59,301 nucleotides of DNA from an uncultured Gammaproteobacteria bacterium (GTDB taxonomy: Bacteria; Pseudomonadota; Gammaproteobacteria; PS1; Pseudothioglobaceae), in assembly GCA_902509905.1 (NCBI GenBank), contig CABWZI010000009.1, forward strand, positions 1-59,301, read 5' to 3'. Below are positions 1 through 59,301 of the stretch, piece by piece. The notes under the pieces are model-generated. The model was not told where the DNA came from and did no database searches. It saw only the letters and a list, made by a program, of their open reading frames with translations. The position numbers were made by a program, and so were the translations under genes. The first letter of the stretch is position 1. Every line of letters starts with the position of its first letter.

Positions 1-771
1 AATGATGAAGATATGATGCCAGCAGAAAATGTTACTGTTGTGCTCAGTGAAAAGGGTTGGGTAAAGGCAGCTAAAGGGCATGATATCGATTCCTCTGCTC
101 TAAACTATAAGTCTGGTGATGCCTTCTTGAAGGATGCCAAAGGCAGAAGCAACAAGATGGCAATCTTCTTAGATTCGACTGGAAGATCTTATACATTGTT
201 AGCTAACTCACTTCCAAGTGCCAGAGGCCAAGGTGAGCCTTTAACAGGAAGATTAACTCCGCCCATTGGTGCTGAGTTTATTGATGTGGTAATGGGGGAA
301 GATGATCAGCCTATTATTCTCTCATCGGATGCTGGTTATGGATTTATTTCATCATTAGGCAATCTCCAATCTAAAACCAAGTCTGGAAAGCATGCCATAA
401 CTTTATCAAAGCAAGCTACAACAATGCGTGTGACGAAAGTTGATGATCTAGATGAAGACTTTTTGGCTGTAGTGACTAATAGGGCTAGGTTATTAATTTT
501 CCCAGTGTCAGAGCTTCCCCAGCTTTCAAAAGGTAAAGGCAATAAACTTATACAGATTAAGAGTGATGATTTTATTGATCGTGAAGAGTTTCTAATTGGA
601 CTTTGTACTATTAAAAGTCATCAAAAATTAAGGGTAGAGTATGGGAATGGGAAAAAGCATAAAACATACTCCTTTGAGGATTTAGTAAACTTTACAAGCC
701 ATAGGGCAAGAAAGGGCTTAACGATTCCTGGAGTTCATGGTAAGGCTCTGGGTATTGACGCAATTGATTAA
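1..771 (+). CDS. parC: DNA topoisomerase IV subunit A, C-terminal part (cut by window edge)
   Basis: The reading frame is open from base 1 and the gene enters from the left, so only about the last 256 residues are present. They match the C-terminal beta-pinwheel DNA-wrapping domain of ParC: VTVVLSEKGWVKAAKGHDID, then DSTGRSY, LPSARGQGEPLTG, SSDAGYGF and FPVSELPQLSKGKGNK are hallmarks of gammaproteobacterial ParC rather than GyrA. ParC with ParE decatenates daughter chromosomes. The catalytic tyrosine domain lies outside the window. GyrA is encoded only 2.4 kb downstream and has its own distinct C-terminal domain, so the two are clearly separate genes. An in-frame ATG near the left edge is internal, not a start. 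Confidence 0.95.
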   Translation, partial: NDEDMMPAENVTVVLSEKGWVKAAKGHDIDSSALNYKSGDAFLKDAKGRSNKMAIFLDSTGRSYTLLANSLPSARGQGEPLTGRLTPPIGAEFIDVVMGEDDQPIILSSDAGYGFISSLGNLQSKTKSGKHAITLSKQATTMRVTKVDDLDEDFLAVVTNRARLLIFPVSELPQLSKGKGNKLIQIKSDDFIDREEFLIGLCTIKSHQKLRVEYGNGKKHKTYSFEDLVNFTSHRARKGLTIPGVHGKALGIDAID

Positions 772-889
772 ATTTCCATTCTAGCAACTCATTTTCTTCT
801 TTAATTCACTCAATTCTCACAATAATTGTAGGTGGTATAGTAAGATTTAAGCAGGTATAATGCCGCTTTTTTTATCAATTTTTCCGAAA

Positions 890-1261
890 ATGTTCGTACT
901 AAAAATTGTTACTGACTTTGCATCTGCTCATTCATTGAGAAATTATCCTGGTGACTGTGCCAGGCTCCATGGCCATAATTGGCAGGTGGAAGTATCTGTA
1001 TTCTCTAATGTTTTAGATGACAACGGTATAGCAATTGATTTTCGCGAAATTAAGAAACAAACGAAGCTGGTGATTAAAAGATTAGATCATCAATATTTGA
1101 ATGAAATAAAGCCATTTGATGTTCTCAATCCAACTGCTGAAAATATTGCCAAGTATTTTTTTGATGAGGTTGGTTTGCTTATTAACAATGAGGATATCAA
1201 GGTCAAAGAAGTCTTAATCTGGGAAACTCCTAGATCTGCTGTTACCTACTCGGAACAATAA
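890..1261 (+). CDS. queD: 6-carboxytetrahydropterin synthase (QueD/PTPS family)
   Basis: A small protein of about 123 residues in the 6-pyruvoyl-tetrahydropterin synthase family. Zinc ligands appear as His14 (in FASAHS) and His27/His29 (in RLHGHN), and the active-site Cys is Cys23, four residues before the first His of that motif. The downstream LDHQYLN and NPTAENIAKY segments are typical of QueD. It converts dihydroneopterin triphosphate to 6-carboxytetrahydropterin for queuosine/7-deazaguanine synthesis. I prefer the ATG at 890 because the family starts right before this strand. An upstream in-frame ATG at 860 would add ten poorly conserved residues, and it overlaps a TATAAT (856-861) that could be the promoter -10. 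Neither start has a good Shine-Dalgarno. It is followed after 3 bases by folE2, which makes its substrate. Confidence 0.88.
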   Translation: MFVLKIVTDFASAHSLRNYPGDCARLHGHNWQVEVSVFSNVLDDNGIAIDFREIKKQTKLVIKRLDHQYLNEIKPFDVLNPTAENIAKYFFDEVGLLINNEDIKVKEVLIWETPRSAVTYSEQ

Positions 1262-1264
1262 AAT

Positions 1265-2056
1265 ATGAAAAATACACTATTACCAGACACTCAAAATACA
1301 AAAGATTTACGTAATATCGTGATCAATCAGGTTGGAATCAAAGATATTTTGCATCCAATCAACTTTGTGAATAGAGACAACGAATCTCATCCCTCAGTTG
1401 CAAACTTCACGATGACCGTTCGACTTCCTGAGAATGTCAAAGGAACTCATATGTCCAGGTTTATTGAGATCTTGAATGACAATGAGTGCAGTTTCGGAAT
1501 TGATAATTTTATGGGCCTTGTGCAAACAGTTGCCGATAAACTTGACTCTACTGATGCTCAGATTATTGTTGACTTTCCTTTTTTTCGCAATAAAAAGGCA
1601 CCATCGTCTGGTGTTGAAAGCCTGCTAGATTACAAGGCAACATTGACTGGAAGTCTGACTGATGGGAAGCCAGATTTGACGGTTAAAGTTGTTGTGCCTG
1701 TTACAAGCCTGTGTCCTTGCTCTAAAAGTATCTCTAAATATGGAGCTCATAACCAAAGATCTCATATTACAATTGAAGCAAAAGCAATAGATGGAGCAAC
1801 CATTTATCTAGAAGACTTGATTGACTTGGCAGAGCAAAAAGCATCGAGTGAGCTTTATGCCATTTTGAAGCGCGATGATGAAAAAGTTGTTACTGAAAGG
1901 GCGTATGAAAATCCTGCATTTGTAGAAGACATTGTGAGAGATATTGCAGTGGAGTTGAATGCAGACAAAAAAGTTAATTATTATTGCCTTGAATCAGAAA
2001 ATTTTGAGTCTATTCATAATCATTCTGCGTATGCATTAATAACTAACCAAAAGTAA
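1265..2056 (+). CDS. folE2: GTP cyclohydrolase I, type 2 (FolE2)
   Basis: 263 residues, the usual FolE2 length. The diagnostic VTSLCPCSKSISKYGAHNQR stretch is present, giving the metal-binding Cys (Cys150) and a nearby His (His162). FolE2 opens GTP to dihydroneopterin triphosphate, the common precursor of folate and queuosine. Unlike zinc-only FolE it works with other metals and is often kept by bacteria living in zinc-poor settings (family knowledge). It sits 3 bases after queD and 3 bases before the DAHP synthase gene, so the three are probably cotranscribed. The queD-folE2 pairing suggests it feeds queuosine synthesis, possibly folate as well. No classical folE is visible in the window. 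Confidence 0.92.
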   Translation: MKNTLLPDTQNTKDLRNIVINQVGIKDILHPINFVNRDNESHPSVANFTMTVRLPENVKGTHMSRFIEILNDNECSFGIDNFMGLVQTVADKLDSTDAQIIVDFPFFRNKKAPSSGVESLLDYKATLTGSLTDGKPDLTVKVVVPVTSLCPCSKSISKYGAHNQRSHITIEAKAIDGATIYLEDLIDLAEQKASSELYAILKRDDEKVVTERAYENPAFVEDIVRDIAVELNADKKVNYYCLESENFESIHNHSAYALITNQK

Positions 2057-2059
2057 GTT

Positions 2060-3115
2060 ATGCAACATAATACTGATAACGTAAGAATTATTTCAAGTGC
2101 ACCTATGGTGTCACCTAATACACTTATCGATAAGCTGCCATTATCTGAAAAGGCAGCCTCAGGTGTTGTTAGTTCAAGAAACACAATTAAGAATATTCTC
2201 TATGGAAATGACAATCGGCTGATGGTTTTGGTCGGCCCTTGCTCGATTCATGATACCAAGGCTGCAATGGAGTATGCTAAGAAGCTCTTAAAGCTCAAAG
2301 AAGAGTTGTCCGAGCATTTATTTATTGTGATGAGAGTCTATTTTGAAAAACCAAGAACGACTGTTGGTTGGAAAGGGCTAATCAATGATCCTTACTTAGA
2401 TGAAAGTTTTGATATTGATAAGGGTCTTGAGACTGCAAGAAAACTTTTGGTTGATTTAGGTGAAATTTCTATGCCAGTGGGTGTCGAGTATTTGGATGTA
2501 TTGACGCCACAGTACTTATCAGACCTAATTTCTTGGGGTGCTATTGGTGCTAGAACTACTGAAAGCCAATCGCATAGAGAGCTTGCCTCAGCATTATCTT
2601 GCCCAGTAGGTTTTAAGAACGGTACGGGCGGCTCTCTTGAAATTGCTATTGATGCTATTCAATCAGCAAATAGTCCTCATCATCTATTATCGGTAAACAA
2701 GGACGGCGGAATAAGTCACTTTACTTCTCTTGGTAACGATACTGCCCACATTATCCTTAGGGGAGGTAAGGATGGTCCAAATTACTCTCAAGAGCATGTT
2801 GAGGCGACCTGTGAAAAATTAAAGGCTAAAGGTCTCGTATCAAGAGTGATGGTTGACTTCTCGCATGCAAACTCTGAAAAGCAATTTAAAAACCAATTGA
2901 AGGTTGGCAATAACATTGCAAGTCAGATAGAAAGCGGCTCTGACTCTGTCTTTGGAGTGATGATTGAATCTCATTTAAATGAGGGAAATCAGAAGGTTGG
3001 GCCTCTATCCTCTCTCCAGTATGGTGTTAGCATAACGGATAGTTGTATTGGTTGGGATGACACAGAACAGCTTTTAAAGGACCTTGCTGAATCAGTAAAA
3101 AAACGCAACTCTTAG
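2060..3115 (+). CDS. aroG: 3-deoxy-7-phosphoheptulonate synthase, class I (DAHP synthase)
   Basis: 351 residues, full length for the AroF/G/H family. Recognisable motifs include VLVGPCSIHD, FEKPRTTVGWKGLINDP, GARTTESQSHRE, FKNGTGG and a C-terminal DFSHANS. The enzyme condenses phosphoenolpyruvate and erythrose-4-phosphate, the entry step of the shikimate pathway. The sequence does not let me assign the Phe-, Tyr- or Trp-sensitive subtype, so the symbol is a family label. It is the last gene of the tight queD-folE2-aroG run, and the 106-base gap to gyrA has T-rich stretches but no convincing terminator hairpin. Confidence 0.93.
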   Translation: MQHNTDNVRIISSAPMVSPNTLIDKLPLSEKAASGVVSSRNTIKNILYGNDNRLMVLVGPCSIHDTKAAMEYAKKLLKLKEELSEHLFIVMRVYFEKPRTTVGWKGLINDPYLDESFDIDKGLETARKLLVDLGEISMPVGVEYLDVLTPQYLSDLISWGAIGARTTESQSHRELASALSCPVGFKNGTGGSLEIAIDAIQSANSPHHLLSVNKDGGISHFTSLGNDTAHIILRGGKDGPNYSQEHVEATCEKLKAKGLVSRVMVDFSHANSEKQFKNQLKVGNNIASQIESGSDSVFGVMIESHLNEGNQKVGPLSSLQYGVSITDSCIGWDDTEQLLKDLAESVKKRNS

Positions 3116-3221
3116 AATCTGCTCTTAATCCATTTTTTTCTCATAAAAATAGCCATTTTTTGGTGTGTTTTTTGCTCATCTAGGGTACAATAAAATTTAC
3201 TTATTTATTTAGGTTTATTCT

Positions 3222-5810
3222 ATGTCTGACGATATCGATTCTAACGAAATTCTTGAGCAAAAATTCCCAATTATTACAATAGAAGATGAGATGCGTGACT
3301 CCTATTTGGAGTACGCGATGAGTGTTATTGTTGGAAGAGCGCTTCCTGATGTTAGAGATGGATTGAAGCCGGTTCATCGAAGGGTCTTGTACGCCATGGA
3401 TGTGCTTGGCAATGACTATAATAAATCTTACAAAAAATCTGCTCGAATTGTTGGTGATGTGATTGGTAAGTATCACCCTCATGGCGACACTGCAGTCTAT
3501 GACACGATTGTAAGAATGGCTCAGCCATTTGCTATGAGAAATATATTGGTCGATGGTCAGGGTAATTTTGGCTCTGTTGATGGTGATCGCGCCGCCGCTA
3601 TGCGATATACCGAAATTCGGATGACAAAGCTGTCGCATGAACTTCTGCGTGACCTCGATAAAGAGACAGTTGATTTTATTGATAACTATGACGGCTCTGA
3701 GAGTGAGCCTTCAGTCCTGCCAACCCGTGTTCCTAATTTACTAATTAACGGCTCTTCAGGAATAGCTGTTGGAATGGCAACCAATATTCCAACTCATAAT
3801 CTCACTGAGGTTGCAGAGGCTTGTTTAAGAGTCATTGACAATGAAGACATTTCGGTAGATGAATTATTAGAAGTACTTCCTGGTCCAGATTTTCCAACGG
3901 CAGGAATAATCAATGGTGCAAGCGGAATTCGTGAAGCTTACGAGACCGGTAAAGGAAAGATATACCTTCGCTCAAGATCTCACGTTGAGGGTGAAGACAA
4001 GTTAAGTATTGTTGTTACTGAGCTTCCTTACCAAGTAAATAAGGCTAGACTAATTAGCAAAATTGCTGAGCTTGTAAAAGATAAGAAGATTGATGGAATT
4101 ACTGGACTTCGAGACGAATCAGACAAAGATGGAATGAGGATGGTCATAGAGCTTCGCCGTGGTGAGGTTCCTGAGGTTATGCTTAACAACCTTTATAAAC
4201 TCACTGAGATGCAAACAGTTTTCGGAATCAACATGGTCGCTATTGACCATGGAATGCCAAAACTAATGAATCTTAAATCCGTTTTAAATGCATTCATAGC
4301 TCACAGAAGAGAGGTGGTAACTAGGCGCTCTATCTATGAACTTAATAAAGCAAAGGATCGTGCCCATCTTTTAGAGGGTTTGTCGGTCGCCTTATTCAAC
4401 ATTGATGAGATTATTGAACTTATAAAAGCGGCGCCAAATCCTAGTGATGCAAAGGATGGTTTAGTCTCAAGAACTTGGCAAGGATCTGTCATTAAAGAGC
4501 TGATTGGCGACAGAGACATGGCTCAATTTAAGCCTCAGGGCTTAGATCCTGCTCTTGGTCTTCAAAAGAATGGGGATTATCAATTATCAGAGAAGCAGGC
4601 CCAAGCTATTCTTGATTTAAAACTTCACAGATTAACTGGGCTTGAAAAAGATAAAATCTTTAATGAGTTTAATGAGTTGTTAGAGCAAATTAAGAGCTTG
4701 CTTGATATTTTGCAGACTCCTGATCTTTTGATGGACGTGATTCGAAATGAAATTATTGAAATCCGAGATAATTTTGGCTCATCAAGAATGACTGAGATTT
4801 TAGAAAGCAAGATTGATCTCACCCTAGAAGATTTAATTGCTCAAGAAGATAGAGTGGTTACTCTCTCTCATGGTGGATATGTCAAGGCTCAATCTTTAAG
4901 TGACTATCACGCACAAAGAAGAGGTGGAAAGGGTAAGGCTGCTACTAAGATGAAGGATGAAGATTTTGTTGACCAATTGTTTGTTGCTAATTCTCATGAT
5001 ACTGTGCTTTGTTTCTCATCAACTGGAAAGGTGCACTGGCTCAAAGTCTATGAGTTGCCAATGGCTTCAAGGATTTCAAGAGGAAAGCCAATTATTAATC
5101 TATTGCCACTTGAAAAGGATGAATCCATTAATGCAATACTGCCTGTGAAAGAGTTTACAGACGATCAATTCGTGTTTATGGTAACAAGCTCTGGAACTTG
5201 CAAGAAAACCTCTCTCACAAACTTTTCAAGACCAAGAAAGGGCGGCATCATTGCTATCGAGCTGAGGGATGACGACAAACTTGTCGGAGTTGAGATCACA
5301 GCGGGTCAGCACGATATACTTCTGTTCTCTTCAGCTGGCAAGTCAATTCGATTCAGAGAATCTGACGTTCGATCGGTTGGAAGAACAGCAATCGGTGTCA
5401 GAGGCATTAGGCTAGCAGACAAAGATAGAGTCGTTTCTCTTATTGTTGCTGAGTCAGATGATCCAATTCTTACTGCTACCGAAAAAGGATACGGCAAGAG
5501 AACTCAGTTGGATGAATATCGCGCCCAGGCCAGAGGTGGGTCCGGCGTCATTTCAATTAAGACATCCGATAGGAATGGACAAGTTGTTGGCGCAATCCAG
5601 GTCACTGATGAGGATGAAATGATGTTGATATCAGATAAGGGAACGCTTGTAAGAGCAAGAGCGTCTGACGTCTCAATTATCGGAAGAAATACTCAAGGCG
5701 TAACGCTAATCAATATCGCAGATGATGAAGCCTTAGTTTCGGTTGCTAAAATTGCTGAAACTGAAGATGAAGATAGCGAACAAACTGATGAGACTCATTT
5801 AGAAGAATAG
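3222..5810 (+). CDS. gyrA: DNA gyrase subunit A
   Basis: 862 residues, full length. The N-terminal winged-helix/tower core carries [23 protein letters not shown] and the catalytic Tyr129 in MRYTEIRMT. The quinolone-resistance region reads [19 protein letters not shown]: Thr90 sits where E. coli has Ser83 and Asp94 where it has Asp87. The C-terminal wrapping domain contains QRRGGKGK (the GyrA box, about residue 565) and ends in an acidic tail rich in Glu and Asp. With GyrB it introduces negative supercoils. It stands alone, with a short T-rich leader upstream and a 220-base gap after it. Confidence 0.98.
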
Positions 5811-5957
5811 AAAAAAGATTTTCTTGTTCTCATAAAGATTATTTTCCTATCTTCAAAATACTTAAACGACCTTATGCAAATAGACTTCTAGTCTTAGAAA
5901 TTCTAATAAAAGGCATGATTTTTTTTTAAAAAAAAACACAAAAATCTTTATTTCTGT

Positions 5958-5966
5958 TGCTATAAT
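5958..5966 (+). promoter_or_regulatory. Putative extended -10 promoter for the betaine-type transporter
   Basis: TGC followed directly by TATAAT (5961-5966) is an extended -10 element about 65 bases before the binding-protein start. No good -35 hexamer lies 16-18 bases upstream, which fits extended -10 promoters. Between it and the start codon is a strong ribosome site (AAAGGAG). The element is seen directly; promoter activity is inferred. Confidence 0.5.
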
Positions 5967-6030
5967 CATCTCAGAGTATGAAATTGTTCACTCTCTGTTT
6001 TTAAAAATAATCCCTAAAGGAGAAAGTTAT

Positions 6031-7044
6031 ATGAATATTAAATTCACTACTAAGGTATTTGGTGCGGTAGCTGCAGCTTTATTGCTTAGCACTTCAGCGA
6101 ATGCTGCAAAATGTGGAAAAGTAACAATTGCAGATATGAACTGGGCTTCAGCTTCATTGATGGCAAATGTTGATAAAGCTATGTTGGAGGCAATGGGCTG
6201 TGAAGTTGAGCTAGTTGCTGGTTCAACAATGCCTACATTCACCTCAATGAATGAAACTGGACAGCCTGACGTTGCACCAGAAATTTGGGCAAACGCAATG
6301 GCAGACCTAGTTGATAGTGCTGTTGGTGCTGGACGTTTACATATTGGTAATATCGCACCAATGAGTGGACTTGGTGAAGGCTGGTGGGTTCTTCCTCACA
6401 CGCTTGATGCTCACCCTGAGCTAACAACTGCGCAAGCAATTCTTGCACGTCCTGACTTATTCCCAGACAAAGAAGACCCATCAAGAGGCGCCTTCCATGG
6501 TTGCCCTGCTGGTTGGGGTTGCCAATTGTCAAATCAAAGCCTTTACAAAGCATTCGATATGGAAGCTTTGGGCTGGAACTTGATTGACCCAGGTTCAGCT
6601 GCAGGTCTTGACGGTTCAATTGCAAAAGCATCTGAGCAAGGTGAAAATTGGTTTGGTTACTACTGGAATCCAACTTCTCTAGTTGGAAAGTATGACCTTA
6701 GAGCAGTTGACTTTGGTGTGCCTTATGCTGGTGATGATAACTGGGTTGGATGTATCGCACTAGGTGCTGATAACTGTTCAGATCCTGAGCCATCAGCGTG
6801 GATTAACTCACGAGTTAACACACTACTGAGTGACAACATGTTCTACAATGGACCTAAAGGAGCTATGGATTACTTTAAGGCTCGCACATGGCCAGGAACA
6901 GTCATGAACGAAATGCTAGTTTGGATGGAAGACACAGGTGGAACTGGAGCAGATGCTTCTGTTGAATTCTTGTCTTCTCATGGAGATGTTTGGAAGCCGT
7001 GGGTAAGCGCAGACGTTGCTGCTGCCGTAGAAGCTTCTCTATAA
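6031..7044 (+). CDS. proX: ABC transporter periplasmic binding protein, glycine-betaine/quaternary-amine type
   Basis: 337 residues with a clear signal peptide (basic start, AAALLLSTSANA, cleavage near residue 25) and a mature region of the OpuAC/ProX fold. It is rich in Trp and Tyr (NWASAS, GEGWWVLPH, NWFGYYWNPTS), as expected for an aromatic cage that binds a trimethylammonium group. The ligand could be glycine betaine, proline betaine, choline, TMAO or DMSP; the sequence alone cannot decide. It has a strong ribosome site (AAAGGAG). A perfect terminator hairpin lies between it and the permease gene, so the binding protein is probably made in excess over the membrane parts. The permease and ATPase genes follow on the same strand. 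Confidence 0.88.
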   Translation: MNIKFTTKVFGAVAAALLLSTSANAAKCGKVTIADMNWASASLMANVDKAMLEAMGCEVELVAGSTMPTFTSMNETGQPDVAPEIWANAMADLVDSAVGAGRLHIGNIAPMSGLGEGWWVLPHTLDAHPELTTAQAILARPDLFPDKEDPSRGAFHGCPAGWGCQLSNQSLYKAFDMEALGWNLIDPGSAAGLDGSIAKASEQGENWFGYYWNPTSLVGKYDLRAVDFGVPYAGDDNWVGCIALGADNCSDPEPSAWINSRVNTLLSDNMFYNGPKGAMDYFKARTWPGTVMNEMLVWMEDTGGTGADASVEFLSSHGDVWKPWVSADVAAAVEASL

Positions 7045-7076
7045 GTTAAATAAAGTAAGTTATTTCTTACTCAATG

Positions 7077-7114
7077 AATTGCCCGTAGTTTTGATGAATA
7101 CGGGCAATTTTTTT
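7077..7114 (+). terminator. Rho-independent terminator between binding protein and permease
   Basis: Arms of 11 bases, AATTGCCCGTA and its exact complement, pair around an 11-base loop and are followed by a run of T. A smaller AGTAAG/CTTACT hairpin sits just before it. Its position inside a transporter operon suggests partial termination that lowers permease and ATPase expression relative to the binding protein. Confidence 0.9.
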
Positions 7115-7204
7115 AATTTAGGCAATTCAAAAAAAATTAATTAGATTGTTGATATTTTCTGAATTGAAAGTAATTAAAAAAAATACAAATTAAAGGAGTT
7201 TATT

Positions 7205-9376
7205 ATGGCAGCAGTAAGGCCGCTTCCGCAACAAAGCATCGTCGAGTGCATTCCTCCAGCATCTGAAATTGCAGATCTAAGAATACTTAACAAAGATTTG
7301 AATTTTATTCAGGCAATGACCAAAAGAGCTGATGATCTAAGCGCTCAGGCTCAAAGTGCAACAGATTATGCTGAATTAGTTAAGATTACAGATAGTTTTG
7401 CAAAACTTGCTGAGCGAGCTGAAGTTAAAACAAAAACTTTAAAAGAGCTCTCCAATGAGTCTAATCCATTGACCGAAGTAAATAGTTCAGCAGAGCTGCT
7501 CGAAAAAGTTCAAATTTTGTCGCAATCTCTTGAAAATAAAACACAAGAGCTTTCTGGACTCTATGAGTCTAATGAAAGTTCTCTTCTTGATAGCTATGGA
7601 AGCTCGATTACTGAGCTAAATAATCAGGTTAATTCAGCTTCATCCCCAGATGATGTTATTGCTCTATTTCCTCAAATAGAGTCTCTTTTCAAAGACATTG
7701 AAGAGAATACTCGATATGTAAGTAATAACTCTGAATCTGCATCGCTAACTGAAAACATTCAGAATCTTGCAACTAGCTATGCAGATAAAGCAGAGCAATA
7801 TAGTGACGCTTTTATGAGTGAAGTAGGTTCTCAAATTTCTCTGCTAAACGATGGCATTAACTCATTAAGAGCAAATATTGACTATCTTAATTCAAACTCC
7901 TCAGTTCAGTCACACTTAGAGAGACTATCCGAGATAAGAGAGCAAGTGAATGCATCTGCATCAATCTTCAAGAATTATCCCGGTGCTCGTGATATGGTTT
8001 ATAACCTTGACACTGTTAGTATCTCTACGCATGCAAGAGTTGAACAAATGGCTGATAGTTACGAGATTGTCTCTGAAGAATTAATGCCTTTGGTTAATAA
8101 CCCTGAGGCTCTCGTAAGAGCTGTCAAAGAAGCAGCTATAAGAACTGACGTATCAACTGTGGAAAATGTTCTTATTCCTCTTACCAATAAAGCTAATGAT
8201 CTCAGTGCGAAGGTGATCGAACTTGCTGGCAGATATGATGCAGGAAACTATGGAGATATAAAGGTCAGGGCGGTCTCGAATTTTGATAAAACTGTCGAGA
8301 GGCTTGATAGACAATATATCTCAATAAGATCTACGGATCCAGAAGCATTGGCGGCCAATATTCAGGATTTATCTAAAAATATTGAAAGCACTATGACAGA
8401 TGTTCGATCTGTTGATCCTGCCTCACAGTCGGAATACTTTGTATCATTAAACTCAAGAGTTGTCGACTCGGTCAATACTTCAGATTTCAGCATATTTGTA
8501 AATAACGTCATATCCATACCTGGCGATGTGATGATGAGCTCAAGAAACTGTGTTGATGCAGCATTTAAAGACTTCACTAGAGAGTTTGGAAATAATATCG
8601 AGTCATTCTTTGACCCACTCTTAACTTTTTTAATTGTCATTGAAAAGTTACTACTCTCAACCCCTTGGCCCATCTTTTTGGCCGTGGCTGGCGCACTTGC
8701 ATGGCTCGGATCGAGAAGTATTAAAGTCTCAATAGGTGTTATGGCAGCGTTCTTTGTGATTGGTTTCCTTGATATGTGGGAGCCAATGGTCTCAACAGTA
8801 ACAATGATTTCAGCTGCTACATTGCTCTGTTTAGCGCTCGGAATACCTCTTGGAATTTGGATGTCACGATCTGATCGAGCACAATCCTGGATTACTCCTG
8901 TTTTAGATATTATGCAGACTATTCCATCCTTTGTGTATTTGATTCCGGTAGTAATGATGCTTGGTATTGGAAAGGTTCCAGGACTCATTGCAGTATGTAT
9001 TTATGCAATGCCACCAATTGTTCGATTGACGAACCTAGGTATTCGATTAGTTGATAAAGAGGCAATGGAGGCTGCTGATGCATTTGGAGCGACTTACAGG
9101 CAAAGACTATTTATGGTTCAAATGCCACTAGCACTTCCTAACATTTTTGCTGGCATTAACCAAACCATTATGATGGCATTGGCTATGGTTGTTATTGCCT
9201 CTATGATTGGAGTTGCTGGACTTGGGTTACCAGTACTTCAGGCTGTACAAAATCAATTCTTATCAATGGGGATGCTTAATGGATTGGCTATTGTTGCTCT
9301 AGCTGTAATTTTTGATAGAGTTTCACAGGCATTTGGTACCAGAATACAGAAGCACCGTTCAGGAGACGTACTATGA
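7205..9376 (+). CDS. proW: Betaine-type ABC transporter permease with long N-terminal helical extension
   Basis: 723 residues, about twice the length of E. coli ProW (354). Residues from about 470 to the end form the permease: hydrophobic segments (LLTFLIVIEKLLLST, WPIFLAVAGALAWLG, SIGVMAAFFVIGF) and then a standard BPD-type domain with an EAA loop (EAADAFGAT near residues 622-630). Residues 1 to about 465 are hydrophilic and helical in character, rich in Ala, Ser, Leu, Asn, Asp and Glu with heptad-like spacing, and have no signal peptide. E. coli ProW also has a shorter N-terminal tail facing the periplasm, so this extension may be periplasmic too (inference). A good ribosome site (AAGGAG) precedes the ATG. 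The gene overlaps the ATPase gene by 4 bases (ATGA). Confidence 0.88.
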   Translation: MAAVRPLPQQSIVECIPPASEIADLRILNKDLNFIQAMTKRADDLSAQAQSATDYAELVKITDSFAKLAERAEVKTKTLKELSNESNPLTEVNSSAELLEKVQILSQSLENKTQELSGLYESNESSLLDSYGSSITELNNQVNSASSPDDVIALFPQIESLFKDIEENTRYVSNNSESASLTENIQNLATSYADKAEQYSDAFMSEVGSQISLLNDGINSLRANIDYLNSNSSVQSHLERLSEIREQVNASASIFKNYPGARDMVYNLDTVSISTHARVEQMADSYEIVSEELMPLVNNPEALVRAVKEAAIRTDVSTVENVLIPLTNKANDLSAKVIELAGRYDAGNYGDIKVRAVSNFDKTVERLDRQYISIRSTDPEALAANIQDLSKNIESTMTDVRSVDPASQSEYFVSLNSRVVDSVNTSDFSIFVNNVISIPGDVMMSSRNCVDAAFKDFTREFGNNIESFFDPLLTFLIVIEKLLLSTPWPIFLAVAGALAWLGSRSIKVSIGVMAAFFVIGFLDMWEPMVSTVTMISAATLLCLALGIPLGIWMSRSDRAQSWITPVLDIMQTIPSFVYLIPVVMMLGIGKVPGLIAVCIYAMPPIVRLTNLGIRLVDKEAMEAADAFGATYRQRLFMVQMPLALPNIFAGINQTIMMALAMVVIASMIGVAGLGLPVLQAVQNQFLSMGMLNGLAIVALAVIFDRVSQAFGTRIQKHRSGDVL

Positions 9377-10416
9377 CACAGGATATTAAAGTTAAAATTT
9401 CTAACCTGACTAAAATTTTTGGTCCCAAGGCTGAGTCTGTTCTAAAACACGTTGATAATGGAATGGGTAAAGATGATCTTCTCAAGGAGCACAAGCATGT
9501 TCTTGGCTTAAGTAATATTAATCTTGAGTTAGCTAACAAGAATATTGAAGTGATCATGGGGCTCTCTGGATCTGGAAAGTCAACACTGATTCGTCATATT
9601 AATAGACTCATTGAGCCAACTGCTGGATCAATCATGATTGGTGGAGAGGATGTTATTCAGATGCCTATGGAAAAGTTAAGGCAGTTTAGGCAACAGAAAA
9701 CTGCAATGGTATTTCAAAGCTTTGCATTACTCCCTCACAAAACGATTATGGAGAATGTTTGTCTTGGTGTTCATTTGCAAGGGATAAAGGCAGATGAGGC
9801 CACTAGCAGAGCAAAGAGGTGGATTGATCGAGTTGGATTAACCGGTTATGAAGATCGCTATCCTTCGCAATTATCAGGGGGTATGCAGCAGCGTGTTGGT
9901 CTCGCCAGAGCGCTGACTTGTGATACAGAGATTCTGATGATGGATGAGGCGTTTAGTGCTCTGGATCCATTAATTAGAAGTGATATGCAAGATCTACTTT
10001 TAGAGCTTCAAGAGGAGCTTCACAAGACGATTATCTTCATTACTCATGATCTTGATGAGGCCCTTAAGATTGGAGACAGAATTGCGATTCTTAATGGCGG
10101 AGAGCTCGTTCAGCATGGTACGTCTCAGGAGATTCTAATGACGCCTGCCGATGACTACGTCAGAGACTTTGTTAAGAAGGTGAATCGCTCACATGTTCTT
10201 CATGCAAATTCAGTGATGACTGATCAGAAGCCAGCAAAAGGCTCTATCAATATTAAAGTTAATGAAATGGATTCAGTCGATTCAGTGCTATGTGAGATGT
10301 TAAGGCAGAATGCAGACTGCTGTATTGTGCAGGATTCCAACGGTTCAGATATCGGCTACCTAAACAAGAAAGATATAGCTGAGGTTGTTCAGCCACTAGA
10401 GGCAGTTGACAATTAG
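9373..10416 (+). CDS. proV: Betaine-type ABC transporter ATP-binding protein
   Basis: 347 residues. Walker A is GLSGSGKST (residues 63-71), the signature is [15 protein letters not shown], and Walker B is [13 protein letters not shown], followed by an H-loop (FITHDLDEA). This is the OpuAA/ProV class with a long segment before Walker A ([15 protein letters not shown]). The C-terminal 70 residues or so look like a reduced CBS-type region; in this family CBS domains sense ionic strength. It is translationally coupled to the permease (4-base overlap). Its stop codon overlaps the stop of the convergent prfC by 3 bases. Confidence 0.93.
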
Positions 10417-11981
10417 TGCTCTCTTGTTGCGCTGAACGTTAAATCTGGGTGTCGCTCTAAGGTGAGCTGAAGATTAACCATGCTTGGCGCTAGATAAGTC
10501 AGCATGCCGGCGCTATCAATGGCAATATTATTACCAGCTTTGATCTTTAATTGCTCAATGTCTTTGTCTGAGCCGCTTACCCACCTTGCAGTTGCAACGT
10601 TGATTGTTTCGAACTGACAGTCAACACCGTACTCATACTTGAGTCTATGAGCAACAACATCGAATTGTAATATGCCGACAGCTCCTAAAATTTGAGAGCT
10701 ATTTGAAGTGGGTCTGAAAACTTGAGTCGCTCCCTCCTCTGAAAGCTGATCTAACCCTTTTTGAAGTGCCTTAGCTTTCAAAGGGTCTTTAAGCTGAGCC
10801 CTTCTGAATAGCTCAGGAGCAAAGTTTGGTATTCCATGAAAATTGATTTTCTCGCCTTGTGTAAAGGTGTCACCTATACCAATACCACCATGATTGTGAA
10901 TCCCAATCACATCACCAGCATGAGCTAGATCAGTTGCACTCCTCTCTCTTGACATAAAGGTAACAGCGTTAGCAATCTTGATTTGTTTGCCAGTTGAAAC
11001 TTGAAGGACTTTCATTCCTTTTTGATACTCCCCGCTCACTATTCGCATAAAGGCTAAGCGGTCATGGTGTTTTGGATCCATGTTAGCCTGAATTTTAAAT
11101 ACAAAGCCTGATAGTTTGTTTTCATCCGGCATAACCATTCTAGAATCACTTTCTCGTCCTTGAGGAGTAGGAGCATATTGAATAAATCCATCAAGCAGGT
11201 TTTCAATGCCAAAATTATTAATTGCTGAGCCAAAAAAAACTGGGGTCTGTTTACCTTCCAGAAATTCATCTAAACTGAAAGGATTTGTTGTTCCTGCAAT
11301 GAGCTCAATTTCATCACGAGCCTCGTTAGCCAAGTTTTCTCCAAGAGCTTCATCAAGCTGAGTATTGTTGATTCCATCAATTATAGTATTGTCACCGATA
11401 CTAGCATTTTTCCCGCTTTCAAAAAGATAAACCTTGTCCTCAAGGAGGTGATAAACACCCTTAAAGCCCTTGCCCATTCCAATTGGCCAAGTTATAGGGG
11501 AGCATTCAATGTTTAAGACGGATTCAACCTCATCAAGGAGCTCAATGGGCTCCTTACCCTCTCGATCCAGCTTGTTAATAAATGTCAAAATAGGTGTATC
11601 TCTGAGCCTACAAACCTCCATAAGCTTAATAGTTCTCTGCTCAACGCCTTTGGCAACATCTATAACCATTAGTGCTGAGTCAACAGCGGTCAGTGTTCGG
11701 TATGTGTCCTCAGAAAAGTCTTCATGTCCTGGAGTATCTAATAGGTTAATGACATGACTATCATAGGGAAATTGCATGACAGATGAGGTTACTGAAATTC
11801 CTCTCTCTTTTTCCATTTCCATCCAGTCACTCGTGGCATGAGTATCAGCCTTTCTGGCTTTAACGCTTCCAGCAGTTTTGATAGCACCGCCATATAGCAA
11901 GAGTTTTTCTGTGACGGTCGTCTTGCCTGCATCTGGATGAGAAATAATCGCAAAAGTGCGACGCTTAGAAATTTCAGACAT
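10413..11981 (-). CDS. prfC: Peptide chain release factor 3 (GTPase)
   Basis: 522 residues (E. coli 529). The G1 motif is HPDAGKTT (residues 15-22), G3 is DTPGHEDF (82-89) and G4 is NKLD (136-139), and TSSVMQF is the typical RF3 switch I region. The elongation-factor-like beta-barrel and C-terminal domains follow. RF3 recycles RF1 and RF2 from ribosomes after termination. It is the last gene of a leftward run PPIase-mraY-dcd-prfC, 5 bases after dcd, and ends tail-to-tail with the transporter ATPase gene. Confidence 0.97.
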
Positions 11982-11986
11982 GATAA

Positions 11987-12553
11987 CTAGGCCTTAGGTA
12001 GAGTTACACCAGTTTGGCCTTGGTATTTTCCGTTCCTGTCTTTGTAGGAGGTTTCGCACATCTCGTCAGACTCAAAAAAGAGCATTTGGGCTACACCTTC
12101 ATTCGCATAAATCTTTGCTGGAAGGGGGGTTGTATTTGAAAATTCAAGAGTGACATGACCCTCCCACTCAGGCTCAAGCGGAGTAACATTCACAATGATT
12201 CCGCATCTTGCATAGGTTGATTTTCCAAGACAAATGACAAGCGTTGATCGCGGAATCTTGAAGTACTCAACTGTGCTTGCTAGTGCGAAAGAGTTAGGCG
12301 GAATTATGCACTCGTTAGCATTGACCTCGACAAAGCTCTGCTCATCGAAATTTTTAGGATCTACAATATTGTGATTTATATTGGTAAAAATTTTAAATTC
12401 AGTTGAGCACCTAACATCATAGCCATAGCTTGAGGTTCCGTAAGAGATAATCTTCTGATTCTCTGACTTACGAATTTGTTGAGGCTCAAATGGAGTGATC
12501 ATCTCACTTTCTTGAGACATTCTTTTAATCCATTTGTCTGATTTAATACTCAT
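11987..12553 (-). CDS. dcd: dCTP deaminase
   Basis: 188 residues, typical for Dcd. Catalytic and binding residues are visible as GKSTYAR (Ser112, Arg116) and HVTLEF (Glu137). SYGYDVR near residue 42-48 is the family N-terminal signature. It deaminates dCTP to dUTP, the main bacterial source of dUMP for thymidylate. It lies between mraY and prfC in a leftward operon; the 34-base gap to mraY holds no terminator. Confidence 0.96.
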
Positions 12554-12587
12554 GGGAAGATATTTTACAGTTCAAAGCTTTGGTGAG

Positions 12588-13673
12588 TTATCTAATCTTG
12601 ATGCTTGCGAGGCTAATTAGAACAAGAATTAGCGTTACAATCCAAAAGCGCACAATAATCTTCGGCTCTTTGAGTCCTTTTTTTTCAAAGTGGTGATGAA
12701 TCGGTGCCATCTTAAAGAACCTCTTTTGTGTTCTCTTGTAGTAGGCTATTTGAATGATCACTGACAAAGTTTCTGCTACAAATATTCCACCCATCAGGAT
12801 TAATAAAATCTCTTGATGGACAATAATAGCAATGACAGCCAGTACTGCCCCCAGCGCTAAAGATCCAGTATCACCCATAAAAATTTCAGCTGGGTAGGTG
12901 TTAAACCATAAGAAACCAAAGCCTGCCCCTATAAGAGCCGCACATAAAACAAATGCCTCACCCGTTCCAGGCATGAATGGCATGTTGAGATAGCCAGAAA
13001 AATTATAGTTACCACCAATATAGGCAAAGACCCCAAGAGCCCCACTAATAATAATAACGGGCATAATGGCCAAGCCATCTAAACCGTCCGTCAAGTTAAC
13101 AGAGTTTGAGCCACCAACAATTGCAAACCAGCCAATAATCAAAAAACCTAATGCATTTAGCGGAATGATTAGATCTTTAAAGAAAGGAATTAAGAGTTCA
13201 GCACCAATGGTTTTTGAATTTAAACTGAGAAGCCATAAACAGATCAAAAGGGTGCTAATTGTTTGTGCTGAGAGTTTTTGTCTTCTGCTTAGTCCGTCAG
13301 AGTTCTGTTTTTTGATCTTTAAGTAGTCATCAACAAAGCCTATTGAACTAAACAAAAGCGCAGTAACAATGACTATCCATAGAAATGGGTTTCGCCAGTC
13401 ACCCCAAATCAAAACACTAATAAAAAAAGCAAAGAAAATAAGGACGCCACCCATCGTCGGAGTCCCTTCCTTTTCTAAATGCGTTTCAGGGCCATCATCA
13501 CGAATGACCTGTCCAATTTGATACTCTTGAAGCTTTCCAATGATCCATTTACCTAAAAGCAAGGTAATCAGAAGAGCTGTCATCATCGCAAAGACCGCCC
13601 TAACAGTCAGATAACTTAGAACATTGAATCCAGTATCTAGTGAAGAGAGAAAGCTTAAAAGCTCAAGAAACAT
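12588..13673 (-). CDS. mraY: Phospho-N-acetylmuramoyl-pentapeptide transferase
   Basis: 361 residues, full length, with about ten membrane segments. Hallmarks are [16 protein letters not shown], the aspartate pair in [29 protein letters not shown] and the C-terminal MAPIHHHFE. It transfers phospho-MurNAc-pentapeptide to undecaprenyl phosphate to form lipid I at the inner membrane. MraY normally lies inside the dcw cell-wall cluster. Here its neighbours are a secreted PPIase (2 bases upstream) and dcd, so it has been separated from that cluster in this genome. Confidence 0.97.
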
Positions 13674-13675
13674 GC

Positions 13676-14668
13676 CTAGTTATCCTCAGCAGAAATGAGT
13701 ATTAAATCAAAGATTAAGAAGGCATCTTGAGGAATGTTTCCACTAGGAGTACTCCCAAAGACTGATTCATAAGTCGCAATTGCAGTTCGCTTCTCTCCAA
13801 TCGTCATCTTTTGAACATTGGTCTCTATGATGCTGATAATCTCACCCGTTCCCAAAGGAAAGGGAATGGGGCTTCCTGGAGGGCGCATAACCTCACCAGT
13901 ATTTGCACTAAGCGCAATATCCACTGTCACAACTTGACCAACACTTGCGAAATCCCCACTACCCTCTGAAGTGATAGTTGTGAAGTAGCCTAAATCGTCT
14001 TTTACAGCACCTGGAAAATTCGAGGCTACATAGGATTCAAAATCTTTTTGGCGAAGATTCTGTTGAGCAATAATAGCTTCATTCGCTTTTTCAATTAAGG
14101 AATTAAAAGAATCTTCGTTAGCTACAAATTTATTTGCTTCTTCACCAATGCGCTCAATTCTTACCGTTTCTAAAACGTCACCCTGTTCAATAGCATTAAC
14201 AACATCCATGCCCTCAACTACGCTCCCAAATACGCTGTGCTTTCCATCAAGCCAGGGCGTAGGTACATGTGTAATGAAGAATTGTGAGCCGTTGGTATTA
14301 GGGCCAGAATTAGCCATCGATAGTACTCCAGGTCTGTCATGAATAAGATCACTAAATTCATCTGCGAACATATATCCAGGTCCACCCGTACCGTTACCCT
14401 TTGGGTCACCACCCTGAATCATAAACTCATCAATGACTCTATGAAAAGTTAACCCGTCATAATAGGGAGTGCCAAGATCTTTAATGCTCTGCTTTGTCCC
14501 CTCAGCAAGTGCAATAAAGTTTGTAACGGTAAGAGGTGCTTTTTTATAGGCCAGTTCAACTGTAATTTCCCCCTTGTTTGTTTGAAGATTTGCATAGATG
14601 CCATCATCCAGACTTGCTAAAGAAAGAGTTGAAATGAGAATTGAAAAGATAGCTAGAAGTTTACGCAT
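13676..14668 (-). CDS. Secreted peptidyl-prolyl isomerase: cyclophilin domain plus FKBP-like domain
   Basis: 330 residues from the ATG at 14668, chosen because the signal peptide [19 protein letters not shown] begins there; an in-frame start 45 bases upstream would precede it with unlikely residues. Residues 23-175 form a bacterial cyclophilin with catalytic Arg77 (FHRV), QGGDPKG and the SQFFI motif (Gln129, Phe130). After a helical linker, residues from about 215 to the end look like an FKBP domain: [47 protein letters not shown]. Key FKBP aromatic positions are partly lost, so that half may be a binding rather than a catalytic module. Likely a periplasmic or envelope folding factor. Two bases separate it from mraY. 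Confidence 0.85.
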
Positions 14669-14795
14669 AATAACCATAGAAATAAAATGATTAATGATAC
14701 CCAAAATCATCAATATTTTAGAGCTGTTACGTTAAAATATACTGTTAATAAATGAATATCCATAACTTTCAAAGCTGTGGGATTTTAATTCTTAA

Positions 14796-15047
<252 letters not shown>

Positions 15048-15055
15048 TAAAGTTT

Positions 15056-16165
15056 TTATAAAACGTCTTTGAGGGCTGACAAGCAGAGCTCTACATTTTC
15101 TTTTCTTGATGTGTGACCCATCAAACCTATTCTCCAAATCTTTCCTGTTAGGTCTCCAAGTCCAGCACCTATCTCTATATTAAAGTCGTTAATTAATGAA
15201 GAGCGAACCTGAGCGTCATCACTGCCCTCTGGAATGTATACGCTGTTGAGCTGAGGCAGTCTGCTTGACTCATCCACCAAGTAACTAATCCCAAGCTCAC
15301 TAAGCCCAGTCTTTAGTAGTATATGATTTTCTCTGTGACGTGACCAAGAATTTTCTAGTCCCTCTTCAGTAAGCATGACCAGGGATTCATGGAGGCCATA
15401 AAGTGTGTTAACTGGTGCAGTGTGATGATAGGCTCGCTTTGCACCCTTACCCCAATAACCCATGACTAAATTAAGATCTAAAAACCAGCTAGTGACAGGC
15501 GTTTTGCGATGCGTAAATTTGTGTATAGCTTTGTCACTAAAGCTAACAGGTGAAAGCCCTGGCATTGCTGACAAGCATTTTTGTGAGCCGGAATAGATCG
15601 CATCAATGCCCCATTCATCAACCCTCAATTCAGACCCAGCCAGAGATGTGACCGCATCCACAATGGTAAGACAGCTATGTTGTTGAGCTAATTTACAGAT
15701 ACTTTTTGCATCTGATATGGCTCCAGTTGAGGTTTCTGCATGAACAAAAGCAACAATTTTAGTATCTGGATTATCGATTAGAGCCTGTTCAACTTTTTGA
15801 GAATCAACTGGCTTTCCCCATTCATCATTTATGATGACCGCTTCACCTCCAACGCGAGTAACATTTTCCTTCATGCGCGTTCCAAAAACACCATTGATGC
15901 ACACTATCACCTTATCACCAGGCTCAACAAGATTAGCAAAACAGGCCTCCATACCAGCAGAACCAGGAGCTGAAATAGGCATTGTTAGCTCATTTTCAGT
16001 GATGAATGCATACTGCAGCATCTGCTTCGTTTCATCCATCATGTCAATAAATGCAGGGTCCAGATGACCTATCGTTTGACGAGCCATCGCATTTAAAATT
16101 CTTGTGTGAACGTCTGAGGGTCCAGGACCCATCAGTAATCTTTTTGGTGGTATGAATGATTTCAT
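15056..16165 (-). CDS. Class V aminotransferase, alanine/serine-glyoxylate type
   Basis: 369 residues of the AGXT/SgaA/PucG family. The N-terminal LLMGPGPSDV and GHLDPAF, the PLP-binding Asp170 in VDAVTSLAG and the Schiff-base Lys196 in SGSQKCLS are all in place. The C-terminal WRIGLMGH with following residues is also typical. The amino donor (alanine, serine or ureidoglycine) cannot be read from the sequence. It is divergent from glcDEF across a 208-base AT-rich gap. The glcDEF product is glyoxylate, so conversion of glyoxylate to glycine is the most plausible role; no allantoin genes are nearby to support a PucG role. Confidence 0.87.
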   Translation of the reverse strand: MKSFIPPKRLLMGPGPSDVHTRILNAMARQTIGHLDPAFIDMMDETKQMLQYAFITENELTMPISAPGSAGMEACFANLVEPGDKVIVCINGVFGTRMKENVTRVGGEAVIINDEWGKPVDSQKVEQALIDNPDTKIVAFVHAETSTGAISDAKSICKLAQQHSCLTIVDAVTSLAGSELRVDEWGIDAIYSGSQKCLSAMPGLSPVSFSDKAIHKFTHRKTPVTSWFLDLNLVMGYWGKGAKRAYHHTAPVNTLYGLHESLVMLTEEGLENSWSRHRENHILLKTGLSELGISYLVDESSRLPQLNSVYIPEGSDDAQVRSSLINDFNIEIGAGLGDLTGKIWRIGLMGHTSRKENVELCLSALKDVL

Positions 16166-16373
16166 TTTTATATTTAGTAGTTAATGTTTTATTCTTGTTG
16201 CTATTGACGACAAAATTTCAACACCAATTAAAACAAGATATAATTTTTTTATAATTATCTTAGATATAAAAAATATTATTAATAATTAAATTCATAACCG
16301 CTTGAATTTAATTTTAGATAATTAAGATTTATTTATCTATGATATAAACATTCATAACAACTGAAGGCTCAAC
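16166..16373 (+). promoter_or_regulatory. Divergent AT-rich intergenic region between aminotransferase and glcD
   Basis: About 208 bases, almost all A and T, separating two divergent glyoxylate-related genes. It contains several TATAAT-like hexamers (TATAAT at 16239-16244 and TATGAT near 16338), but no pair of elements is convincing enough to call one promoter. No coding potential or strong hairpin was seen. Shared control of both genes from here is inference. Confidence 0.4.
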
Positions 16374-17804
16374 GTGTCAACAATTTCTCAGTTAAAAAAG
16401 TCACTCCCAAAAAATATAGTTCTCGTTGGTGAAGAAAATACTCGCCCTTTTGAGTGTGATGGATTGAGTGTTTATAAACAAAAGCCAATGGCCGTCGTTT
16501 TACCTAATGAGGTAGGCCAGGTCAAAAAAGTTTTGGAGATTTGTCGAAAAAATAAAACTCCTATCGTCACAAGAGGTGCTGGAACTGGCCTGTCAGGCGG
16601 CGCAATGCCAATCAAGGACAGTGTTGTTTTAGGGTTATCTAAGTTAACCAAAGTAATATCTATTAATCCAGAAGAGTTGACAGCTGTTGTTGAGCCTGGC
16701 GTTAGAAATTTAGCCATCAGCGAAGCTGCTGATGAGTACGACCTCTATTATGCGCCAGATCCGTCATCCCAAATTGCTTGCACGATTGGTGGTAATGTTG
16801 CTGAAAATGCAGGAGGGGTTCATTGCCTTAAGTATGGGCTAACTGTCCAAAACATTGAATCGATAAAAATACTGACCATTGAAGGAGATGAGTTAGTTTT
16901 TTCGCGAGATGATGAGGGATTGGGTCTCTTAGCTTTGATGACTGGCTCAGAGGGTCTGCTTGGAATCATTACTGAAATAACGGTAAAGCTGACTAAAAAA
17001 CCAGAGGTTGCTAAACTGATTATGGCTGGCTTTGATAGTGTAAGAGATTGTGCAAATGGTGTCGCTGAAATTATTAAGAATGGCATTATCCCAGCGGGAT
17101 TAGAAATGATGGATGAGTTCGCTATTCAGGCGTCAGAGGAGTTTGCAAGGCCAGGATATCCTTTGGGTTCAAAAGCTTTGCTACTTTGCGAGTTAGATGG
17201 CTCTGAAGAATCTGTGATTCCTGACGTTGATACTGTTGTCAGTCTGCTTTCAAAGGCAAGCTCAATAAGAGTTTCAGAGTCTGAGGAGGAGAGGCTCCTA
17301 TTATGGAAGGGTAGGAAATCAGCTTTTCCTGCAGTTGGGAGAATATCACCAGACTATTATTGTATGGATGGAACAATACCTAAAAGGCACCTAGCCGATG
17401 TGTTAGAGAAAATTAACGCCTTATCAAAGCGCTTTAATCTCAGAGTAGCCAATGTCTTCCATGCGGGAGATGGCAACCTCCACCCCTTGATTTTATATGA
17501 CGCAGGTGTTCCAGGTGAATTAGAAAAGACTGAAGAGTTTGGAAATGAAATTCTAAAGCTCTGCATTGAAGTGGGAGGAAGCATCACTGGAGAGCATGGC
17601 GTTGGTATTGAGAAATTAGATGCAATGTGTTTCCAGTATAGTGATGCCGAACTTGATGTTTTTCATCAAATAAAAGCTGCATTTGATCCGCAGACGCTTT
17701 TAAATCCAGGTAAAGCAGTGCCCTCGCTTCATCGGTGCGCTGAATTAGGAAATATGCATGTCCATCAAGGAAATCTTCCACATCCAGAATTAGAGCGATT
17801 CTAA
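16374..17804 (+). CDS. glcD: Glycolate oxidase subunit GlcD (FAD-linked)
   Basis: 476 residues, translated from a GTG start (the only start consistent with the family N-terminus). The FAD-binding PCMH fold shows VTRGAGTGLSGGAMP, YAPDPSSQIACTIGGNVAENAGG and GSEGLLGIITEI. The C-terminal half has NVFHAGDGNLHP and GGSITGEHGVGIEK, typical of FAD-linked oxidase C-domains. It oxidises glycolate to glyoxylate as part of a GlcDEF complex that passes electrons onward through the Fe-S subunit. It is the first gene of glcD-glcE-glcF; glcE starts 2 bases after its stop. Confidence 0.95.
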   Translation: MSTISQLKKSLPKNIVLVGEENTRPFECDGLSVYKQKPMAVVLPNEVGQVKKVLEICRKNKTPIVTRGAGTGLSGGAMPIKDSVVLGLSKLTKVISINPEELTAVVEPGVRNLAISEAADEYDLYYAPDPSSQIACTIGGNVAENAGGVHCLKYGLTVQNIESIKILTIEGDELVFSRDDEGLGLLALMTGSEGLLGIITEITVKLTKKPEVAKLIMAGFDSVRDCANGVAEIIKNGIIPAGLEMMDEFAIQASEEFARPGYPLGSKALLLCELDGSEESVIPDVDTVVSLLSKASSIRVSESEEERLLLWKGRKSAFPAVGRISPDYYCMDGTIPKRHLADVLEKINALSKRFNLRVANVFHAGDGNLHPLILYDAGVPGELEKTEEFGNEILKLCIEVGGSITGEHGVGIEKLDAMCFQYSDAELDVFHQIKAAFDPQTLLNPGKAVPSLHRCAELGNMHVHQGNLPHPELERF

Positions 17805-17806
17805 TT

Positions 17807-18370
17807 ATGAAAACTATCGGAGAACTTCAAAAAAAAATAAGAAATGCAAGTCAGCTCAGAATATCAAACTCTCTTGACGATTCTAGCGATGAATTATTAA
17901 ATATGAACTCATACTCTGGTGTAGTTGAGTACTTTCCAGAAGAATTAGTTATCACAGTTAAAGCAGGAACATTAATTAAAGATTTAAGTCAGACTTTAAG
18001 AAAAAAAAATCAAGCGCTGCCTTTCTTCATAGAAGATGATGAGAAAACAATTGGATCTCTCTATGCAACTGCAGGCTCAGATTTGTCAGACAGCGTTTTG
18101 GGAGTTCAGATAATCAATGGAAAAGGAGATTTATTAAATTTTGGTGGCCAAGTCATGAAAAATGTTGCTGGTTATGATGTCTCGAGGCTTTTAGTGGGAT
18201 CGATGGGTAAGCTTGCAGTTATAACACAAATCAGTTTTAAAGTTTTTCCTGAGAAATTGGCTCATGAAAGAAGAATTAATCAGCAAAAGAAAATTAATGA
18301 CTCACCTCTTAGAGAAGAAATAGAACAGAGACTGAAAAATGTATTTGACCCTTATGGAGTGTTTGTTTAA
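17807..18370 (+). CDS. glcE: Glycolate oxidase subunit GlcE, unusually short
   Basis: 187 residues against about 350 in E. coli. Residues 30-155 form the FAD-binding half with a very recognisable FGGQVMKNVAGYDVSRLLVGS followed by GKLAVITQISFKVFP. The substrate-side FAD-oxidase C-terminal domain is missing. What follows directly is a short tail (REEIEQRLKNVFDPYGVF) that resembles the extreme C-terminus of full-length GlcE. The gene therefore looks internally shortened rather than truncated. There is no leftover GlcE sequence before glcF, whose ATG overlaps this stop by one base. A clean reading frame in an intact operon suggests it is functional. Confidence 0.85.
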   Translation: MKTIGELQKKIRNASQLRISNSLDDSSDELLNMNSYSGVVEYFPEELVITVKAGTLIKDLSQTLRKKNQALPFFIEDDEKTIGSLYATAGSDLSDSVLGVQIINGKGDLLNFGGQVMKNVAGYDVSRLLVGSMGKLAVITQISFKVFPEKLAHERRINQQKKINDSPLREEIEQRLKNVFDPYGVFV

Positions 18371-19524
18371 TGTATGCAGATATTAAAAATATCAATATAT
18401 CAGAGCCAACAAGAGACAAAGCGACTCAAATTATTGAGTCTTGCGTGCATTGCGGTTTCTGCTTAGCAACCTGTCCAACCTATCAGCTATTGGGTGATGA
18501 GCTAGACTCTCCTAGAGGCAGGATTTATTTAATTAAGTCTGCTTTAGAGCAAAACCAATTCAGCCTGAAATCATTAAGTCATATGGATCGATGCTTGACG
18601 TGTCGTTCATGTGAAACGACCTGCCCGTCAGGTGTAGAGTATGGCCAGCTTCTTGAAATAGGTCGAGACCTTATGGAATCTAAGAGAGGAAAGTTTCAAG
18701 CACTTTACCGATTTATAGTTAGAAAAACTCTTTTAACTCCGATAATTTTTAAACCATTGGGTTATTTTTACCGCCACTCAAAGATTACCTCTAAATTGTT
18801 AAAACCTAAAAAAATAAACTCTAGAGTTCTTTTAATTGCAGGTTGCGTTCAGCCTTCACTTGCTCCAAACATCAATCATAGTATCAAGAATATATTAGCT
18901 AAGCTGAATATTGAGGTACTAGAATCATCACAGGGGCAGTGTTGCGGTGCACTTGACCAACACCTTGCAGCATCAAGTGATGCCATGAAAAAAGTAAAAC
19001 AAAACATTGATCGATGGACACACCAACTTGAGTCAGGTGTGGATTCAATCATTTCCAGCGCAAGTGGATGTGGTGTGATGATTAAAGATTACCCTAAGCT
19101 TTTTAAAAGTTCTGATCCATACTTTCAAAAGGCACTGTTAGTGTCCTCAAAAACCGAAGATATTGCAGAATTTCTTTCATCTAAAGATTTAAGTGGACTT
19201 CATTTAACAGAATTAAACGTTACTTATCATGAGCCATGTACGATGCAACATGGACAACAATTGGGCGGCTTAGTTGAGTCAATACTCTCCCAATTTGGAT
19301 ATACTAAAAAACCAGTCAATGATTCACATATTTGTTGCGGATCTGCAGGTACGTACTCAATTTTTGAGACTAAAATATCAAACCAACTCAGAACCAACAA
19401 GATTAAACATTTAAATGCTTCAGAACCTAACATGATAGTTACCAGTAATATTGGATGCTTAATGCATCTTCAAAAAGGAAGCTCTATTCCAGTCAAGCAT
19501 TGGGTGGAACTTTTAGATGTCTAG
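18370..19524 (+). CDS. glcF: Glycolate oxidase iron-sulfur subunit GlcF
   Basis: 384 residues. Two [4Fe-4S] motifs lie at Cys25/28/31/35 (CVHCGFCLATC) and Cys75/78/81/85 (CLTCRSCETTC). They are followed by two cysteine-rich CCG-type domains, one with CCGAL and a second with the matching CCGSAG. It carries electrons from the GlcD/GlcE flavins towards the respiratory chain at the membrane. Its start overlaps the glcE stop by one base, and its end overlaps the rlmD start by 8 bases, so all four genes are coupled. Confidence 0.95.
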   Translation: MYADIKNINISEPTRDKATQIIESCVHCGFCLATCPTYQLLGDELDSPRGRIYLIKSALEQNQFSLKSLSHMDRCLTCRSCETTCPSGVEYGQLLEIGRDLMESKRGKFQALYRFIVRKTLLTPIIFKPLGYFYRHSKITSKLLKPKKINSRVLLIAGCVQPSLAPNINHSIKNILAKLNIEVLESSQGQCCGALDQHLAASSDAMKKVKQNIDRWTHQLESGVDSIISSASGCGVMIKDYPKLFKSSDPYFQKALLVSSKTEDIAEFLSSKDLSGLHLTELNVTYHEPCTMQHGQQLGGLVESILSQFGYTKKPVNDSHICCGSAGTYSIFETKISNQLRTNKIKHLNASEPNMIVTSNIGCLMHLQKGSSIPVKHWVELLDV

Positions 19525-20839
19525 AAGAAGAAAGTTAAAAGCCAAGATTTATGAAATTGAGATTGAATCTCTTTCGCACGAAGGAAGGGGCATCTCTCAT
19601 ATCGATAATAAAGTCATATTTACTAGAGGAGCGCTGCCTGGTGAAAAGGTTGTTGCTTCAAGGACACTATCTCGCGCAAAATACGAGGAGGCTGATGTTC
19701 TAGAAGTTATTGATTCCTCACCGGATAGAATAGAACCAAAGTGCTCAGTATATGGGATATGTGGCGGATGCTCATTTCAACACCTCTCGAGTATTAATCA
19801 AATCAATGCAAAAAATGATTGGCTTCAAAGCGCCTTTCTTGGTCAGGCAAAAGTACAGCCGAAAGAATGGTTAGAGCCAATTCAAGTTGAGAGCTGGGGC
19901 TATCGCAGAAAGGCTCGTTTAGGGGTTCGTTATGTTGCAAAAAAAGAGAAAGTTTTAGTTGGCTTCAGAGAACGAAAATCTTCATTTGTAACTGTTATGA
20001 GTCGATGTGAAGTGCTACATCCCTCTCTGGGCGATCATCTAGAAGCCTTATCAGAATGCATTCAATCCTTAAGTATTAAAGAGCATGTCCCGCAGATTGA
20101 AGTGGCGATTGCTGAACAAGATACAATTCTGATATTAAGACACCTTCAGCCACTAAATGATACTGATGAGAAAGTTCTAGATCAGTACGCTCAAAAATTA
20201 TCCATTAATTGGTACCTTCAGAGTGGAGGTTTAGAAACAATTAAACCCTTAAATGATTCAGTTCTGCTGACTTATACAATACCAAATCACTTTATTGAGA
20301 TGACATTTCTTCCTAATGATTTCACTCAGGTCAACTTTGAGCTTAATAAAAAAATGATTGATCTTGCAATAGAGCTGCTCCAATTAAACGAAAGTGACGA
20401 TGTGATTGATCTTTTCTGTGGTCTTGGTAACTTTACACTCCCAATCTCAAGGTATGTGAATAGTGTTGTTGGTATAGAAGGGGATAAGGGGCTTGTCGAG
20501 AGAGCAAAAGAAAATGCTAAAGCAAATGATATTGCTAATGCATCATTTTACAAGGCCGACCTCTTTGAAGATGTTTCAGGATTTGAATGGTTCAGAGGGA
20601 AAAATTATAATAAAGCATTGATTGATCCAGCAAGAACAGGTGCGATTGAAATTGTTGAGCTCTTACCTAAGCTCAAAGTTGAGAGGCTAGTCTATGTGTC
20701 ATGCAACCCAGCCACCTTGGCAAGAGATACAGCAAAGCTAATTGATTTAGGATTCTCTTTAGAGAGTGCAGGTGTGATGGATATGTTTCCTCAGACTGCT
20801 CATGTGGAGTCAATTGCACTTTTCGTTCGAAAAAAATGA
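19517..20839 (+). CDS. rlmD: 23S rRNA (uracil-1939-C5)-methyltransferase RlmD
   Basis: 440 residues. An N-terminal TRAM domain is followed by the Fe-S cluster cysteines Cys76, Cys82, Cys85 and Cys164, then the SAM-binding DLFCGLGNFTLP and the catalytic Cys396 in VYVSCNPATLARD. It methylates U1939 of 23S rRNA. The RlmD rather than RlmC or TrmA identity rests on the TRAM domain plus four-Cys pattern and length. It overlaps the end of glcF by 8 bases, so it is probably carried along on the glycolate transcript, although its job is unrelated. Confidence 0.93.
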   Translation: MSRRRKLKAKIYEIEIESLSHEGRGISHIDNKVIFTRGALPGEKVVASRTLSRAKYEEADVLEVIDSSPDRIEPKCSVYGICGGCSFQHLSSINQINAKNDWLQSAFLGQAKVQPKEWLEPIQVESWGYRRKARLGVRYVAKKEKVLVGFRERKSSFVTVMSRCEVLHPSLGDHLEALSECIQSLSIKEHVPQIEVAIAEQDTILILRHLQPLNDTDEKVLDQYAQKLSINWYLQSGGLETIKPLNDSVLLTYTIPNHFIEMTFLPNDFTQVNFELNKKMIDLAIELLQLNESDDVIDLFCGLGNFTLPISRYVNSVVGIEGDKGLVERAKENAKANDIANASFYKADLFEDVSGFEWFRGKNYNKALIDPARTGAIEIVELLPKLKVERLVYVSCNPATLARDTAKLIDLGFSLESAGVMDMFPQTAHVESIALFVRKK

Positions 20840-20879
20840 GCTTAGAGTATCATTAATATAGAAAACTATAGGAAGCAAT

Positions 20880-21293
20880 ATGAGTTATAAGAGAAACCTC
20901 TTGCCAAAAATGGCAGTTGAGAGAATGAATGAGAATCCAGAGGCTGTTTTGATTGATGTCAGGACGAGAGCTGAACATAAGTACGTAGGTTTTCCGGATA
21001 ACTCAATTCTTATTCCTTGGTTTGATGAGCCAGATTTAGAGTCTGACCCAGATGCTTTTTATGAATCTGTAATTGATGCACTGAGCGATCGAAGTGACGC
21101 CATGGATACAGAACTTATTCTTATTTGTAGGAGTGGATTCAGGTCTAATGAGGCATTAAAGTGCCTACAAAGTAAAGGTTTTACGAGTGTATCTCATGTA
21201 GCTAGTGGTTTTGAAGGAGACTTGGATGAAAACGACCATCGTGGAAACCTAAATGGCTGGAGAAATGATGGTATGCCTTGGTCTCAAGGCTAA
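20880..21293 (+). CDS. Rhodanese-like sulfurtransferase domain protein
   Basis: 137 residues forming one rhodanese domain. LIDVRTRAEHKYVGFPD opens the fold, and the active-site Cys83 sits in the loop ICRSGFRS, with a well-formed CRSGxR signature. It probably handles sulfane sulfur or thiol groups; the substrate is unknown. The start has a good ribosome site (AGGAAG). Its stop codon overlaps the stop of convergent uvrD. Confidence 0.88.
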   Translation: MSYKRNLLPKMAVERMNENPEAVLIDVRTRAEHKYVGFPDNSILIPWFDEPDLESDPDAFYESVIDALSDRSDAMDTELILICRSGFRSNEALKCLQSKGFTSVSHVASGFEGDLDENDHRGNLNGWRNDGMPWSQG

Positions 21294-23461
21294 ACAATTT
21301 CTAGCTTAGCATAGGAGCTAATGAGCCACTTCGTACCTACTTTCTGAAACTTTATTTGAAGGCGCATTGAGTCTCCACTCCCCTCATAGTTGAGTATAGT
21401 TCCTAGTCCAAATTTAGTATGACTGACAAGTTGGCCAATAGCGTATTTAGAATCACTTGAGCTTGATACCATTTTTTGGGGAGGGTTTTTAACATCTTCG
21501 AATGATGTAATAACAGAATTACTATTAGGGTTTTTAATATAGTTTAAAAAGTTCCTAGGAATTTCATCAAGAAATATTGAATTTCGTGAGTAAATAGTTT
21601 CTCCATAAAGAGAGCGCCTGGTTGCATGAGATATATTTAGAGACTGCATTGCTCTAGTCATACCTACATAACAAAGACGTCTTTCTTCATCTATATTAGA
21701 GGGTTGATTTACTCTTTGTCGAATAGGAAATAAGTCTTCTTCTAATCCAACCAAAAAAACGACAGGAAATTCAAGTCCTTTTGCTGAATGCACTGTCATT
21801 AGTTGAACATAGTTTTGATTAATTTGATTAGATTCACCACTGGAATCAAGAGTTGCAAGAGCAATAAAGCCTTGAGTCTCATTCAATTCATTATCTTCTT
21901 CATGAACATACTGCGATGCAGCATTTACAAGTTCTTCAAGATTTTCACGTTTACTGCCTGCCTTGTCAGTCTTATCATTAGCATAATGAGCCATTAATCC
22001 AGACTGCAAAAGAATAGAGTCAACTTTTTCACTAAGCATAAGATTTTTTGTTGTGTCAGCTATCTCCTCAATTAGATAGATAAACGCTTGTAAAGCATTT
22101 GCTGCCCTCGCAGAAAGACTATCAATAATTGCAATAGATGACTGAAAGAGGTCAGTATGGTTTTCAATTGAATGAGACCTAATTTTTTCAATCGTTGATA
22201 ATCCAATGCCACGGGTAGGAAAGTTCACTATTCTCTCAAATGCTATATTATCTGATGTGTTCTCAATAAGTCGAACATATCCCATCGCATCTTTAATTTC
22301 AGCACGTTCGAAAAACCGTAATCCACCATAGATTCTATAGTTTAGATTATGTTTTATGAGAGACTCTTCAAAGATTCGAGACTGTGCATTTGAGCGATAG
22401 AGTATAGCGCATTCATCGAGGTTTCTGCCTTGACTGAATTGGCTTTTAATCTCACCAACAACGTATTGAGCCTCCTCTCTTTCATCCCTTGCATTAAAAA
22501 CATTAATCAATTCGCCATCACCTGATGCGGTCCATAGTGATTTTTCAAGTCGATTTTGATTATTGGCAATTAAAGCATTAGATGCGCTAAGGATGTTCCC
22601 AGTTGAGCGATAGTTTTGTTCAAGCTTGATGATTTGTATTGGTTTAAAGTCATTCTCTATTTTTTGAATGTTTTCAATTTTTGCTCCTCTCCAACCATAT
22701 ATCGACTGGTCGTCATCACCGACACAAAAGACGTGATTACTTTCGTTATGAAGTATTTTGATAAATTGGTATTGAATCCGATTCGTATCTTGAAATTCAT
22801 CAACTAATATATGGTGGAACTTATTTTGATAATGTTCTAATAGAGATGGGTTATTTTTTAAAAGTTCAAAACTTTTAACAAGTAATCCCGCAAAGTCTAC
22901 TAGGTCATTTACTTGAATGAAGTTTTCATAAATATCAAAAACCTTTACTTTCTGTTGTTTGGCATAGTCATAGCCTACCTCAATATCTTTAGGTGATATG
23001 CCATTATCTTTATTCTTATTAATGAACCACTGAACTTCTTTTATTTTTAATTTTTTTTCATCTATACCGTTTTCCTTCATTAAGCGTTTAATGATTCGAA
23101 ATTGATCTTGAGAGTCAAGGATTTGAAATGTTGGTGATAGGTTCGCCTCTGATGGGTGTGTTCTTAGAAGTCTATGTGCAAGAGAGTGGAAAGTGCCTAC
23201 CCACATCCTTCCAATTGGCCTGCGGAGAAGGTCACTCAATCTCTCCTTCATCTCATTGGCAGCCTTGTTGGTAAAGGTGACTGCAAGAATGTCATCAGCA
23301 TGATGATTCTTTTCAGATACTAGGTGATGAATTCGGTGTGTTAAAACTCGCGTTTTCCCGCTTCCTGCACCGGCAAGAATTAGAGCATTGATGTCCTCTG
23401 ACAAAGTGACTGATTGTTGCTGTTTTTCATTGAGTCCATCTGCTATTGGTGGTGAAATCAT
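21290..23461 (-). CDS. uvrD: DNA helicase II (UvrD), superfamily 1
   Basis: 723 residues, full length. Walker A is AGAGSGKT (residues 30-37), motif Ia lies in AVTFTNKAA, motif II is ILVDEFQDT, motif III is GDDDQSIYGWRGA, motif IV is LEQNYRS, and motif VI is VGMTRAM. The C-terminal SHTKFGLGTIL through KWLISSYAKLE is the UvrD-specific tail rather than Rep. It unwinds DNA 3' to 5' in nucleotide excision and mismatch repair. It lies 11 bases after tlpA on the same strand. Confidence 0.95.
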   Translation of the reverse strand: MISPPIADGLNEKQQQSVTLSEDINALILAGAGSGKTRVLTHRIHHLVSEKNHHADDILAVTFTNKAANEMKERLSDLLRRPIGRMWVGTFHSLAHRLLRTHPSEANLSPTFQILDSQDQFRIIKRLMKENGIDEKKLKIKEVQWFINKNKDNGISPKDIEVGYDYAKQQKVKVFDIYENFIQVNDLVDFAGLLVKSFELLKNNPSLLEHYQNKFHHILVDEFQDTNRIQYQFIKILHNESNHVFCVGDDDQSIYGWRGAKIENIQKIENDFKPIQIIKLEQNYRSTGNILSASNALIANNQNRLEKSLWTASGDGELINVFNARDEREEAQYVVGEIKSQFSQGRNLDECAILYRSNAQSRIFEESLIKHNLNYRIYGGLRFFERAEIKDAMGYVRLIENTSDNIAFERIVNFPTRGIGLSTIEKIRSHSIENHTDLFQSSIAIIDSLSARAANALQAFIYLIEEIADTTKNLMLSEKVDSILLQSGLMAHYANDKTDKAGSKRENLEELVNAASQYVHEEDNELNETQGFIALATLDSSGESNQINQNYVQLMTVHSAKGLEFPVVFLVGLEEDLFPIRQRVNQPSNIDEERRLCYVGMTRAMQSLNISHATRRSLYGETIYSRNSIFLDEIPRNFLNYIKNPNSNSVITSFEDVKNPPQKMVSSSSDSKYAIGQLVSHTKFGLGTILNYEGSGDSMRLQIKFQKVGTKWLISSYAKLEIV

Positions 23462-23472
23462 AGTGCAGTCAT

Positions 23473-24000
23473 CTAATTGATTGGTGATATATATTTTTTA
23501 AGATCCTCTATCGTGATCTCACCCATAAAGGTTTGCAATAGTTCACCTTTAGGACTGTAAATTATTGTTGTAGGCATGCCGACAATCTCTCCAAATTTAT
23601 TGAACTCAGTGTCATTAATATGACTATAGAGAATGATTGGATAGTTGATAGAAAAACGCTCAACGAATTCATTAATTACTTCAATATTAACGGGCTCAAA
23701 ATCTAAACCCAGAATTTCTACATAGTGAGAGTTTTCTTTATAGAATTCTACAAATGCTGGTATCTCTTTCAAACAAGGGGTACACCACGAAGCCCAGAAA
23801 TTAATGACCAAATACTTACCCTTCGTATTTTTTTCTGTAAAGATATTTCCTTTGGTATCTCTCAGTTCAAAGGTAAGCTCTGGGACAGATTCATACCAGG
23901 GCATTAGCTTCTTCACAGAGTCCATTACTTCACCAAAACTCAGCGCTTGGCTTGTATGAAAAGGAGCAATCAGGAGGAGTATAATAAGATATTTTTTCAT
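23473..24000 (-). CDS. TlpA/ResA-like thiol-disulfide oxidoreductase
   Basis: 175 residues. A signal peptide (MKKYLIILLLIAPFHTSQA) is followed by a thioredoxin fold with the active site WCTPC (Cys73, Cys76) inside NFWASWCTPCLKEIPAF, and the cis-Pro region VGMPTTIIYS. It is probably a periplasmic reductant, for example for cytochrome c maturation or other exported thiols; the exact partner is not evident. It diverges from arsC with only 11 bases between the start codons and is followed by uvrD. Confidence 0.9.
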   Translation of the reverse strand: MKKYLIILLLIAPFHTSQALSFGEVMDSVKKLMPWYESVPELTFELRDTKGNIFTEKNTKGKYLVINFWASWCTPCLKEIPAFVEFYKENSHYVEILGLDFEPVNIEVINEFVERFSINYPIILYSHINDTEFNKFGEIVGMPTTIIYSPKGELLQTFMGEITIEDLKKYISPIN

Positions 24001-24011
24001 GAATAATTACT

Positions 24012-24359
24012 ATGAGTGCTAAGATTTATCACAATGCCCGCTGCTCAAAATCAAGAGCAAGTCTTGCTATTTTAGAACAAAATGATGTGGACTTTGAGCT
24101 TGTTAATTATCTTGTTAACCCGCCGAGTGAATCTGAACTTAAGTCGTTAATAAATGACCTGAATATTAGTGCCAGAGACTTACTTCGTAAAGGAGAGGCT
24201 AAATATAAAGAGCTCGGTCTTTCGGATAAGTCATTAAGTGAAGACCACCTTGTAAAATCAATGTTAGAGTTCCCTATATTAATCGAGAGACCTATCGTTC
24301 GAACAGAAAAAGGGGTTGCTATCGGAAGGCCTCCTGAAAACATCAATTCAATTCTTTAG
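24012..24359 (+). CDS. arsC: Arsenate reductase, glutaredoxin-coupled type
   Basis: 115 residues of the ArsC/Spx-like fold. The catalytic Cys11 lies in HNARCSKSR, and the RPIVRTEKGVAIGRP segment supplies the conserved arginines of ArsC. It reduces arsenate to arsenite with glutathione and glutaredoxin. No arsenite pump or ArsR lies next to it, so it stands as a lone housekeeping-type copy. It sits between the divergent tlpA start and the convergent rlmH end. Confidence 0.9.
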   Translation: MSAKIYHNARCSKSRASLAILEQNDVDFELVNYLVNPPSESELKSLINDLNISARDLLRKGEAKYKELGLSDKSLSEDHLVKSMLEFPILIERPIVRTEKGVAIGRPPENINSIL

Positions 24360-24365
24360 AGCTAT

Positions 24366-24833
24366 CTAACTTCTATGATAGGGGTGATTACTGAGAAGGG
24401 TGTATGCTCTATAGATTTGTTCTACAAGGAGTAATCTAGCCATTGAGTGAGTGAATGTAAGCTTTGAGAGCCCCCAGGTTAAATGACATTCCTGTTTTAC
24501 TTTATTAGAAAGTCCATCTGCGCCTCCAATAATCAAGGCAACACTATCAGAGTTCAGCTGCCAGTTTTCAATTGATTTGGACAACTCTTTGCTTGTTTGT
24601 TGTTTTCCCAGCTCGTCAAATGCAATTAAGAGGTTTGAGTTAGAGGCGGCATCTAAAATTAGTTTTTCTTCTAGACTCTTTGTCATCTTAGGGTTTTTTG
24701 CTTTCCTGCCCTGAGGTTCAATTGAAGTGATTTCAAAGTTATAGTTTTTAGGAAGTTGCTTTTTGTAATGCTCAATACCATCAGCTATCCAGTCAGGCAT
24801 TTTTTTACCAACAGCAATTAGGTTAATCTTCAT
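24366..24833 (-). CDS. rlmH: 23S rRNA pseudouridine-1915 N3-methyltransferase RlmH
   Basis: 155 residues, the standard length. The SPOUT knot motif LIIGGADGLS and the C-terminal THSMARLLLVEQIYRAYTLL with HPYHR are hallmark sequences. It methylates pseudouridine 1915 in helix 69 of 23S rRNA. It overlaps rsfS by 11 bases and closes the leftward operon glyoxalase-like, nadD, rsfS, rlmH; rsfS-rlmH adjacency is common in bacteria. Confidence 0.97.
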   Translation of the reverse strand: MKINLIAVGKKMPDWIADGIEHYKKQLPKNYNFEITSIEPQGRKAKNPKMTKSLEEKLILDAASNSNLLIAFDELGKQQTSKELSKSIENWQLNSDSVALIIGGADGLSNKVKQECHLTWGLSKLTFTHSMARLLLVEQIYRAYTLLSNHPYHRS

Positions 24834-25158
24834 CTTCCTCGATGGACCACAACTTCTCTAACTTATAGAATTCTCGTGTTTTTTCTGTCATGATATGGAC
24901 AATGACTTCGCCCAGGTCAACCAAAACCCATTCACTGAATTCAGCACCCTCAGTTCCTAGAACAGGCATATTAAGTCTCTTCGCCTCAATAGTAACATTA
25001 TTAGCTATTCCTCTGACGTGTTGAATGGAACGTCCAGTTGCAATAACAATAGCTTCCATGTCGTCACTCTGCTGCATCACATTAATTGCTGTGATGTCCT
25101 CCCCTTTTAATTCCTCAATAATGTTTTCAACAACCCTGATCTGTTCAGTAAGTTTCAT
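24823..25158 (-). CDS. rsfS: Ribosomal silencing factor RsfS
   Basis: 111 residues of the RsfS/Iojap family. Diagnostic pieces are GEDITAINVMQ, ATGRSIQHVRGIANNV, and WVLVDLGEVIVHIM. It binds ribosomal protein uL14 and blocks subunit joining when nutrients are short. It starts 2 bases after nadD and overlaps rlmH, the usual partner genes. Confidence 0.96.
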   Translation of the reverse strand: MKLTEQIRVVENIIEELKGEDITAINVMQQSDDMEAIVIATGRSIQHVRGIANNVTIEAKRLNMPVLGTEGAEFSEWVLVDLGEVIVHIMTEKTREFYKLEKLWSIEEDED

Positions 25159-25160
25159 AT

Positions 25161-25757
25161 TTATTGAAGAATGTTAATAATTGAAGAGGGCGTCAAACCA
25201 TTGAGATTTTGATTGGAGGCAATTTTACCTCTAATATCACTTGACGAAATATCGATAAGCTCAGAATTTGAAAAATATAAAAGCCCACTTGTTTTTTTAT
25301 TCAAATGATTCTTATCAAGAGCAATATCAAAAGTATCAAGGCTTTTTTGAGGGTTTTGATTAGTATTTCTTGGAAGGATAATTAAATGAATGAGCTTTGC
25401 AAATTCATCCCATTTTTTCCATGTTTTAAAGGTTTTAAAGCTATCCATTCCAATTATGAGGCAAATTGTATTGTCCTTAAATTCTTTTACTATCTCAGCA
25501 AGGGTCTCTATCATATAGGAGCTGCCACCTCGATCAATTTCTCTTGTATCGATTTCCAATGAAGGAAACTCTTTGATTGCAAGGTTCAGCATCTCTAACC
25601 TTTGCTTAGAAGAATAGTGAAGCGAGTTTTTATGAACTGGTACACAACATGGCAAAAGGAATAAGCGCTCAAAATTAAGTTCTTTTTTAATTGATTCTGC
25701 AGTTATGAGATGACCTAGATGAACGGGGTCGAAGGAGCCACCATAAATCCCTATCAT
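25161..25757 (-). CDS. nadD: Nicotinate-nucleotide adenylyltransferase
   Basis: 198 residues. The nucleotidyltransferase motif IYGGSFDPVHLGH opens the protein and ISSSDIR lies near the C-terminus. It makes deamido-NAD from nicotinate mononucleotide and ATP. Its ATG overlaps the stop of the upstream metallo-hydrolase gene (ATGA), and rsfS follows 2 bases later. Confidence 0.95.
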   Translation of the reverse strand: MIGIYGGSFDPVHLGHLITAESIKKELNFERLFLLPCCVPVHKNSLHYSSKQRLEMLNLAIKEFPSLEIDTREIDRGGSSYMIETLAEIVKEFKDNTICLIIGMDSFKTFKTWKKWDEFAKLIHLIILPRNTNQNPQKSLDTFDIALDKNHLNKKTSGLLYFSNSELIDISSSDIRGKIASNQNLNGLTPSSIINILQ

Positions 25758-26476
25758 AACAAAGCGTTTACCTCATCTAGTGTCATTGGCGACATCGGAT
25801 AAGTTCGAGTAGAGTCATGGACATGCATCCTGTAACGAACGAATGTATCCTCATCTTGAATTAACAAAAAGGGGTTAGCCCTTTTCTGCTCAGCAATTGT
25901 GGTTGTAATCTCAGAGCCATAATTGTGCCCACACAGCAAGTGAATGTGATCAGGAACCTGTGCAATTAGTTTCTTGAGTGAGTGATATAAAGTGACTGGG
26001 TTTGATCCAGCAAGACTACAGATGCCCACTCCGTAGACAAACAAAGTGTCTCCAGCTATGAGGTGCTCATCAAGAAGATAGCAAACTCCGCCAGCTGTGT
26101 GACCAGGCGTTTCAATTATCTTAACTTCAATGTTGCCAAGCTTAATCATATCTCCATCGGCAACAGTATGAATAGGGTTTTCAATATTTAGATAAGGGAC
26201 TTCATTAATACCAGCGGTAATTTTTGCTCCCGTCTTGTTTGCTAGGTCATCCACGGCATTGGTATGGTCGCCATGCCAATGAGTGATCCAGATATCCGTT
26301 AGCGTGTATCCTTTATCCTCTATTTTTTTTAAAAATAAATCAGGCTCCCATGCAGGGTCAACAATGGCACATGTTTTGGTTTCTTCATCAAAAATAAAAT
26401 GAATTGAGTTTTCATAAGCGCCGATATGATAAAGCACTTCTATCGTGTATTTATTGCTGTTATATATTTTTTCCAT
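25754..26476 (-). CDS. Metallo-beta-lactamase-fold hydrolase, glyoxalase II-like
   Basis: 240 residues. The metal-binding motif THWHGDHTNAV and downstream ETPGHTAGG, AGDTLFV and LLCGHNYG match the hydroxyacylglutathione hydrolase (GloB) group. The role is probably hydrolysis of S-lactoylglutathione or a related thioester, but persulfide dioxygenases and other GloB-like enzymes share these motifs, so the substrate is open. It is the promoter-proximal gene of the nadD-rsfS-rlmH operon and diverges from the tRNA cluster. Confidence 0.85.
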   Translation of the reverse strand: MEKIYNSNKYTIEVLYHIGAYENSIHFIFDEETKTCAIVDPAWEPDLFLKKIEDKGYTLTDIWITHWHGDHTNAVDDLANKTGAKITAGINEVPYLNIENPIHTVADGDMIKLGNIEVKIIETPGHTAGGVCYLLDEHLIAGDTLFVYGVGICSLAGSNPVTLYHSLKKLIAQVPDHIHLLCGHNYGSEITTTIAEQKRANPFLLIQDEDTFVRYRMHVHDSTRTYPMSPMTLDEVNALL

Positions 26477-26500
26477 AATTAATATTTTACCAATTTTGAC

Positions 26501-26528
26501 TTGACTGAAATGAGATACAGATTATAAT
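26501..26528 (+). promoter_or_regulatory. Sigma-70 promoter for the tRNA cluster
   Basis: TTGACT at 26501-26506 and a perfect TATAAT at 26523-26528 with a 16-base spacer, 29 bases before the tRNA-Ala 5' end. Strength and position fit a stable-RNA promoter. Confidence 0.75.
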
Positions 26529-26557
26529 TTACGTTTTTGCTAACAACCCAGTTTTTT

Positions 26558-26633
26558 GGGGCTATAGCTCAGCTGGGAGAGCGCAACACTGGCAGTGTTG
26601 AGGTCGGCGGTTCGATCCCGCCTAGCTCCACCA
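26558..26633 (+). tRNA. tRNA-Ala (anticodon GGC)
   Basis: A full cloverleaf can be folded by eye: acceptor GGGGCTA with TAGCTCC, D-arm, anticodon stem CAACA/TGTTG with GGC at 26591-26593, a T-arm with TTCGATC, and an encoded CCA end. The acceptor stem keeps the G-U pair typical of alanine tRNAs. It reads GCC and GCU codons. First of three tRNAs in a row. Confidence 0.97.
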
Positions 26634-26649
26634 TAGCAATAATGATTTT

Positions 26650-26724
26650 GTCCGGTTCGTCTATCGGTTAGGACTCCAGGTTTTCATCCTGGCAAGAGGG
26701 GTTCGATTCCCCTACCGGATGCCA
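26650..26724 (+). tRNA. tRNA-Glu (anticodon UUC)
   Basis: Cloverleaf with acceptor GTCCGGT and ACCGGAT, so the first pair is G1-U72 rather than G-C. The anticodon stem CCAGG/CCTGG surrounds a loop with TTC at 26683-26685, the T-loop is TTCGATT, and CCA is encoded. The D-arm GTCTATCGGTTAGGAC is typical of tRNA-Glu. It follows tRNA-Ala by 16 bases. Confidence 0.95.
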
Positions 26725-26734
26725 TTTTTTTGGA

Positions 26735-26762
26735 TTAAGTAAGTTAAATTTAACTTACTTAA
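26735..26762. repeat. Perfect 28-base palindrome between two tRNA genes
   Basis: TTAAGTAAGTTAAA is followed immediately by its exact reverse complement, with no loop bases. If one A is bulged, the pairing extends outward by TTTGG with CCAAA to about 19 base pairs. It begins ten bases after the CCA end of tRNA-Glu. It could be a processing or termination structure in RNA, or a two-fold protein site in DNA. Confidence 0.85.
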
Positions 26763-26791
26763 CCAAAGCAGAGCCCTCTAAAATCTCTATT

Positions 26792-26868
26792 GTCCCGTTC
26801 GTCTAGTGGCCCAGGACGCCAGGATTTGATCCTGGAAACAGGTAGTTCGAATCTCCTACGGGACGCCA
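26792..26868 (+). tRNA. tRNA with UUG anticodon (Gln) on a tRNA-Glu-like body
   Basis: Acceptor GTCCCGT pairs perfectly with ACGGGAC. The anticodon stem CCAGG/CCTGG is identical to that of the preceding tRNA-Glu, and the loop carries TTG at 26826-26828, which reads CAA (Gln). CCA is encoded. The acceptor and D-arm (GTCTAGTGGCCCAGGAC) closely follow bacterial tRNA-Glu, and the first pair is G1-C72, not the U1-A72 usual in bacterial tRNA-Gln. The T-stem needs a G-U pair and one U-C mismatch (GGTAG with CTCCT), so it is slightly weakened. Decoding identity is from the anticodon; charging identity is uncertain. Confidence 0.85.
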
Positions 26869-26903
26869 TCCAAAGGCAAATACAAGCATAATTGACGGGT
26901 CAG

Positions 26904-26932
26904 TTGATTTGATTTAAATCGCTTTTGATAAT
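26904..26932 (+). promoter_or_regulatory. Possible promoter for mcl-mtkAB
   Basis: TTGATT (26904-26909) and GATAAT (26927-26932) with a 17-base spacer lie 65 bases before the mcl start, overlapping a small GATTTAAATC palindrome. The match is moderate, and readthrough from the tRNA cluster is an alternative. Confidence 0.4.
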
Positions 26933-26996
26933 TACTAAATCTACTCAATTAAATTCTTGATATATTGTTTTAGAGTATTTAATTTAAAGGGGTTTT

Positions 26997-27950
26997 ATGA
27001 GTCATATTATCTATGAGCCAGTCAAACAGAGATTGCAGCGAAGTGAGTTAGCTGTTCCAGGATCAAATCCTAAAATGTTTGAAAAGGCTCTTAAAAGTTC
27101 TGCTGACTATGTTTTTTTAGATTTAGAGGATGCAGTCGCTCCAGACGACAAAGTGCCTGCACGTAAAAATATTATTGAGGCAATCAATGATCTAGACTGG
27201 AATGGCAATGGAAAGACTATTTCGGTTCGAATTAATAGTATTGACACTCATTATATGTACCGAGACGTTGTTGAGGTTGTAGAGCAAGCAGGAGATAAAC
27301 TAGATACTATCCTTCTTCCAAAGGCTGGGACAGCATCAGATGTTTATATGTTGTCTGCAATGCTTAATCAAATAGAGACCTCTAAGGGGTTAAAAAATAG
27401 AATTGGAATTGAAGTATTAATTGAAACGACTCTAGGCATGGCTAATGTCATGGATATTGCGCAAAAAGGTCGTGAGGAGAGGCTTGAAGCGATGCACTTC
27501 GGCGTGGCAGATTACGCGGCAAGTTGTAGGGCAAGAACAACAGTGATTGGAGGTTTAAATCCTGATTATCCTGGCGATCAATGGCATGCCGGCCTCTCGC
27601 AAATGCTAGTCGCTTGTAGGGCCTATGGCTTAAGAGCTATTGACGGACCTTTTGGAGACTTTAATGATCCAGAATCTTATATTGATGCTGCAAAAAGAGG
27701 GGCAGCACTTGGATTTGAAGGTAAGTGGGCAATTCATCCTTCACAGATTGATCTTGCCAATGAGGTCTATACCCCACCAGAGTCTGAAGTATCACATGCA
27801 AAGCAAATTCTTATAGCTCTTGATGAGGCAGCAAAAGAGGGCAGGGGTGCTGCACAGCTCAACGGAAGAATGATTGATGCTGCCTCTGCAAAGATGGCTG
27901 AGAATATTGTAAATACAGATAATGCCATTAATTCAAAAATAAAAGGTTAA
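26997..27950 (+). CDS. mcl: L-malyl-CoA lyase (HpcH/HpaI-CitE family)
   Basis: 317 residues. The sequence follows the methylotroph MclA closely: LQRSELAVPGSNPKMFEKA at the start, VFLDLEDAVAPDDK, the active-site region GIEVLIETTLGMANV, FGVADYAAS, IDGPFGDFND and GKWAIHPSQIDLANEV. It cleaves malyl-CoA to acetyl-CoA and glyoxylate with a divalent metal. A beta-methylmalyl-CoA activity is possible. A ribosome site (AAAGGGG) precedes the ATG. The ATG of mtkA comes 1 base after its stop, so lyase and ligase are coupled. Confidence 0.93.
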   Translation: MSHIIYEPVKQRLQRSELAVPGSNPKMFEKALKSSADYVFLDLEDAVAPDDKVPARKNIIEAINDLDWNGNGKTISVRINSIDTHYMYRDVVEVVEQAGDKLDTILLPKAGTASDVYMLSAMLNQIETSKGLKNRIGIEVLIETTLGMANVMDIAQKGREERLEAMHFGVADYAASCRARTTVIGGLNPDYPGDQWHAGLSQMLVACRAYGLRAIDGPFGDFNDPESYIDAAKRGAALGFEGKWAIHPSQIDLANEVYTPPESEVSHAKQILIALDEAAKEGRGAAQLNGRMIDAASAKMAENIVNTDNAINSKIKG

Positions 27951-27951
27951 T

Positions 27952-29127
27952 ATGAACATTCATGAATATCAAGCCAAAAAGATATTGGCACAATACGGGG
28001 TTGCTGTTCCACGAGGCGGGGTAGCGCACTCTGCAACTGGAGCAATTTATCAAGCTAATGAATTAGGTGGAGACAAGTGGATTGTAAAGGCTCAGGTGCA
28101 TTCGGGCGCTCGCGGAAAGGCAGGCGGAGTTAAATTATGTGAATCCCCCAAAGAAATTTCTCAGTTTTGTGACCAGTTTCTTGGTAATAACCTAGTCACA
28201 AATCAGACAGGTCCTGAAGGCAAAATGGTTTCAAGTATCTATGTCGAGGAGGCTACCGACATTATAAAAGAGCTCTACTTTAGCATCGTTTTGGATAGGG
28301 CAACTCAAAAAGTGACTTTGGTTGTTTCTACTGAAGGTGGAATGGATATTGAGCAAGTTGCAGAGGAGATGCCAGAAAAAATTAACAAAATTAGAATTGA
28401 CCCTTCAGTTGGAATGCAGCCATTCCAAGCGCGACAACTGGTTTTTACTCTGGGCTTACCTAATGAGGCAATCGGGTCTGCCAGTCGGGCAGTGATGAAG
28501 TGTTATCGCGCGTTTCGAGATACCGATGCCAATTTATTGGAAATTAACCCATTAGTGTTGACATCTGGAAATAAAGTTCTGGCTCTTGATGCGAAGATGT
28601 CTTTTGATGCAAATGCACTCTATCGACGACCAGAAATCTTTGAATTTCACGATAAAACGCAGCAAGATATTCGAGAAATCAATGCTGCTGAGCACGACCT
28701 AAACTATATTGGATTGGAAGGTAATATTGGTTGTCTTATTAATGGCGCAGGTCTTGCGATGGCAACAATGGATATGATCCAACACGCAGGTGGGGAGCCA
28801 GCAAACTTCTTAGATATTGGTGGTGGTGCATCAGCCCAAAGGGTTGCTACATCTATAGAGCTTGTCTTATCAGATGAGAATGTTGAGGCTATTTTAGTTA
28901 ATATCTTTGCTGGTATTAATCGCTGTGATTGGGTTGCCCAGGGTATTGTAGATCTATTAAACAAACGCGATATTGATGTCCCTCTAGTGGTTCGCTTGTC
29001 AGGTACCAATGTTGAAAAAGGACAAAAAATACTCAGAGATAGTGGCAAAAAAGTTATTACTGCTGAAACATTGTCAGATGCAGCCCACACGGTTGTAGCT
29101 GAATGGAAAAAATCAACTGGAAAATAA
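27952..29127 (+). CDS. mtkA: Malate-CoA ligase beta subunit (SucC-like)
   Basis: 391 residues: an ATP-grasp domain followed by a CoA-ligase domain. It resembles succinyl-CoA synthetase beta but shares the MtkA-specific look of methylotroph proteins (AVPRGGVAHS, AQVHSGARGKAGGVKLC, AEHDLNYIGLEGNIGCLINGAGLAMATMD as separate stretches, FAGINRCDWVAQGI). Its place right after mcl supports malate rather than succinate as substrate. With MtkB it forms malyl-CoA from malate, CoA and ATP. Ten bases separate it from mtkB. Confidence 0.92.
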   Translation: MNIHEYQAKKILAQYGVAVPRGGVAHSATGAIYQANELGGDKWIVKAQVHSGARGKAGGVKLCESPKEISQFCDQFLGNNLVTNQTGPEGKMVSSIYVEEATDIIKELYFSIVLDRATQKVTLVVSTEGGMDIEQVAEEMPEKINKIRIDPSVGMQPFQARQLVFTLGLPNEAIGSASRAVMKCYRAFRDTDANLLEINPLVLTSGNKVLALDAKMSFDANALYRRPEIFEFHDKTQQDIREINAAEHDLNYIGLEGNIGCLINGAGLAMATMDMIQHAGGEPANFLDIGGGASAQRVATSIELVLSDENVEAILVNIFAGINRCDWVAQGIVDLLNKRDIDVPLVVRLSGTNVEKGQKILRDSGKKVITAETLSDAAHTVVAEWKKSTGK

Positions 29128-29136
29128 GGGCATATT

Positions 29137-30024
29137 ATGAGTATATTTATTAATGAAAAGACCCCAGTTTTAGTTCAAGGTCTAACGGGACGCATGGGTT
29201 CATTTCATGCTCAAGAGATGATTGATTATGGTACAAATGTGGTTGCTGGAGTTACTCCTGGTAAGGGAGGTACAACTCATCTAGGAAGGCCAGTGTTCAA
29301 CACAGTTAAAGATGCTGTTGAAGCTACAGGCGCTGAAGCCAGTATTATCTTTGTTCCCCCTGCATATGCAGCTGATGGAATTATGGAGGCTGCTGAAGGC
29401 GGCATTAAATATTGTGTCAGCATTACTGACGGAATACCAACACACGACATGATTCGGGTAAAGAGATACCTTTTTGCACGTGCTAAACCAGAGGATCGCA
29501 TGATTTTGACAGGTCCCAATTGTGCCGGAACCATTAGTCCAGGTAAAGCTATGTTGGGTATTATGCCAGGACATATTTACAAGCAAGGCAACGTTGGACT
29601 CATTGGGCGTTCAGGCACTTTAGGTTATGAAGCCGCTTCCCAAATGAAGGAGCTGGGTATTGGAATTAGTACCGGTGTAGGCATTGGTGGTGATCCAATA
29701 AATGGTAGTTCGTTTGTCGAAATCTTAAAGCATTTTGAGCAGGATGATGAAACTGAAGCGGTACTGATTATTGGTGAGATTGGAGGTCCACAAGAAGCTG
29801 AAGCTGCAGAATACTTTCAAAAACATATGACAAAACCAATGGCAGCTTATATCGCTGGTTTGACTGCTCCGCCAGGAAGGCTTATGGGTCATGCGGGAGC
29901 AATTGTTAACTCTAGTGGTGAGAGCGCTGCTGAAAAGGTTGAAATGCTAGAGGATGCTGGTGTGATGGTCTCGCCAACCCCTTCAGATATGGGTGCAACA
30001 ATGGCAAAGCTTCTTAAAGTGTAA
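29137..30024 (+). CDS. mtkB: Malate-CoA ligase alpha subunit (SucD-like)
   Basis: 295 residues with an N-terminal CoA-binding Rossmann domain (VQGLTGRMGSFHAQEM, GVTPGKGG) and the phosphohistidine loop MGHAGAIV (His252). Internal sequence such as CVSITDGIPTHDMIRVKRYL and GPNCAGTISPGKAMLGIMPGH as two stretches resembles MtkB of serine-cycle bacteria more than SucD. It completes the mcl-mtkA-mtkB operon. Together they turn malate into acetyl-CoA plus glyoxylate. It ends 20 bases before the convergent hydrolase gene. Confidence 0.92.
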   Translation: MSIFINEKTPVLVQGLTGRMGSFHAQEMIDYGTNVVAGVTPGKGGTTHLGRPVFNTVKDAVEATGAEASIIFVPPAYAADGIMEAAEGGIKYCVSITDGIPTHDMIRVKRYLFARAKPEDRMILTGPNCAGTISPGKAMLGIMPGHIYKQGNVGLIGRSGTLGYEAASQMKELGIGISTGVGIGGDPINGSSFVEILKHFEQDDETEAVLIIGEIGGPQEAEAAEYFQKHMTKPMAAYIAGLTAPPGRLMGHAGAIVNSSGESAAEKVEMLEDAGVMVSPTPSDMGATMAKLLKV

Positions 30025-30044
30025 ATTCACTTAAAGAGTGTCAA

Positions 30045-30899
30045 TTACTTAAGCCATGCTTTAACTTTGTTAAAAATCTCTGAATCCTTATTGGAGAGTC
30101 TTTCTACAACCCCAAAGTGGTCTACTTCTGGTTCTGCGAAATAATCAAGTGGAGCATTATAGCCTTTCCATTTCTTAACAAAATTGTCAGTTTGCCAATG
30201 AAATTCAGGAGTTTCACCTCCACCTAAAGTCACTAGAATTGGGGCGTCAGTTTTCGGCTCAAAGAAATGTGGACTTAAGGCATGACTCTCTTCGTCATCA
30301 AGACCAAGAGCGTCCGCTATAGTTGTTTCTCTAATCGGATCAAGCTGGTAAAGTCCACTTATAGGAATACCTGTTTTAATGATATCTTTTGGAAGGTCAT
30401 TTGAAATAGTTGACCAGTCGGTTGCTAGAACCATACCGGTAATATGTCCACCCGCTGAGTGACCAGAGACATTAATTCTGTGTTTTGATATTGAGTAATC
30501 ATCTGCGTTATTCCAGATCCATACAATCGCTTCTCGAATTTTGTCAACGATATTTGTCATACTAGCGCCAGGACAGAGTTGATAACCGATAAGTGCAACA
30601 TCAATCCCAGAATTCACAAAAGAATCAGCAACAAAACTGTAGATTGACTTATCTCCTCTTTGCCAGTAGCCTCCATGAACGAAGATAAATAAGGGTGCAT
30701 TTGGCTTCCCACTCCTAAAAATATCGAGTTTATCTTTTTCACCATTGCCATATTGGCAGTCAATGGAAGAGTCAACATTAGCCCTAAAATCTTCACTCCA
30801 GTTAGACCACTTTTCAATGAGACCATCAAAGTCATCTACTAGCAATCTAACGTTGTATCCTTTTTCAAGTGTTGAGTCAATTGGTATTGTTCTTTCCAT
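30045..30899 (-). CDS. Alpha/beta hydrolase, kynurenine-formamidase-like
   Basis: 284 residues. The oxyanion-type motif HGGYWQ (residues 75-80) and nucleophile elbow GHSAGG (Ser148) are the two signatures of the arylformamidase/esterase group, and a C-terminal VDHFGVVERL supplies the likely catalytic His. The actual substrate is not evident; no kynurenine-pathway genes are nearby. It is the last gene of a leftward run: flavin monooxygenase, GST, SnoaL-like, hydrolase, which suggests a role in breaking down one organic compound. Confidence 0.82.
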   Translation of the reverse strand: MERTIPIDSTLEKGYNVRLLVDDFDGLIEKWSNWSEDFRANVDSSIDCQYGNGEKDKLDIFRSGKPNAPLFIFVHGGYWQRGDKSIYSFVADSFVNSGIDVALIGYQLCPGASMTNIVDKIREAIVWIWNNADDYSISKHRINVSGHSAGGHITGMVLATDWSTISNDLPKDIIKTGIPISGLYQLDPIRETTIADALGLDDEESHALSPHFFEPKTDAPILVTLGGGETPEFHWQTDNFVKKWKGYNAPLDYFAEPEVDHFGVVERLSNKDSEIFNKVKAWLK

Positions 30900-30915
30900 A
30901 GTAGTGCCTTTGAAA

Positions 30916-31323
30916 TTAGCTTATTCGATTCTTATAAAAAGTATCTTTGTGGATGATTAAACCCGCTCTAAAAGTAAGAATATCCACACTTAAAAAGTCT
31001 TGGACCTCACCTGATTTTAGTTTAGCAATTCGATGAAACTCGCAGTAGGCCTTGTCACCAGAGACTCTTGTGTCAATTGGCGTCCAGTTTACACTTTCTA
31101 CGTTATCAAAAAGACCCTGGAAAATACCCCTTATTGTATCAAGACCAGTAAAACGAGTGCCATTCACAGCTGGCCCTACAGCATGGTCAAAGACAGCATC
31201 CTCTGCAAAGAAAGACATGACTGCATCTATATCATTTCGATTATAAGCATCTGTGATCTTATCCAATAGGGCAGGAGTTATTCCTGCATCTTGAGTTGAA
31301 GTTTTTGAATTAAATATTGACAT
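30916..31323 (-). CDS. SnoaL/NTF2-like small protein
   Basis: 135 residues with the cone-shaped NTF2-like pattern: an N-terminal helix pair (AYNRNDIDAVMSFFAEDAVF), then GTRFTGLDTIRGIF and beta strands ending VDILTFRAGLIIHKDTFY. Members include isomerases, cyclases and limonene-epoxide-type hydrolases, but many have unknown substrates. The DAVFDH and HKDTFY residues could form the polar pocket. It lies between the GST and hydrolase genes with gaps of 12 and 16 bases. Confidence 0.78.
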   Translation of the reverse strand: MSIFNSKTSTQDAGITPALLDKITDAYNRNDIDAVMSFFAEDAVFDHAVGPAVNGTRFTGLDTIRGIFQGLFDNVESVNWTPIDTRVSGDKAYCEFHRIAKLKSGEVQDFLSVDILTFRAGLIIHKDTFYKNRIS

Positions 31324-31335
31324 ATCTAGTGCCTA

Positions 31336-32007
31336 TTATTCATTCTCTTCACCTTTTGTTTGAAGTGCAAAGAATTCTGATGGTGAATTGCCAAAGGGCT
31401 GCATTGCATGCTCTTTAAAAGCAGGACGCTCTGAGAGCCTTTGATACCATGCCTCAACTCCAAGCAAGGAAGGCCTTTCAATATCAAGAACAAAGTACTT
31501 ATGAATTAAAACGCCGAGCGGAATATCTCCAAAAGTAAAGATATCTCCAGCAACATAGTGATTGTTAATTAAACGATCATCAAGGACCTTGAGAATATCA
31601 GAGCTCTGCTTTGCCATTTCAGCTATTTTTTTATAATCTCTATCTTTCTCTTCGGTTCGAACAAGCTGCCAAAAGACTGGAAAAAAAGTACCCATAAAGC
31701 TATCTGTTGACCATGTCATCCACTGATCTGAAATGGCAGCCTTTTGAGGGTCTTCAGGATACAGACTGCCAAGTCCATACTGCCTTGCAAGATATCGAAT
31801 GATTGCATGAGATTCCCACATGACAAAACCGTTATCCCTAATGGTCGGTATTTTTGAGTTTGGGTTGAGAGACTTATACTCTTCTGTTACAAGATCTCCA
31901 GATTCAGTCCCAATTGAGTGTCTTTTGTATGCAACTCCTAGTTCTGAGAGAGTCCAAAGAACTTGAATGACTTGATTAGCATTTTTTCTTCCCCACACTT
32001 CTAACAT
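31336..32007 (-). CDS. Glutathione S-transferase family protein
   Basis: 223 residues. The N-terminal thioredoxin-like domain contains NPNSKIPTI and ESHAIIRYLA, the glutathione-binding cis-Pro and Glu-Ser motif, and the C-terminal helical domain has FTFGDIPLGVLIHKYF. The asparagine-rich VWGRKNANQV start is like the beta/theta-type bacterial GSTs. It may conjugate or open an intermediate made by the neighbouring monooxygenase; this is inference from the operon. Confidence 0.88.
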   Translation of the reverse strand: MLEVWGRKNANQVIQVLWTLSELGVAYKRHSIGTESGDLVTEEYKSLNPNSKIPTIRDNGFVMWESHAIIRYLARQYGLGSLYPEDPQKAAISDQWMTWSTDSFMGTFFPVFWQLVRTEEKDRDYKKIAEMAKQSSDILKVLDDRLINNHYVAGDIFTFGDIPLGVLIHKYFVLDIERPSLLGVEAWYQRLSERPAFKEHAMQPFGNSPSEFFALQTKGEENE

Positions 32008-32025
32008 TAATTGCTCTCCTAATTC

Positions 32026-33186
32026 TTATACGCCATCAGGGTTAAATCTAGGCATGACTCTCTCAGAGAACAAAGACATACTTTTAAGTATTTTTTGATA
32101 GTCAAATCCAGGAAATTGCTGAAGAAGCATGATGTGTTTGAGGCCTATTTCCTCATTGTATTTTTGAATCTTTTCTGCTACGTATTCAGCATCACCCACC
32201 CAGATGAGTTCATACTTCATTAGAAAATCGAACCACTCACCATTAAGGTCTTCATCAGTTGGGTTTGCGTCATCATCCAAATAGGCTTTACGGGTCCAGC
32301 TTCCTTCTGGTCGCGAGCCACTGAGATACTCATAGTAGCCATTGATTGCATTTCTCACATCTTTGTCTGCCTGCTCCATTGTTTCAGCTACATAGATGAC
32401 AGTACAAACTCCAACGCCATCTCCTCTTTGATAGATAGTTCCATTATGTGACTCTGCATCAGCGTATGCATCCCAGCAGCTTACTAGTTTTCCGGGAGGG
32501 CTTGACATACCGATTACATTAAAACCCCTCTCTGCAGCTAGTTTGTAAGTATGTGGTGAGTTTGACATCAGCCATACTGGAGGATGAGGATTTTGATAAG
32601 GCCTAGGATGAATGTACATGCCGGTATACTCTCCCTCTTCAGAGTGGTACTCTTTTTCAAGAGGCATTAAAAAACGATTTGTTTCTTTCCAGCCAGGAAC
32701 TGGAAACTCATAAAATTCACCTTTATGATTAAAGGGATCCATAGTCCATGCCTTTAAAATAACTTCAAGCGACTCCATAAAAAGTCTATAACTTTTCTCA
32801 TTATCACGACGATCTGCATCTTTATTAAACTGAAGTGTAACTCTCTCATTGATGCCTTTTGCTACTCCAAAATCAACTCGACCTTCTGTCATATTGTCAA
32901 GAAGAGCCACATCCTCTGCAACCCTCAAAGGATGCCAATCTGGAAGAACTATAGGGGCCTGACCAACTCTTATTTTTTTTGAATGAGATGCCAAATCAAG
33001 AGACATCATTATTGGATTTGGTGGAGCGTTCAGATACCCATTGTGAGCGAAGTGATGCTCAGTAAGCCATACTGTTGTGAAGTCTGCTTGCTCTGCAAGT
33101 TGACTTTGTTCTCGCATCATCTTAACGACTCGATTCCAGGGAATGTTCTCACCAGGATTAAAAAACGGGACAAAATCAAATCTCAT
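32026..33186 (-). CDS. Luciferase-like flavin-dependent monooxygenase (LLM class)
   Basis: 386 residues with a bacterial luciferase TIM barrel: VWLTEHHF near residue 40, RVGQAPIVLPDWHPLRVAED, the DFGVAKG strand, and a C-terminal YELIWVGDAEYVAEKI segment. Such enzymes use FMNH2 from a separate reductase and O2 to oxidise sulfonates, amines, hydrocarbons or esters. The substrate is not evident and no dedicated flavin reductase is adjacent. It is the first gene of the leftward four-gene operon. Confidence 0.87.
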   Translation of the reverse strand: MRFDFVPFFNPGENIPWNRVVKMMREQSQLAEQADFTTVWLTEHHFAHNGYLNAPPNPIMMSLDLASHSKKIRVGQAPIVLPDWHPLRVAEDVALLDNMTEGRVDFGVAKGINERVTLQFNKDADRRDNEKSYRLFMESLEVILKAWTMDPFNHKGEFYEFPVPGWKETNRFLMPLEKEYHSEEGEYTGMYIHPRPYQNPHPPVWLMSNSPHTYKLAAERGFNVIGMSSPPGKLVSCWDAYADAESHNGTIYQRGDGVGVCTVIYVAETMEQADKDVRNAINGYYEYLSGSRPEGSWTRKAYLDDDANPTDEDLNGEWFDFLMKYELIWVGDAEYVAEKIQKYNEEIGLKHIMLLQQFPGFDYQKILKSMSLFSERVMPRFNPDGV

Positions 33187-33246
33187 CTTTCATTCAGAGT
33201 TCAAATAAGTGAAGTATAAATTAGTTTATTTGTAATTAAAAGGTTT

Positions 33247-35010
33247 TTAGTAATCCTTAAGTCCATCTATTAAAGGTTGAATATATGCCCAATGTTTTTT
33301 CCAAGCTTCTGAGCTCCCTTTATACATTTTCTTTTTAACCTGGTTGGAGCTTATAGTTTTGACTAGATTATTATTATTATGAAAATCTAAACAATTTTCG
33401 TCCCATTCAAGCCCACAATATTTAATTAAACTTTTAGTTTCCTCTTCTTGATTCTCAGTAAGATCCTCATAACAAATATTGTGAATTTTTCCTGGAAATA
33501 GATTATTCCAAAAACTCATTAGATTTTTATATGAAGCATAAAAACCTGATAAATCACTAAAATTATTTGAATACCCATTATTTTTTGAGCCAAAATAGTA
33601 CCTATAATTTGACCAACAAACTGCTCTGGCATCTCTTTCAAGGTGGATAATTTTAGCATCTGGAAAGGCTGAAAAAATAAAGCCAATATATTGAAAATTC
33701 AATGGTAACTTGTCAGTAATAAAATTTTCCTCTACATTAAAATCTTCCAGTCTATTAAGGTATTCATTTTTAACAAAGTTAATAGCCTCCCTACTTAAGC
33801 TACTTATATCACCTTGTATAAAGTTTTTTAATATTGGAGATGCTAGTTTAGTTAGATAATTTAATTCTCCAGCACCATAAACCTGTTTATGAGAAGAAAT
33901 AATTTGCTCAACTAGTGTTGTTCCAGATCGAGGCATTCCTAAAATAAATAAAGGAGTTTTTTTAGATCTTGTTATTGATTCAGAAATTCCAATAGATGGA
34001 TTTTTTTTTCCAAACATTTTTTTAATCGCCTTATGATACTTCAAATGCTCAGACAGTGAATAGCCTGATTCAGTCTTTTGTAATTTGTTTCCTTTATTAA
34101 GGAAGTTAAAAAAATCAACTTGGTTTCCATTTTTTTCACTAATATTTGCTAGTCCGAGGTAAATATGTATTTTTTCAGATTGACTTAGCTTTTCAGATGA
34201 TTGAAGAGATTTGAATCTATTGACGTAAATATCATTAGGAAGAAATTTTTTTAAATGACTTAAACTATGAAAAGAGGTGGCGTGATTATCTAATTCAATA
34301 GCTTTTTCATAATGTGATATTGCTTCATCTATTTCCCCCATATCTTGATAGATAAAACCTAAATTGTAATATGCTTTGACATAATCTGGTTTAAGTTCAG
34401 AAGCTTTCTTATAATGAATAATCGCTTTTTCTGTTTGATTAAGGCTTCTGAATACAGTCCCTAAGTTGTTGTGAGCTATGAAGTTATCCGGCTCTATTTC
34501 TATAATTTTTTCATACTGCTCTATTGCATCAACATTATGATCAAGCTCCCTAAGGGTGTTACCTAAGTTAATAAGAGTATTGATATTTTTTCTATTGATT
34601 TCTAAGGCACTTTCATAGCTTTCAATCGCATCAAAATATCTGCCTAACTCATGATAAGCAACACCAAGATTGAAATGTGCTTGTTCGAATACTGAATCTG
34701 AAGTAATTACATTTTTAAAACTTTCAATTGCTTTTTCAAATAATCCAATTTTGAGAAATATGTTGCCTAAGTTAAAATGTGCATCAGCATAATCAGGTTT
34801 AATTTTCAAAGCAATCTTTAAACTCTCTTCAGCCTTAGTCCAGTTCTCTGAGGAAATGAAGCATGCGCCTAATAAATTATAAAGCAGAGGTACATTTGGA
34901 TATTTCTCATTTAAGGAACTTATCTTTTTGATAGCCTCATTAATTTCACCTTTTGAATATAAATCTATAGCCGCATCAATTTGTTCAGCAGTAATTTCTT
35001 TGTTGTTCAT
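33247..35010 (-). CDS. TPR-repeat sulfotransferase (TPR array member 1)
   Basis: 587 residues. An N-terminal cap (residues 1-45, ending NEKYPNVPLLYNLLGACF) is followed by about six to seven 34-residue TPR units with the recurring A-NLG-----G---AI--Y--AI-I-P pattern. From about residue 350 there is a sulfotransferase domain with the 5'-phosphosulfate loop LGMPRSGTTLVEQI and the 3'-phosphate region RDARAVCWSNYRYYF, so PAPS is the likely donor. The acceptor is unknown. It is divergent from the other five array members and has no long perfect repeat with them. No signal peptide, so probably cytoplasmic. Confidence 0.9.
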   Translation of the reverse strand: MNNKEITAEQIDAAIDLYSKGEINEAIKKISSLNEKYPNVPLLYNLLGACFISSENWTKAEESLKIALKIKPDYADAHFNLGNIFLKIGLFEKAIESFKNVITSDSVFEQAHFNLGVAYHELGRYFDAIESYESALEINRKNINTLINLGNTLRELDHNVDAIEQYEKIIEIEPDNFIAHNNLGTVFRSLNQTEKAIIHYKKASELKPDYVKAYYNLGFIYQDMGEIDEAISHYEKAIELDNHATSFHSLSHLKKFLPNDIYVNRFKSLQSSEKLSQSEKIHIYLGLANISEKNGNQVDFFNFLNKGNKLQKTESGYSLSEHLKYHKAIKKMFGKKNPSIGISESITRSKKTPLFILGMPRSGTTLVEQIISSHKQVYGAGELNYLTKLASPILKNFIQGDISSLSREAINFVKNEYLNRLEDFNVEENFITDKLPLNFQYIGFIFSAFPDAKIIHLERDARAVCWSNYRYYFGSKNNGYSNNFSDLSGFYASYKNLMSFWNNLFPGKIHNICYEDLTENQEEETKSLIKYCGLEWDENCLDFHNNNNLVKTISSNQVKKKMYKGSSEAWKKHWAYIQPLIDGLKDY

Positions 35011-35170
35011 TTATCTTTTTAGATTCAATATATATCAATTATTTCACAGATATATTTTACAGTCTTCTTAAGTTGATGAATATCATAGAAAGGAAAAAAT
35101 AAAGATAAGTTTTTATAAACCTAGTTTAAAATTATTATTTATTAAAATTGCTATTGCGAATGTAATTTAA
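35011..35170. other. Divergent AT-rich gap at the start of the TPR array
   Basis: 160 bases between the leftward sulfotransferase gene and the rightward array. It is nearly all A and T; a GAAAGG near 35090 is too far from the ATG to be a ribosome site. I see no convincing promoter pair, hairpin or coding frame. The array transcripts in both directions presumably start here. Confidence 0.35.
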
Positions 35171-35875
35171 ATGAAAAAAAATGATAAAAATCAAACAGTT
35201 TTAACTCAACCAGAGATTAGCCATGTGATGTCTCTTTATTCTAATGGTAAGATTGATAAGGCCATTGAAGAAGTTAAGAAATTAAATGAGAGATTTCCTA
35301 ATGTTCCCTTACTATTTAACATAATTGGTGCTTGCTACAAAGCAAAGGGTGATTTTGAGGCTTCTGCCAAAATGTTTACAAATGCAGTTTCTATTAAACC
35401 AGACTATGCAGAAGCTCATTTCAATCTTGGTGTAGTTTCAAGAGGCTTAGGTAAAAAAGATTTCGCTATTGAATGTTATCTAACTGCAATTAAGATTCAA
35501 CCCAACTATCCTGATGCTCATAACAACCTTGGTAACTTATACAGGGAAATCAATAATTTTGATGATGCGGTCGGGAGTTACGAATGGGCTATCGCATATA
35601 AACATGATTTTTTTCAAGCATATAACAATTTGGCTATTTGCCAGATGGAAAACAATTTGAATGATCTTGCAATTATTAACTATCAGAAAGCAATTAAGAT
35701 TAATCCAAATTATATTGATGCTCATTTTAATAGTGGCCTACTCTTTAAGAGTCTTGATAACTTCCAACAGGCAATTAATTCTTTTAATCATGTCCTTAAT
35801 ATCAATCCTGAGCATGTCCAAGCTAAAAATAATTTGATTGAAATTGAGAAAATGTTAAATACGACCCTTAAATGA
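35171..35875 (+). CDS. TPR-only protein (TPR array member 2)
   Basis: 234 residues: the same cap as other members (NERFPNVPLLFNIIGACYKAKGD split across residues 40-62) and about five TPR units, ending in GLLFKSLDNFQQAINSFNHVLNINPEH. No catalytic domain follows, and the gene ends in an ordinary stop 29 bases before the next start. It may be a partner scaffold, or the remnant N-terminus of a member whose enzyme domain was lost by recombination. Confidence 0.85.
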   Translation: MKKNDKNQTVLTQPEISHVMSLYSNGKIDKAIEEVKKLNERFPNVPLLFNIIGACYKAKGDFEASAKMFTNAVSIKPDYAEAHFNLGVVSRGLGKKDFAIECYLTAIKIQPNYPDAHNNLGNLYREINNFDDAVGSYEWAIAYKHDFFQAYNNLAICQMENNLNDLAIINYQKAIKINPNYIDAHFNSGLLFKSLDNFQQAINSFNHVLNINPEHVQAKNNLIEIEKMLNTTLK

Positions 35876-35887
35876 AGATATCAAAGA

Positions 35888-36971
35888 CCTTAATAAGCTG
35901 AATAATGTCGAGTAAAGAGCTATCTCAACTTCAGGTCAATTCTATTATTGAGCTCTTCTCTAATGGTTTGTTCAAAGAGGCCTTAGAAAGTATTTCTAGA
36001 CTGGAAAAAGAGTATTTAGATAATCCCATACTTTTTAATATTTCCGGCGCTTGTTATGCAGCCTTGGGTGATTTAAGTGAAGCAGTTAAAAATTATGAGC
36101 AAGCCATATCAATCAATCCAAGTTATTACAAAGCCTATTTTAATCTTGGTAATGTATTTGAAGAGCTAAACCAACTTGATTCAGCAGTATTGAGCTATCA
36201 AAGGGTGATCGAAATTGAACCGAGTTATGCTGAAGCTCATAATAATTTAGGCAATGTTTTCAGGCGCTTAAATCAAATTGATGCTTCGATTCAAAGTTTA
36301 GAACAAGCTGTTACTATTAAACCAGATTATGTCGAATCTCATTATAGTCTTGGTGTGATTTTTCAGGAGCTTGGCAGGTTTGAGGAGGCAGTGAGCTGTT
36401 ATAAGCTTATACTAGAATATAAACCAGATTTTGCTGAGATACACAATAATCTAGGAGTAGTGCTTCAGGAGTTGGGGCAAACCGATAAAGCGATCAACCA
36501 TCTTGAGAAATCTTTAGTCTTAAATCCAGGATTTAAGGAGGCTCACAATAATCTTGGCAATATATGGAGGAATGCTGGTAAATTAGCAGAGGCAGTTGAA
36601 TCTTATATTAAAGCCATAACAATTGAACCAAACTATTTTGAAGCTCAATCTAACCTAGGGACAACTTACCATGAGTTGAATCAGTTGATTGATGCAGAGA
36701 GACATTATAAAAAAGCGATTGAAATTAATCCAAATCAAGTAGATATGCAATATAACCTTGGATTAGTCCTGCAGAGTCTTGAGAAATTTGATGAATCAAT
36801 TGAACATTATCAGAAGACCTTAAAAATTAATCCAGGAAATGCTGATGCTCATAATAATTTGGGAATATCGTTTAAGGAGTTAGGCCAACTAGATAAAGGA
36901 TTAAAAAGTTTTGAAAAAGCGCTAGAAATTAATCCAGATTATGCTGAGGTTCACAATAATATTGGTAATGT
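35888..36971 (+). repeat. Direct repeat A, copy 1 (1,084 bp)
   Basis: Identical by line-by-line reading to 38173-39256 (offset 2,285). It starts 17 bases before the ATG of the 757-residue TPR-sulfotransferase and ends in codon 356, at an NNIGNV TPR motif. It encodes the N-terminal cap and about nine TPR units. Confidence 0.93.
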
Positions 36972-38178
36972 ATGTATGGAGCTTGGAGATGTTCATCAAG
37001 CTATCGAAAATTATAAATCTGCCTTACTAATAAATAAAGATTATGCTGAGGCAAATAATAACTTAGGGCTCAGCTTAATGAGTATGGGGGAGAGAAAATT
37101 AGCATTAAGTTTTTATGAAAAAGCAATTCAAATTGATCCTAAATATGCCTCAGCATATCATAATCTAAGTGCCCTAAAAAGTTTTAGTAATGATGATGAT
37201 GAAATTGTTCAAATGCAATTATTGTCATCAGATATAAATACAAGTGACATTGATAAAGTGTATTTATTTTTTTCGTTAGCTAAGGTATTTGAAGATTTAG
37301 ATGATCATGAAAAATTATTTGAATATCTGAATCAAGGTAATTTACTCAGAAAAAAATTATTAAATTATTCAATCAGTGACGATAAAAAAAGGCATTTGTT
37401 AATAAAAAAAATGTTTAGCAAATCTACTAAAAATAATAGTAACCAATTATCTTTTAAAGAATCTAAACAAACGCCAATTTTTATTGTTGGAATGCCTCGT
37501 TCAGGAACTTCTTTAGTTGAGCAAATTCTTTCAAGTCATGGCGATGTCTTTGGTGCTGGTGAATTAACATTTGCAGGTGAGTATGCTATGACGATGTTGG
37601 CTCAAGCTAAACTTAATGGTGAGCATGGCTTTGACAACACTAGCTTTTCTCAAATGCGAAATTATTATTTAGATTCAATAAGTAGACTCAATTTTTCAGA
37701 AAAATTTGTCACTGACAAAATGCCTACAAACTTCGAATATATAGGATTTTTGATTTCTGCATTTCCTGAATCAAAGATTATTAATATAAAAAGAGATCCT
37801 AGAGCAACATGTTGGTCAATCTATAAATATTATTTCAGTGATAGAGGGAATGGATATGCTTATGATATGAATGATTTAGCATCATTCTATAGGCTTTATT
37901 CTGATTTGATGAATTTTTGGCACAATCTTTATCCTGAAAAAATTTATGATTTGACTTATGAAGAATTAACTATTAATCAGGAAGGTGAAACTAGAAAACT
38001 GCTTGACTTTTGTAATTTAGAATGGGATTGGAGTTGTATGGATTTTCATGAGAATAAGCGAGCTGTAAAAACAAAAAGTGCAGTTCAAGTTAGGCAAAAG
38101 ATATATCAAGGAAGCTCTGATTCATGGAAAAAATATATGTCTCATTTGCAACCTTTATTGAATCAACTGAGTCCTTAA
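35905..38178 (+). CDS. TPR-repeat sulfotransferase (TPR array member 3)
   Basis: 757 residues. The cap and roughly eleven TPR units fill residues 1-425; a helical linker follows, then a sulfotransferase domain from about residue 521 with VGMPRSGTSLVEQILSSHG (phosphosulfate loop), GAGEL and KRDPRATCWSIYKYYF (3'-phosphate binding). The first 355 residues and the 17 bases before the ATG are identical to array member 4, which carries a glycosyltransferase instead. Member 4 starts 11 bases after this stop. A PAPS-dependent transfer to a protein or glycan is likely; the acceptor is unknown. Confidence 0.92.
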   Translation: MSSKELSQLQVNSIIELFSNGLFKEALESISRLEKEYLDNPILFNISGACYAALGDLSEAVKNYEQAISINPSYYKAYFNLGNVFEELNQLDSAVLSYQRVIEIEPSYAEAHNNLGNVFRRLNQIDASIQSLEQAVTIKPDYVESHYSLGVIFQELGRFEEAVSCYKLILEYKPDFAEIHNNLGVVLQELGQTDKAINHLEKSLVLNPGFKEAHNNLGNIWRNAGKLAEAVESYIKAITIEPNYFEAQSNLGTTYHELNQLIDAERHYKKAIEINPNQVDMQYNLGLVLQSLEKFDESIEHYQKTLKINPGNADAHNNLGISFKELGQLDKGLKSFEKALEINPDYAEVHNNIGNVCMELGDVHQAIENYKSALLINKDYAEANNNLGLSLMSMGERKLALSFYEKAIQIDPKYASAYHNLSALKSFSNDDDEIVQMQLLSSDINTSDIDKVYLFFSLAKVFEDLDDHEKLFEYLNQGNLLRKKLLNYSISDDKKRHLLIKKMFSKSTKNNSNQLSFKESKQTPIFIVGMPRSGTSLVEQILSSHGDVFGAGELTFAGEYAMTMLAQAKLNGEHGFDNTSFSQMRNYYLDSISRLNFSEKFVTDKMPTNFEYIGFLISAFPESKIINIKRDPRATCWSIYKYYFSDRGNGYAYDMNDLASFYRLYSDLMNFWHNLYPEKIYDLTYEELTINQEGETRKLLDFCNLEWDWSCMDFHENKRAVKTKSAVQVRQKIYQGSSDSWKKYMSHLQPLLNQLSP

Positions 38179-39256
38179 TAAGCTGAATAATGTCGAGTAA
38201 AGAGCTATCTCAACTTCAGGTCAATTCTATTATTGAGCTCTTCTCTAATGGTTTGTTCAAAGAGGCCTTAGAAAGTATTTCTAGACTGGAAAAAGAGTAT
38301 TTAGATAATCCCATACTTTTTAATATTTCCGGCGCTTGTTATGCAGCCTTGGGTGATTTAAGTGAAGCAGTTAAAAATTATGAGCAAGCCATATCAATCA
38401 ATCCAAGTTATTACAAAGCCTATTTTAATCTTGGTAATGTATTTGAAGAGCTAAACCAACTTGATTCAGCAGTATTGAGCTATCAAAGGGTGATCGAAAT
38501 TGAACCGAGTTATGCTGAAGCTCATAATAATTTAGGCAATGTTTTCAGGCGCTTAAATCAAATTGATGCTTCGATTCAAAGTTTAGAACAAGCTGTTACT
38601 ATTAAACCAGATTATGTCGAATCTCATTATAGTCTTGGTGTGATTTTTCAGGAGCTTGGCAGGTTTGAGGAGGCAGTGAGCTGTTATAAGCTTATACTAG
38701 AATATAAACCAGATTTTGCTGAGATACACAATAATCTAGGAGTAGTGCTTCAGGAGTTGGGGCAAACCGATAAAGCGATCAACCATCTTGAGAAATCTTT
38801 AGTCTTAAATCCAGGATTTAAGGAGGCTCACAATAATCTTGGCAATATATGGAGGAATGCTGGTAAATTAGCAGAGGCAGTTGAATCTTATATTAAAGCC
38901 ATAACAATTGAACCAAACTATTTTGAAGCTCAATCTAACCTAGGGACAACTTACCATGAGTTGAATCAGTTGATTGATGCAGAGAGACATTATAAAAAAG
39001 CGATTGAAATTAATCCAAATCAAGTAGATATGCAATATAACCTTGGATTAGTCCTGCAGAGTCTTGAGAAATTTGATGAATCAATTGAACATTATCAGAA
39101 GACCTTAAAAATTAATCCAGGAAATGCTGATGCTCATAATAATTTGGGAATATCGTTTAAGGAGTTAGGCCAACTAGATAAAGGATTAAAAAGTTTTGAA
39201 AAAGCGCTAGAAATTAATCCAGATTATGCTGAGGTTCACAATAATATTGGTAATGT
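38173..39256 (+). repeat. Direct repeat A, copy 2 (1,084 bp)
   Basis: Second copy of the repeat at 35888-36971. It begins inside the last codons and stop of the preceding sulfotransferase gene and continues through codon 356 of the TPR-glycosyltransferase gene. After its end the two genes differ completely at base level, while the reading frame stays TPR-coding in both. Confidence 0.93.
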
Positions 39257-41000
39257 TTTTAGGATTTTAGGTAAATTTGAAGAGTCTATTGATTGTTATG
39301 AAAAAACTCTTTCCATAAAGCCAGATTACTTTGAAGCTCAAAATAATCTTGGCATTATTCTTATGCAACTAGGTAGACTAAATATGGCTAAAGAAATTTT
39401 TTCATCCTTAATACAATTGAAGTCAGACTACGCTGAAGCTTATTCCAATTTAGGTATTGTTCTTAATGCTCTTGGAGACCTTGATTCTTCACTTAAATGC
39501 TATGATCAAGCAATTTCTATTAAACCTAATTTAGCTCAAGCTTATTCTAATCGAGGTAATCTAATGATAGATTTAAACAATCGATTAGAAGCTGTTGAAA
39601 GCTTCAAAGAGGCATATAAATTAGAACCTGTGACTTCATTTAATTTAGGTAATCTTCTCCACTCTAAATTACATCTTTGTATTTGGGATGATTTGAAAAA
39701 CTCTCTTGATGAGATTAAAAAATATATCTATCAAAATAAAAAAGTTGTTGATCCCTTTCCTCTTCTTTCATTAATTGATGATCCTGAGCTTCATCAAAAA
39801 GCATCTCAAATTTATACTGATGATAAGTATCCTATGAATTTTGATTTACCTCAAATATCTAAATATCCAAAGCATCAAAAAATTCGTATTGGATATTTTT
39901 CTGCTGACTTTAGAATTCATCCTGTTGCTAATTTAACAGCAGAGCTTTATGAAATTCATGACAGAGATCAATTTGAGATTCATGCTTTTTCTTTTGGCCC
40001 CGATACAAATGATGAAATGAATTTAAGGATTAAGGCGGGTGTTGATTTTTTTCACGATGTTCAGTCAATATCTCATACTGAAGTTGCTCAGCTTGCACGT
40101 TCTCTAGAGCTTGATATTGCCATTGATTTAGGTGGTTTTACTCAAGACAATAGAACTGGAATATTTGCTATGAAGGCAGCACCAATTCAAGTTAATTATT
40201 TAGGCTATTCCAGTACTATGGGAGCAGATTATATGGATTATATAATAGCTGATAAGACCCTTATACCAGAAGATAAAAAGCAATACTACACTGAAAAGAT
40301 TGCCTATCTACCTGATAGTTTTATGGTTAATGATACTAAAAATAAGATATCAAAAATGAACTTCACTAGAAAGGAGGCTGGATTGCCAAGTAAAGGCTTT
40401 ATTTTTAGTTGTTTTAATCATCACTATAAGATTACCCCTTCAGTTTTTACTAGCTGGATGAAAATACTCTCTAAGGTTGAAGGAAGTATTTTATGGCTAA
40501 GTGATGGTAATGAAACAGGCATTCATAATCTCAGAAAAGAAGCAAAAAAACATGGTGTAGATAGTGATCGTTTGTTTTTTGCACCTCGTTTAGAATTGAG
40601 AGAGGATCATTTGAATAGAATCAAGCTGGCCAATCTCTTTCTTGATACGCTTCCATATAATGCACACGCAACTACTAGTGATGCACTTCAGGCAGGTTTG
40701 CCAGTATTGACGTGTATTGGAGAATCTTTTGCTAGCAGAGTAGCTGCAAGTTTAATAAACTCTGTTGGTCTATCTGAACTCATTGTTAAGACAAATAAAC
40801 AATATGAAAAAATAGCAATTGATTTGGCAACAAAACCTTTAAAAATGAAAAACATTAAAGATAAACTAGAGAAAAATCTAATAAGCTCTCCACTATATGA
40901 TACTCCTCTATATGTAAAACAGATTGAAAGAGCATATCTAACAATGTATAAAAGATATCAGGAAGAAAAATCTCCTGAACATATTTATGTTGAACTCTAG
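38190..41000 (+). CDS. TPR-repeat O-GlcNAc-transferase-like protein (TPR array member 4)
   Basis: 936 residues. The cap and about 13-14 TPR units (1-475) are followed by a GT41 (OGT/SPINDLY) catalytic region from about residue 485. It contains IGYFSADFRIHPVANL (matching the N-catalytic His region), LDIAIDLGGFTQDNR, IQVNYLGYSSTMGADYMDY, FSCFNHHYKITPSVF (the UDP-contacting Lys region) and HATTSDALQAGLPVLTC (sugar-nucleotide site). It probably moves a sugar from a nucleotide sugar to Ser/Thr of proteins, or another acceptor. Its N-terminus is shared with member 3 and its enzyme domain with member 5, so it is a mosaic of both neighbours. Confidence 0.92.
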   Translation: MSSKELSQLQVNSIIELFSNGLFKEALESISRLEKEYLDNPILFNISGACYAALGDLSEAVKNYEQAISINPSYYKAYFNLGNVFEELNQLDSAVLSYQRVIEIEPSYAEAHNNLGNVFRRLNQIDASIQSLEQAVTIKPDYVESHYSLGVIFQELGRFEEAVSCYKLILEYKPDFAEIHNNLGVVLQELGQTDKAINHLEKSLVLNPGFKEAHNNLGNIWRNAGKLAEAVESYIKAITIEPNYFEAQSNLGTTYHELNQLIDAERHYKKAIEINPNQVDMQYNLGLVLQSLEKFDESIEHYQKTLKINPGNADAHNNLGISFKELGQLDKGLKSFEKALEINPDYAEVHNNIGNVFRILGKFEESIDCYEKTLSIKPDYFEAQNNLGIILMQLGRLNMAKEIFSSLIQLKSDYAEAYSNLGIVLNALGDLDSSLKCYDQAISIKPNLAQAYSNRGNLMIDLNNRLEAVESFKEAYKLEPVTSFNLGNLLHSKLHLCIWDDLKNSLDEIKKYIYQNKKVVDPFPLLSLIDDPELHQKASQIYTDDKYPMNFDLPQISKYPKHQKIRIGYFSADFRIHPVANLTAELYEIHDRDQFEIHAFSFGPDTNDEMNLRIKAGVDFFHDVQSISHTEVAQLARSLELDIAIDLGGFTQDNRTGIFAMKAAPIQVNYLGYSSTMGADYMDYIIADKTLIPEDKKQYYTEKIAYLPDSFMVNDTKNKISKMNFTRKEAGLPSKGFIFSCFNHHYKITPSVFTSWMKILSKVEGSILWLSDGNETGIHNLRKEAKKHGVDSDRLFFAPRLELREDHLNRIKLANLFLDTLPYNAHATTSDALQAGLPVLTCIGESFASRVAASLINSVGLSELIVKTNKQYEKIAIDLATKPLKMKNIKDKLEKNLISSPLYDTPLYVKQIERAYLTMYKRYQEEKSPEHIYVEL

Positions 41001-41273
41001 AAAGAAAAAAACCAATACTTTAAAATGTAGAAATGAATAATTTAAATAATCAAACCAATTTAAGTAGAGAGCAGATTGATTCAATTATGGCGCTTTACAC
41101 AAGTGGCCAATTTGATAATGCTATAAAGAGAATTAAAGAGCTCAATGAACAGCATCCAAATGTACCTTTACTCTTTAATATTCTTGGTGCATGCTATAAA
41201 GCAATTGGTGAAATAGATGGTGCATTACAGATGTTTGAGGTTGCAACAAAAATCAAACCAGATTATGCTGAAG
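39644..41273 (+). repeat. Direct repeat B, copy 1 (1,630 bp)
   Basis: Identical by reading to 42193-43822 (offset 2,549). It spans the whole glycosyltransferase domain of member 4, the 32-base intergenic gap, and the first 80 codons of member 5. It therefore couples a catalytic end with the next gene's N-terminal cap in one block. Confidence 0.93.
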
Positions 41274-43549
41274 TCCACAATAATCTTGGAATCACCTTGT
41301 TGCAAATAAAAAAAATTGAAGAAGCTATAAAAAGTTTTAAAATTGCAATTTCCCACATGCCGAATTTTTATGATGCATATTATAATCTTGGATTGGCATA
41401 TAAGCAAAACGGACAGTTAACAGACGCTGAACTAAATTTCAGAAGAGTGATTGAACATAAACCTGACTCAGCCAAAGCTCATAATAATTTAGGAACAACT
41501 TTGCAAGAACTTGGACAGTTAAATTTCGCAATTGAGAGCTTTAATCAAGCAATAATTATTAATCCAAATTATGCTGAAGCATTCAATAATCTTGGGACAA
41601 CTCTCAAAGATTTAGGGCAACTAGATGAGGCTAATATAAATTTTAAAAAGGCAATTGAAGTTAATCCAGATTTTTATATTGCATACTATAATTATGGTAC
41701 GACTCTCATAGATTTAAGTCGTAACCTTGAAGCAATTGAAAGTTTTAAAAAAGCTATTTCAATTAATTCTAACTATCCTGAGGCATACAATAATCTAGGT
41801 ATAGCTTTTAAGGGTGAAAAACAAACTAAAAATGCACTTAAAAGCTTTGAAAAGGCGATCTCCATCAAAACTGATTATGCTGAAGCTCATAATAATCTTG
41901 GCCTAGTTTTTATGAATCTTGGACAAATGAATGAAGCTCAAAAGTCATTCGAAACTGCACTTCAATTCAAACCAGATTATGCCTATGCCTATAATAATTT
42001 TGGTTCTGTTCTTAAGCAGATTGGAAAGTTTTCTAACTCAATCATTTATTATAAAAAGGCTCTTCAAATCAATCCTGATTTTTTTGAAGCACATAATAAT
42101 TTAGGTAACGCTTATAAATACTTGAAGCGACACAATGAGTCCCTAGATTGCTATAAGACTACTTATAGAATTAAACCAGATGCCGATTATATTTTAGGTA
42201 ATCTTCTCCACTCTAAATTACATCTTTGTATTTGGGATGATTTGAAAAACTCTCTTGATGAGATTAAAAAATATATCTATCAAAATAAAAAAGTTGTTGA
42301 TCCCTTTCCTCTTCTTTCATTAATTGATGATCCTGAGCTTCATCAAAAAGCATCTCAAATTTATACTGATGATAAGTATCCTATGAATTTTGATTTACCT
42401 CAAATATCTAAATATCCAAAGCATCAAAAAATTCGTATTGGATATTTTTCTGCTGACTTTAGAATTCATCCTGTTGCTAATTTAACAGCAGAGCTTTATG
42501 AAATTCATGACAGAGATCAATTTGAGATTCATGCTTTTTCTTTTGGCCCCGATACAAATGATGAAATGAATTTAAGGATTAAGGCGGGTGTTGATTTTTT
42601 TCACGATGTTCAGTCAATATCTCATACTGAAGTTGCTCAGCTTGCACGTTCTCTAGAGCTTGATATTGCCATTGATTTAGGTGGTTTTACTCAAGACAAT
42701 AGAACTGGAATATTTGCTATGAAGGCAGCACCAATTCAAGTTAATTATTTAGGCTATTCCAGTACTATGGGAGCAGATTATATGGATTATATAATAGCTG
42801 ATAAGACCCTTATACCAGAAGATAAAAAGCAATACTACACTGAAAAGATTGCCTATCTACCTGATAGTTTTATGGTTAATGATACTAAAAATAAGATATC
42901 AAAAATGAACTTCACTAGAAAGGAGGCTGGATTGCCAAGTAAAGGCTTTATTTTTAGTTGTTTTAATCATCACTATAAGATTACCCCTTCAGTTTTTACT
43001 AGCTGGATGAAAATACTCTCTAAGGTTGAAGGAAGTATTTTATGGCTAAGTGATGGTAATGAAACAGGCATTCATAATCTCAGAAAAGAAGCAAAAAAAC
43101 ATGGTGTAGATAGTGATCGTTTGTTTTTTGCACCTCGTTTAGAATTGAGAGAGGATCATTTGAATAGAATCAAGCTGGCCAATCTCTTTCTTGATACGCT
43201 TCCATATAATGCACACGCAACTACTAGTGATGCACTTCAGGCAGGTTTGCCAGTATTGACGTGTATTGGAGAATCTTTTGCTAGCAGAGTAGCTGCAAGT
43301 TTAATAAACTCTGTTGGTCTATCTGAACTCATTGTTAAGACAAATAAACAATATGAAAAAATAGCAATTGATTTGGCAACAAAACCTTTAAAAATGAAAA
43401 ACATTAAAGATAAACTAGAGAAAAATCTAATAAGCTCTCCACTATATGATACTCCTCTATATGTAAAACAGATTGAAAGAGCATATCTAACAATGTATAA
43501 AAGATATCAGGAAGAAAAATCTCCTGAACATATTTATGTTGAACTCTAG
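41033..43549 (+). CDS. TPR-repeat O-GlcNAc-transferase-like protein (TPR array member 5)
   Basis: 838 residues. The cap (NEQHPNVPLLFNILGACYKA, residues 35-54) and about 10 TPR units precede a GT41 domain starting near residue 387. That domain is identical to the one in member 4 down to the C-terminal PEHIYVEL. The TPR units between residues 81 and 386 are unique. The first 80 residues are identical to those of member 6. Same catalytic motifs as in member 4. A different superhelix on the same enzyme suggests a different target with the same sugar chemistry (inference). Confidence 0.92.
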   Translation: MNNLNNQTNLSREQIDSIMALYTSGQFDNAIKRIKELNEQHPNVPLLFNILGACYKAIGEIDGALQMFEVATKIKPDYAEVHNNLGITLLQIKKIEEAIKSFKIAISHMPNFYDAYYNLGLAYKQNGQLTDAELNFRRVIEHKPDSAKAHNNLGTTLQELGQLNFAIESFNQAIIINPNYAEAFNNLGTTLKDLGQLDEANINFKKAIEVNPDFYIAYYNYGTTLIDLSRNLEAIESFKKAISINSNYPEAYNNLGIAFKGEKQTKNALKSFEKAISIKTDYAEAHNNLGLVFMNLGQMNEAQKSFETALQFKPDYAYAYNNFGSVLKQIGKFSNSIIYYKKALQINPDFFEAHNNLGNAYKYLKRHNESLDCYKTTYRIKPDADYILGNLLHSKLHLCIWDDLKNSLDEIKKYIYQNKKVVDPFPLLSLIDDPELHQKASQIYTDDKYPMNFDLPQISKYPKHQKIRIGYFSADFRIHPVANLTAELYEIHDRDQFEIHAFSFGPDTNDEMNLRIKAGVDFFHDVQSISHTEVAQLARSLELDIAIDLGGFTQDNRTGIFAMKAAPIQVNYLGYSSTMGADYMDYIIADKTLIPEDKKQYYTEKIAYLPDSFMVNDTKNKISKMNFTRKEAGLPSKGFIFSCFNHHYKITPSVFTSWMKILSKVEGSILWLSDGNETGIHNLRKEAKKHGVDSDRLFFAPRLELREDHLNRIKLANLFLDTLPYNAHATTSDALQAGLPVLTCIGESFASRVAASLINSVGLSELIVKTNKQYEKIAIDLATKPLKMKNIKDKLEKNLISSPLYDTPLYVKQIERAYLTMYKRYQEEKSPEHIYVEL

Positions 43550-43822
43550 AAAGAAAAAAACCAATACTTTAAAATGTAGAAATGAATAATTTAAATAATC
43601 AAACCAATTTAAGTAGAGAGCAGATTGATTCAATTATGGCGCTTTACACAAGTGGCCAATTTGATAATGCTATAAAGAGAATTAAAGAGCTCAATGAACA
43701 GCATCCAAATGTACCTTTACTCTTTAATATTCTTGGTGCATGCTATAAAGCAATTGGTGAAATAGATGGTGCATTACAGATGTTTGAGGTTGCAACAAAA
43801 ATCAAACCAGATTATGCTGAAG
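42193..43822 (+). repeat. Direct repeat B, copy 2 (1,630 bp)
   Basis: Second copy of 39644-41273: glycosyltransferase domain of member 5, the 32-base gap, and the first 80 codons of member 6. Divergence begins abruptly after DYAE in the third TPR helix. Confidence 0.93.
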
Positions 43823-45258
43823 CTTTTTTTAATTTAGCATTAATTTATAATGAATTGAATCAAATTGATAATGCTTTGGCCTTCTATAATAGAGCATTAG
43901 AGGTTAATCCTAAATATTCTGAAGCGCATAATAATCTTGGTATTATATATTTGAATTCTAAAAATTTTAATAAAGCTGAAGAGCATTTTAATATTGCAAT
44001 TTCTTTAAATAATGATTTTGCTGAGGCACATAATAATTTAGGTTCCACATTCCAGGAATCGAATCAAATTGAAAAAGCTTTAGTAAGTTATGAGAGAGCT
44101 ATTGCTTTGAAGCCAAACTATGCTCAAGCTCAAAATAATTTAGGGATATTACACCAAAAAATTGGTGATAATAATGCTGCTTTATTGTGCTATGAAAATG
44201 CAATATTGAGTGAATCAAGTTATTCTGAAGCTCATCATAATTTAAGCTTAATTAAAAAATACTCAGAAGGGGATGAGCAAATAATTCAGATGCTCTCTCT
44301 AACAAATTCTGATAAATTGAATAAATCTGAAAAGTCACGCATTTTTTTTGCTTTAGCCAAGGCTCATGAAGATTTAAATCAAAAAGAAGATTTTTTTAAG
44401 TTTTTACATGAAGGAAATAGCCTCCGCAAAGAAGACCTAAGTTTTTCATATATTGATTCTGAAAAAAATTATAATCCCTTTATTAAAGAACTTTTTAAAG
44501 AACAAATTCCTGCTAATTTTAGGAATAAAAATAGTTTTTCTAATATAAGGCCAATTTTTATTGTTGGCATGCCTCGTTCAGGAACTTCACTTGTTGAGCA
44601 AATTTTATCAAGTCATGAAAAAGTCTATGGGGCAGGAGAGCTTTATAATTTGACAGAAATTCTTGTTCCAGTCTTGCAAGACCATATAAAAGATGTCAAT
44701 AAAAAACTGACTGAAGAAAAGATAATTTCAATAGGTGAAGAGTATCTAGAGAAATTAAATAATCTTAATGTAGATAAAAAAATAATCACTGATAAATGGC
44801 CTCTAAATTTTCGACATATTGGGTTCATCTTATCTGCTTTTCCGCAAGCAAAAATTATTAATTTGAGTCGTAATCCAATTGCAACTTGCTGGTCAATTTA
44901 TAAACATTATTTTGGAAATAATGGGAATGGTTGGTCATATGATTTTGATGATATTATAAAATTTTATGACGCATATTTAGATCTTATGAGCTACTGGAAT
45001 GAGTTATATCCAAAAAAAATATATAACATTGTTTATGAAGATTTAACAGCTAACCAAAAACGAGAAACTCAAAAGTTGTTGGATTATTGTGATTTAGATT
45101 GGGATGAGAAATGTTTGGAATTTCATAAAAATAAACGTATTGTTGAAACTGCGAGCGCAACACAGGTGAGAAAGAAAATGTACCAAGGCAGCTCCAATGA
45201 GTGGAAAAAGTATAAAGAATTCTTAAAACCATTAACCAATCATTTTGGAAAAAATTAA
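43582..45258 (+). CDS. TPR-repeat sulfotransferase (TPR array member 6)
   Basis: 558 residues. The first 80 residues are identical to member 5; TPR units continue to about residue 225. The sulfotransferase domain starts near residue 323 with VGMPRSGTSLVEQILSSHE, then GAGELYNLTEI and SRNPIATCWSIYKHYFGN for 3'-phosphate binding. It is related to, but clearly diverged from, the sulfotransferase ends of members 1 and 3. It is the last gene of the array, 54 bases before rluD. Confidence 0.92.
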   Translation: MNNLNNQTNLSREQIDSIMALYTSGQFDNAIKRIKELNEQHPNVPLLFNILGACYKAIGEIDGALQMFEVATKIKPDYAEAFFNLALIYNELNQIDNALAFYNRALEVNPKYSEAHNNLGIIYLNSKNFNKAEEHFNIAISLNNDFAEAHNNLGSTFQESNQIEKALVSYERAIALKPNYAQAQNNLGILHQKIGDNNAALLCYENAILSESSYSEAHHNLSLIKKYSEGDEQIIQMLSLTNSDKLNKSEKSRIFFALAKAHEDLNQKEDFFKFLHEGNSLRKEDLSFSYIDSEKNYNPFIKELFKEQIPANFRNKNSFSNIRPIFIVGMPRSGTSLVEQILSSHEKVYGAGELYNLTEILVPVLQDHIKDVNKKLTEEKIISIGEEYLEKLNNLNVDKKIITDKWPLNFRHIGFILSAFPQAKIINLSRNPIATCWSIYKHYFGNNGNGWSYDFDDIIKFYDAYLDLMSYWNELYPKKIYNIVYEDLTANQKRETQKLLDYCDLDWDEKCLEFHKNKRIVETASATQVRKKMYQGSSNEWKKYKEFLKPLTNHFGKN

Positions 45259-45312
45259 AATTTATAAAGCTAGTTTTCAATTTATTCTAGAACCATATCT
45301 GAGATTTCATAT

Positions 45313-46269
45313 ATGGAAGAGCTAAAAATCATTATTCCAATGAGAATGCAAAATCAAAGATTGGATATTGTTTTGGCTAAAATGCTTCCTAATTATTCAA
45401 GATCAAAATTAACGTCCTGGATAAAATCTGGTGATGTTTTGATCAATCAAAAAAAGTTTAAACCAAAAGACAAATCTAATGGTAACGAAATAATAACTTT
45501 AAAGTATGTTCATCAGAATGATTTAAATTGGATTGCTGAAAAAATTTCATTAGACATCGTATATCAGGATGATCATATCATTGTATTAAACAAGCCCTTT
45601 GGAATGGTTACTCATCCTGGAGCTGGAAATTGGAGAGGAACTCTCGCAAATGCTCTTTTACACTATGATCAGAATTTATCTAAACTTGATAGGGCCGGCA
45701 TAGTCCATAGGCTGGATAAGAATACATCAGGTTTATTAGTAGTAGCTAAAAATTCTAAGTCGCAAAAAAATCTTGTTTGTCAGCTTCAAAAACACTCTGT
45801 AAAGCGAGAATATTCAGCTATAGTTTATGGGCATATGATTTCTGGAGGTACAGTTGATGAACCAATTGGAAGACACTCTAAAGATAGGGTTAGACAAGCG
45901 GTAATAAGAAGTGGAAAAGATGCCATTACACATTACAGGGTTGTAAATCGATATGCTAATCATACTCATGTAAAAGCCATTCTTGAAACTGGTAGAACAC
46001 ATCAAATAAGAGTGCATCTGTCTCATATTGGACATCCGTTGATCGGAGATCAAATTTATGGTGGAAGATTGAGATTTCCAAAAGGAGCACAAGATGAGTT
46101 AAAAGTTGCTTTGAAATCTTTTTCAAGGCAGGCGCTTCATTCAAAAAAATTATCATTAATACATCCTGAAACCGGTAAAAAAATGACATGGAAAATTGAG
46201 CTTCCAGAGGATATGATTAATCTTTTAAATGTTTTAAGAGAATTTGATACAGCTATAGATCAAGAATAG
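45313..46269 (+). CDS. rluD: 23S rRNA pseudouridine synthase, RluD type
   Basis: 318 residues. An N-terminal S4 RNA-binding domain (residues 15-60: RLDIVLAKMLPNYSRSKLTS) is followed by the RluA-family core with catalytic Asp135 in HRLDKNTSGLLV and the later HQIRVHLSHIGHPLIGD. It makes pseudouridines 1911, 1915 and 1917 in helix 69 of 23S rRNA, and RlmH (also in this window) methylates one of these. pgeF follows 2 bases later, the classic rluD-yfiH order. Confidence 0.93.
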   Translation: MEELKIIIPMRMQNQRLDIVLAKMLPNYSRSKLTSWIKSGDVLINQKKFKPKDKSNGNEIITLKYVHQNDLNWIAEKISLDIVYQDDHIIVLNKPFGMVTHPGAGNWRGTLANALLHYDQNLSKLDRAGIVHRLDKNTSGLLVVAKNSKSQKNLVCQLQKHSVKREYSAIVYGHMISGGTVDEPIGRHSKDRVRQAVIRSGKDAITHYRVVNRYANHTHVKAILETGRTHQIRVHLSHIGHPLIGDQIYGGRLRFPKGAQDELKVALKSFSRQALHSKKLSLIHPETGKKMTWKIELPEDMINLLNVLREFDTAIDQE

Positions 46270-46271
46270 AA

Positions 46272-46988
46272 GTGAACCACTTTCCATCCAATGTAAAATT
46301 TTTTTCAACTCCAAGAATTATTGAGGGTGGTAGAAGTTCATATAACTTTACAAATTTTAATTTAGCCCTTCATGTGAATGATACTAAAGACAATGTTTTA
46401 GAAAATAGAAAGACTCTTAGAAAAATTTTTCAGTTACCATCTGAGCCTAAATGGATAAACCAAACTCACTCATCTAATTGCATAGATGCTGAGTTAGTAA
46501 ATAAAATTATTGATGCTGATGCAAGTTATACAACTAAAGTTGGTATTGTTTGTGGAATTATGACTGCAGACTGCTTGCCAGTATTTGTTAGCAGAAAAGA
46601 TGGGACAATGGTAGGCCTTGCTCATGCAGGCTGGAGAGGTTTAATTTCTGGAGTTATAGAAAACCTTATTAACTCGTTTCATTCAAATGGCGAAGATTTA
46701 GTAGTTCATTTTGGCCCAGCAATCTCAGAAAACTTCTTTGAAGTTGGTGATGAAATCATGAAGCTCTATTTATCTAAAAATACTAACTTTGAGGATTCTT
46801 TTACAGTCAAAAATAATAGAATTTATCTTAATTTATATCAAGCAGCTAAAGTAATTCTTGAAGAATTTCAGATAGAATCAATTTCTGGTGGAGATAGGTG
46901 TACTTTTCAAGAGTCAAATGAGTTTTTTTCTTATCGAAGAGATGGAGTCAACTCAGGTAGGATGGCTCATCTTATTTGGATGACATAG
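46272..46988 (+). CDS. pgeF: Peptidoglycan editing factor / purine nucleoside phosphorylase-like (YfiH)
   Basis: 238 residues from a GTG start 2 bases after rluD. The multicopper-oxidase-fold metal site is complete: His66 in INQTHSSNC, Cys101 in TADCLPV and His118 in LAHAGWRG. The family was once called laccase domain DUF152; members act on purine nucleosides and on wrongly formed peptidoglycan precursors. The rluD-pgeF pair is common in proteobacteria. It is convergent with the S24-like gene, 2 bases away. Confidence 0.92.
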   Translation: MNHFPSNVKFFSTPRIIEGGRSSYNFTNFNLALHVNDTKDNVLENRKTLRKIFQLPSEPKWINQTHSSNCIDAELVNKIIDADASYTTKVGIVCGIMTADCLPVFVSRKDGTMVGLAHAGWRGLISGVIENLINSFHSNGEDLVVHFGPAISENFFEVGDEIMKLYLSKNTNFEDSFTVKNNRIYLNLYQAAKVILEEFQIESISGGDRCTFQESNEFFSYRRDGVNSGRMAHLIWMT

Positions 46989-46990
46989 AG

Positions 46991-47401
46991 CTAGATTGAT
47001 TTTTTTATTTTCTCTTTGCCTATCAAGGTAAATTCAATTTCTCCAGTAAATTTATTGGGGAGGTAATAATGAAGTGCCTTGTGTTTTCTTTGTTTTTGCT
47101 GGGTAATACATCCACGAACTTCAAAGTTTTGATTTAGTTCAATTTCAGCATAGGAAGAGTTTATACATCTTAAAAATCTCCTTCCATTTTCTTCAAAATA
47201 TTGACGAAAATAAAGTTCATGATTGAAGTCAATAATTACATAAGCCTTATGATGAAGTGGTATAGATGGATCAATAATGATAATACAATTTTCACTAAAT
47301 TCTGGTGACATCAGATCACCAATATTTTGAAGTGCATAAGGCTCAGAGTTTGTTGAGCAGTTACTCTGAAATAATGCTTTTGGATTGTCTAATGTTGACA
47401 T
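46991..47401 (-). CDS. LexA/S24-fold protein lacking the catalytic Ser-Lys pair
   Basis: 136 residues. The order and spacing follow the S24 peptidase domain: YALQNIGDLMSPEF, then IIIIDPSIPLHHKAYVIID, then YFRQYFEENGRRFLRCIN. In active members the first motif reads GDSM with the nucleophile Ser; here it is Leu30 (GDLM). The general-base Lys position appears to be Arg66. There is no DNA-binding N-terminal domain. It is probably a non-cleaving sensor or binding domain. It overlaps the end of mutM by 13 bases. Confidence 0.72.
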   Translation of the reverse strand: MSTLDNPKALFQSNCSTNSEPYALQNIGDLMSPEFSENCIIIIDPSIPLHHKAYVIIDFNHELYFRQYFEENGRRFLRCINSSYAEIELNQNFEVRGCITQQKQRKHKALHYYLPNKFTGEIEFTLIGKEKIKKSI

Positions 47402-48201
47402 TTTGCACAGAAATAGGTGGCGCGTTGATTTTGTATAATTCTTTTAATTTTACCACTGCATCTGATACATGGCATGTTTTCCCTGCCGTAAACATTAAGT
47501 ACCTGCGAAAAATATCCAGGATTTCCATCTACATTTGAAAAATCATTTAAGGTGGTGCCTCCATTGTTAATCGCATCGGTTAAAACATTTTTTATTGAAG
47601 CTGTTAAAATTTTATAGCGCTTCTTCGAGGTTTTTCCAGCTTCTCTTTTTGGAGATATTCCAGCCAGAAAGAGGCTCTCAGAAGCATATATATTTCCAAC
47701 TCCAACTACAACATTGCTGTCCATAATAAATGACTTGATGTTTCTCGATTTTCCATTAGATGCGCAATATAGTGAATCATTGTCAAACTCATAGCTCAAT
47801 GGCTCTGGACCAAGGCTTTTTAATATGGAAAGAGTTTCGTTATCCTTTTGCCAAAGTACTGATCCAAACCTTCTTGGATCATGAAATCTTAAACTTGTAC
47901 CATTATCTAATTTTAATTCAAAGTGTTCATGCTTTTTTAACGGCATAGAAGAGTTAACAACACTGATTGAGCCTGACATGCCAAGATGCATGACTAATTG
48001 CCCATTTTTAAAGTGGAGCAGTAAATACTTTGCCCGCCTTGAGATTTTTTTTATGAATTGATTCTTAAGAATACTTTTAAGTTGAGGAGGTATCTCCCAT
48101 CGGAGTTTATTTTTATAAATATGAACCGATAATATTTTCTTATTAGTAATTAGTGGTTCTAAACCTTTTCGAGTAGTCTCAACTTCAGGTAACTCAGGCA
48201 T
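47389..48201 (-). CDS. mutM: Formamidopyrimidine-DNA glycosylase
   Basis: 270 residues. The catalytic N-terminus PELPEVETTRKGL (Pro1 after Met removal, Glu2), GNIYASESL of the helix-two-turn-helix, and a C-terminal zinc finger CIRC-x16-CAKC are all present. It removes 8-oxoguanine and ring-opened purines. It lies between the acyl-ACP synthetase gene (8 bases upstream) and the degenerate S24-like gene (13-base overlap). Confidence 0.96.
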   Translation of the reverse strand: MPELPEVETTRKGLEPLITNKKILSVHIYKNKLRWEIPPQLKSILKNQFIKKISRRAKYLLLHFKNGQLVMHLGMSGSISVVNSSMPLKKHEHFELKLDNGTSLRFHDPRRFGSVLWQKDNETLSILKSLGPEPLSYEFDNDSLYCASNGKSRNIKSFIMDSNVVVGVGNIYASESLFLAGISPKREAGKTSKKRYKILTASIKNVLTDAINNGGTTLNDFSNVDGNPGYFSQVLNVYGRENMPCIRCSGKIKRIIQNQRATYFCAKCQH

Positions 48202-48209
48202 TCATCTAA

Positions 48210-49868
48210 TTATTGATCATTAACTAACGCAATTTTTTTAGTAGCACCAAAGTCTGTTTTGCCACTTCCAAGTTTAGGTATCTCATCTACAACAAGTACA
48301 GAAGATGGATGATAAAGAGGGTTAATTTTGGCTTCAGAAAGTATTTTAGTAAGCTCACTTTTCTCGATATTGTTAGTTGAGAGAAGAACAATTTTTTCAC
48401 CCTTGCGTTGGTCAGGTAGGCAAGTTGCTGCAATCTCTAAATCTTTATCATTAAGGGCATCTAATATTTCTTCTTCAACAGTTGTAAGGCTTATCATCTC
48501 ACCACCAATTTTTGCAAACCTTGAGTACCTGTCAACAATTGTTAAAAATCCATCATTATCTAAATGGCCCTTATCCCCTGTGCGATACCATCTAAAGCCA
48601 TCAATAAGTTCTATAACTTCGGCAGTTTTATCTGGCATCTTAAGATAACCTTTCATTATTTGCGGGCCTCCAATTAAAATCAATCCATCGTCTCCATTAG
48701 GAATAGACTCCAAAGAGTCAGGATCTACTATTCTGAATTCTGTTCCACTAAAAGCCTTACCAACGGTTCCTGGTCTATTTCTAAGTTTAAATGGAGAATC
48801 AATATCTGGTAAGTTTACAGATGCACCAGGAGAAGTTTCTGTTGTACCATAGCCCTCATAAACTGGCATGTTAAATTTTTTTTCAAAACCATCCCTAACT
48901 TCAGATCTTAATTTTTCTGCACCAGCTACAACAAGCCTTAATGATTGCATGGATTCTACGCTTACCTTCTTGTTTATAGTATACATTCTAAGAAAAGTTG
49001 GAGTTCCAACTAGTATCGTTCCCGAATATTTTTTGATTCCAGACGCAATAGTAACTACATCTTTTGGATCGGCATGACAAACAATAGGGATCCCTTCTGA
49101 AAGAGGCATTAATGTTGTAATAGCAAAGCCAAAAGCATGGAAAGTTGGAAGCGTTGACATAATGACATCACTCTCGACGGCACCCAGTTCAATAGCCGCT
49201 TGTTTAGCATTCACAGCAATATTACCATGAGATAGTTCAACTCCTTTTGGAGAGCCTTCACTTCCACTAGAAAATAAAATGGCAGCCGTATCACTCATTG
49301 ATACTTCTTTAAAGTAGGTCCTTCTAATTATATTTACAGGGTATAAGATTGCTTTCAGAAGAGTTCCAATTCTAGAAAATGCTGATATTTCTTCACGTAT
49401 GTCTTCAAGCATGAGAAGTTTAGAATTAGGAAAGAATGATTCTAAATCCATACCTCTCTCTAACATCTTGTCTAAAAATTTACGAGAAGTATAAATATGC
49501 TTAACTTCTGCCTGCTCAGCGGCAGATTGAAGCGCCTTTTTTCCAGCGGTAAAATTTAGGTTAACAATAGTTTTTCCAAGAGATAAGATAGCAATCGAGG
49601 CAATTGCGCCACCACCACTACTTGGAAGGAGAAGACCAACATTCTGTTCAGGGCTATACTCTGCAATTTTTTTTGAGAACAGTAAAACTCCTGTTAAAAA
49701 TCTTTTATGTGGGATTTCCACACCCTCAATGTCAGCAACTGCGAAAGCAGTTTTAGATTTTTTTGCATTTTTAAGCCAAGAAACATGAATGGGGTCCAAG
49801 CTTGAGGGATAGTTTTGCCATTCGGCAAATGAAGAGGGATGATTTAGCATATTTGAATTAACCTCCAA
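48210..49868 (-). CDS. Acyl-ACP synthetase, Aas-like AMP-forming enzyme
   Basis: 552 residues of the ANL superfamily. The P-loop LFSSGSEGSPKGVELSH has the SEGSPKG form typical of Aas; further motifs are YGTTETSPG, WYRTGDKGHLD and a C-terminal PKLGSGKTD with the adenylation Lys. E. coli Aas fuses an acyltransferase to this domain; here only the synthetase is present. It probably reactivates fatty acids to acyl-ACP for phospholipid repair. The gene overlaps the upstream chalcone-isomerase-like gene by 11 bases. Confidence 0.85.
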   Translation of the reverse strand: MEVNSNMLNHPSSFAEWQNYPSSLDPIHVSWLKNAKKSKTAFAVADIEGVEIPHKRFLTGVLLFSKKIAEYSPEQNVGLLLPSSGGGAIASIAILSLGKTIVNLNFTAGKKALQSAAEQAEVKHIYTSRKFLDKMLERGMDLESFFPNSKLLMLEDIREEISAFSRIGTLLKAILYPVNIIRRTYFKEVSMSDTAAILFSSGSEGSPKGVELSHGNIAVNAKQAAIELGAVESDVIMSTLPTFHAFGFAITTLMPLSEGIPIVCHADPKDVVTIASGIKKYSGTILVGTPTFLRMYTINKKVSVESMQSLRLVVAGAEKLRSEVRDGFEKKFNMPVYEGYGTTETSPGASVNLPDIDSPFKLRNRPGTVGKAFSGTEFRIVDPDSLESIPNGDDGLILIGGPQIMKGYLKMPDKTAEVIELIDGFRWYRTGDKGHLDNDGFLTIVDRYSRFAKIGGEMISLTTVEEEILDALNDKDLEIAATCLPDQRKGEKIVLLSTNNIEKSELTKILSEAKINPLYHPSSVLVVDEIPKLGSGKTDFGATKKIALVNDQ

Positions 49869-50421
49869 GCATTGCTTTTTTTAAGTTTTTTTGAATTGGA
49901 TTATTTGAGAGAAAAATCCCAAAGAAAGCTTTCTTAAAATCAAGCCCTGGAATTATTTCAACAAGTACATTGTTTTTTAATACATGTGTTCCAATTTCTG
50001 GGATATATATAAACTCATAAAAGTCACCTGAGTTAACAGCGCTATTAAATGAAGATGATAATTGCTTTATTTCATCTGATATATGACTAGTGTTATTATT
50101 CGTTGACTTTTCTAGACCATCATTCAAGGCTTTCTTCATGGCATCAGCGGTTACCATTTCTGATGTAACATCAATCCGAAGAGCCATAGAAGTATTACTA
50201 TTGATTATTTCTTCAGCGTCTGAGCTTTTGGTTTCAAGATATAAACTGCCCTCATAGACCTTCATGAAGAAAACAACTCTAGTTCCTTTTCCGTTAAGTA
50301 TTAAGGTTTTTCCTTCAAATTCAATGTCTTTAGGGGAATCACTTAAGCTAACAGTTGAAAATGAAAAAATTCCAATAGTAATAAATAAATAGATAACCAG
50401 CTTCTTGCAATTTATTAACAT
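49858..50421 (-). CDS. Chalcone-isomerase-like exported protein
   Basis: 187 residues from the ATG at 50421. A longer reading would need a TTG at 50439; the ATG is preferred because a signal peptide (LVIYLFITIGIFSFSTVSLS) follows and GAGGG lies just upstream. The mature part has the chalcone-isomerase-like pattern: LILNGKGTRVVFFMKVYEGSLYL cut by one turn, DAMKKALNDGLEKS, and LDFKKAFFGIFLSNNPI near the end. Bacterial members have no known flavonoid role; related eukaryotic folds bind fatty acids. Coupling to an acyl-ACP synthetase gene fits a lipid-related periplasmic function. Confidence 0.8.
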   Translation of the reverse strand: MLINCKKLVIYLFITIGIFSFSTVSLSDSPKDIEFEGKTLILNGKGTRVVFFMKVYEGSLYLETKSSDAEEIINSNTSMALRIDVTSEMVTADAMKKALNDGLEKSTNNNTSHISDEIKQLSSSFNSAVNSGDFYEFIYIPEIGTHVLKNNVLVEIIPGLDFKKAFFGIFLSNNPIQKNLKKAMLGG

Positions 50422-50549
50422 TTTTTTCAATACCCTCAAACATGAACAATAAAACTCTCAATTATAAATATAAATATTAATCATAAAAAAACAATTAAAT
50501 GAATCCGAACTATTTATAATTAATCACTTTAAACTAAATAATAATTATT

Positions 50550-51149
50550 ATGAACCCATTAACATCAGTTAGAGGAACAATAATCAGTGGTTTTGTTCTT
50601 GCGATTTTAGTTGCAATTTTTTTATCTCCTGAAAATTCTTCTTTGATTACTAGAAATCTCAGTATTTGGCTTCATGTACTATTTGGAGTAACTTGGATTG
50701 GACTTTTATATTATTTTAATTTTGTTCAAGTTCCAGCTTTAGCAGATGCATTGGCTGATGAGGGTGGACCTGGTCCAGCTGCAATTGGCAAATATGTTGC
50801 GCCAAGAGCTCTTTTATGGTTTCGCATGGCTGCGGCAGCGACTTGGTTAACAGGCGCATGGGCGTTGTCTATATCTCCTCAGTATGGTTTTGTCGATACT
50901 TTTATATTTCAAGCTCCAGCTGGCGCAATGATGAGTTTGGGTGCTTGGATGGGAACAATTATGCTATTTAATGTATGGGTTCTTATTTGGCCTAACCAGA
51001 AAAAAGTTCTTGGTATGGTAGAAGCAAGTGCTGATGAAATTGCAAAAGCCAAATTTACTGCGGCTATGGCCTCAAGAACTAACGTTGTGTTATCTGTTCC
51101 AATGCTTCTCTGCATGATAGGCGCAGGACATGGTGGGTACCTTTTTTAA
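50550..51149 (+). CDS. PuuD-like integral membrane protein (urate-hydroxylase N-terminal domain family)
   Basis: 199 residues with about five membrane segments (IISGFVLAILVAIFLS, LSIWLHVLFGVTWIGLLYYF, LLWFRMAAAATWLTGAWAL, MMSLGAWMGTIMLFNVWVLI, VLSVPMLLCMI). HVLFGVTWIGLLY and the NVWVLIWPNQKK stretch resemble the membrane part of PuuD. The cytochrome c domain that follows in true urate hydroxylase is absent and no purine-catabolism genes are near, so urate oxidation is doubtful. Conserved His residues could bind haem. Divergent from the chalcone-isomerase-like gene and followed by a strong terminator. Confidence 0.7.
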   Translation: MNPLTSVRGTIISGFVLAILVAIFLSPENSSLITRNLSIWLHVLFGVTWIGLLYYFNFVQVPALADALADEGGPGPAAIGKYVAPRALLWFRMAAAATWLTGAWALSISPQYGFVDTFIFQAPAGAMMSLGAWMGTIMLFNVWVLIWPNQKKVLGMVEASADEIAKAKFTAAMASRTNVVLSVPMLLCMIGAGHGGYLF

Positions 51150-51165
51150 AACGATTTAAAACTAT

Positions 51166-51193
51166 AAAAAACCGGGCAATGCCCGGTTTTTTT
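51166..51193 (+). terminator. Rho-independent terminator after the PuuD-like gene
   Basis: CCGGGC and GCCCGG pair around a three-base AAT loop, flanked by A-run and T-run that extend the stem, ending in seven T. Its A/T flanks make it usable on both strands. Confidence 0.92.
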
Positions 51194-51391
51194 ATACAAT
51201 TCTCATATTTGCAACAAAAAGCCTTAATTTGCTATTGGATTATTAACAAAAATAGATAGTATTTAAGAAAATTTAATTTTTATTATCATTTAAGTTACAA
51301 AGTAAACACAGTTCAAAGCTTTATTTCCAGTTGGAATTTATGTGTTATGTTGAAAAAAAACAACTATTTGTCTTATTTTTTCAAATACTTG

Positions 51392-51420
51392 TTGACATTA
51401 GCATTAAACATAGTTATTAT
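51392..51420 (+). promoter_or_regulatory. Consensus sigma-70 promoter of the porin-like gene
   Basis: A perfect TTGACA (51392-51397), 17-base spacer and TATTAT (51415-51420). This is the best -35/-10 match in the window. The stretch before it (51194-51391) is AT-rich with no gene that I can see. Expected start of transcription near 51427 leaves a leader of about 70 bases. Confidence 0.85.
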
Positions 51421-51429
51421 TATCATATT

Positions 51430-51471
51430 GTTATTTGAAAAGATAACAAAAGGGTGTTGGAATTTCCAACA
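51430..51471 (+). promoter_or_regulatory. Structured 5' leader with two hairpins
   Basis: GTTAT and ATAAC (51430-51447) form a small hairpin. Then TGTTGGAA, one T, and TTCCAACA (51455-51471) form a perfect 8-base inverted repeat ending 16 bases before the ribosome site GGAG (51488-51491). Such leaders often stabilise abundant outer-membrane protein mRNAs or receive a small RNA; which applies here is unknown. Confidence 0.65.
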
Positions 51472-51497
51472 ATTAAATATTCTAAATGGAGAATAAA

Positions 51498-52337
51498 ATG
51501 AAAAAATTAATCGCACTATTCGCGACTACAGCTGTAGCTTCAACTTCTGCTATGGGTGCAATCGCTTTAAGTGGAACAGCTTCAGTATCATATGATGATA
51601 ATGGATCGTCTCCTTCTTCTACTTCTTACGATGCTGACATTGCATTAGTAGGTACAGCAGGAGGAACTACCTTCACTTACGGTATGGATATTGACCGTAC
51701 TAATCCAGCTACAACTAGCGCAGTTCTAGCTACAACAATTGGTCCAGTTACTATTTCAGCAGATATGTTTGATGAAGCTTCGGCTGATACAACTGCTTCT
51801 GGTGGTCAGCAATATGAATCAGTTGATACAGGTGTAACTGTAAGCCTTGACGCTCCTGTTGGTGATGCTACTATTGGTCTAGATAATTCAGGTAACGTAT
51901 CAGTATCTGGTACTTGGTCTGGTGTTACTATTTCACATACAATCAAAAACGGTGCTGACACGACTACTGGTTCTGCATCAATTGCAGGTATGGATATCAG
52001 CGTAACTAATGACGCTGGAACATCTTCATGGTCAATTGGTACTACTGTTAGTGGCGTAGCTCTAACTCTAGACAGTGACAATGATATTACTGCAGCATTT
52101 GGTGTTGCTGGTAACACTATGACAGTTAGCCACGTTTCTGCGGTTGCTTCTGCAGCAGCTAAAGCTGGTACTGCTTCAGGTACTGGAACTAACGGTTATG
52201 GTAAGATGTCAGTTACATCTGCTAAAGCTTACTCTACAGTTGCAATCTCACGTGATCTAACTTCAGGTGCTGCATTGTCTGCTACGTATAGCTCAAAAGA
52301 TGATTCACTTACACTTAAGGCTTCTGTTGCATTCTAA
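51498..52337 (+). CDS. Porin-like outer-membrane beta-barrel protein
   Basis: 279 residues from the ATG at 51498. The in-frame ATG at 51486 is rejected because it overlaps the ribosome site GGAG and would put a charged segment ahead of the signal peptide MKKLIALFATTAVASTSAMGA. The mature protein is Thr, Ser, Ala and Gly rich with alternating polar/hydrophobic strands (VTISADMFDE, VTVSLDAPVGDATIGLD) and ends in SLTLKASVAF; a terminal Phe is the classic outer-membrane barrel sorting signal. It has almost no Lys or Arg and no Cys in the mature part. Strong promoter, structured leader and terminator point to high expression. Substrate unknown. Confidence 0.82.
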   Translation: MKKLIALFATTAVASTSAMGAIALSGTASVSYDDNGSSPSSTSYDADIALVGTAGGTTFTYGMDIDRTNPATTSAVLATTIGPVTISADMFDEASADTTASGGQQYESVDTGVTVSLDAPVGDATIGLDNSGNVSVSGTWSGVTISHTIKNGADTTTGSASIAGMDISVTNDAGTSSWSIGTTVSGVALTLDSDNDITAAFGVAGNTMTVSHVSAVASAAAKAGTASGTGTNGYGKMSVTSAKAYSTVAISRDLTSGAALSATYSSKDDSLTLKASVAF

Positions 52338-52382
52338 ATTTTTTTGGAATCAATGGTTGACTTAGAGATAAGTTAATCTTTT

Positions 52383-52412
52383 AAAACCCAAGGCTTGCCT
52401 TGGGTTTTTTTT
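52383..52412 (+). terminator. Rho-independent terminator after the porin-like gene
   Basis: AAAACCCAAGGC and GCCTTGGGTTTT form a 12-base stem with a TT loop and a T tail. Confidence 0.93.
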
Positions 52413-52457
52413 GTCTATTTATTAAATGAAATAAAATTGAATTAAAATACAAGGGTT

Positions 52458-53285
52458 ATGAAAATTTTCTTAAACAATCGGGCTTTATTTAGAATATCAG
52501 GACTCGATTCTGAAGTGTTTCTTCAAAATCAGTTAAGTAATGATATTACTAAGCTTGGAGCTAATAGAATTCAATTAAATGCTTATTGTCAGCATCAAGG
52601 AAAAATAATAGCCTTATTTTGGTTAATGCGATTTAATGATAGCTTTTTGTTGTCATTTCCTGCTGATCTCACTGAAAAAATTAAATCGAGACTTCAAATG
52701 TTTATTCTTATGTCTGATGTAAAAATTGAGGATATTTCTAAGCAATATTTCCAGATAGGTCTAATTAATGAAAAGCATTCTAATGCGTACTCAATAAATG
52801 AAAATTTGTCTTTATTGATTAAATCTAATAGTGAGATGATTAAAAAAGAAAAGTCTTCTCTGTTCGAATGGACAAAAGCGTGTATTGACTTTCAAATTCC
52901 TGAAGTATTTTTAAGTTCAAGTGAAAAGTTTGTGCCTCAAATGCTTAATTTAGATATAAATGAAATTGGAGTTAACTTTTCAAAAGGCTGTTATCCAGGA
53001 CAAGAAGTTGTTGCTAGACTCCACTATCTGGGCAAAGCAAAGAGAAGATTATTTACTTTTAAATCTAATTGTGAAATACAACTTGGTGATAGTCTTTACT
53101 GCGCATCCTCTTCAGCAGCAAAAGCAAGAGGTAGTCGCTATAAAGGAAGCGGAATTGTCGTAAATAATGTAGAATATAAATCGTTTTTTTACTGTCTTGC
53201 AACCCTTGATATCGATTTGCTGGACAGTAAAATTACTCTTAACAATGAACTCGGACCAACACTGGAAAAAATAAACAATGAATAA
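52458..53285 (+). CDS. ygfZ: Folate-binding Fe-S maturation protein YgfZ
   Basis: 275 residues of the GcvT-like fold with the YgfZ signature KGCYPGQEVVARLHYLG near residue 176. It supports assembly or repair of [4Fe-4S] enzymes such as MiaB through a folate-dependent step. Two ferredoxin-type and several radical or Fe-S enzymes in the same genome would be clients (inference). It overlaps nhaD by 8 bases. Confidence 0.92.
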   Translation: MKIFLNNRALFRISGLDSEVFLQNQLSNDITKLGANRIQLNAYCQHQGKIIALFWLMRFNDSFLLSFPADLTEKIKSRLQMFILMSDVKIEDISKQYFQIGLINEKHSNAYSINENLSLLIKSNSEMIKKEKSSLFEWTKACIDFQIPEVFLSSSEKFVPQMLNLDINEIGVNFSKGCYPGQEVVARLHYLGKAKRRLFTFKSNCEIQLGDSLYCASSSAAKARGSRYKGSGIVVNNVEYKSFFYCLATLDIDLLDSKITLNNELGPTLEKINNE

Positions 53286-54654
53286 AATTATATTACTACT
53301 AATCGGCTTAATCCCTAGCCTAAGTTTTGCAGCTTCATCCTCTGAAAGTATAGATTTAACTGGCCATGCTGCCGGCTACATTGCATTAATAATATTTGTA
53401 AGTGCATATTTTTTTGTGATGATCGAAGAATTCACTCATCTTAGAAAATCAAAGCCAGTTATTTTAGCCGCAGGTATTATCTGGGCCATTATTGGCTGGA
53501 TTTATGCTGTAAATGGTATTCCACATGCCGCTGAGGTTGCAGTCAGGCATAATTTCCTTGAATTTGCTGAGTTATTCTTATTCCTTCTTGTGGCAATGAC
53601 TTATATTGAATCCATGCGTGAGCGTCTTGTATTTGATAAGTTGAAAGTTTGGCTCATATCACGTGGATTTTCATATAGGCAACTGTTCTGGCTAACCGGA
53701 ATTTTAGCTTTCTTTATGTCTCCAATCGCAGACAACCTAACAACTGCTCTGGTAATGGGCGCTGTTGTGTTAGCAGTAGGCGCGGGAAATGCACGCTTTA
53801 TTTCTATAGGCTTTGTGAATATTGTTGTGGCTGCTAATGCTGGCGGCGCATTTAGTCCGTTTGGTGATATTACAACTTTGATGGTATGGCAGAAAGGCCT
53901 CGTTGATTTTCAGCAGTTCTTTGTTCTGTTTGTTCCATCTGCGGTCAACTACCTCATTCCTGCAGCTATTATGCATTTTGCAATCAAAAATGAAAAGCCA
54001 AAGGCAATCAGTGAAAAAGTTGATATTAAAACCGGCGGCATACTAATTACATTTATGTTTTTGGTAACTATTGCAACAGCAGTAAGCTTCCATAACTTCC
54101 TTCACCTCCCACCAGCAATGGGAATGATGACTGGACTTGGCTACTTGATGATTGTCAGTTACTTTGTGAAGCGCCATAATCCTAAGGAAGAGAAATCGCA
54201 AAGATTTGATATTTTTACGATGGTCTCCAGAGCAGAGTGGGATACTTTACTATTCTTCTTTGGCGTCATTGTAAGTGTTGGCGGCCTTGGCTTTATGGGT
54301 TATTTGGCTCTAGTCTCTGAGGCAATGTATGTTGAATTGGGTGCGACCTATGCAAACGTGCTTGTTGGAATACTTTCTGCAATTGTTGATAACATTCCGG
54401 TAATGTTTGCGGTTCTAACTATGACTCCTGATATGTCTTTAGGGCAATGGCTTCTTGTTACCTTGACAGCTGGAGTTGGTGGTAGCCTTCTTTCTATTGG
54501 CTCAGCAGCTGGTGTAGCGCTTATGGGACAATCTAAGGGGTATTACACTTTCGTATCTCATTTAAAATGGATTTGGGCTATTGCTCTGGGTTACGGCGCA
54601 AGTATTGTGACGCATCTCTGGATTAATGCAGCTCTATTTGATGTCCCAATCTAA
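53278..54654 (+). CDS. nhaD: Na+/H+ antiporter NhaD family
   Basis: 458 residues with an N-terminal signal-like segment and about 12 membrane helices of the ion-transporter superfamily. Typical stretches are FMSPIADNLTTALVMGAV (polar break in a helix), NAGGAFSPFGDITTLMVWQKG and GILSAIVDNIPVMFAVL. NhaD expels sodium in exchange for protons at alkaline pH and is common in marine bacteria. It overlaps both ygfZ (8 bases) and coaX (14 bases from the preferred start), so the three are translationally coupled. Confidence 0.93.
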   Translation: MNKIILLLIGLIPSLSFAASSSESIDLTGHAAGYIALIIFVSAYFFVMIEEFTHLRKSKPVILAAGIIWAIIGWIYAVNGIPHAAEVAVRHNFLEFAELFLFLLVAMTYIESMRERLVFDKLKVWLISRGFSYRQLFWLTGILAFFMSPIADNLTTALVMGAVVLAVGAGNARFISIGFVNIVVAANAGGAFSPFGDITTLMVWQKGLVDFQQFFVLFVPSAVNYLIPAAIMHFAIKNEKPKAISEKVDIKTGGILITFMFLVTIATAVSFHNFLHLPPAMGMMTGLGYLMIVSYFVKRHNPKEEKSQRFDIFTMVSRAEWDTLLFFFGVIVSVGGLGFMGYLALVSEAMYVELGATYANVLVGILSAIVDNIPVMFAVLTMTPDMSLGQWLLVTLTAGVGGSLLSIGSAAGVALMGQSKGYYTFVSHLKWIWAIALGYGASIVTHLWINAALFDVPI

Positions 54655-55333
54655 TATCTTTATCGATATAGGGAACTCCGCTGTAAAGTGGCGAACACTA
54701 GAATCAGATGTCTATTCTAAGAATGTAGAAGAATTTTTAACTAGCATGCTGCCTCAAGCTGATACAGCTTGGGTCAGTGCTGTTGCTAATTTAGACATTG
54801 TCGCAGATATTAAGAGTCTTTTTAAAGAATTTCATCTTGTACAATCTCAAAAAAAATGTAACAATTTGGTAGTCGCCTATGATGATCCATCATGCCTAGG
54901 TTCAGATAGATTCTTCGCCATGCTTGGCGTGATGAATCAATTTTCTAAAAAACCTTTGCTTGTAATTGATATAGGAAGTGCAATGACTTTTGATGTTATT
55001 GATAGAGATGGTATTCATCAGGGTGGTTTAATCATGCCTGGTCTTGGAGCCCTTAGAATTAGTTTTTCAAAGTTCGAAACGACTGATCTGACCACTAATA
55101 TTGATGGTTTGGCAAGAAACACATCAGATGCATGGAAAAACGGAACACAAGCAATGCTCATATCATCCATCAATGATCAAATTGAAAAATTTAATGAAAT
55201 TTATTCAGATGGAATAGTCACAATTTGTGGAGGTTTTGTTGATGAAATAAAAAATGAACTGTCTAACTCTGTCCACATCTTTGATAATCTGGTTCTTGAT
55301 GGTTTGGAATGTTATAGCCAAACTGTGGGATAA
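54641..55333 (+). CDS. coaX: Type III pantothenate kinase
   Basis: 230 residues from the ATG at 54641; the in-frame ATG at 54626 would add five residues and is less likely because the family starts just before the phosphate loop IDIGNSAVKW. Other ASKHA-fold motifs are CLGSDRF, VIDIGSAMTFDVID and GGLIMPGLGALRISF, plus CGGF near the end. It phosphorylates pantothenate in the first step of CoA synthesis and is resistant to CoA feedback (family knowledge). Overlaps the end of nhaD. Confidence 0.9.
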   Translation: MSQSNIFIDIGNSAVKWRTLESDVYSKNVEEFLTSMLPQADTAWVSAVANLDIVADIKSLFKEFHLVQSQKKCNNLVVAYDDPSCLGSDRFFAMLGVMNQFSKKPLLVIDIGSAMTFDVIDRDGIHQGGLIMPGLGALRISFSKFETTDLTTNIDGLARNTSDAWKNGTQAMLISSINDQIEKFNEIYSDGIVTICGGFVDEIKNELSNSVHIFDNLVLDGLECYSQTVG

Positions 55334-55366
55334 TAATCTTAACCATATAATATTAGTAAAAACACA

Positions 55367-56566
55367 ATGAAAGATCATCGCGTACTATCGGGAATGCGTC
55401 CAACAGGCCAACTCCATTTGGGCCATTACCACGGAGTCCTTAAGAACTGGGCTAGGCTTCAAAATGAATATGACTCATACTATTTTGTTGCAGACTGGCA
55501 TGCTTTCACGACGCACTACTCGGATAGAATTGATCTTGAAAAAAATGTTTCAGATATGATAGTGGATTGGCTTGCAACAGGACTCAACCCTAACACAGCT
55601 ACTTTATTTGTTCAATCCAAGGTTCCAGAGCATTCAGAGCTTCATTTGCTTTTATCTATGACTACGCCTCTCAGTTGGCTTGAGCGAGTTCCATCATTTA
55701 AAGATCAACAAGAGAAACTTAAATCTAAAGACCTGTCAACCTATGGTTTTTTAGGATATCCGCTGCTTCAAAGTGCAGATATTTTGATTTACAAGGCCGG
55801 ACTCGTTCCTGTTGGTGAGGACCAAGTTGCACATGTCGAATTCACAAGAGAAGTAGCAAGAAGGTTTAACTTTGTATATGGAAGGGAGTCTGATTTTGAA
55901 GAGAAGGCTGAGTCAGCAATTACTAAGATGGGCAAAAAGCAGGCAAAACTCTACAGAGAATTAAGGAAGAGCTATCAGGAAACTGGAGATGATGAGTCTC
56001 TTGTAAAAGCCAAAGCTCTGCTCGGAGAACAGCAAAATATTACCCTAGGAGATAGGGAAAGGCTTTTAGGCTTTATAGAGGGCTTAGGAAAGATTATTCT
56101 TGTAGAGCCCGAAGCCCTTTTAACTGAGGCATCAAAAATGCCAGGCCTAGATGGGCAAAAAATGTCTAAGTCTTATAATAATACTATTTCATTAAGAGAG
56201 GATCCTGAGGCAGTTAAGCAAAAAGTGAACAGGATGCCGACTGATCCAGCTAGAATCAAATTAACAGACCCAGGCGACCCCAATAAATGCCCAGTTTGGC
56301 AAATGCATCAAATCTATTCTTCTGAGCAAACTCAAAATTGGGTTAAGGATGGCTGTCAAAATGCCAAAATTGGATGTATTGAGTGTAAAAAACCGATTGT
56401 AGATTCCATTGTTTCTGAGTTAGAGCCTATCCAAGAAGAGATAGCTAAGTATGAGTCTAATCCAAACCTCATCCAAGAAATAATTTTTGAGGGTTCTGAA
56501 AGAGCGAGGGTTGTTGCCAGAAGTACAATGGAAGAAGTCAGGGATGCCATGGGGATAACTTACTAA
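55367..56566 (+). CDS. trpS: Tryptophanyl-tRNA synthetase
   Basis: 399 residues. The HIGH-type signature is HLGHYHG (residues 17-23), preceded by SGMRPTGQ; the second class I motif is KMSKSYNN. At about 400 residues it is longer than the common 330-residue form; the extra sequence sits between the Rossmann core and KMSKS (charged KLYRELRKSYQETGD region), a form also found in other gammaproteobacteria. It charges tRNA-Trp. Thirty-three bases after coaX and 12 bases before rluB. Confidence 0.95.
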   Translation: MKDHRVLSGMRPTGQLHLGHYHGVLKNWARLQNEYDSYYFVADWHAFTTHYSDRIDLEKNVSDMIVDWLATGLNPNTATLFVQSKVPEHSELHLLLSMTTPLSWLERVPSFKDQQEKLKSKDLSTYGFLGYPLLQSADILIYKAGLVPVGEDQVAHVEFTREVARRFNFVYGRESDFEEKAESAITKMGKKQAKLYRELRKSYQETGDDESLVKAKALLGEQQNITLGDRERLLGFIEGLGKIILVEPEALLTEASKMPGLDGQKMSKSYNNTISLREDPEAVKQKVNRMPTDPARIKLTDPGDPNKCPVWQMHQIYSSEQTQNWVKDGCQNAKIGCIECKKPIVDSIVSELEPIQEEIAKYESNPNLIQEIIFEGSERARVVARSTMEEVRDAMGITY

Positions 56567-56578
56567 GTAAGATAAATC

Positions 56579-57307
56579 ATGTCTGACAGAATACAAAAAC
56601 TCATTGCCAATGCTGGCTATGGCTCAAGACGCTGGGCTGAGAGATTAATCGAGCAGGGCAGGATATCAATTAATAATCAGGAAGCCAAGCTGGGTGATAA
56701 AGCTATCATTACGGATAAGGTTACTATTGATGGCAGGTTAATTGACCTTGGCAGATACTCTGAAGAAGAAACAAAGGTATTGATTCTCAATAAGCAGGCA
56801 GGTGTCATCTGTTCCAATAAGGATGAAGAAGGTCGACAAAGTGTCTTTGAATTCTTGCCTGATAATACTCGATGGGTTATGATAGGTCGCTTGGATCTAA
56901 ATACATCAGGCCTTCTTCTCTTTACAAACAACGGTGATTTGGCTAACAAATTAATGCACCCAAGCTCTGAAATAGACCGAGAATATGCAGTTCGCGTTTT
57001 AGGTAAGGTAGAAGATGAGCACATCAAAAAGCTCACAAATGGTATCGAGTTAGAGGATGGTTTCGCTAAATTTCATAGAGTGATATTAGGCGGAGGTGAG
57101 GGCGCTAACCGCTGGTATCATGTGGTCGTTAGAGAAGGAAGAAAAAGAGAAGTCAGAAGGCTCTGGGAGGCGCTAGACTTTAAAGTATCTCGTCTTATCA
57201 GAACAAGGTTTAGTGACATCCGGTTGCCTGAAAAATTGAGGGCGAATCAATCAGAATATTTAAAACCTAAACAGGTTCAGGCCCTCTTAAAGTCAGTCGA
57301 CTTATAG
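56579..57307 (+). CDS. rluB: 23S rRNA pseudouridine synthase RluB/RsuA family
   Basis: 242 residues. An N-terminal S4 domain (RIQKLIANAGYGSRRWAERLI) is followed by the RsuA-family core with catalytic Asp106 in GRLDLNTSGLLLFT and VREGRKREVRRL near the end. RluB (U2605 of 23S rRNA) is favoured over RluE or RsuA by the S4 start and length. It follows trpS by 12 bases and probably ends that transcript. Confidence 0.9.
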   Translation: MSDRIQKLIANAGYGSRRWAERLIEQGRISINNQEAKLGDKAIITDKVTIDGRLIDLGRYSEEETKVLILNKQAGVICSNKDEEGRQSVFEFLPDNTRWVMIGRLDLNTSGLLLFTNNGDLANKLMHPSSEIDREYAVRVLGKVEDEHIKKLTNGIELEDGFAKFHRVILGGGEGANRWYHVVVREGRKREVRRLWEALDFKVSRLIRTRFSDIRLPEKLRANQSEYLKPKQVQALLKSVDL

Positions 57308-57365
57308 ACAAAATTATAATTTTTTTTTCTAGACTAAAATTCATATCTTGGATGGATTATCATTC

Positions 57366-57393
57366 TTGATATAGCCTATGGGTCAAGTATAAT
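57366..57393 (+). promoter_or_regulatory. Sigma-70 promoter of ileS
   Basis: TTGATA (57366-57371), 16-base spacer and a perfect TATAAT (57388-57393), 33 bases before the ileS start codon. Confidence 0.7.
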
Positions 57394-57426
57394 GGCGTCT
57401 TTAGATTTAAATAACCATAAGCCAGA

Positions 57427-59301
57427 ATGTCTGACTATAAAAACACCTTAAACTTGCCTGCGACAGATTTTCCAATGAAGGCCAACTTAGCTAACCGTGA
57501 AGGCGGCTTTCTCAAGGAATGGCATGATCAAGATTTAAATCAACAGATTCGAAATAAATTCAAAGGTAATCCCTTGTTTATTTTGCATGATGGACCGCCT
57601 TATGCAAATGGTGATATTCATATTGGTCATGCTGTTAATAAGGTATTAAAGGATGTTATTGTAAAAAGTAAAACACTCTCCGGTTTTGATTCTCCCTACG
57701 TCCCTGGATGGGACTGCCATGGTCTTCCAATTGAGCATATGGTTGAGAAAAAGAAAGGTAAGGTTGGACATAAAATAACTGCTGATGAGTTCAGAGCTGC
57801 TTGCAGAGAATACGCTGATAAGCAAATTGAAAAACAAAAGGTTGATTTTAAGAGATTGGGAATTATTGGTGACTGGGACAATCCCTATTTAACAAAAAAT
57901 TTCAAATATGAGGCTGACATTGTTCGCTCATTAGGAAGGATTGTTAAAAATGGTCACATTACAAAAGGCTTCAAGCCGGTTCATTGGTGCACTGAGTGTT
58001 CTTCTGCATTAGCAGAGGCAGAGGTAGATTACAAGGATAAGGACTCTGATACGGTAGATGTTGCATTCAAAGTTAAGGGTGATTTTTTTGCGCAAGAAAA
58101 GCCGGTATCTCTGATCATTTGGACAACAACCCCATGGACACTCCCCGCAAATGAAGCGGTATCTTTGCATCCTGAATTTAATTATGCGCTTGTTGATGTG
58201 GGCGAGAGTCTTTTTCTTTTATCAGAGGAGTTGCTAGAGTCTTCTCTCGAGAGATACGGTATTCAAAATTTTAAAAAATTAAACAAGGTTTATAAGGGTT
58301 CTGAACTCGAAGGAATTATGCTTGAGCATCCTTTTTATGATAAACAGGTCCCTGTCATACTCGGTGAACATGTCACTACCGAAGCAGGAACAGGGTCAGT
58401 TCACACAGCGCCAGCACACGGACAAGATGACTATGAAGTTGGTCTTAAATATAACCTGCCAGTAGAGTGCCCTGTTGATGGCAGAGGCGTGTTTATTGAG
58501 TCTACTGAGGGCGTTGGTGGAGAGTATATTTTTAGAGCTAATTCAACTATTATTGGCCTTCTTGATGAAAAAGGCACTCTTGTAAAGCATGAACCAATAA
58601 CTCATTCATATCCCCACTGCTGGAGGCACAAAACTCCTGTCATTTTTCGAGCTACCCCACAATGGTTTGTCTCAATGACTCAGAATAACTTGAGAGATAG
58701 GGTCAATGAAGAGATTCCAAAGGTGAAGTGGATTCCTAATTGGGGGCAAAAACGAATTGAATTAATGGTAGGTAATAGACCAGACTGGTGTATTTCTCGT
58801 CAAAGGTATTGGGGTTCGCCGATAACGTTATTTGTTAATAAGAATACTGGCGAGCTGCATCCAGATACCGAGTCTTTATTTGGGGTAATAGCAAAAAAAA
58901 TTGAGGTTGAAGGTATAGAAGCATGGTTTAAGCTTGACGCTGAAGAGGTGTTAGGGTCTGACGCAAAAGATTACGAGAAGACAATGGATACTCTAGATGT
59001 ATGGTTTGATTCTGGAGTCAGTCATTATGCTGTTTTGAATGCAAGTGATTACCTGCCTGATGTAGCTGATATGTATCTAGAGGGTTCCGATCAGCATCGT
59101 GGCTGGTTTCAATCTTCTTTGTTAACCTCTTGTGCAATTAATGAGAGAGCGCCTTACAAGCAAGTTTTAACTCACGGCTTTACGGTCGATCAAAATGGGC
59201 ACAAGATGAGCAAATCTCTAGGAAATGTTATACCACCGCAAAAAGTTGTTAACTCTCTTGGTGCTGATATATTAAGACTTTGGATAGGTAGTACTGACTA
59301 T
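57427..59301 (+). CDS. ileS: Isoleucyl-tRNA synthetase, N-terminal part (cut by window edge)
   Basis: 625 codons are open to the last base, so the gene leaves the window on the right. The class I signature is [11 protein letters not shown] (HIGH at residues 65-68), the CP1 editing domain carries [13 protein letters not shown], and the KMSKS loop [10 protein letters not shown] is at residues 593-597. The missing part would contain the anticodon-binding and zinc-finger domains. It charges tRNA-Ile and edits valine. Start chosen at the ATG of [11 protein letters not shown], the usual IleRS N-terminus. Confidence 0.97.

Follow-up and report, generated by a model that had tools for sequence, protein, structure and literature searches.

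Within a stretch of 59,301 nucleotides from an uncultured gammaproteobacterium (the window) lie six neighbouring genes whose proteins have similar tetratricopeptide repeat (TPR) arms, and which end in a sulfotransferase (ST) head, in a GT41 glycosyltransferase (GT) head, or in no head at all. What does such a row of proteins modify, and with what?

Organisation of the array

All six TPR genes proposed in an earlier sequence-only reading were recovered as open reading frames with the same boundaries (Table 1). TPR matches are found by Pfam in 6/6 of the proteins, and the heads are as that reading described them: three sulfotransferases (Sulfotransfer_3, PF13469), two GT41 (Glyco_transf_41, PF13844, at 276–277 bits in genes C and D against a gathering cut-off of 25), and one protein, of 234 aa, with TPR-type matches in which Pfam found no catalytic domain. 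What had been described as a shared N-terminal cap is better read as the first pair of TPR-like repeats than as a domain of its own. In each of the six proteins an Asn recurs at one TPR position over three or more consecutive repeats.

Gene A is divergent, and the remaining five genes run in the same direction with gaps of 11–32 bp. A promoter between the two directions is presumed from gene order only, as a scan of the array region for promoters and terminators gave no signal above shuffled sequence. The GC content of the array is 0.31–0.33, as against 0.35–0.39 elsewhere in the locus, and this was so in 7/7 loci measured (the window and six of the 11 array-bearing relatives described below).

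Table 1. Features of the array, its repeats and its flanks in the window.
Feature	Position	Strand	Basis
Presumed luciferase-like monooxygenase, left flank	32026..33186	-	Anchor comparison
Gene A, TPR arm + sulfotransferase head, 587 aa	33247..35010	-	PF13469 E 1e-41; recurring TPR Asn
Divergent intergenic stretch, 160 bp, presumed promoter region	35011..35170	.	Gene order only
TPR-only protein, 234 aa, no catalytic head	35171..35875	+	ORF, Pfam
Direct repeat R1 copy 1, 1084 bp, start of gene B	35888..36971	+	Exact repeat scan
Gene B, long TPR arm + sulfotransferase head, 757 aa	35905..38178	+	PF13469 E 1.8e-44
Direct repeat R1 copy 2, 1084 bp, start of gene C	38173..39256	+	Exact repeat scan
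Gene C, arm as in B over 356 aa + GT41 head, 936 aa	38190..41000	+	PF13844 E 5e-82
Direct repeat R2 copy 1, 1630 bp, GT head of C + spacer + start of D	39644..41273	+	Exact repeat scan
Gene D, arm unlike C + C-type GT41 head (451 aa identical), 838 aa	41033..43549	+	PF13844 E 3e-82
Direct repeat R2 copy 2, 1630 bp, GT head of D + spacer + start of E	42193..43822	+	Exact repeat scan
Gene E, start common with D (80 aa identical) + sulfotransferase head, 558 aa	43582..45258	+	PF13469 E 5.3e-43
Presumed rluD-like pseudouridine synthase, right flank, anchor for genus comparison	45313..46269	+	Anchor search

Two exact DNA repeats, absent from the sequence-only reading, run through the array. By R1, genes B and C have one arm and different heads; by R2, C and D have one head and different arms. 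The stretches of identical protein in Table 1 (the GT heads of C and D, the arms of B and C, the starts of D and E) result from these repeats. In addition, at least four changes of head chemistry are forced on a tree of the arm starts (37 rows, one unlabelled, with incompletely settled bootstrap). The proposal of modular arms combined with two chemistries is supported, and so is module swapping, seen both in the repeats and in the tree.

Exact repeats of this length in a draft of 46 contigs could be a product of assembly, and the copy number, which comes from the assembly alone, could be higher than it appears. We nevertheless regard it as very improbable that the repeats, and hence part of the array, are an artefact, and assembly is unlikely as the source of the array content. 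By reasoning, each repeat closes a repeat-unique-repeat loop, so that the segments peculiar to B, C, D and E are expected to be real. Moreover, the genome that we take as Ca. Thioglobus singularis PS1, closed and checked by PCR by its authors, has exact repeats of 834 bp among its GT genes, and genome G004, a single contig, has one of 483 bp.

The array site in the genus and in other families

Array-type genes occur at the same place in 11/18 congeneric loci anchored on rluD, PS1 among the carriers; four sites are without them (judged from ORFs of at least 60 aa) and three could not be judged. The left-flank monooxygenase is present in 9/18 of the relative loci. The TPR-only protein has counterparts of 227–233 aa in G004, G019, G021 and G023. 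The array is therefore more than a chance assemblage, and not the one-off that would have counted against the sequence-only reading; the conserved synteny which that reading proposed to look for is present within the genus. It is a changing row of enzymes at one chromosome site in many close relatives. The PS1 clade has been called cosmopolitan by its describers.

The two chemistries also go together. Among 29 genomes of the genus, ST is found in 10/10 with GT41 and in 5/19 others (Fisher test, p=0.0002, with the 15 genomes having a match counted as ST and ancestry ignored; p=0.007 in the 16 genomes at least 80% complete, ancestry again ignored).

Mixed arrays unique to the genus were considered and rejected. 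At least six gammaproteobacterial genomes from five other families (G151, G153, G154, G186, G220 and G264), read by eye among the matches listed, have TPR-GT41 and TPR-ST genes no more than about 3 kb apart, and TPR and heads were confirmed for 13 proteins of the six loci. To call the pairing unusual, as had been done, was thus too strong. A count that had pointed to rarity, with ST seen in 1/79 of the similarity-ranked loci among the matches listed, includes many short contigs and two loci (L040 and L042) from the genus itself. The mixed loci elsewhere resemble the window array in carrying both chemistries on TPR arms, and differ from it in that some neighbours in 4/6 of them have PEP/VPLPA/MYXO-CTERM-type tails, of the exosortase type, whereas exosortase was not found in the window's genus. 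A scan for direct repeats over 86 loci found no exact one of at least 100 bp in the array genes of these six. For viruses, 25 pattern matches to GT41 in IMG/VR included no relative, phage records gave no GT41 match, and seven of 16 viral loci were read.

The catalytic heads and their donors

The closest solved relatives of the ST heads are the protein-tyrosine sulfotransferases TPST1/2 (E 2e-8). The sequence similarity is low, and the PAPS loop PRSGT, one Lys and one Ser align. R332-S333-G334, E353, K405 and S438 are invariant in the alignment of 22/22 proteins. In the HMMER alignment E353 falls on the first Glu in the Gly-Glu-Glu of TPST2, a one-residue gap deciding which Glu it is; we take the catalytic residues of TPST2 to be E99 and K158. 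TPSTs are Golgi enzymes and are not known to have TPR arms, and cytoplasmic protein sulfation in bacteria is known mainly from RaxST of Xanthomonas.

Genes for the putative donor PAPS adjoin the heads. In 7/7 genomes having a short CysC, its gene either adjoins an ST gene or is separated from it by a single gene, and in two of these the intervening gene is CysQ-like; enzymes of the CysQ type clear PAP, the product of sulfation. CysC occurs in 12/15 genomes with ST and 3/14 others (p=0.003, Fisher, 29 genomes; p=0.010 in the 16 more complete ones; ancestry ignored in both, and weaker extra CysC-like matches in G008 and G013 not counted apart). For short CysC alone the values are 0.006 and 0.08. 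G007, G010 and G028 have CysC and no ST, and in G006, G015 and G016 ST is present and CysC was not found.

The GT41 heads are nearest to the solved structures of human OGT (E 3e-73) and XcOGT (1e-66), and are predicted from their sequence to adopt the GT-B fold. H97 and K267 are invariant in 14/14 aligned domains, and align with a His and a Lys of OGT that we take to be His558 and Lys842. In the sequence alignments, the binding sites of both kinds of head are thus intact, in keeping with the first reading. Like OGT and SPINDLY, which are also GT41, the array proteins have a TPR superhelix with a recurring Asn followed by a GT-B head.

The donor lobe of the GT heads is 88.6% identical within genomes and 57.0% between them (six pairs from four genomes and the window; 0/5000 label shuffles). 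The lobe is homogenised in the window and in 3/4 of the compared genomes, the exception being G008, whose two lobes are only 55.5% alike. The corresponding values are 40.2 within and 39.3 between genomes for the TPR arms, and 56.3 and 57.4 for the ST heads, in which no homogenisation within genomes was found. Several arms sharing one donor lobe per genome is a difference from OGT and SPINDLY.

A second difference lies in the neighbouring genes. In 5/10 GT41-bearing genomes of the genus, rmlB lies within the GT41 gene run, and the neighbours would make dTDP-sugars; in PS1, ST-GT-GT-GT-rmlB-rmlA-rmlC-rmlD form one tight same-strand run. Over the 29 genomes, rmlB is present in 6/10 with GT41 and 2/19 others (Fisher, p=0.009; p=0.036 in the 16 genomes at least 80% complete; ancestry ignored, and only the eight genomes with matches of at least 60% identity counted, weaker relatives in further genomes being dropped). 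G018 has its rmlB on another contig, and G006 and G013 have rmlB and no GT41. The search for rmlB gave no match in G000, G004, G019 and G021, which are four of the ten genomes with GT41; G004, which is 99% complete, has two GT heads and only an unassigned nucleotidyltransferase beside them. The sugar genes adjoining the array differ between strains; the rml set was named from the scan in G003, RfbH-like, epimerase and RmlC-like genes from G008, and the counterparts in G016 and G017 by eye, except for rmlB and the DegT-family gene of G016.

O-GlcNAc as the general chemistry, suggested by the first reading, is unsupported because of the dTDP-sugar genes in the gene runs of half the GT41 genomes. 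UDP-GlcNAc is the most likely donor for the GT heads of the window, since no rmlB-like gene was detected in its genome (89.6% complete) and the OGT-like His is kept. At the position that we align with OGT His920, there are heads with His and heads with Gly. In PS1 the likeliest donor is dTDP-L-rhamnose.

These results also bear on the idea that the array is in decay and without function, a family of repeats which only recombination preserves. Stops and frameshifts do break the array genes of G019, but in the other genomes all aligned proteins keep the catalytic residues, donor genes adjoin the heads, and the donor lobe is homogenised while the arms and ST heads are not. We find decay hardly credible as an explanation.

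Candidate targets and the proposed role

The array had been thought to have no described function. For its GT half there are described relatives, namely FlmG and the flagellin glycosylation islands of Enterobacteriaceae. According to the FlmG paper, the TPR domain of FlmG in Caulobacter crescentus binds flagellin; its N-terminal TPR domain picks the protein and the sugar is added by its C-terminal GT-B domain, both in the cytoplasm, as we propose for the array GT proteins. The same order, a TPR N-domain and a predicted GT-B-type C-domain (PF13844), is found in genes C and D. FlmG differs in its target, flagellin, and in needing pseudaminic acid, and the main text of the paper mentions no sulfotransferase partner. 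The enterobacterial islands, as their paper describes them, resemble the array in being variable and in having GT41 enzymes with rml and DegT-type sugar genes; they differ in being tied to flagellin and in having one to three glycosyltransferases per island, and the main text mentions neither sulfotransferases nor tetratricopeptide repeats.

The targets of the array are likely to be others. Flagellin was rejected as a target for the genus, PF00669 being found in 0/29 genomes, many of them incomplete (control positive in 4/14). Exosortase substrates were likewise rejected, with EpsH (PF09721) in 0/29 of the same genomes, although here the control was positive in only 1/14. The type IV pilin N-terminus (PF07963) is present in just 3/29 genomes (G003, G011 and G017), two of them among the ten with GT41, and type IV pilin was therefore rejected as a general target. 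We found no gene for a substrate within the array, and none consistently adjoining it. The protein encoded at 51486–52337 was considered as a candidate, since its counterparts in G006 and G018 have array-type genes close by; it has a signal-like start and no family match, and no functional link to the array was seen. Around the GT gene of G021 (L033), secreted-looking 'CPDGSEP' proteins were noticed.

Could the enzymes instead modify surface polysaccharide (LPS or exopolysaccharide), with the arms binding partners in the glycan machinery? A variable island of low GC with dTDP-sugar genes does resemble a glycan cluster, and the mixed arrays at L145 and L149, in two other families, adjoin genes that by eye are polysaccharide-export-like. 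However, the best solved relatives of both heads, OGT and TPST, act on proteins, the arms have the OGT-type Asn pattern, and no flippase, polymerase or other glycosyltransferase was recognised by eye in the arrays. Modification of polysaccharide is thus unlikely. Internal regulation, of the kind performed by eukaryotic OGT on many cytoplasmic proteins, would fit the GT head, which is close to OGT, and also a crude hydropathy scan, in which nothing in the six proteins is as hydrophobic as the stretch within the signal-like N-terminus of the 51486 protein. The four array-less sites, which amount to presence or absence between sister species, fit an accessory trait better, and the variation of the sugar genes between strains also speaks against regulation, which we consider improbable.

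On the basis of these observations, we hypothesise that the array is a cytoplasmic, FlmG-like protein-modification island, and think this probable. The OGT-type superhelix of each protein would hold the target polypeptide, so that the arms choose targets and the heads modify them: TPST-like heads would sulfate the target from PAPS, and GT41 heads would glycosylate it from a nucleotide sugar that is specific to the strain. The target would most likely be one or more exported surface proteins, and not flagellin, an exosortase substrate or, in most strains, type IV pilin. Recombination would enlarge and reshuffle the array, giving one head on several arms and one arm with both heads, and gene conversion would maintain one sugar-donor lobe per genome, matched to the donor sugar of the strain. 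The array thus resembles a set of tools with which surface proteins could be decorated.

More tentatively, the array may be a combinatorial system, in which GT41 heads using dTDP-deoxysugars in place of UDP-GlcNAc sit on several target-choosing arms, and gene conversion, focused on the donor-binding lobe, would switch the sugar of all arms together upon a change of sugar pathway in the strain, while the ST heads, whose donor PAPS is constant, would diverge. As an arm can bear either head, sugar, sulfate or both might then be added to a single target.

If the preferred reading, a protein-modification island, is right, the array is a natural experiment in OGT-type retargeting, with one head on many arms, and one arm with two chemistries, in one cell. 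TPR target choice and GT41 donor choice would be testable in a cultured marine bacterium, PS1. Cytoplasmic protein sulfation would be added to the repertoire of an ocean clade, and surface variation would be a likely pressure.

Arms, heads and exact repeats

An ORF check found the six array genes where the sequence-only reading had placed them, and Pfam bore out the domains named there for all six, in which a TPR superhelix (arm) may carry a sulfotransferase (ST) or a GT41 catalytic domain (head). The N-terminal cap described in that reading appears to be the first two TPR-like repeats. Five of the genes are co-directional, with gaps of 11-32 bp, and gene A is divergent. No signal-like or membrane-like stretch was found in the six proteins by a crude hydropathy scan. 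In each of them, three or more 34-residue repeats in a row carry Asn at an equivalent position, a pattern which we take to be the Asn ladder of OGT.

Features referred to in the text
Feature	Source	Coordinates
Serine-glyoxylate-type aminotransferase	window	15056-16165
Genes resembling malyl-CoA lyase and malate-CoA ligase	window	26997-30024
Gene A, TPR-ST	window	33247-35010(-)
TPR-only gene	window	35171-35875(+)
Gene B, TPR-ST	window	35905-38178(+)
Gene C, TPR-GT41	window	38190-41000(+)
Gene D, TPR-GT41	window	41033-43549(+)
Gene E, TPR-ST	window	43582-45258(+)
rluD-like pseudouridine synthase	window	45313-46269(+)
283-aa protein, signal-like start	window	51486-52337
Counterpart of YgfZ-like half in G006	window	52458-53285
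CysC and CysQ-type gene, adjoining a TPR-ST	G013, L028	7212-8609
CysC and CysQ-type gene, adjoining a TPR-ST	G018, L029	9379-10776
YgfZ-like N-terminal half, ST C-terminal half, single frame	G006, L030	9227-10888
APS kinase with CysN-like C-terminal piece	G000 contig C1, L137	3135-4139
Viral sulfotransferase	L150	4774-6318
Viral sulfotransferase	L158	4986-5807
Viral sulfotransferase	L161	4815-5867

At the DNA level, genes B and C have 1084 exact bases in common: they share an arm and differ in the head. C/D and then D/E have 1630 exact bases in common: here the head is shared and the arms differ, and the repeat runs on into the beginning of the gene that comes after. On the basis of these repeats, the window genome has one arm with two chemistries and one head with two arms. 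Exact repeats are suspicious in a draft assembly, and the window is an entire contig of a 1.52-Mb draft genome that is 89.6% complete. Since both repeats close loops, it can be reasoned that the content is fixed and that copy number alone is left open. Exact repeats of 834 bp also occur among the three GT genes of Ca. Thioglobus singularis PS1 (G003). The gaps of that genome (1,714,148 bp) were closed, and its sequence was confirmed by PCR (PMC4616169). Similar repeats are present in G004 (483 bp), G017 (314 bp) and G016 (128 bp); between the two GT genes of G008, a search for exact repeats of at least 40 bp found none.

When the starts of 37 arms are placed on a tree, proteins with the same head chemistry tend to group together (8 changes vs 15.2 in shuffles), and at least four changes of head chemistry are forced by well-supported branches. 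Two of the mixed-head pairs on this tree come from the window itself.

Donor supply and the donor lobe

The heads were compared using 14 GT heads from nine genomes, the two identical heads of the window being counted once. Over alignment columns 201-459, the C-terminal part, which presumably includes the donor-binding lobe of GT-B enzymes, mean identity is 88.6% within genomes (6 pairs, 4 genomes) and 57.0% between genomes (85 pairs, maximum 78.3); the within-genome value was reached in 0/5000 label shuffles. The N-terminal part is far less alike (61.6 within vs 53.0 between genomes; 83/5000 shuffles), and GT-protein arms are about as alike between genomes (39.3) as within them (40.2). The exception is G008, whose two GT heads differ (55.5). 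ST heads show no homogenisation (56.3 within vs 57.4 between). We read this as recombination and selection keeping all the arms of one strain on the same sugar, a need that PAPS does not impose. At the position aligned with what we take to be His920 of OGT, the window heads, both G004 heads and one G008 head have His, and the other GT heads have Gly or Ala, including that of G021, where rmlB was not found. This is a hint, no more, of a bearing on donor choice.

The donor-making genes travel with the heads, with counter-cases. In five GT41 genomes (G003, G008, G012, G016, G017) rmlB lies in the GT gene run, adjacent or one gene off. G003 has rmlBACD, with every gene scoring above threshold for one or more NCBIfam models, and by eye the gene order of G017 matches it. 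In G008, rmlAB is accompanied by an aminotransferase resembling RfbH (under the model cut-off) and by one protein each of the epimerase and RmlC families; by eye the G016 set resembles it, with a DegT-family aminotransferase, and in G012 a DegT aminotransferase accompanies rmlAB. The counter-cases are G000, G004, G019 and G021, GT41 genomes in which rmlB was not found (G004 being a single contig, 99% complete), and G006 and G013, which have rmlB without GT41.

An APS kinase of 199 residues lies next to an ST gene, or one gene off, in 7/7 genomes having it (G004, G013, G018, G019, where it is broken, G021, G023 and G027). The intervening gene in G013 is CysQ, over cut-off; that in G018 encodes an equally long member of the inositol-phosphatase family. 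Sulfation yields PAP, which CysQ clears. The L028 and L029 gene sets place genes for making PAPS and clearing PAP beside the enzyme that should use PAPS. The window genome encodes a longer APS kinase away from the array, so PAPS should be available. The L137 frame lies near glycine-cleavage-like genes, away from the array; frames of similar length occur in seven further genus genomes, and three genomes without ST genes also have this type.

With kinship ignored, co-occurrence across 29 genomes gave p=0.0002 for GT41-ST, 0.003 for ST-CysC and 0.009 for GT41-rmlB; in the 16 genomes whose completeness is 80% or higher, kinship again ignored, the values were 0.007, 0.010 and 0.036.

Conservation and wider distribution

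Anchored on the rluD-like neighbour, the same place was compared in 18 same-genus relatives. Array-type genes are present in 11 (L007-L015, L021, L024), of which L015 has a single ST, L007 and L021 show only the part before the contig end, and L024 holds broken pieces. Four relatives (L016, L017, L020, L023) have about 1.2 kb at the site, in which no array gene was found, and three (L018, L019, L022) are not judgeable. Order, head type and gene number vary. In all seven loci measured (window and six relatives), the GC content is lower within the array (0.31-0.33) than outside it (0.35-0.39). In G019 (L024, L036) the array, CysC and rluD-like genes are in fragments, with stops and frameshifts, from decay or sequencing error. 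The L030 frame is either a fusion or an assembly error, G006 having 6% contamination.

GT41 is found in 10/29 genus genomes and was found in 0/54 genomes from the ten further genera that make up the family; Sulfotransfer_3 is found in 15/29 genus genomes. Related GT41 heads occur in at least 79 loci of named genomes (Chlorobiaceae, beta- and gammaproteobacteria, Acidobacteria, Marinimicrobia and others); among those listed, two belong to the genus of the window, and ST was detected with the window queries in one of the 79. Of 204 genomes sampled from the class, including that of the window, 47 have GT41 and 122 Sulfotransfer_3. In at least six besides the window genome, spread over five families, a GT41 and an ST gene lie about 3 kb or less apart, and 13/13 of their scanned proteins have TPR and head by Pfam.

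In four of these six mixed genomes (L145 in G220, L147 in G153, L148 in G154, L149 in G151) some neighbours have exosortase-type C-terminal tails, of VPLPA/PEP-CTERM or MYXO-CTERM type. Six tailed neighbours were scanned, and one each in L145, L147 and L149 is over a sorting-signal family cut-off; the L148 call was by eye alone. These neighbours are possible substrates.

Sixteen IMG/VR contigs (L150-L165) encode sulfotransferases 27-45% identical to those of the window, some with TPR arms. Seven of these 16 loci were read, and in several of the seven the ST genes lie among phage tail- or fibre-like and neck-like genes (named by eye). The viral target may be a phage structural protein.

Target and comparison with known systems

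A Glu of the sulfotransferase heads may correspond to the catalytic Glu of TPST, the pairing turning on a one-residue alignment gap. The reading of the array as a whole has as its chief supports the PAPS loop, the neighbouring CysC/CysQ genes and the GT data. A surface or extracellular target is expected mainly because these enzymes adjoin genes for such proteins in several settings, and we infer that the target would be a surface protein. Flagellin and exosortase substrates were rejected as targets in the genus, and type IV pilins as a general target: flagellin and exosortase were each found in 0/29 genus genomes, and few of these genomes (3/29) have a type IV pilin-like N-terminus. The target is therefore probably something else.

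Two other observations concern the window. The 283-residue protein, Ser/Thr-rich by eye, has no match in Pfam or NCBIfam, and its counterparts in G006 and G018 have array-type genes close by. The genes which we take to encode malyl-CoA lyase and malate-CoA ligase, together with the aminotransferase, are possible serine-cycle genes.

The TPR domain of FlmG binds flagellin and its GT domain modifies it in the cytoplasm (PMC7591256), and enterobacterial flagellin islands hold GT41 together with rml and DegT genes (PMC4875605). No 'sulf-' word occurs in the main text of either paper. As described there, both systems depend on flagellin, which was not found in the genus of the window. Judged from search listings, no description of TPR-sulfotransferases or mixed arrays was found in the open literature. 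From this comparison and the literature search, the array is predicted from sequence to work like FlmG, yet to differ from the FlmG flagellin system and to join two chemistries.
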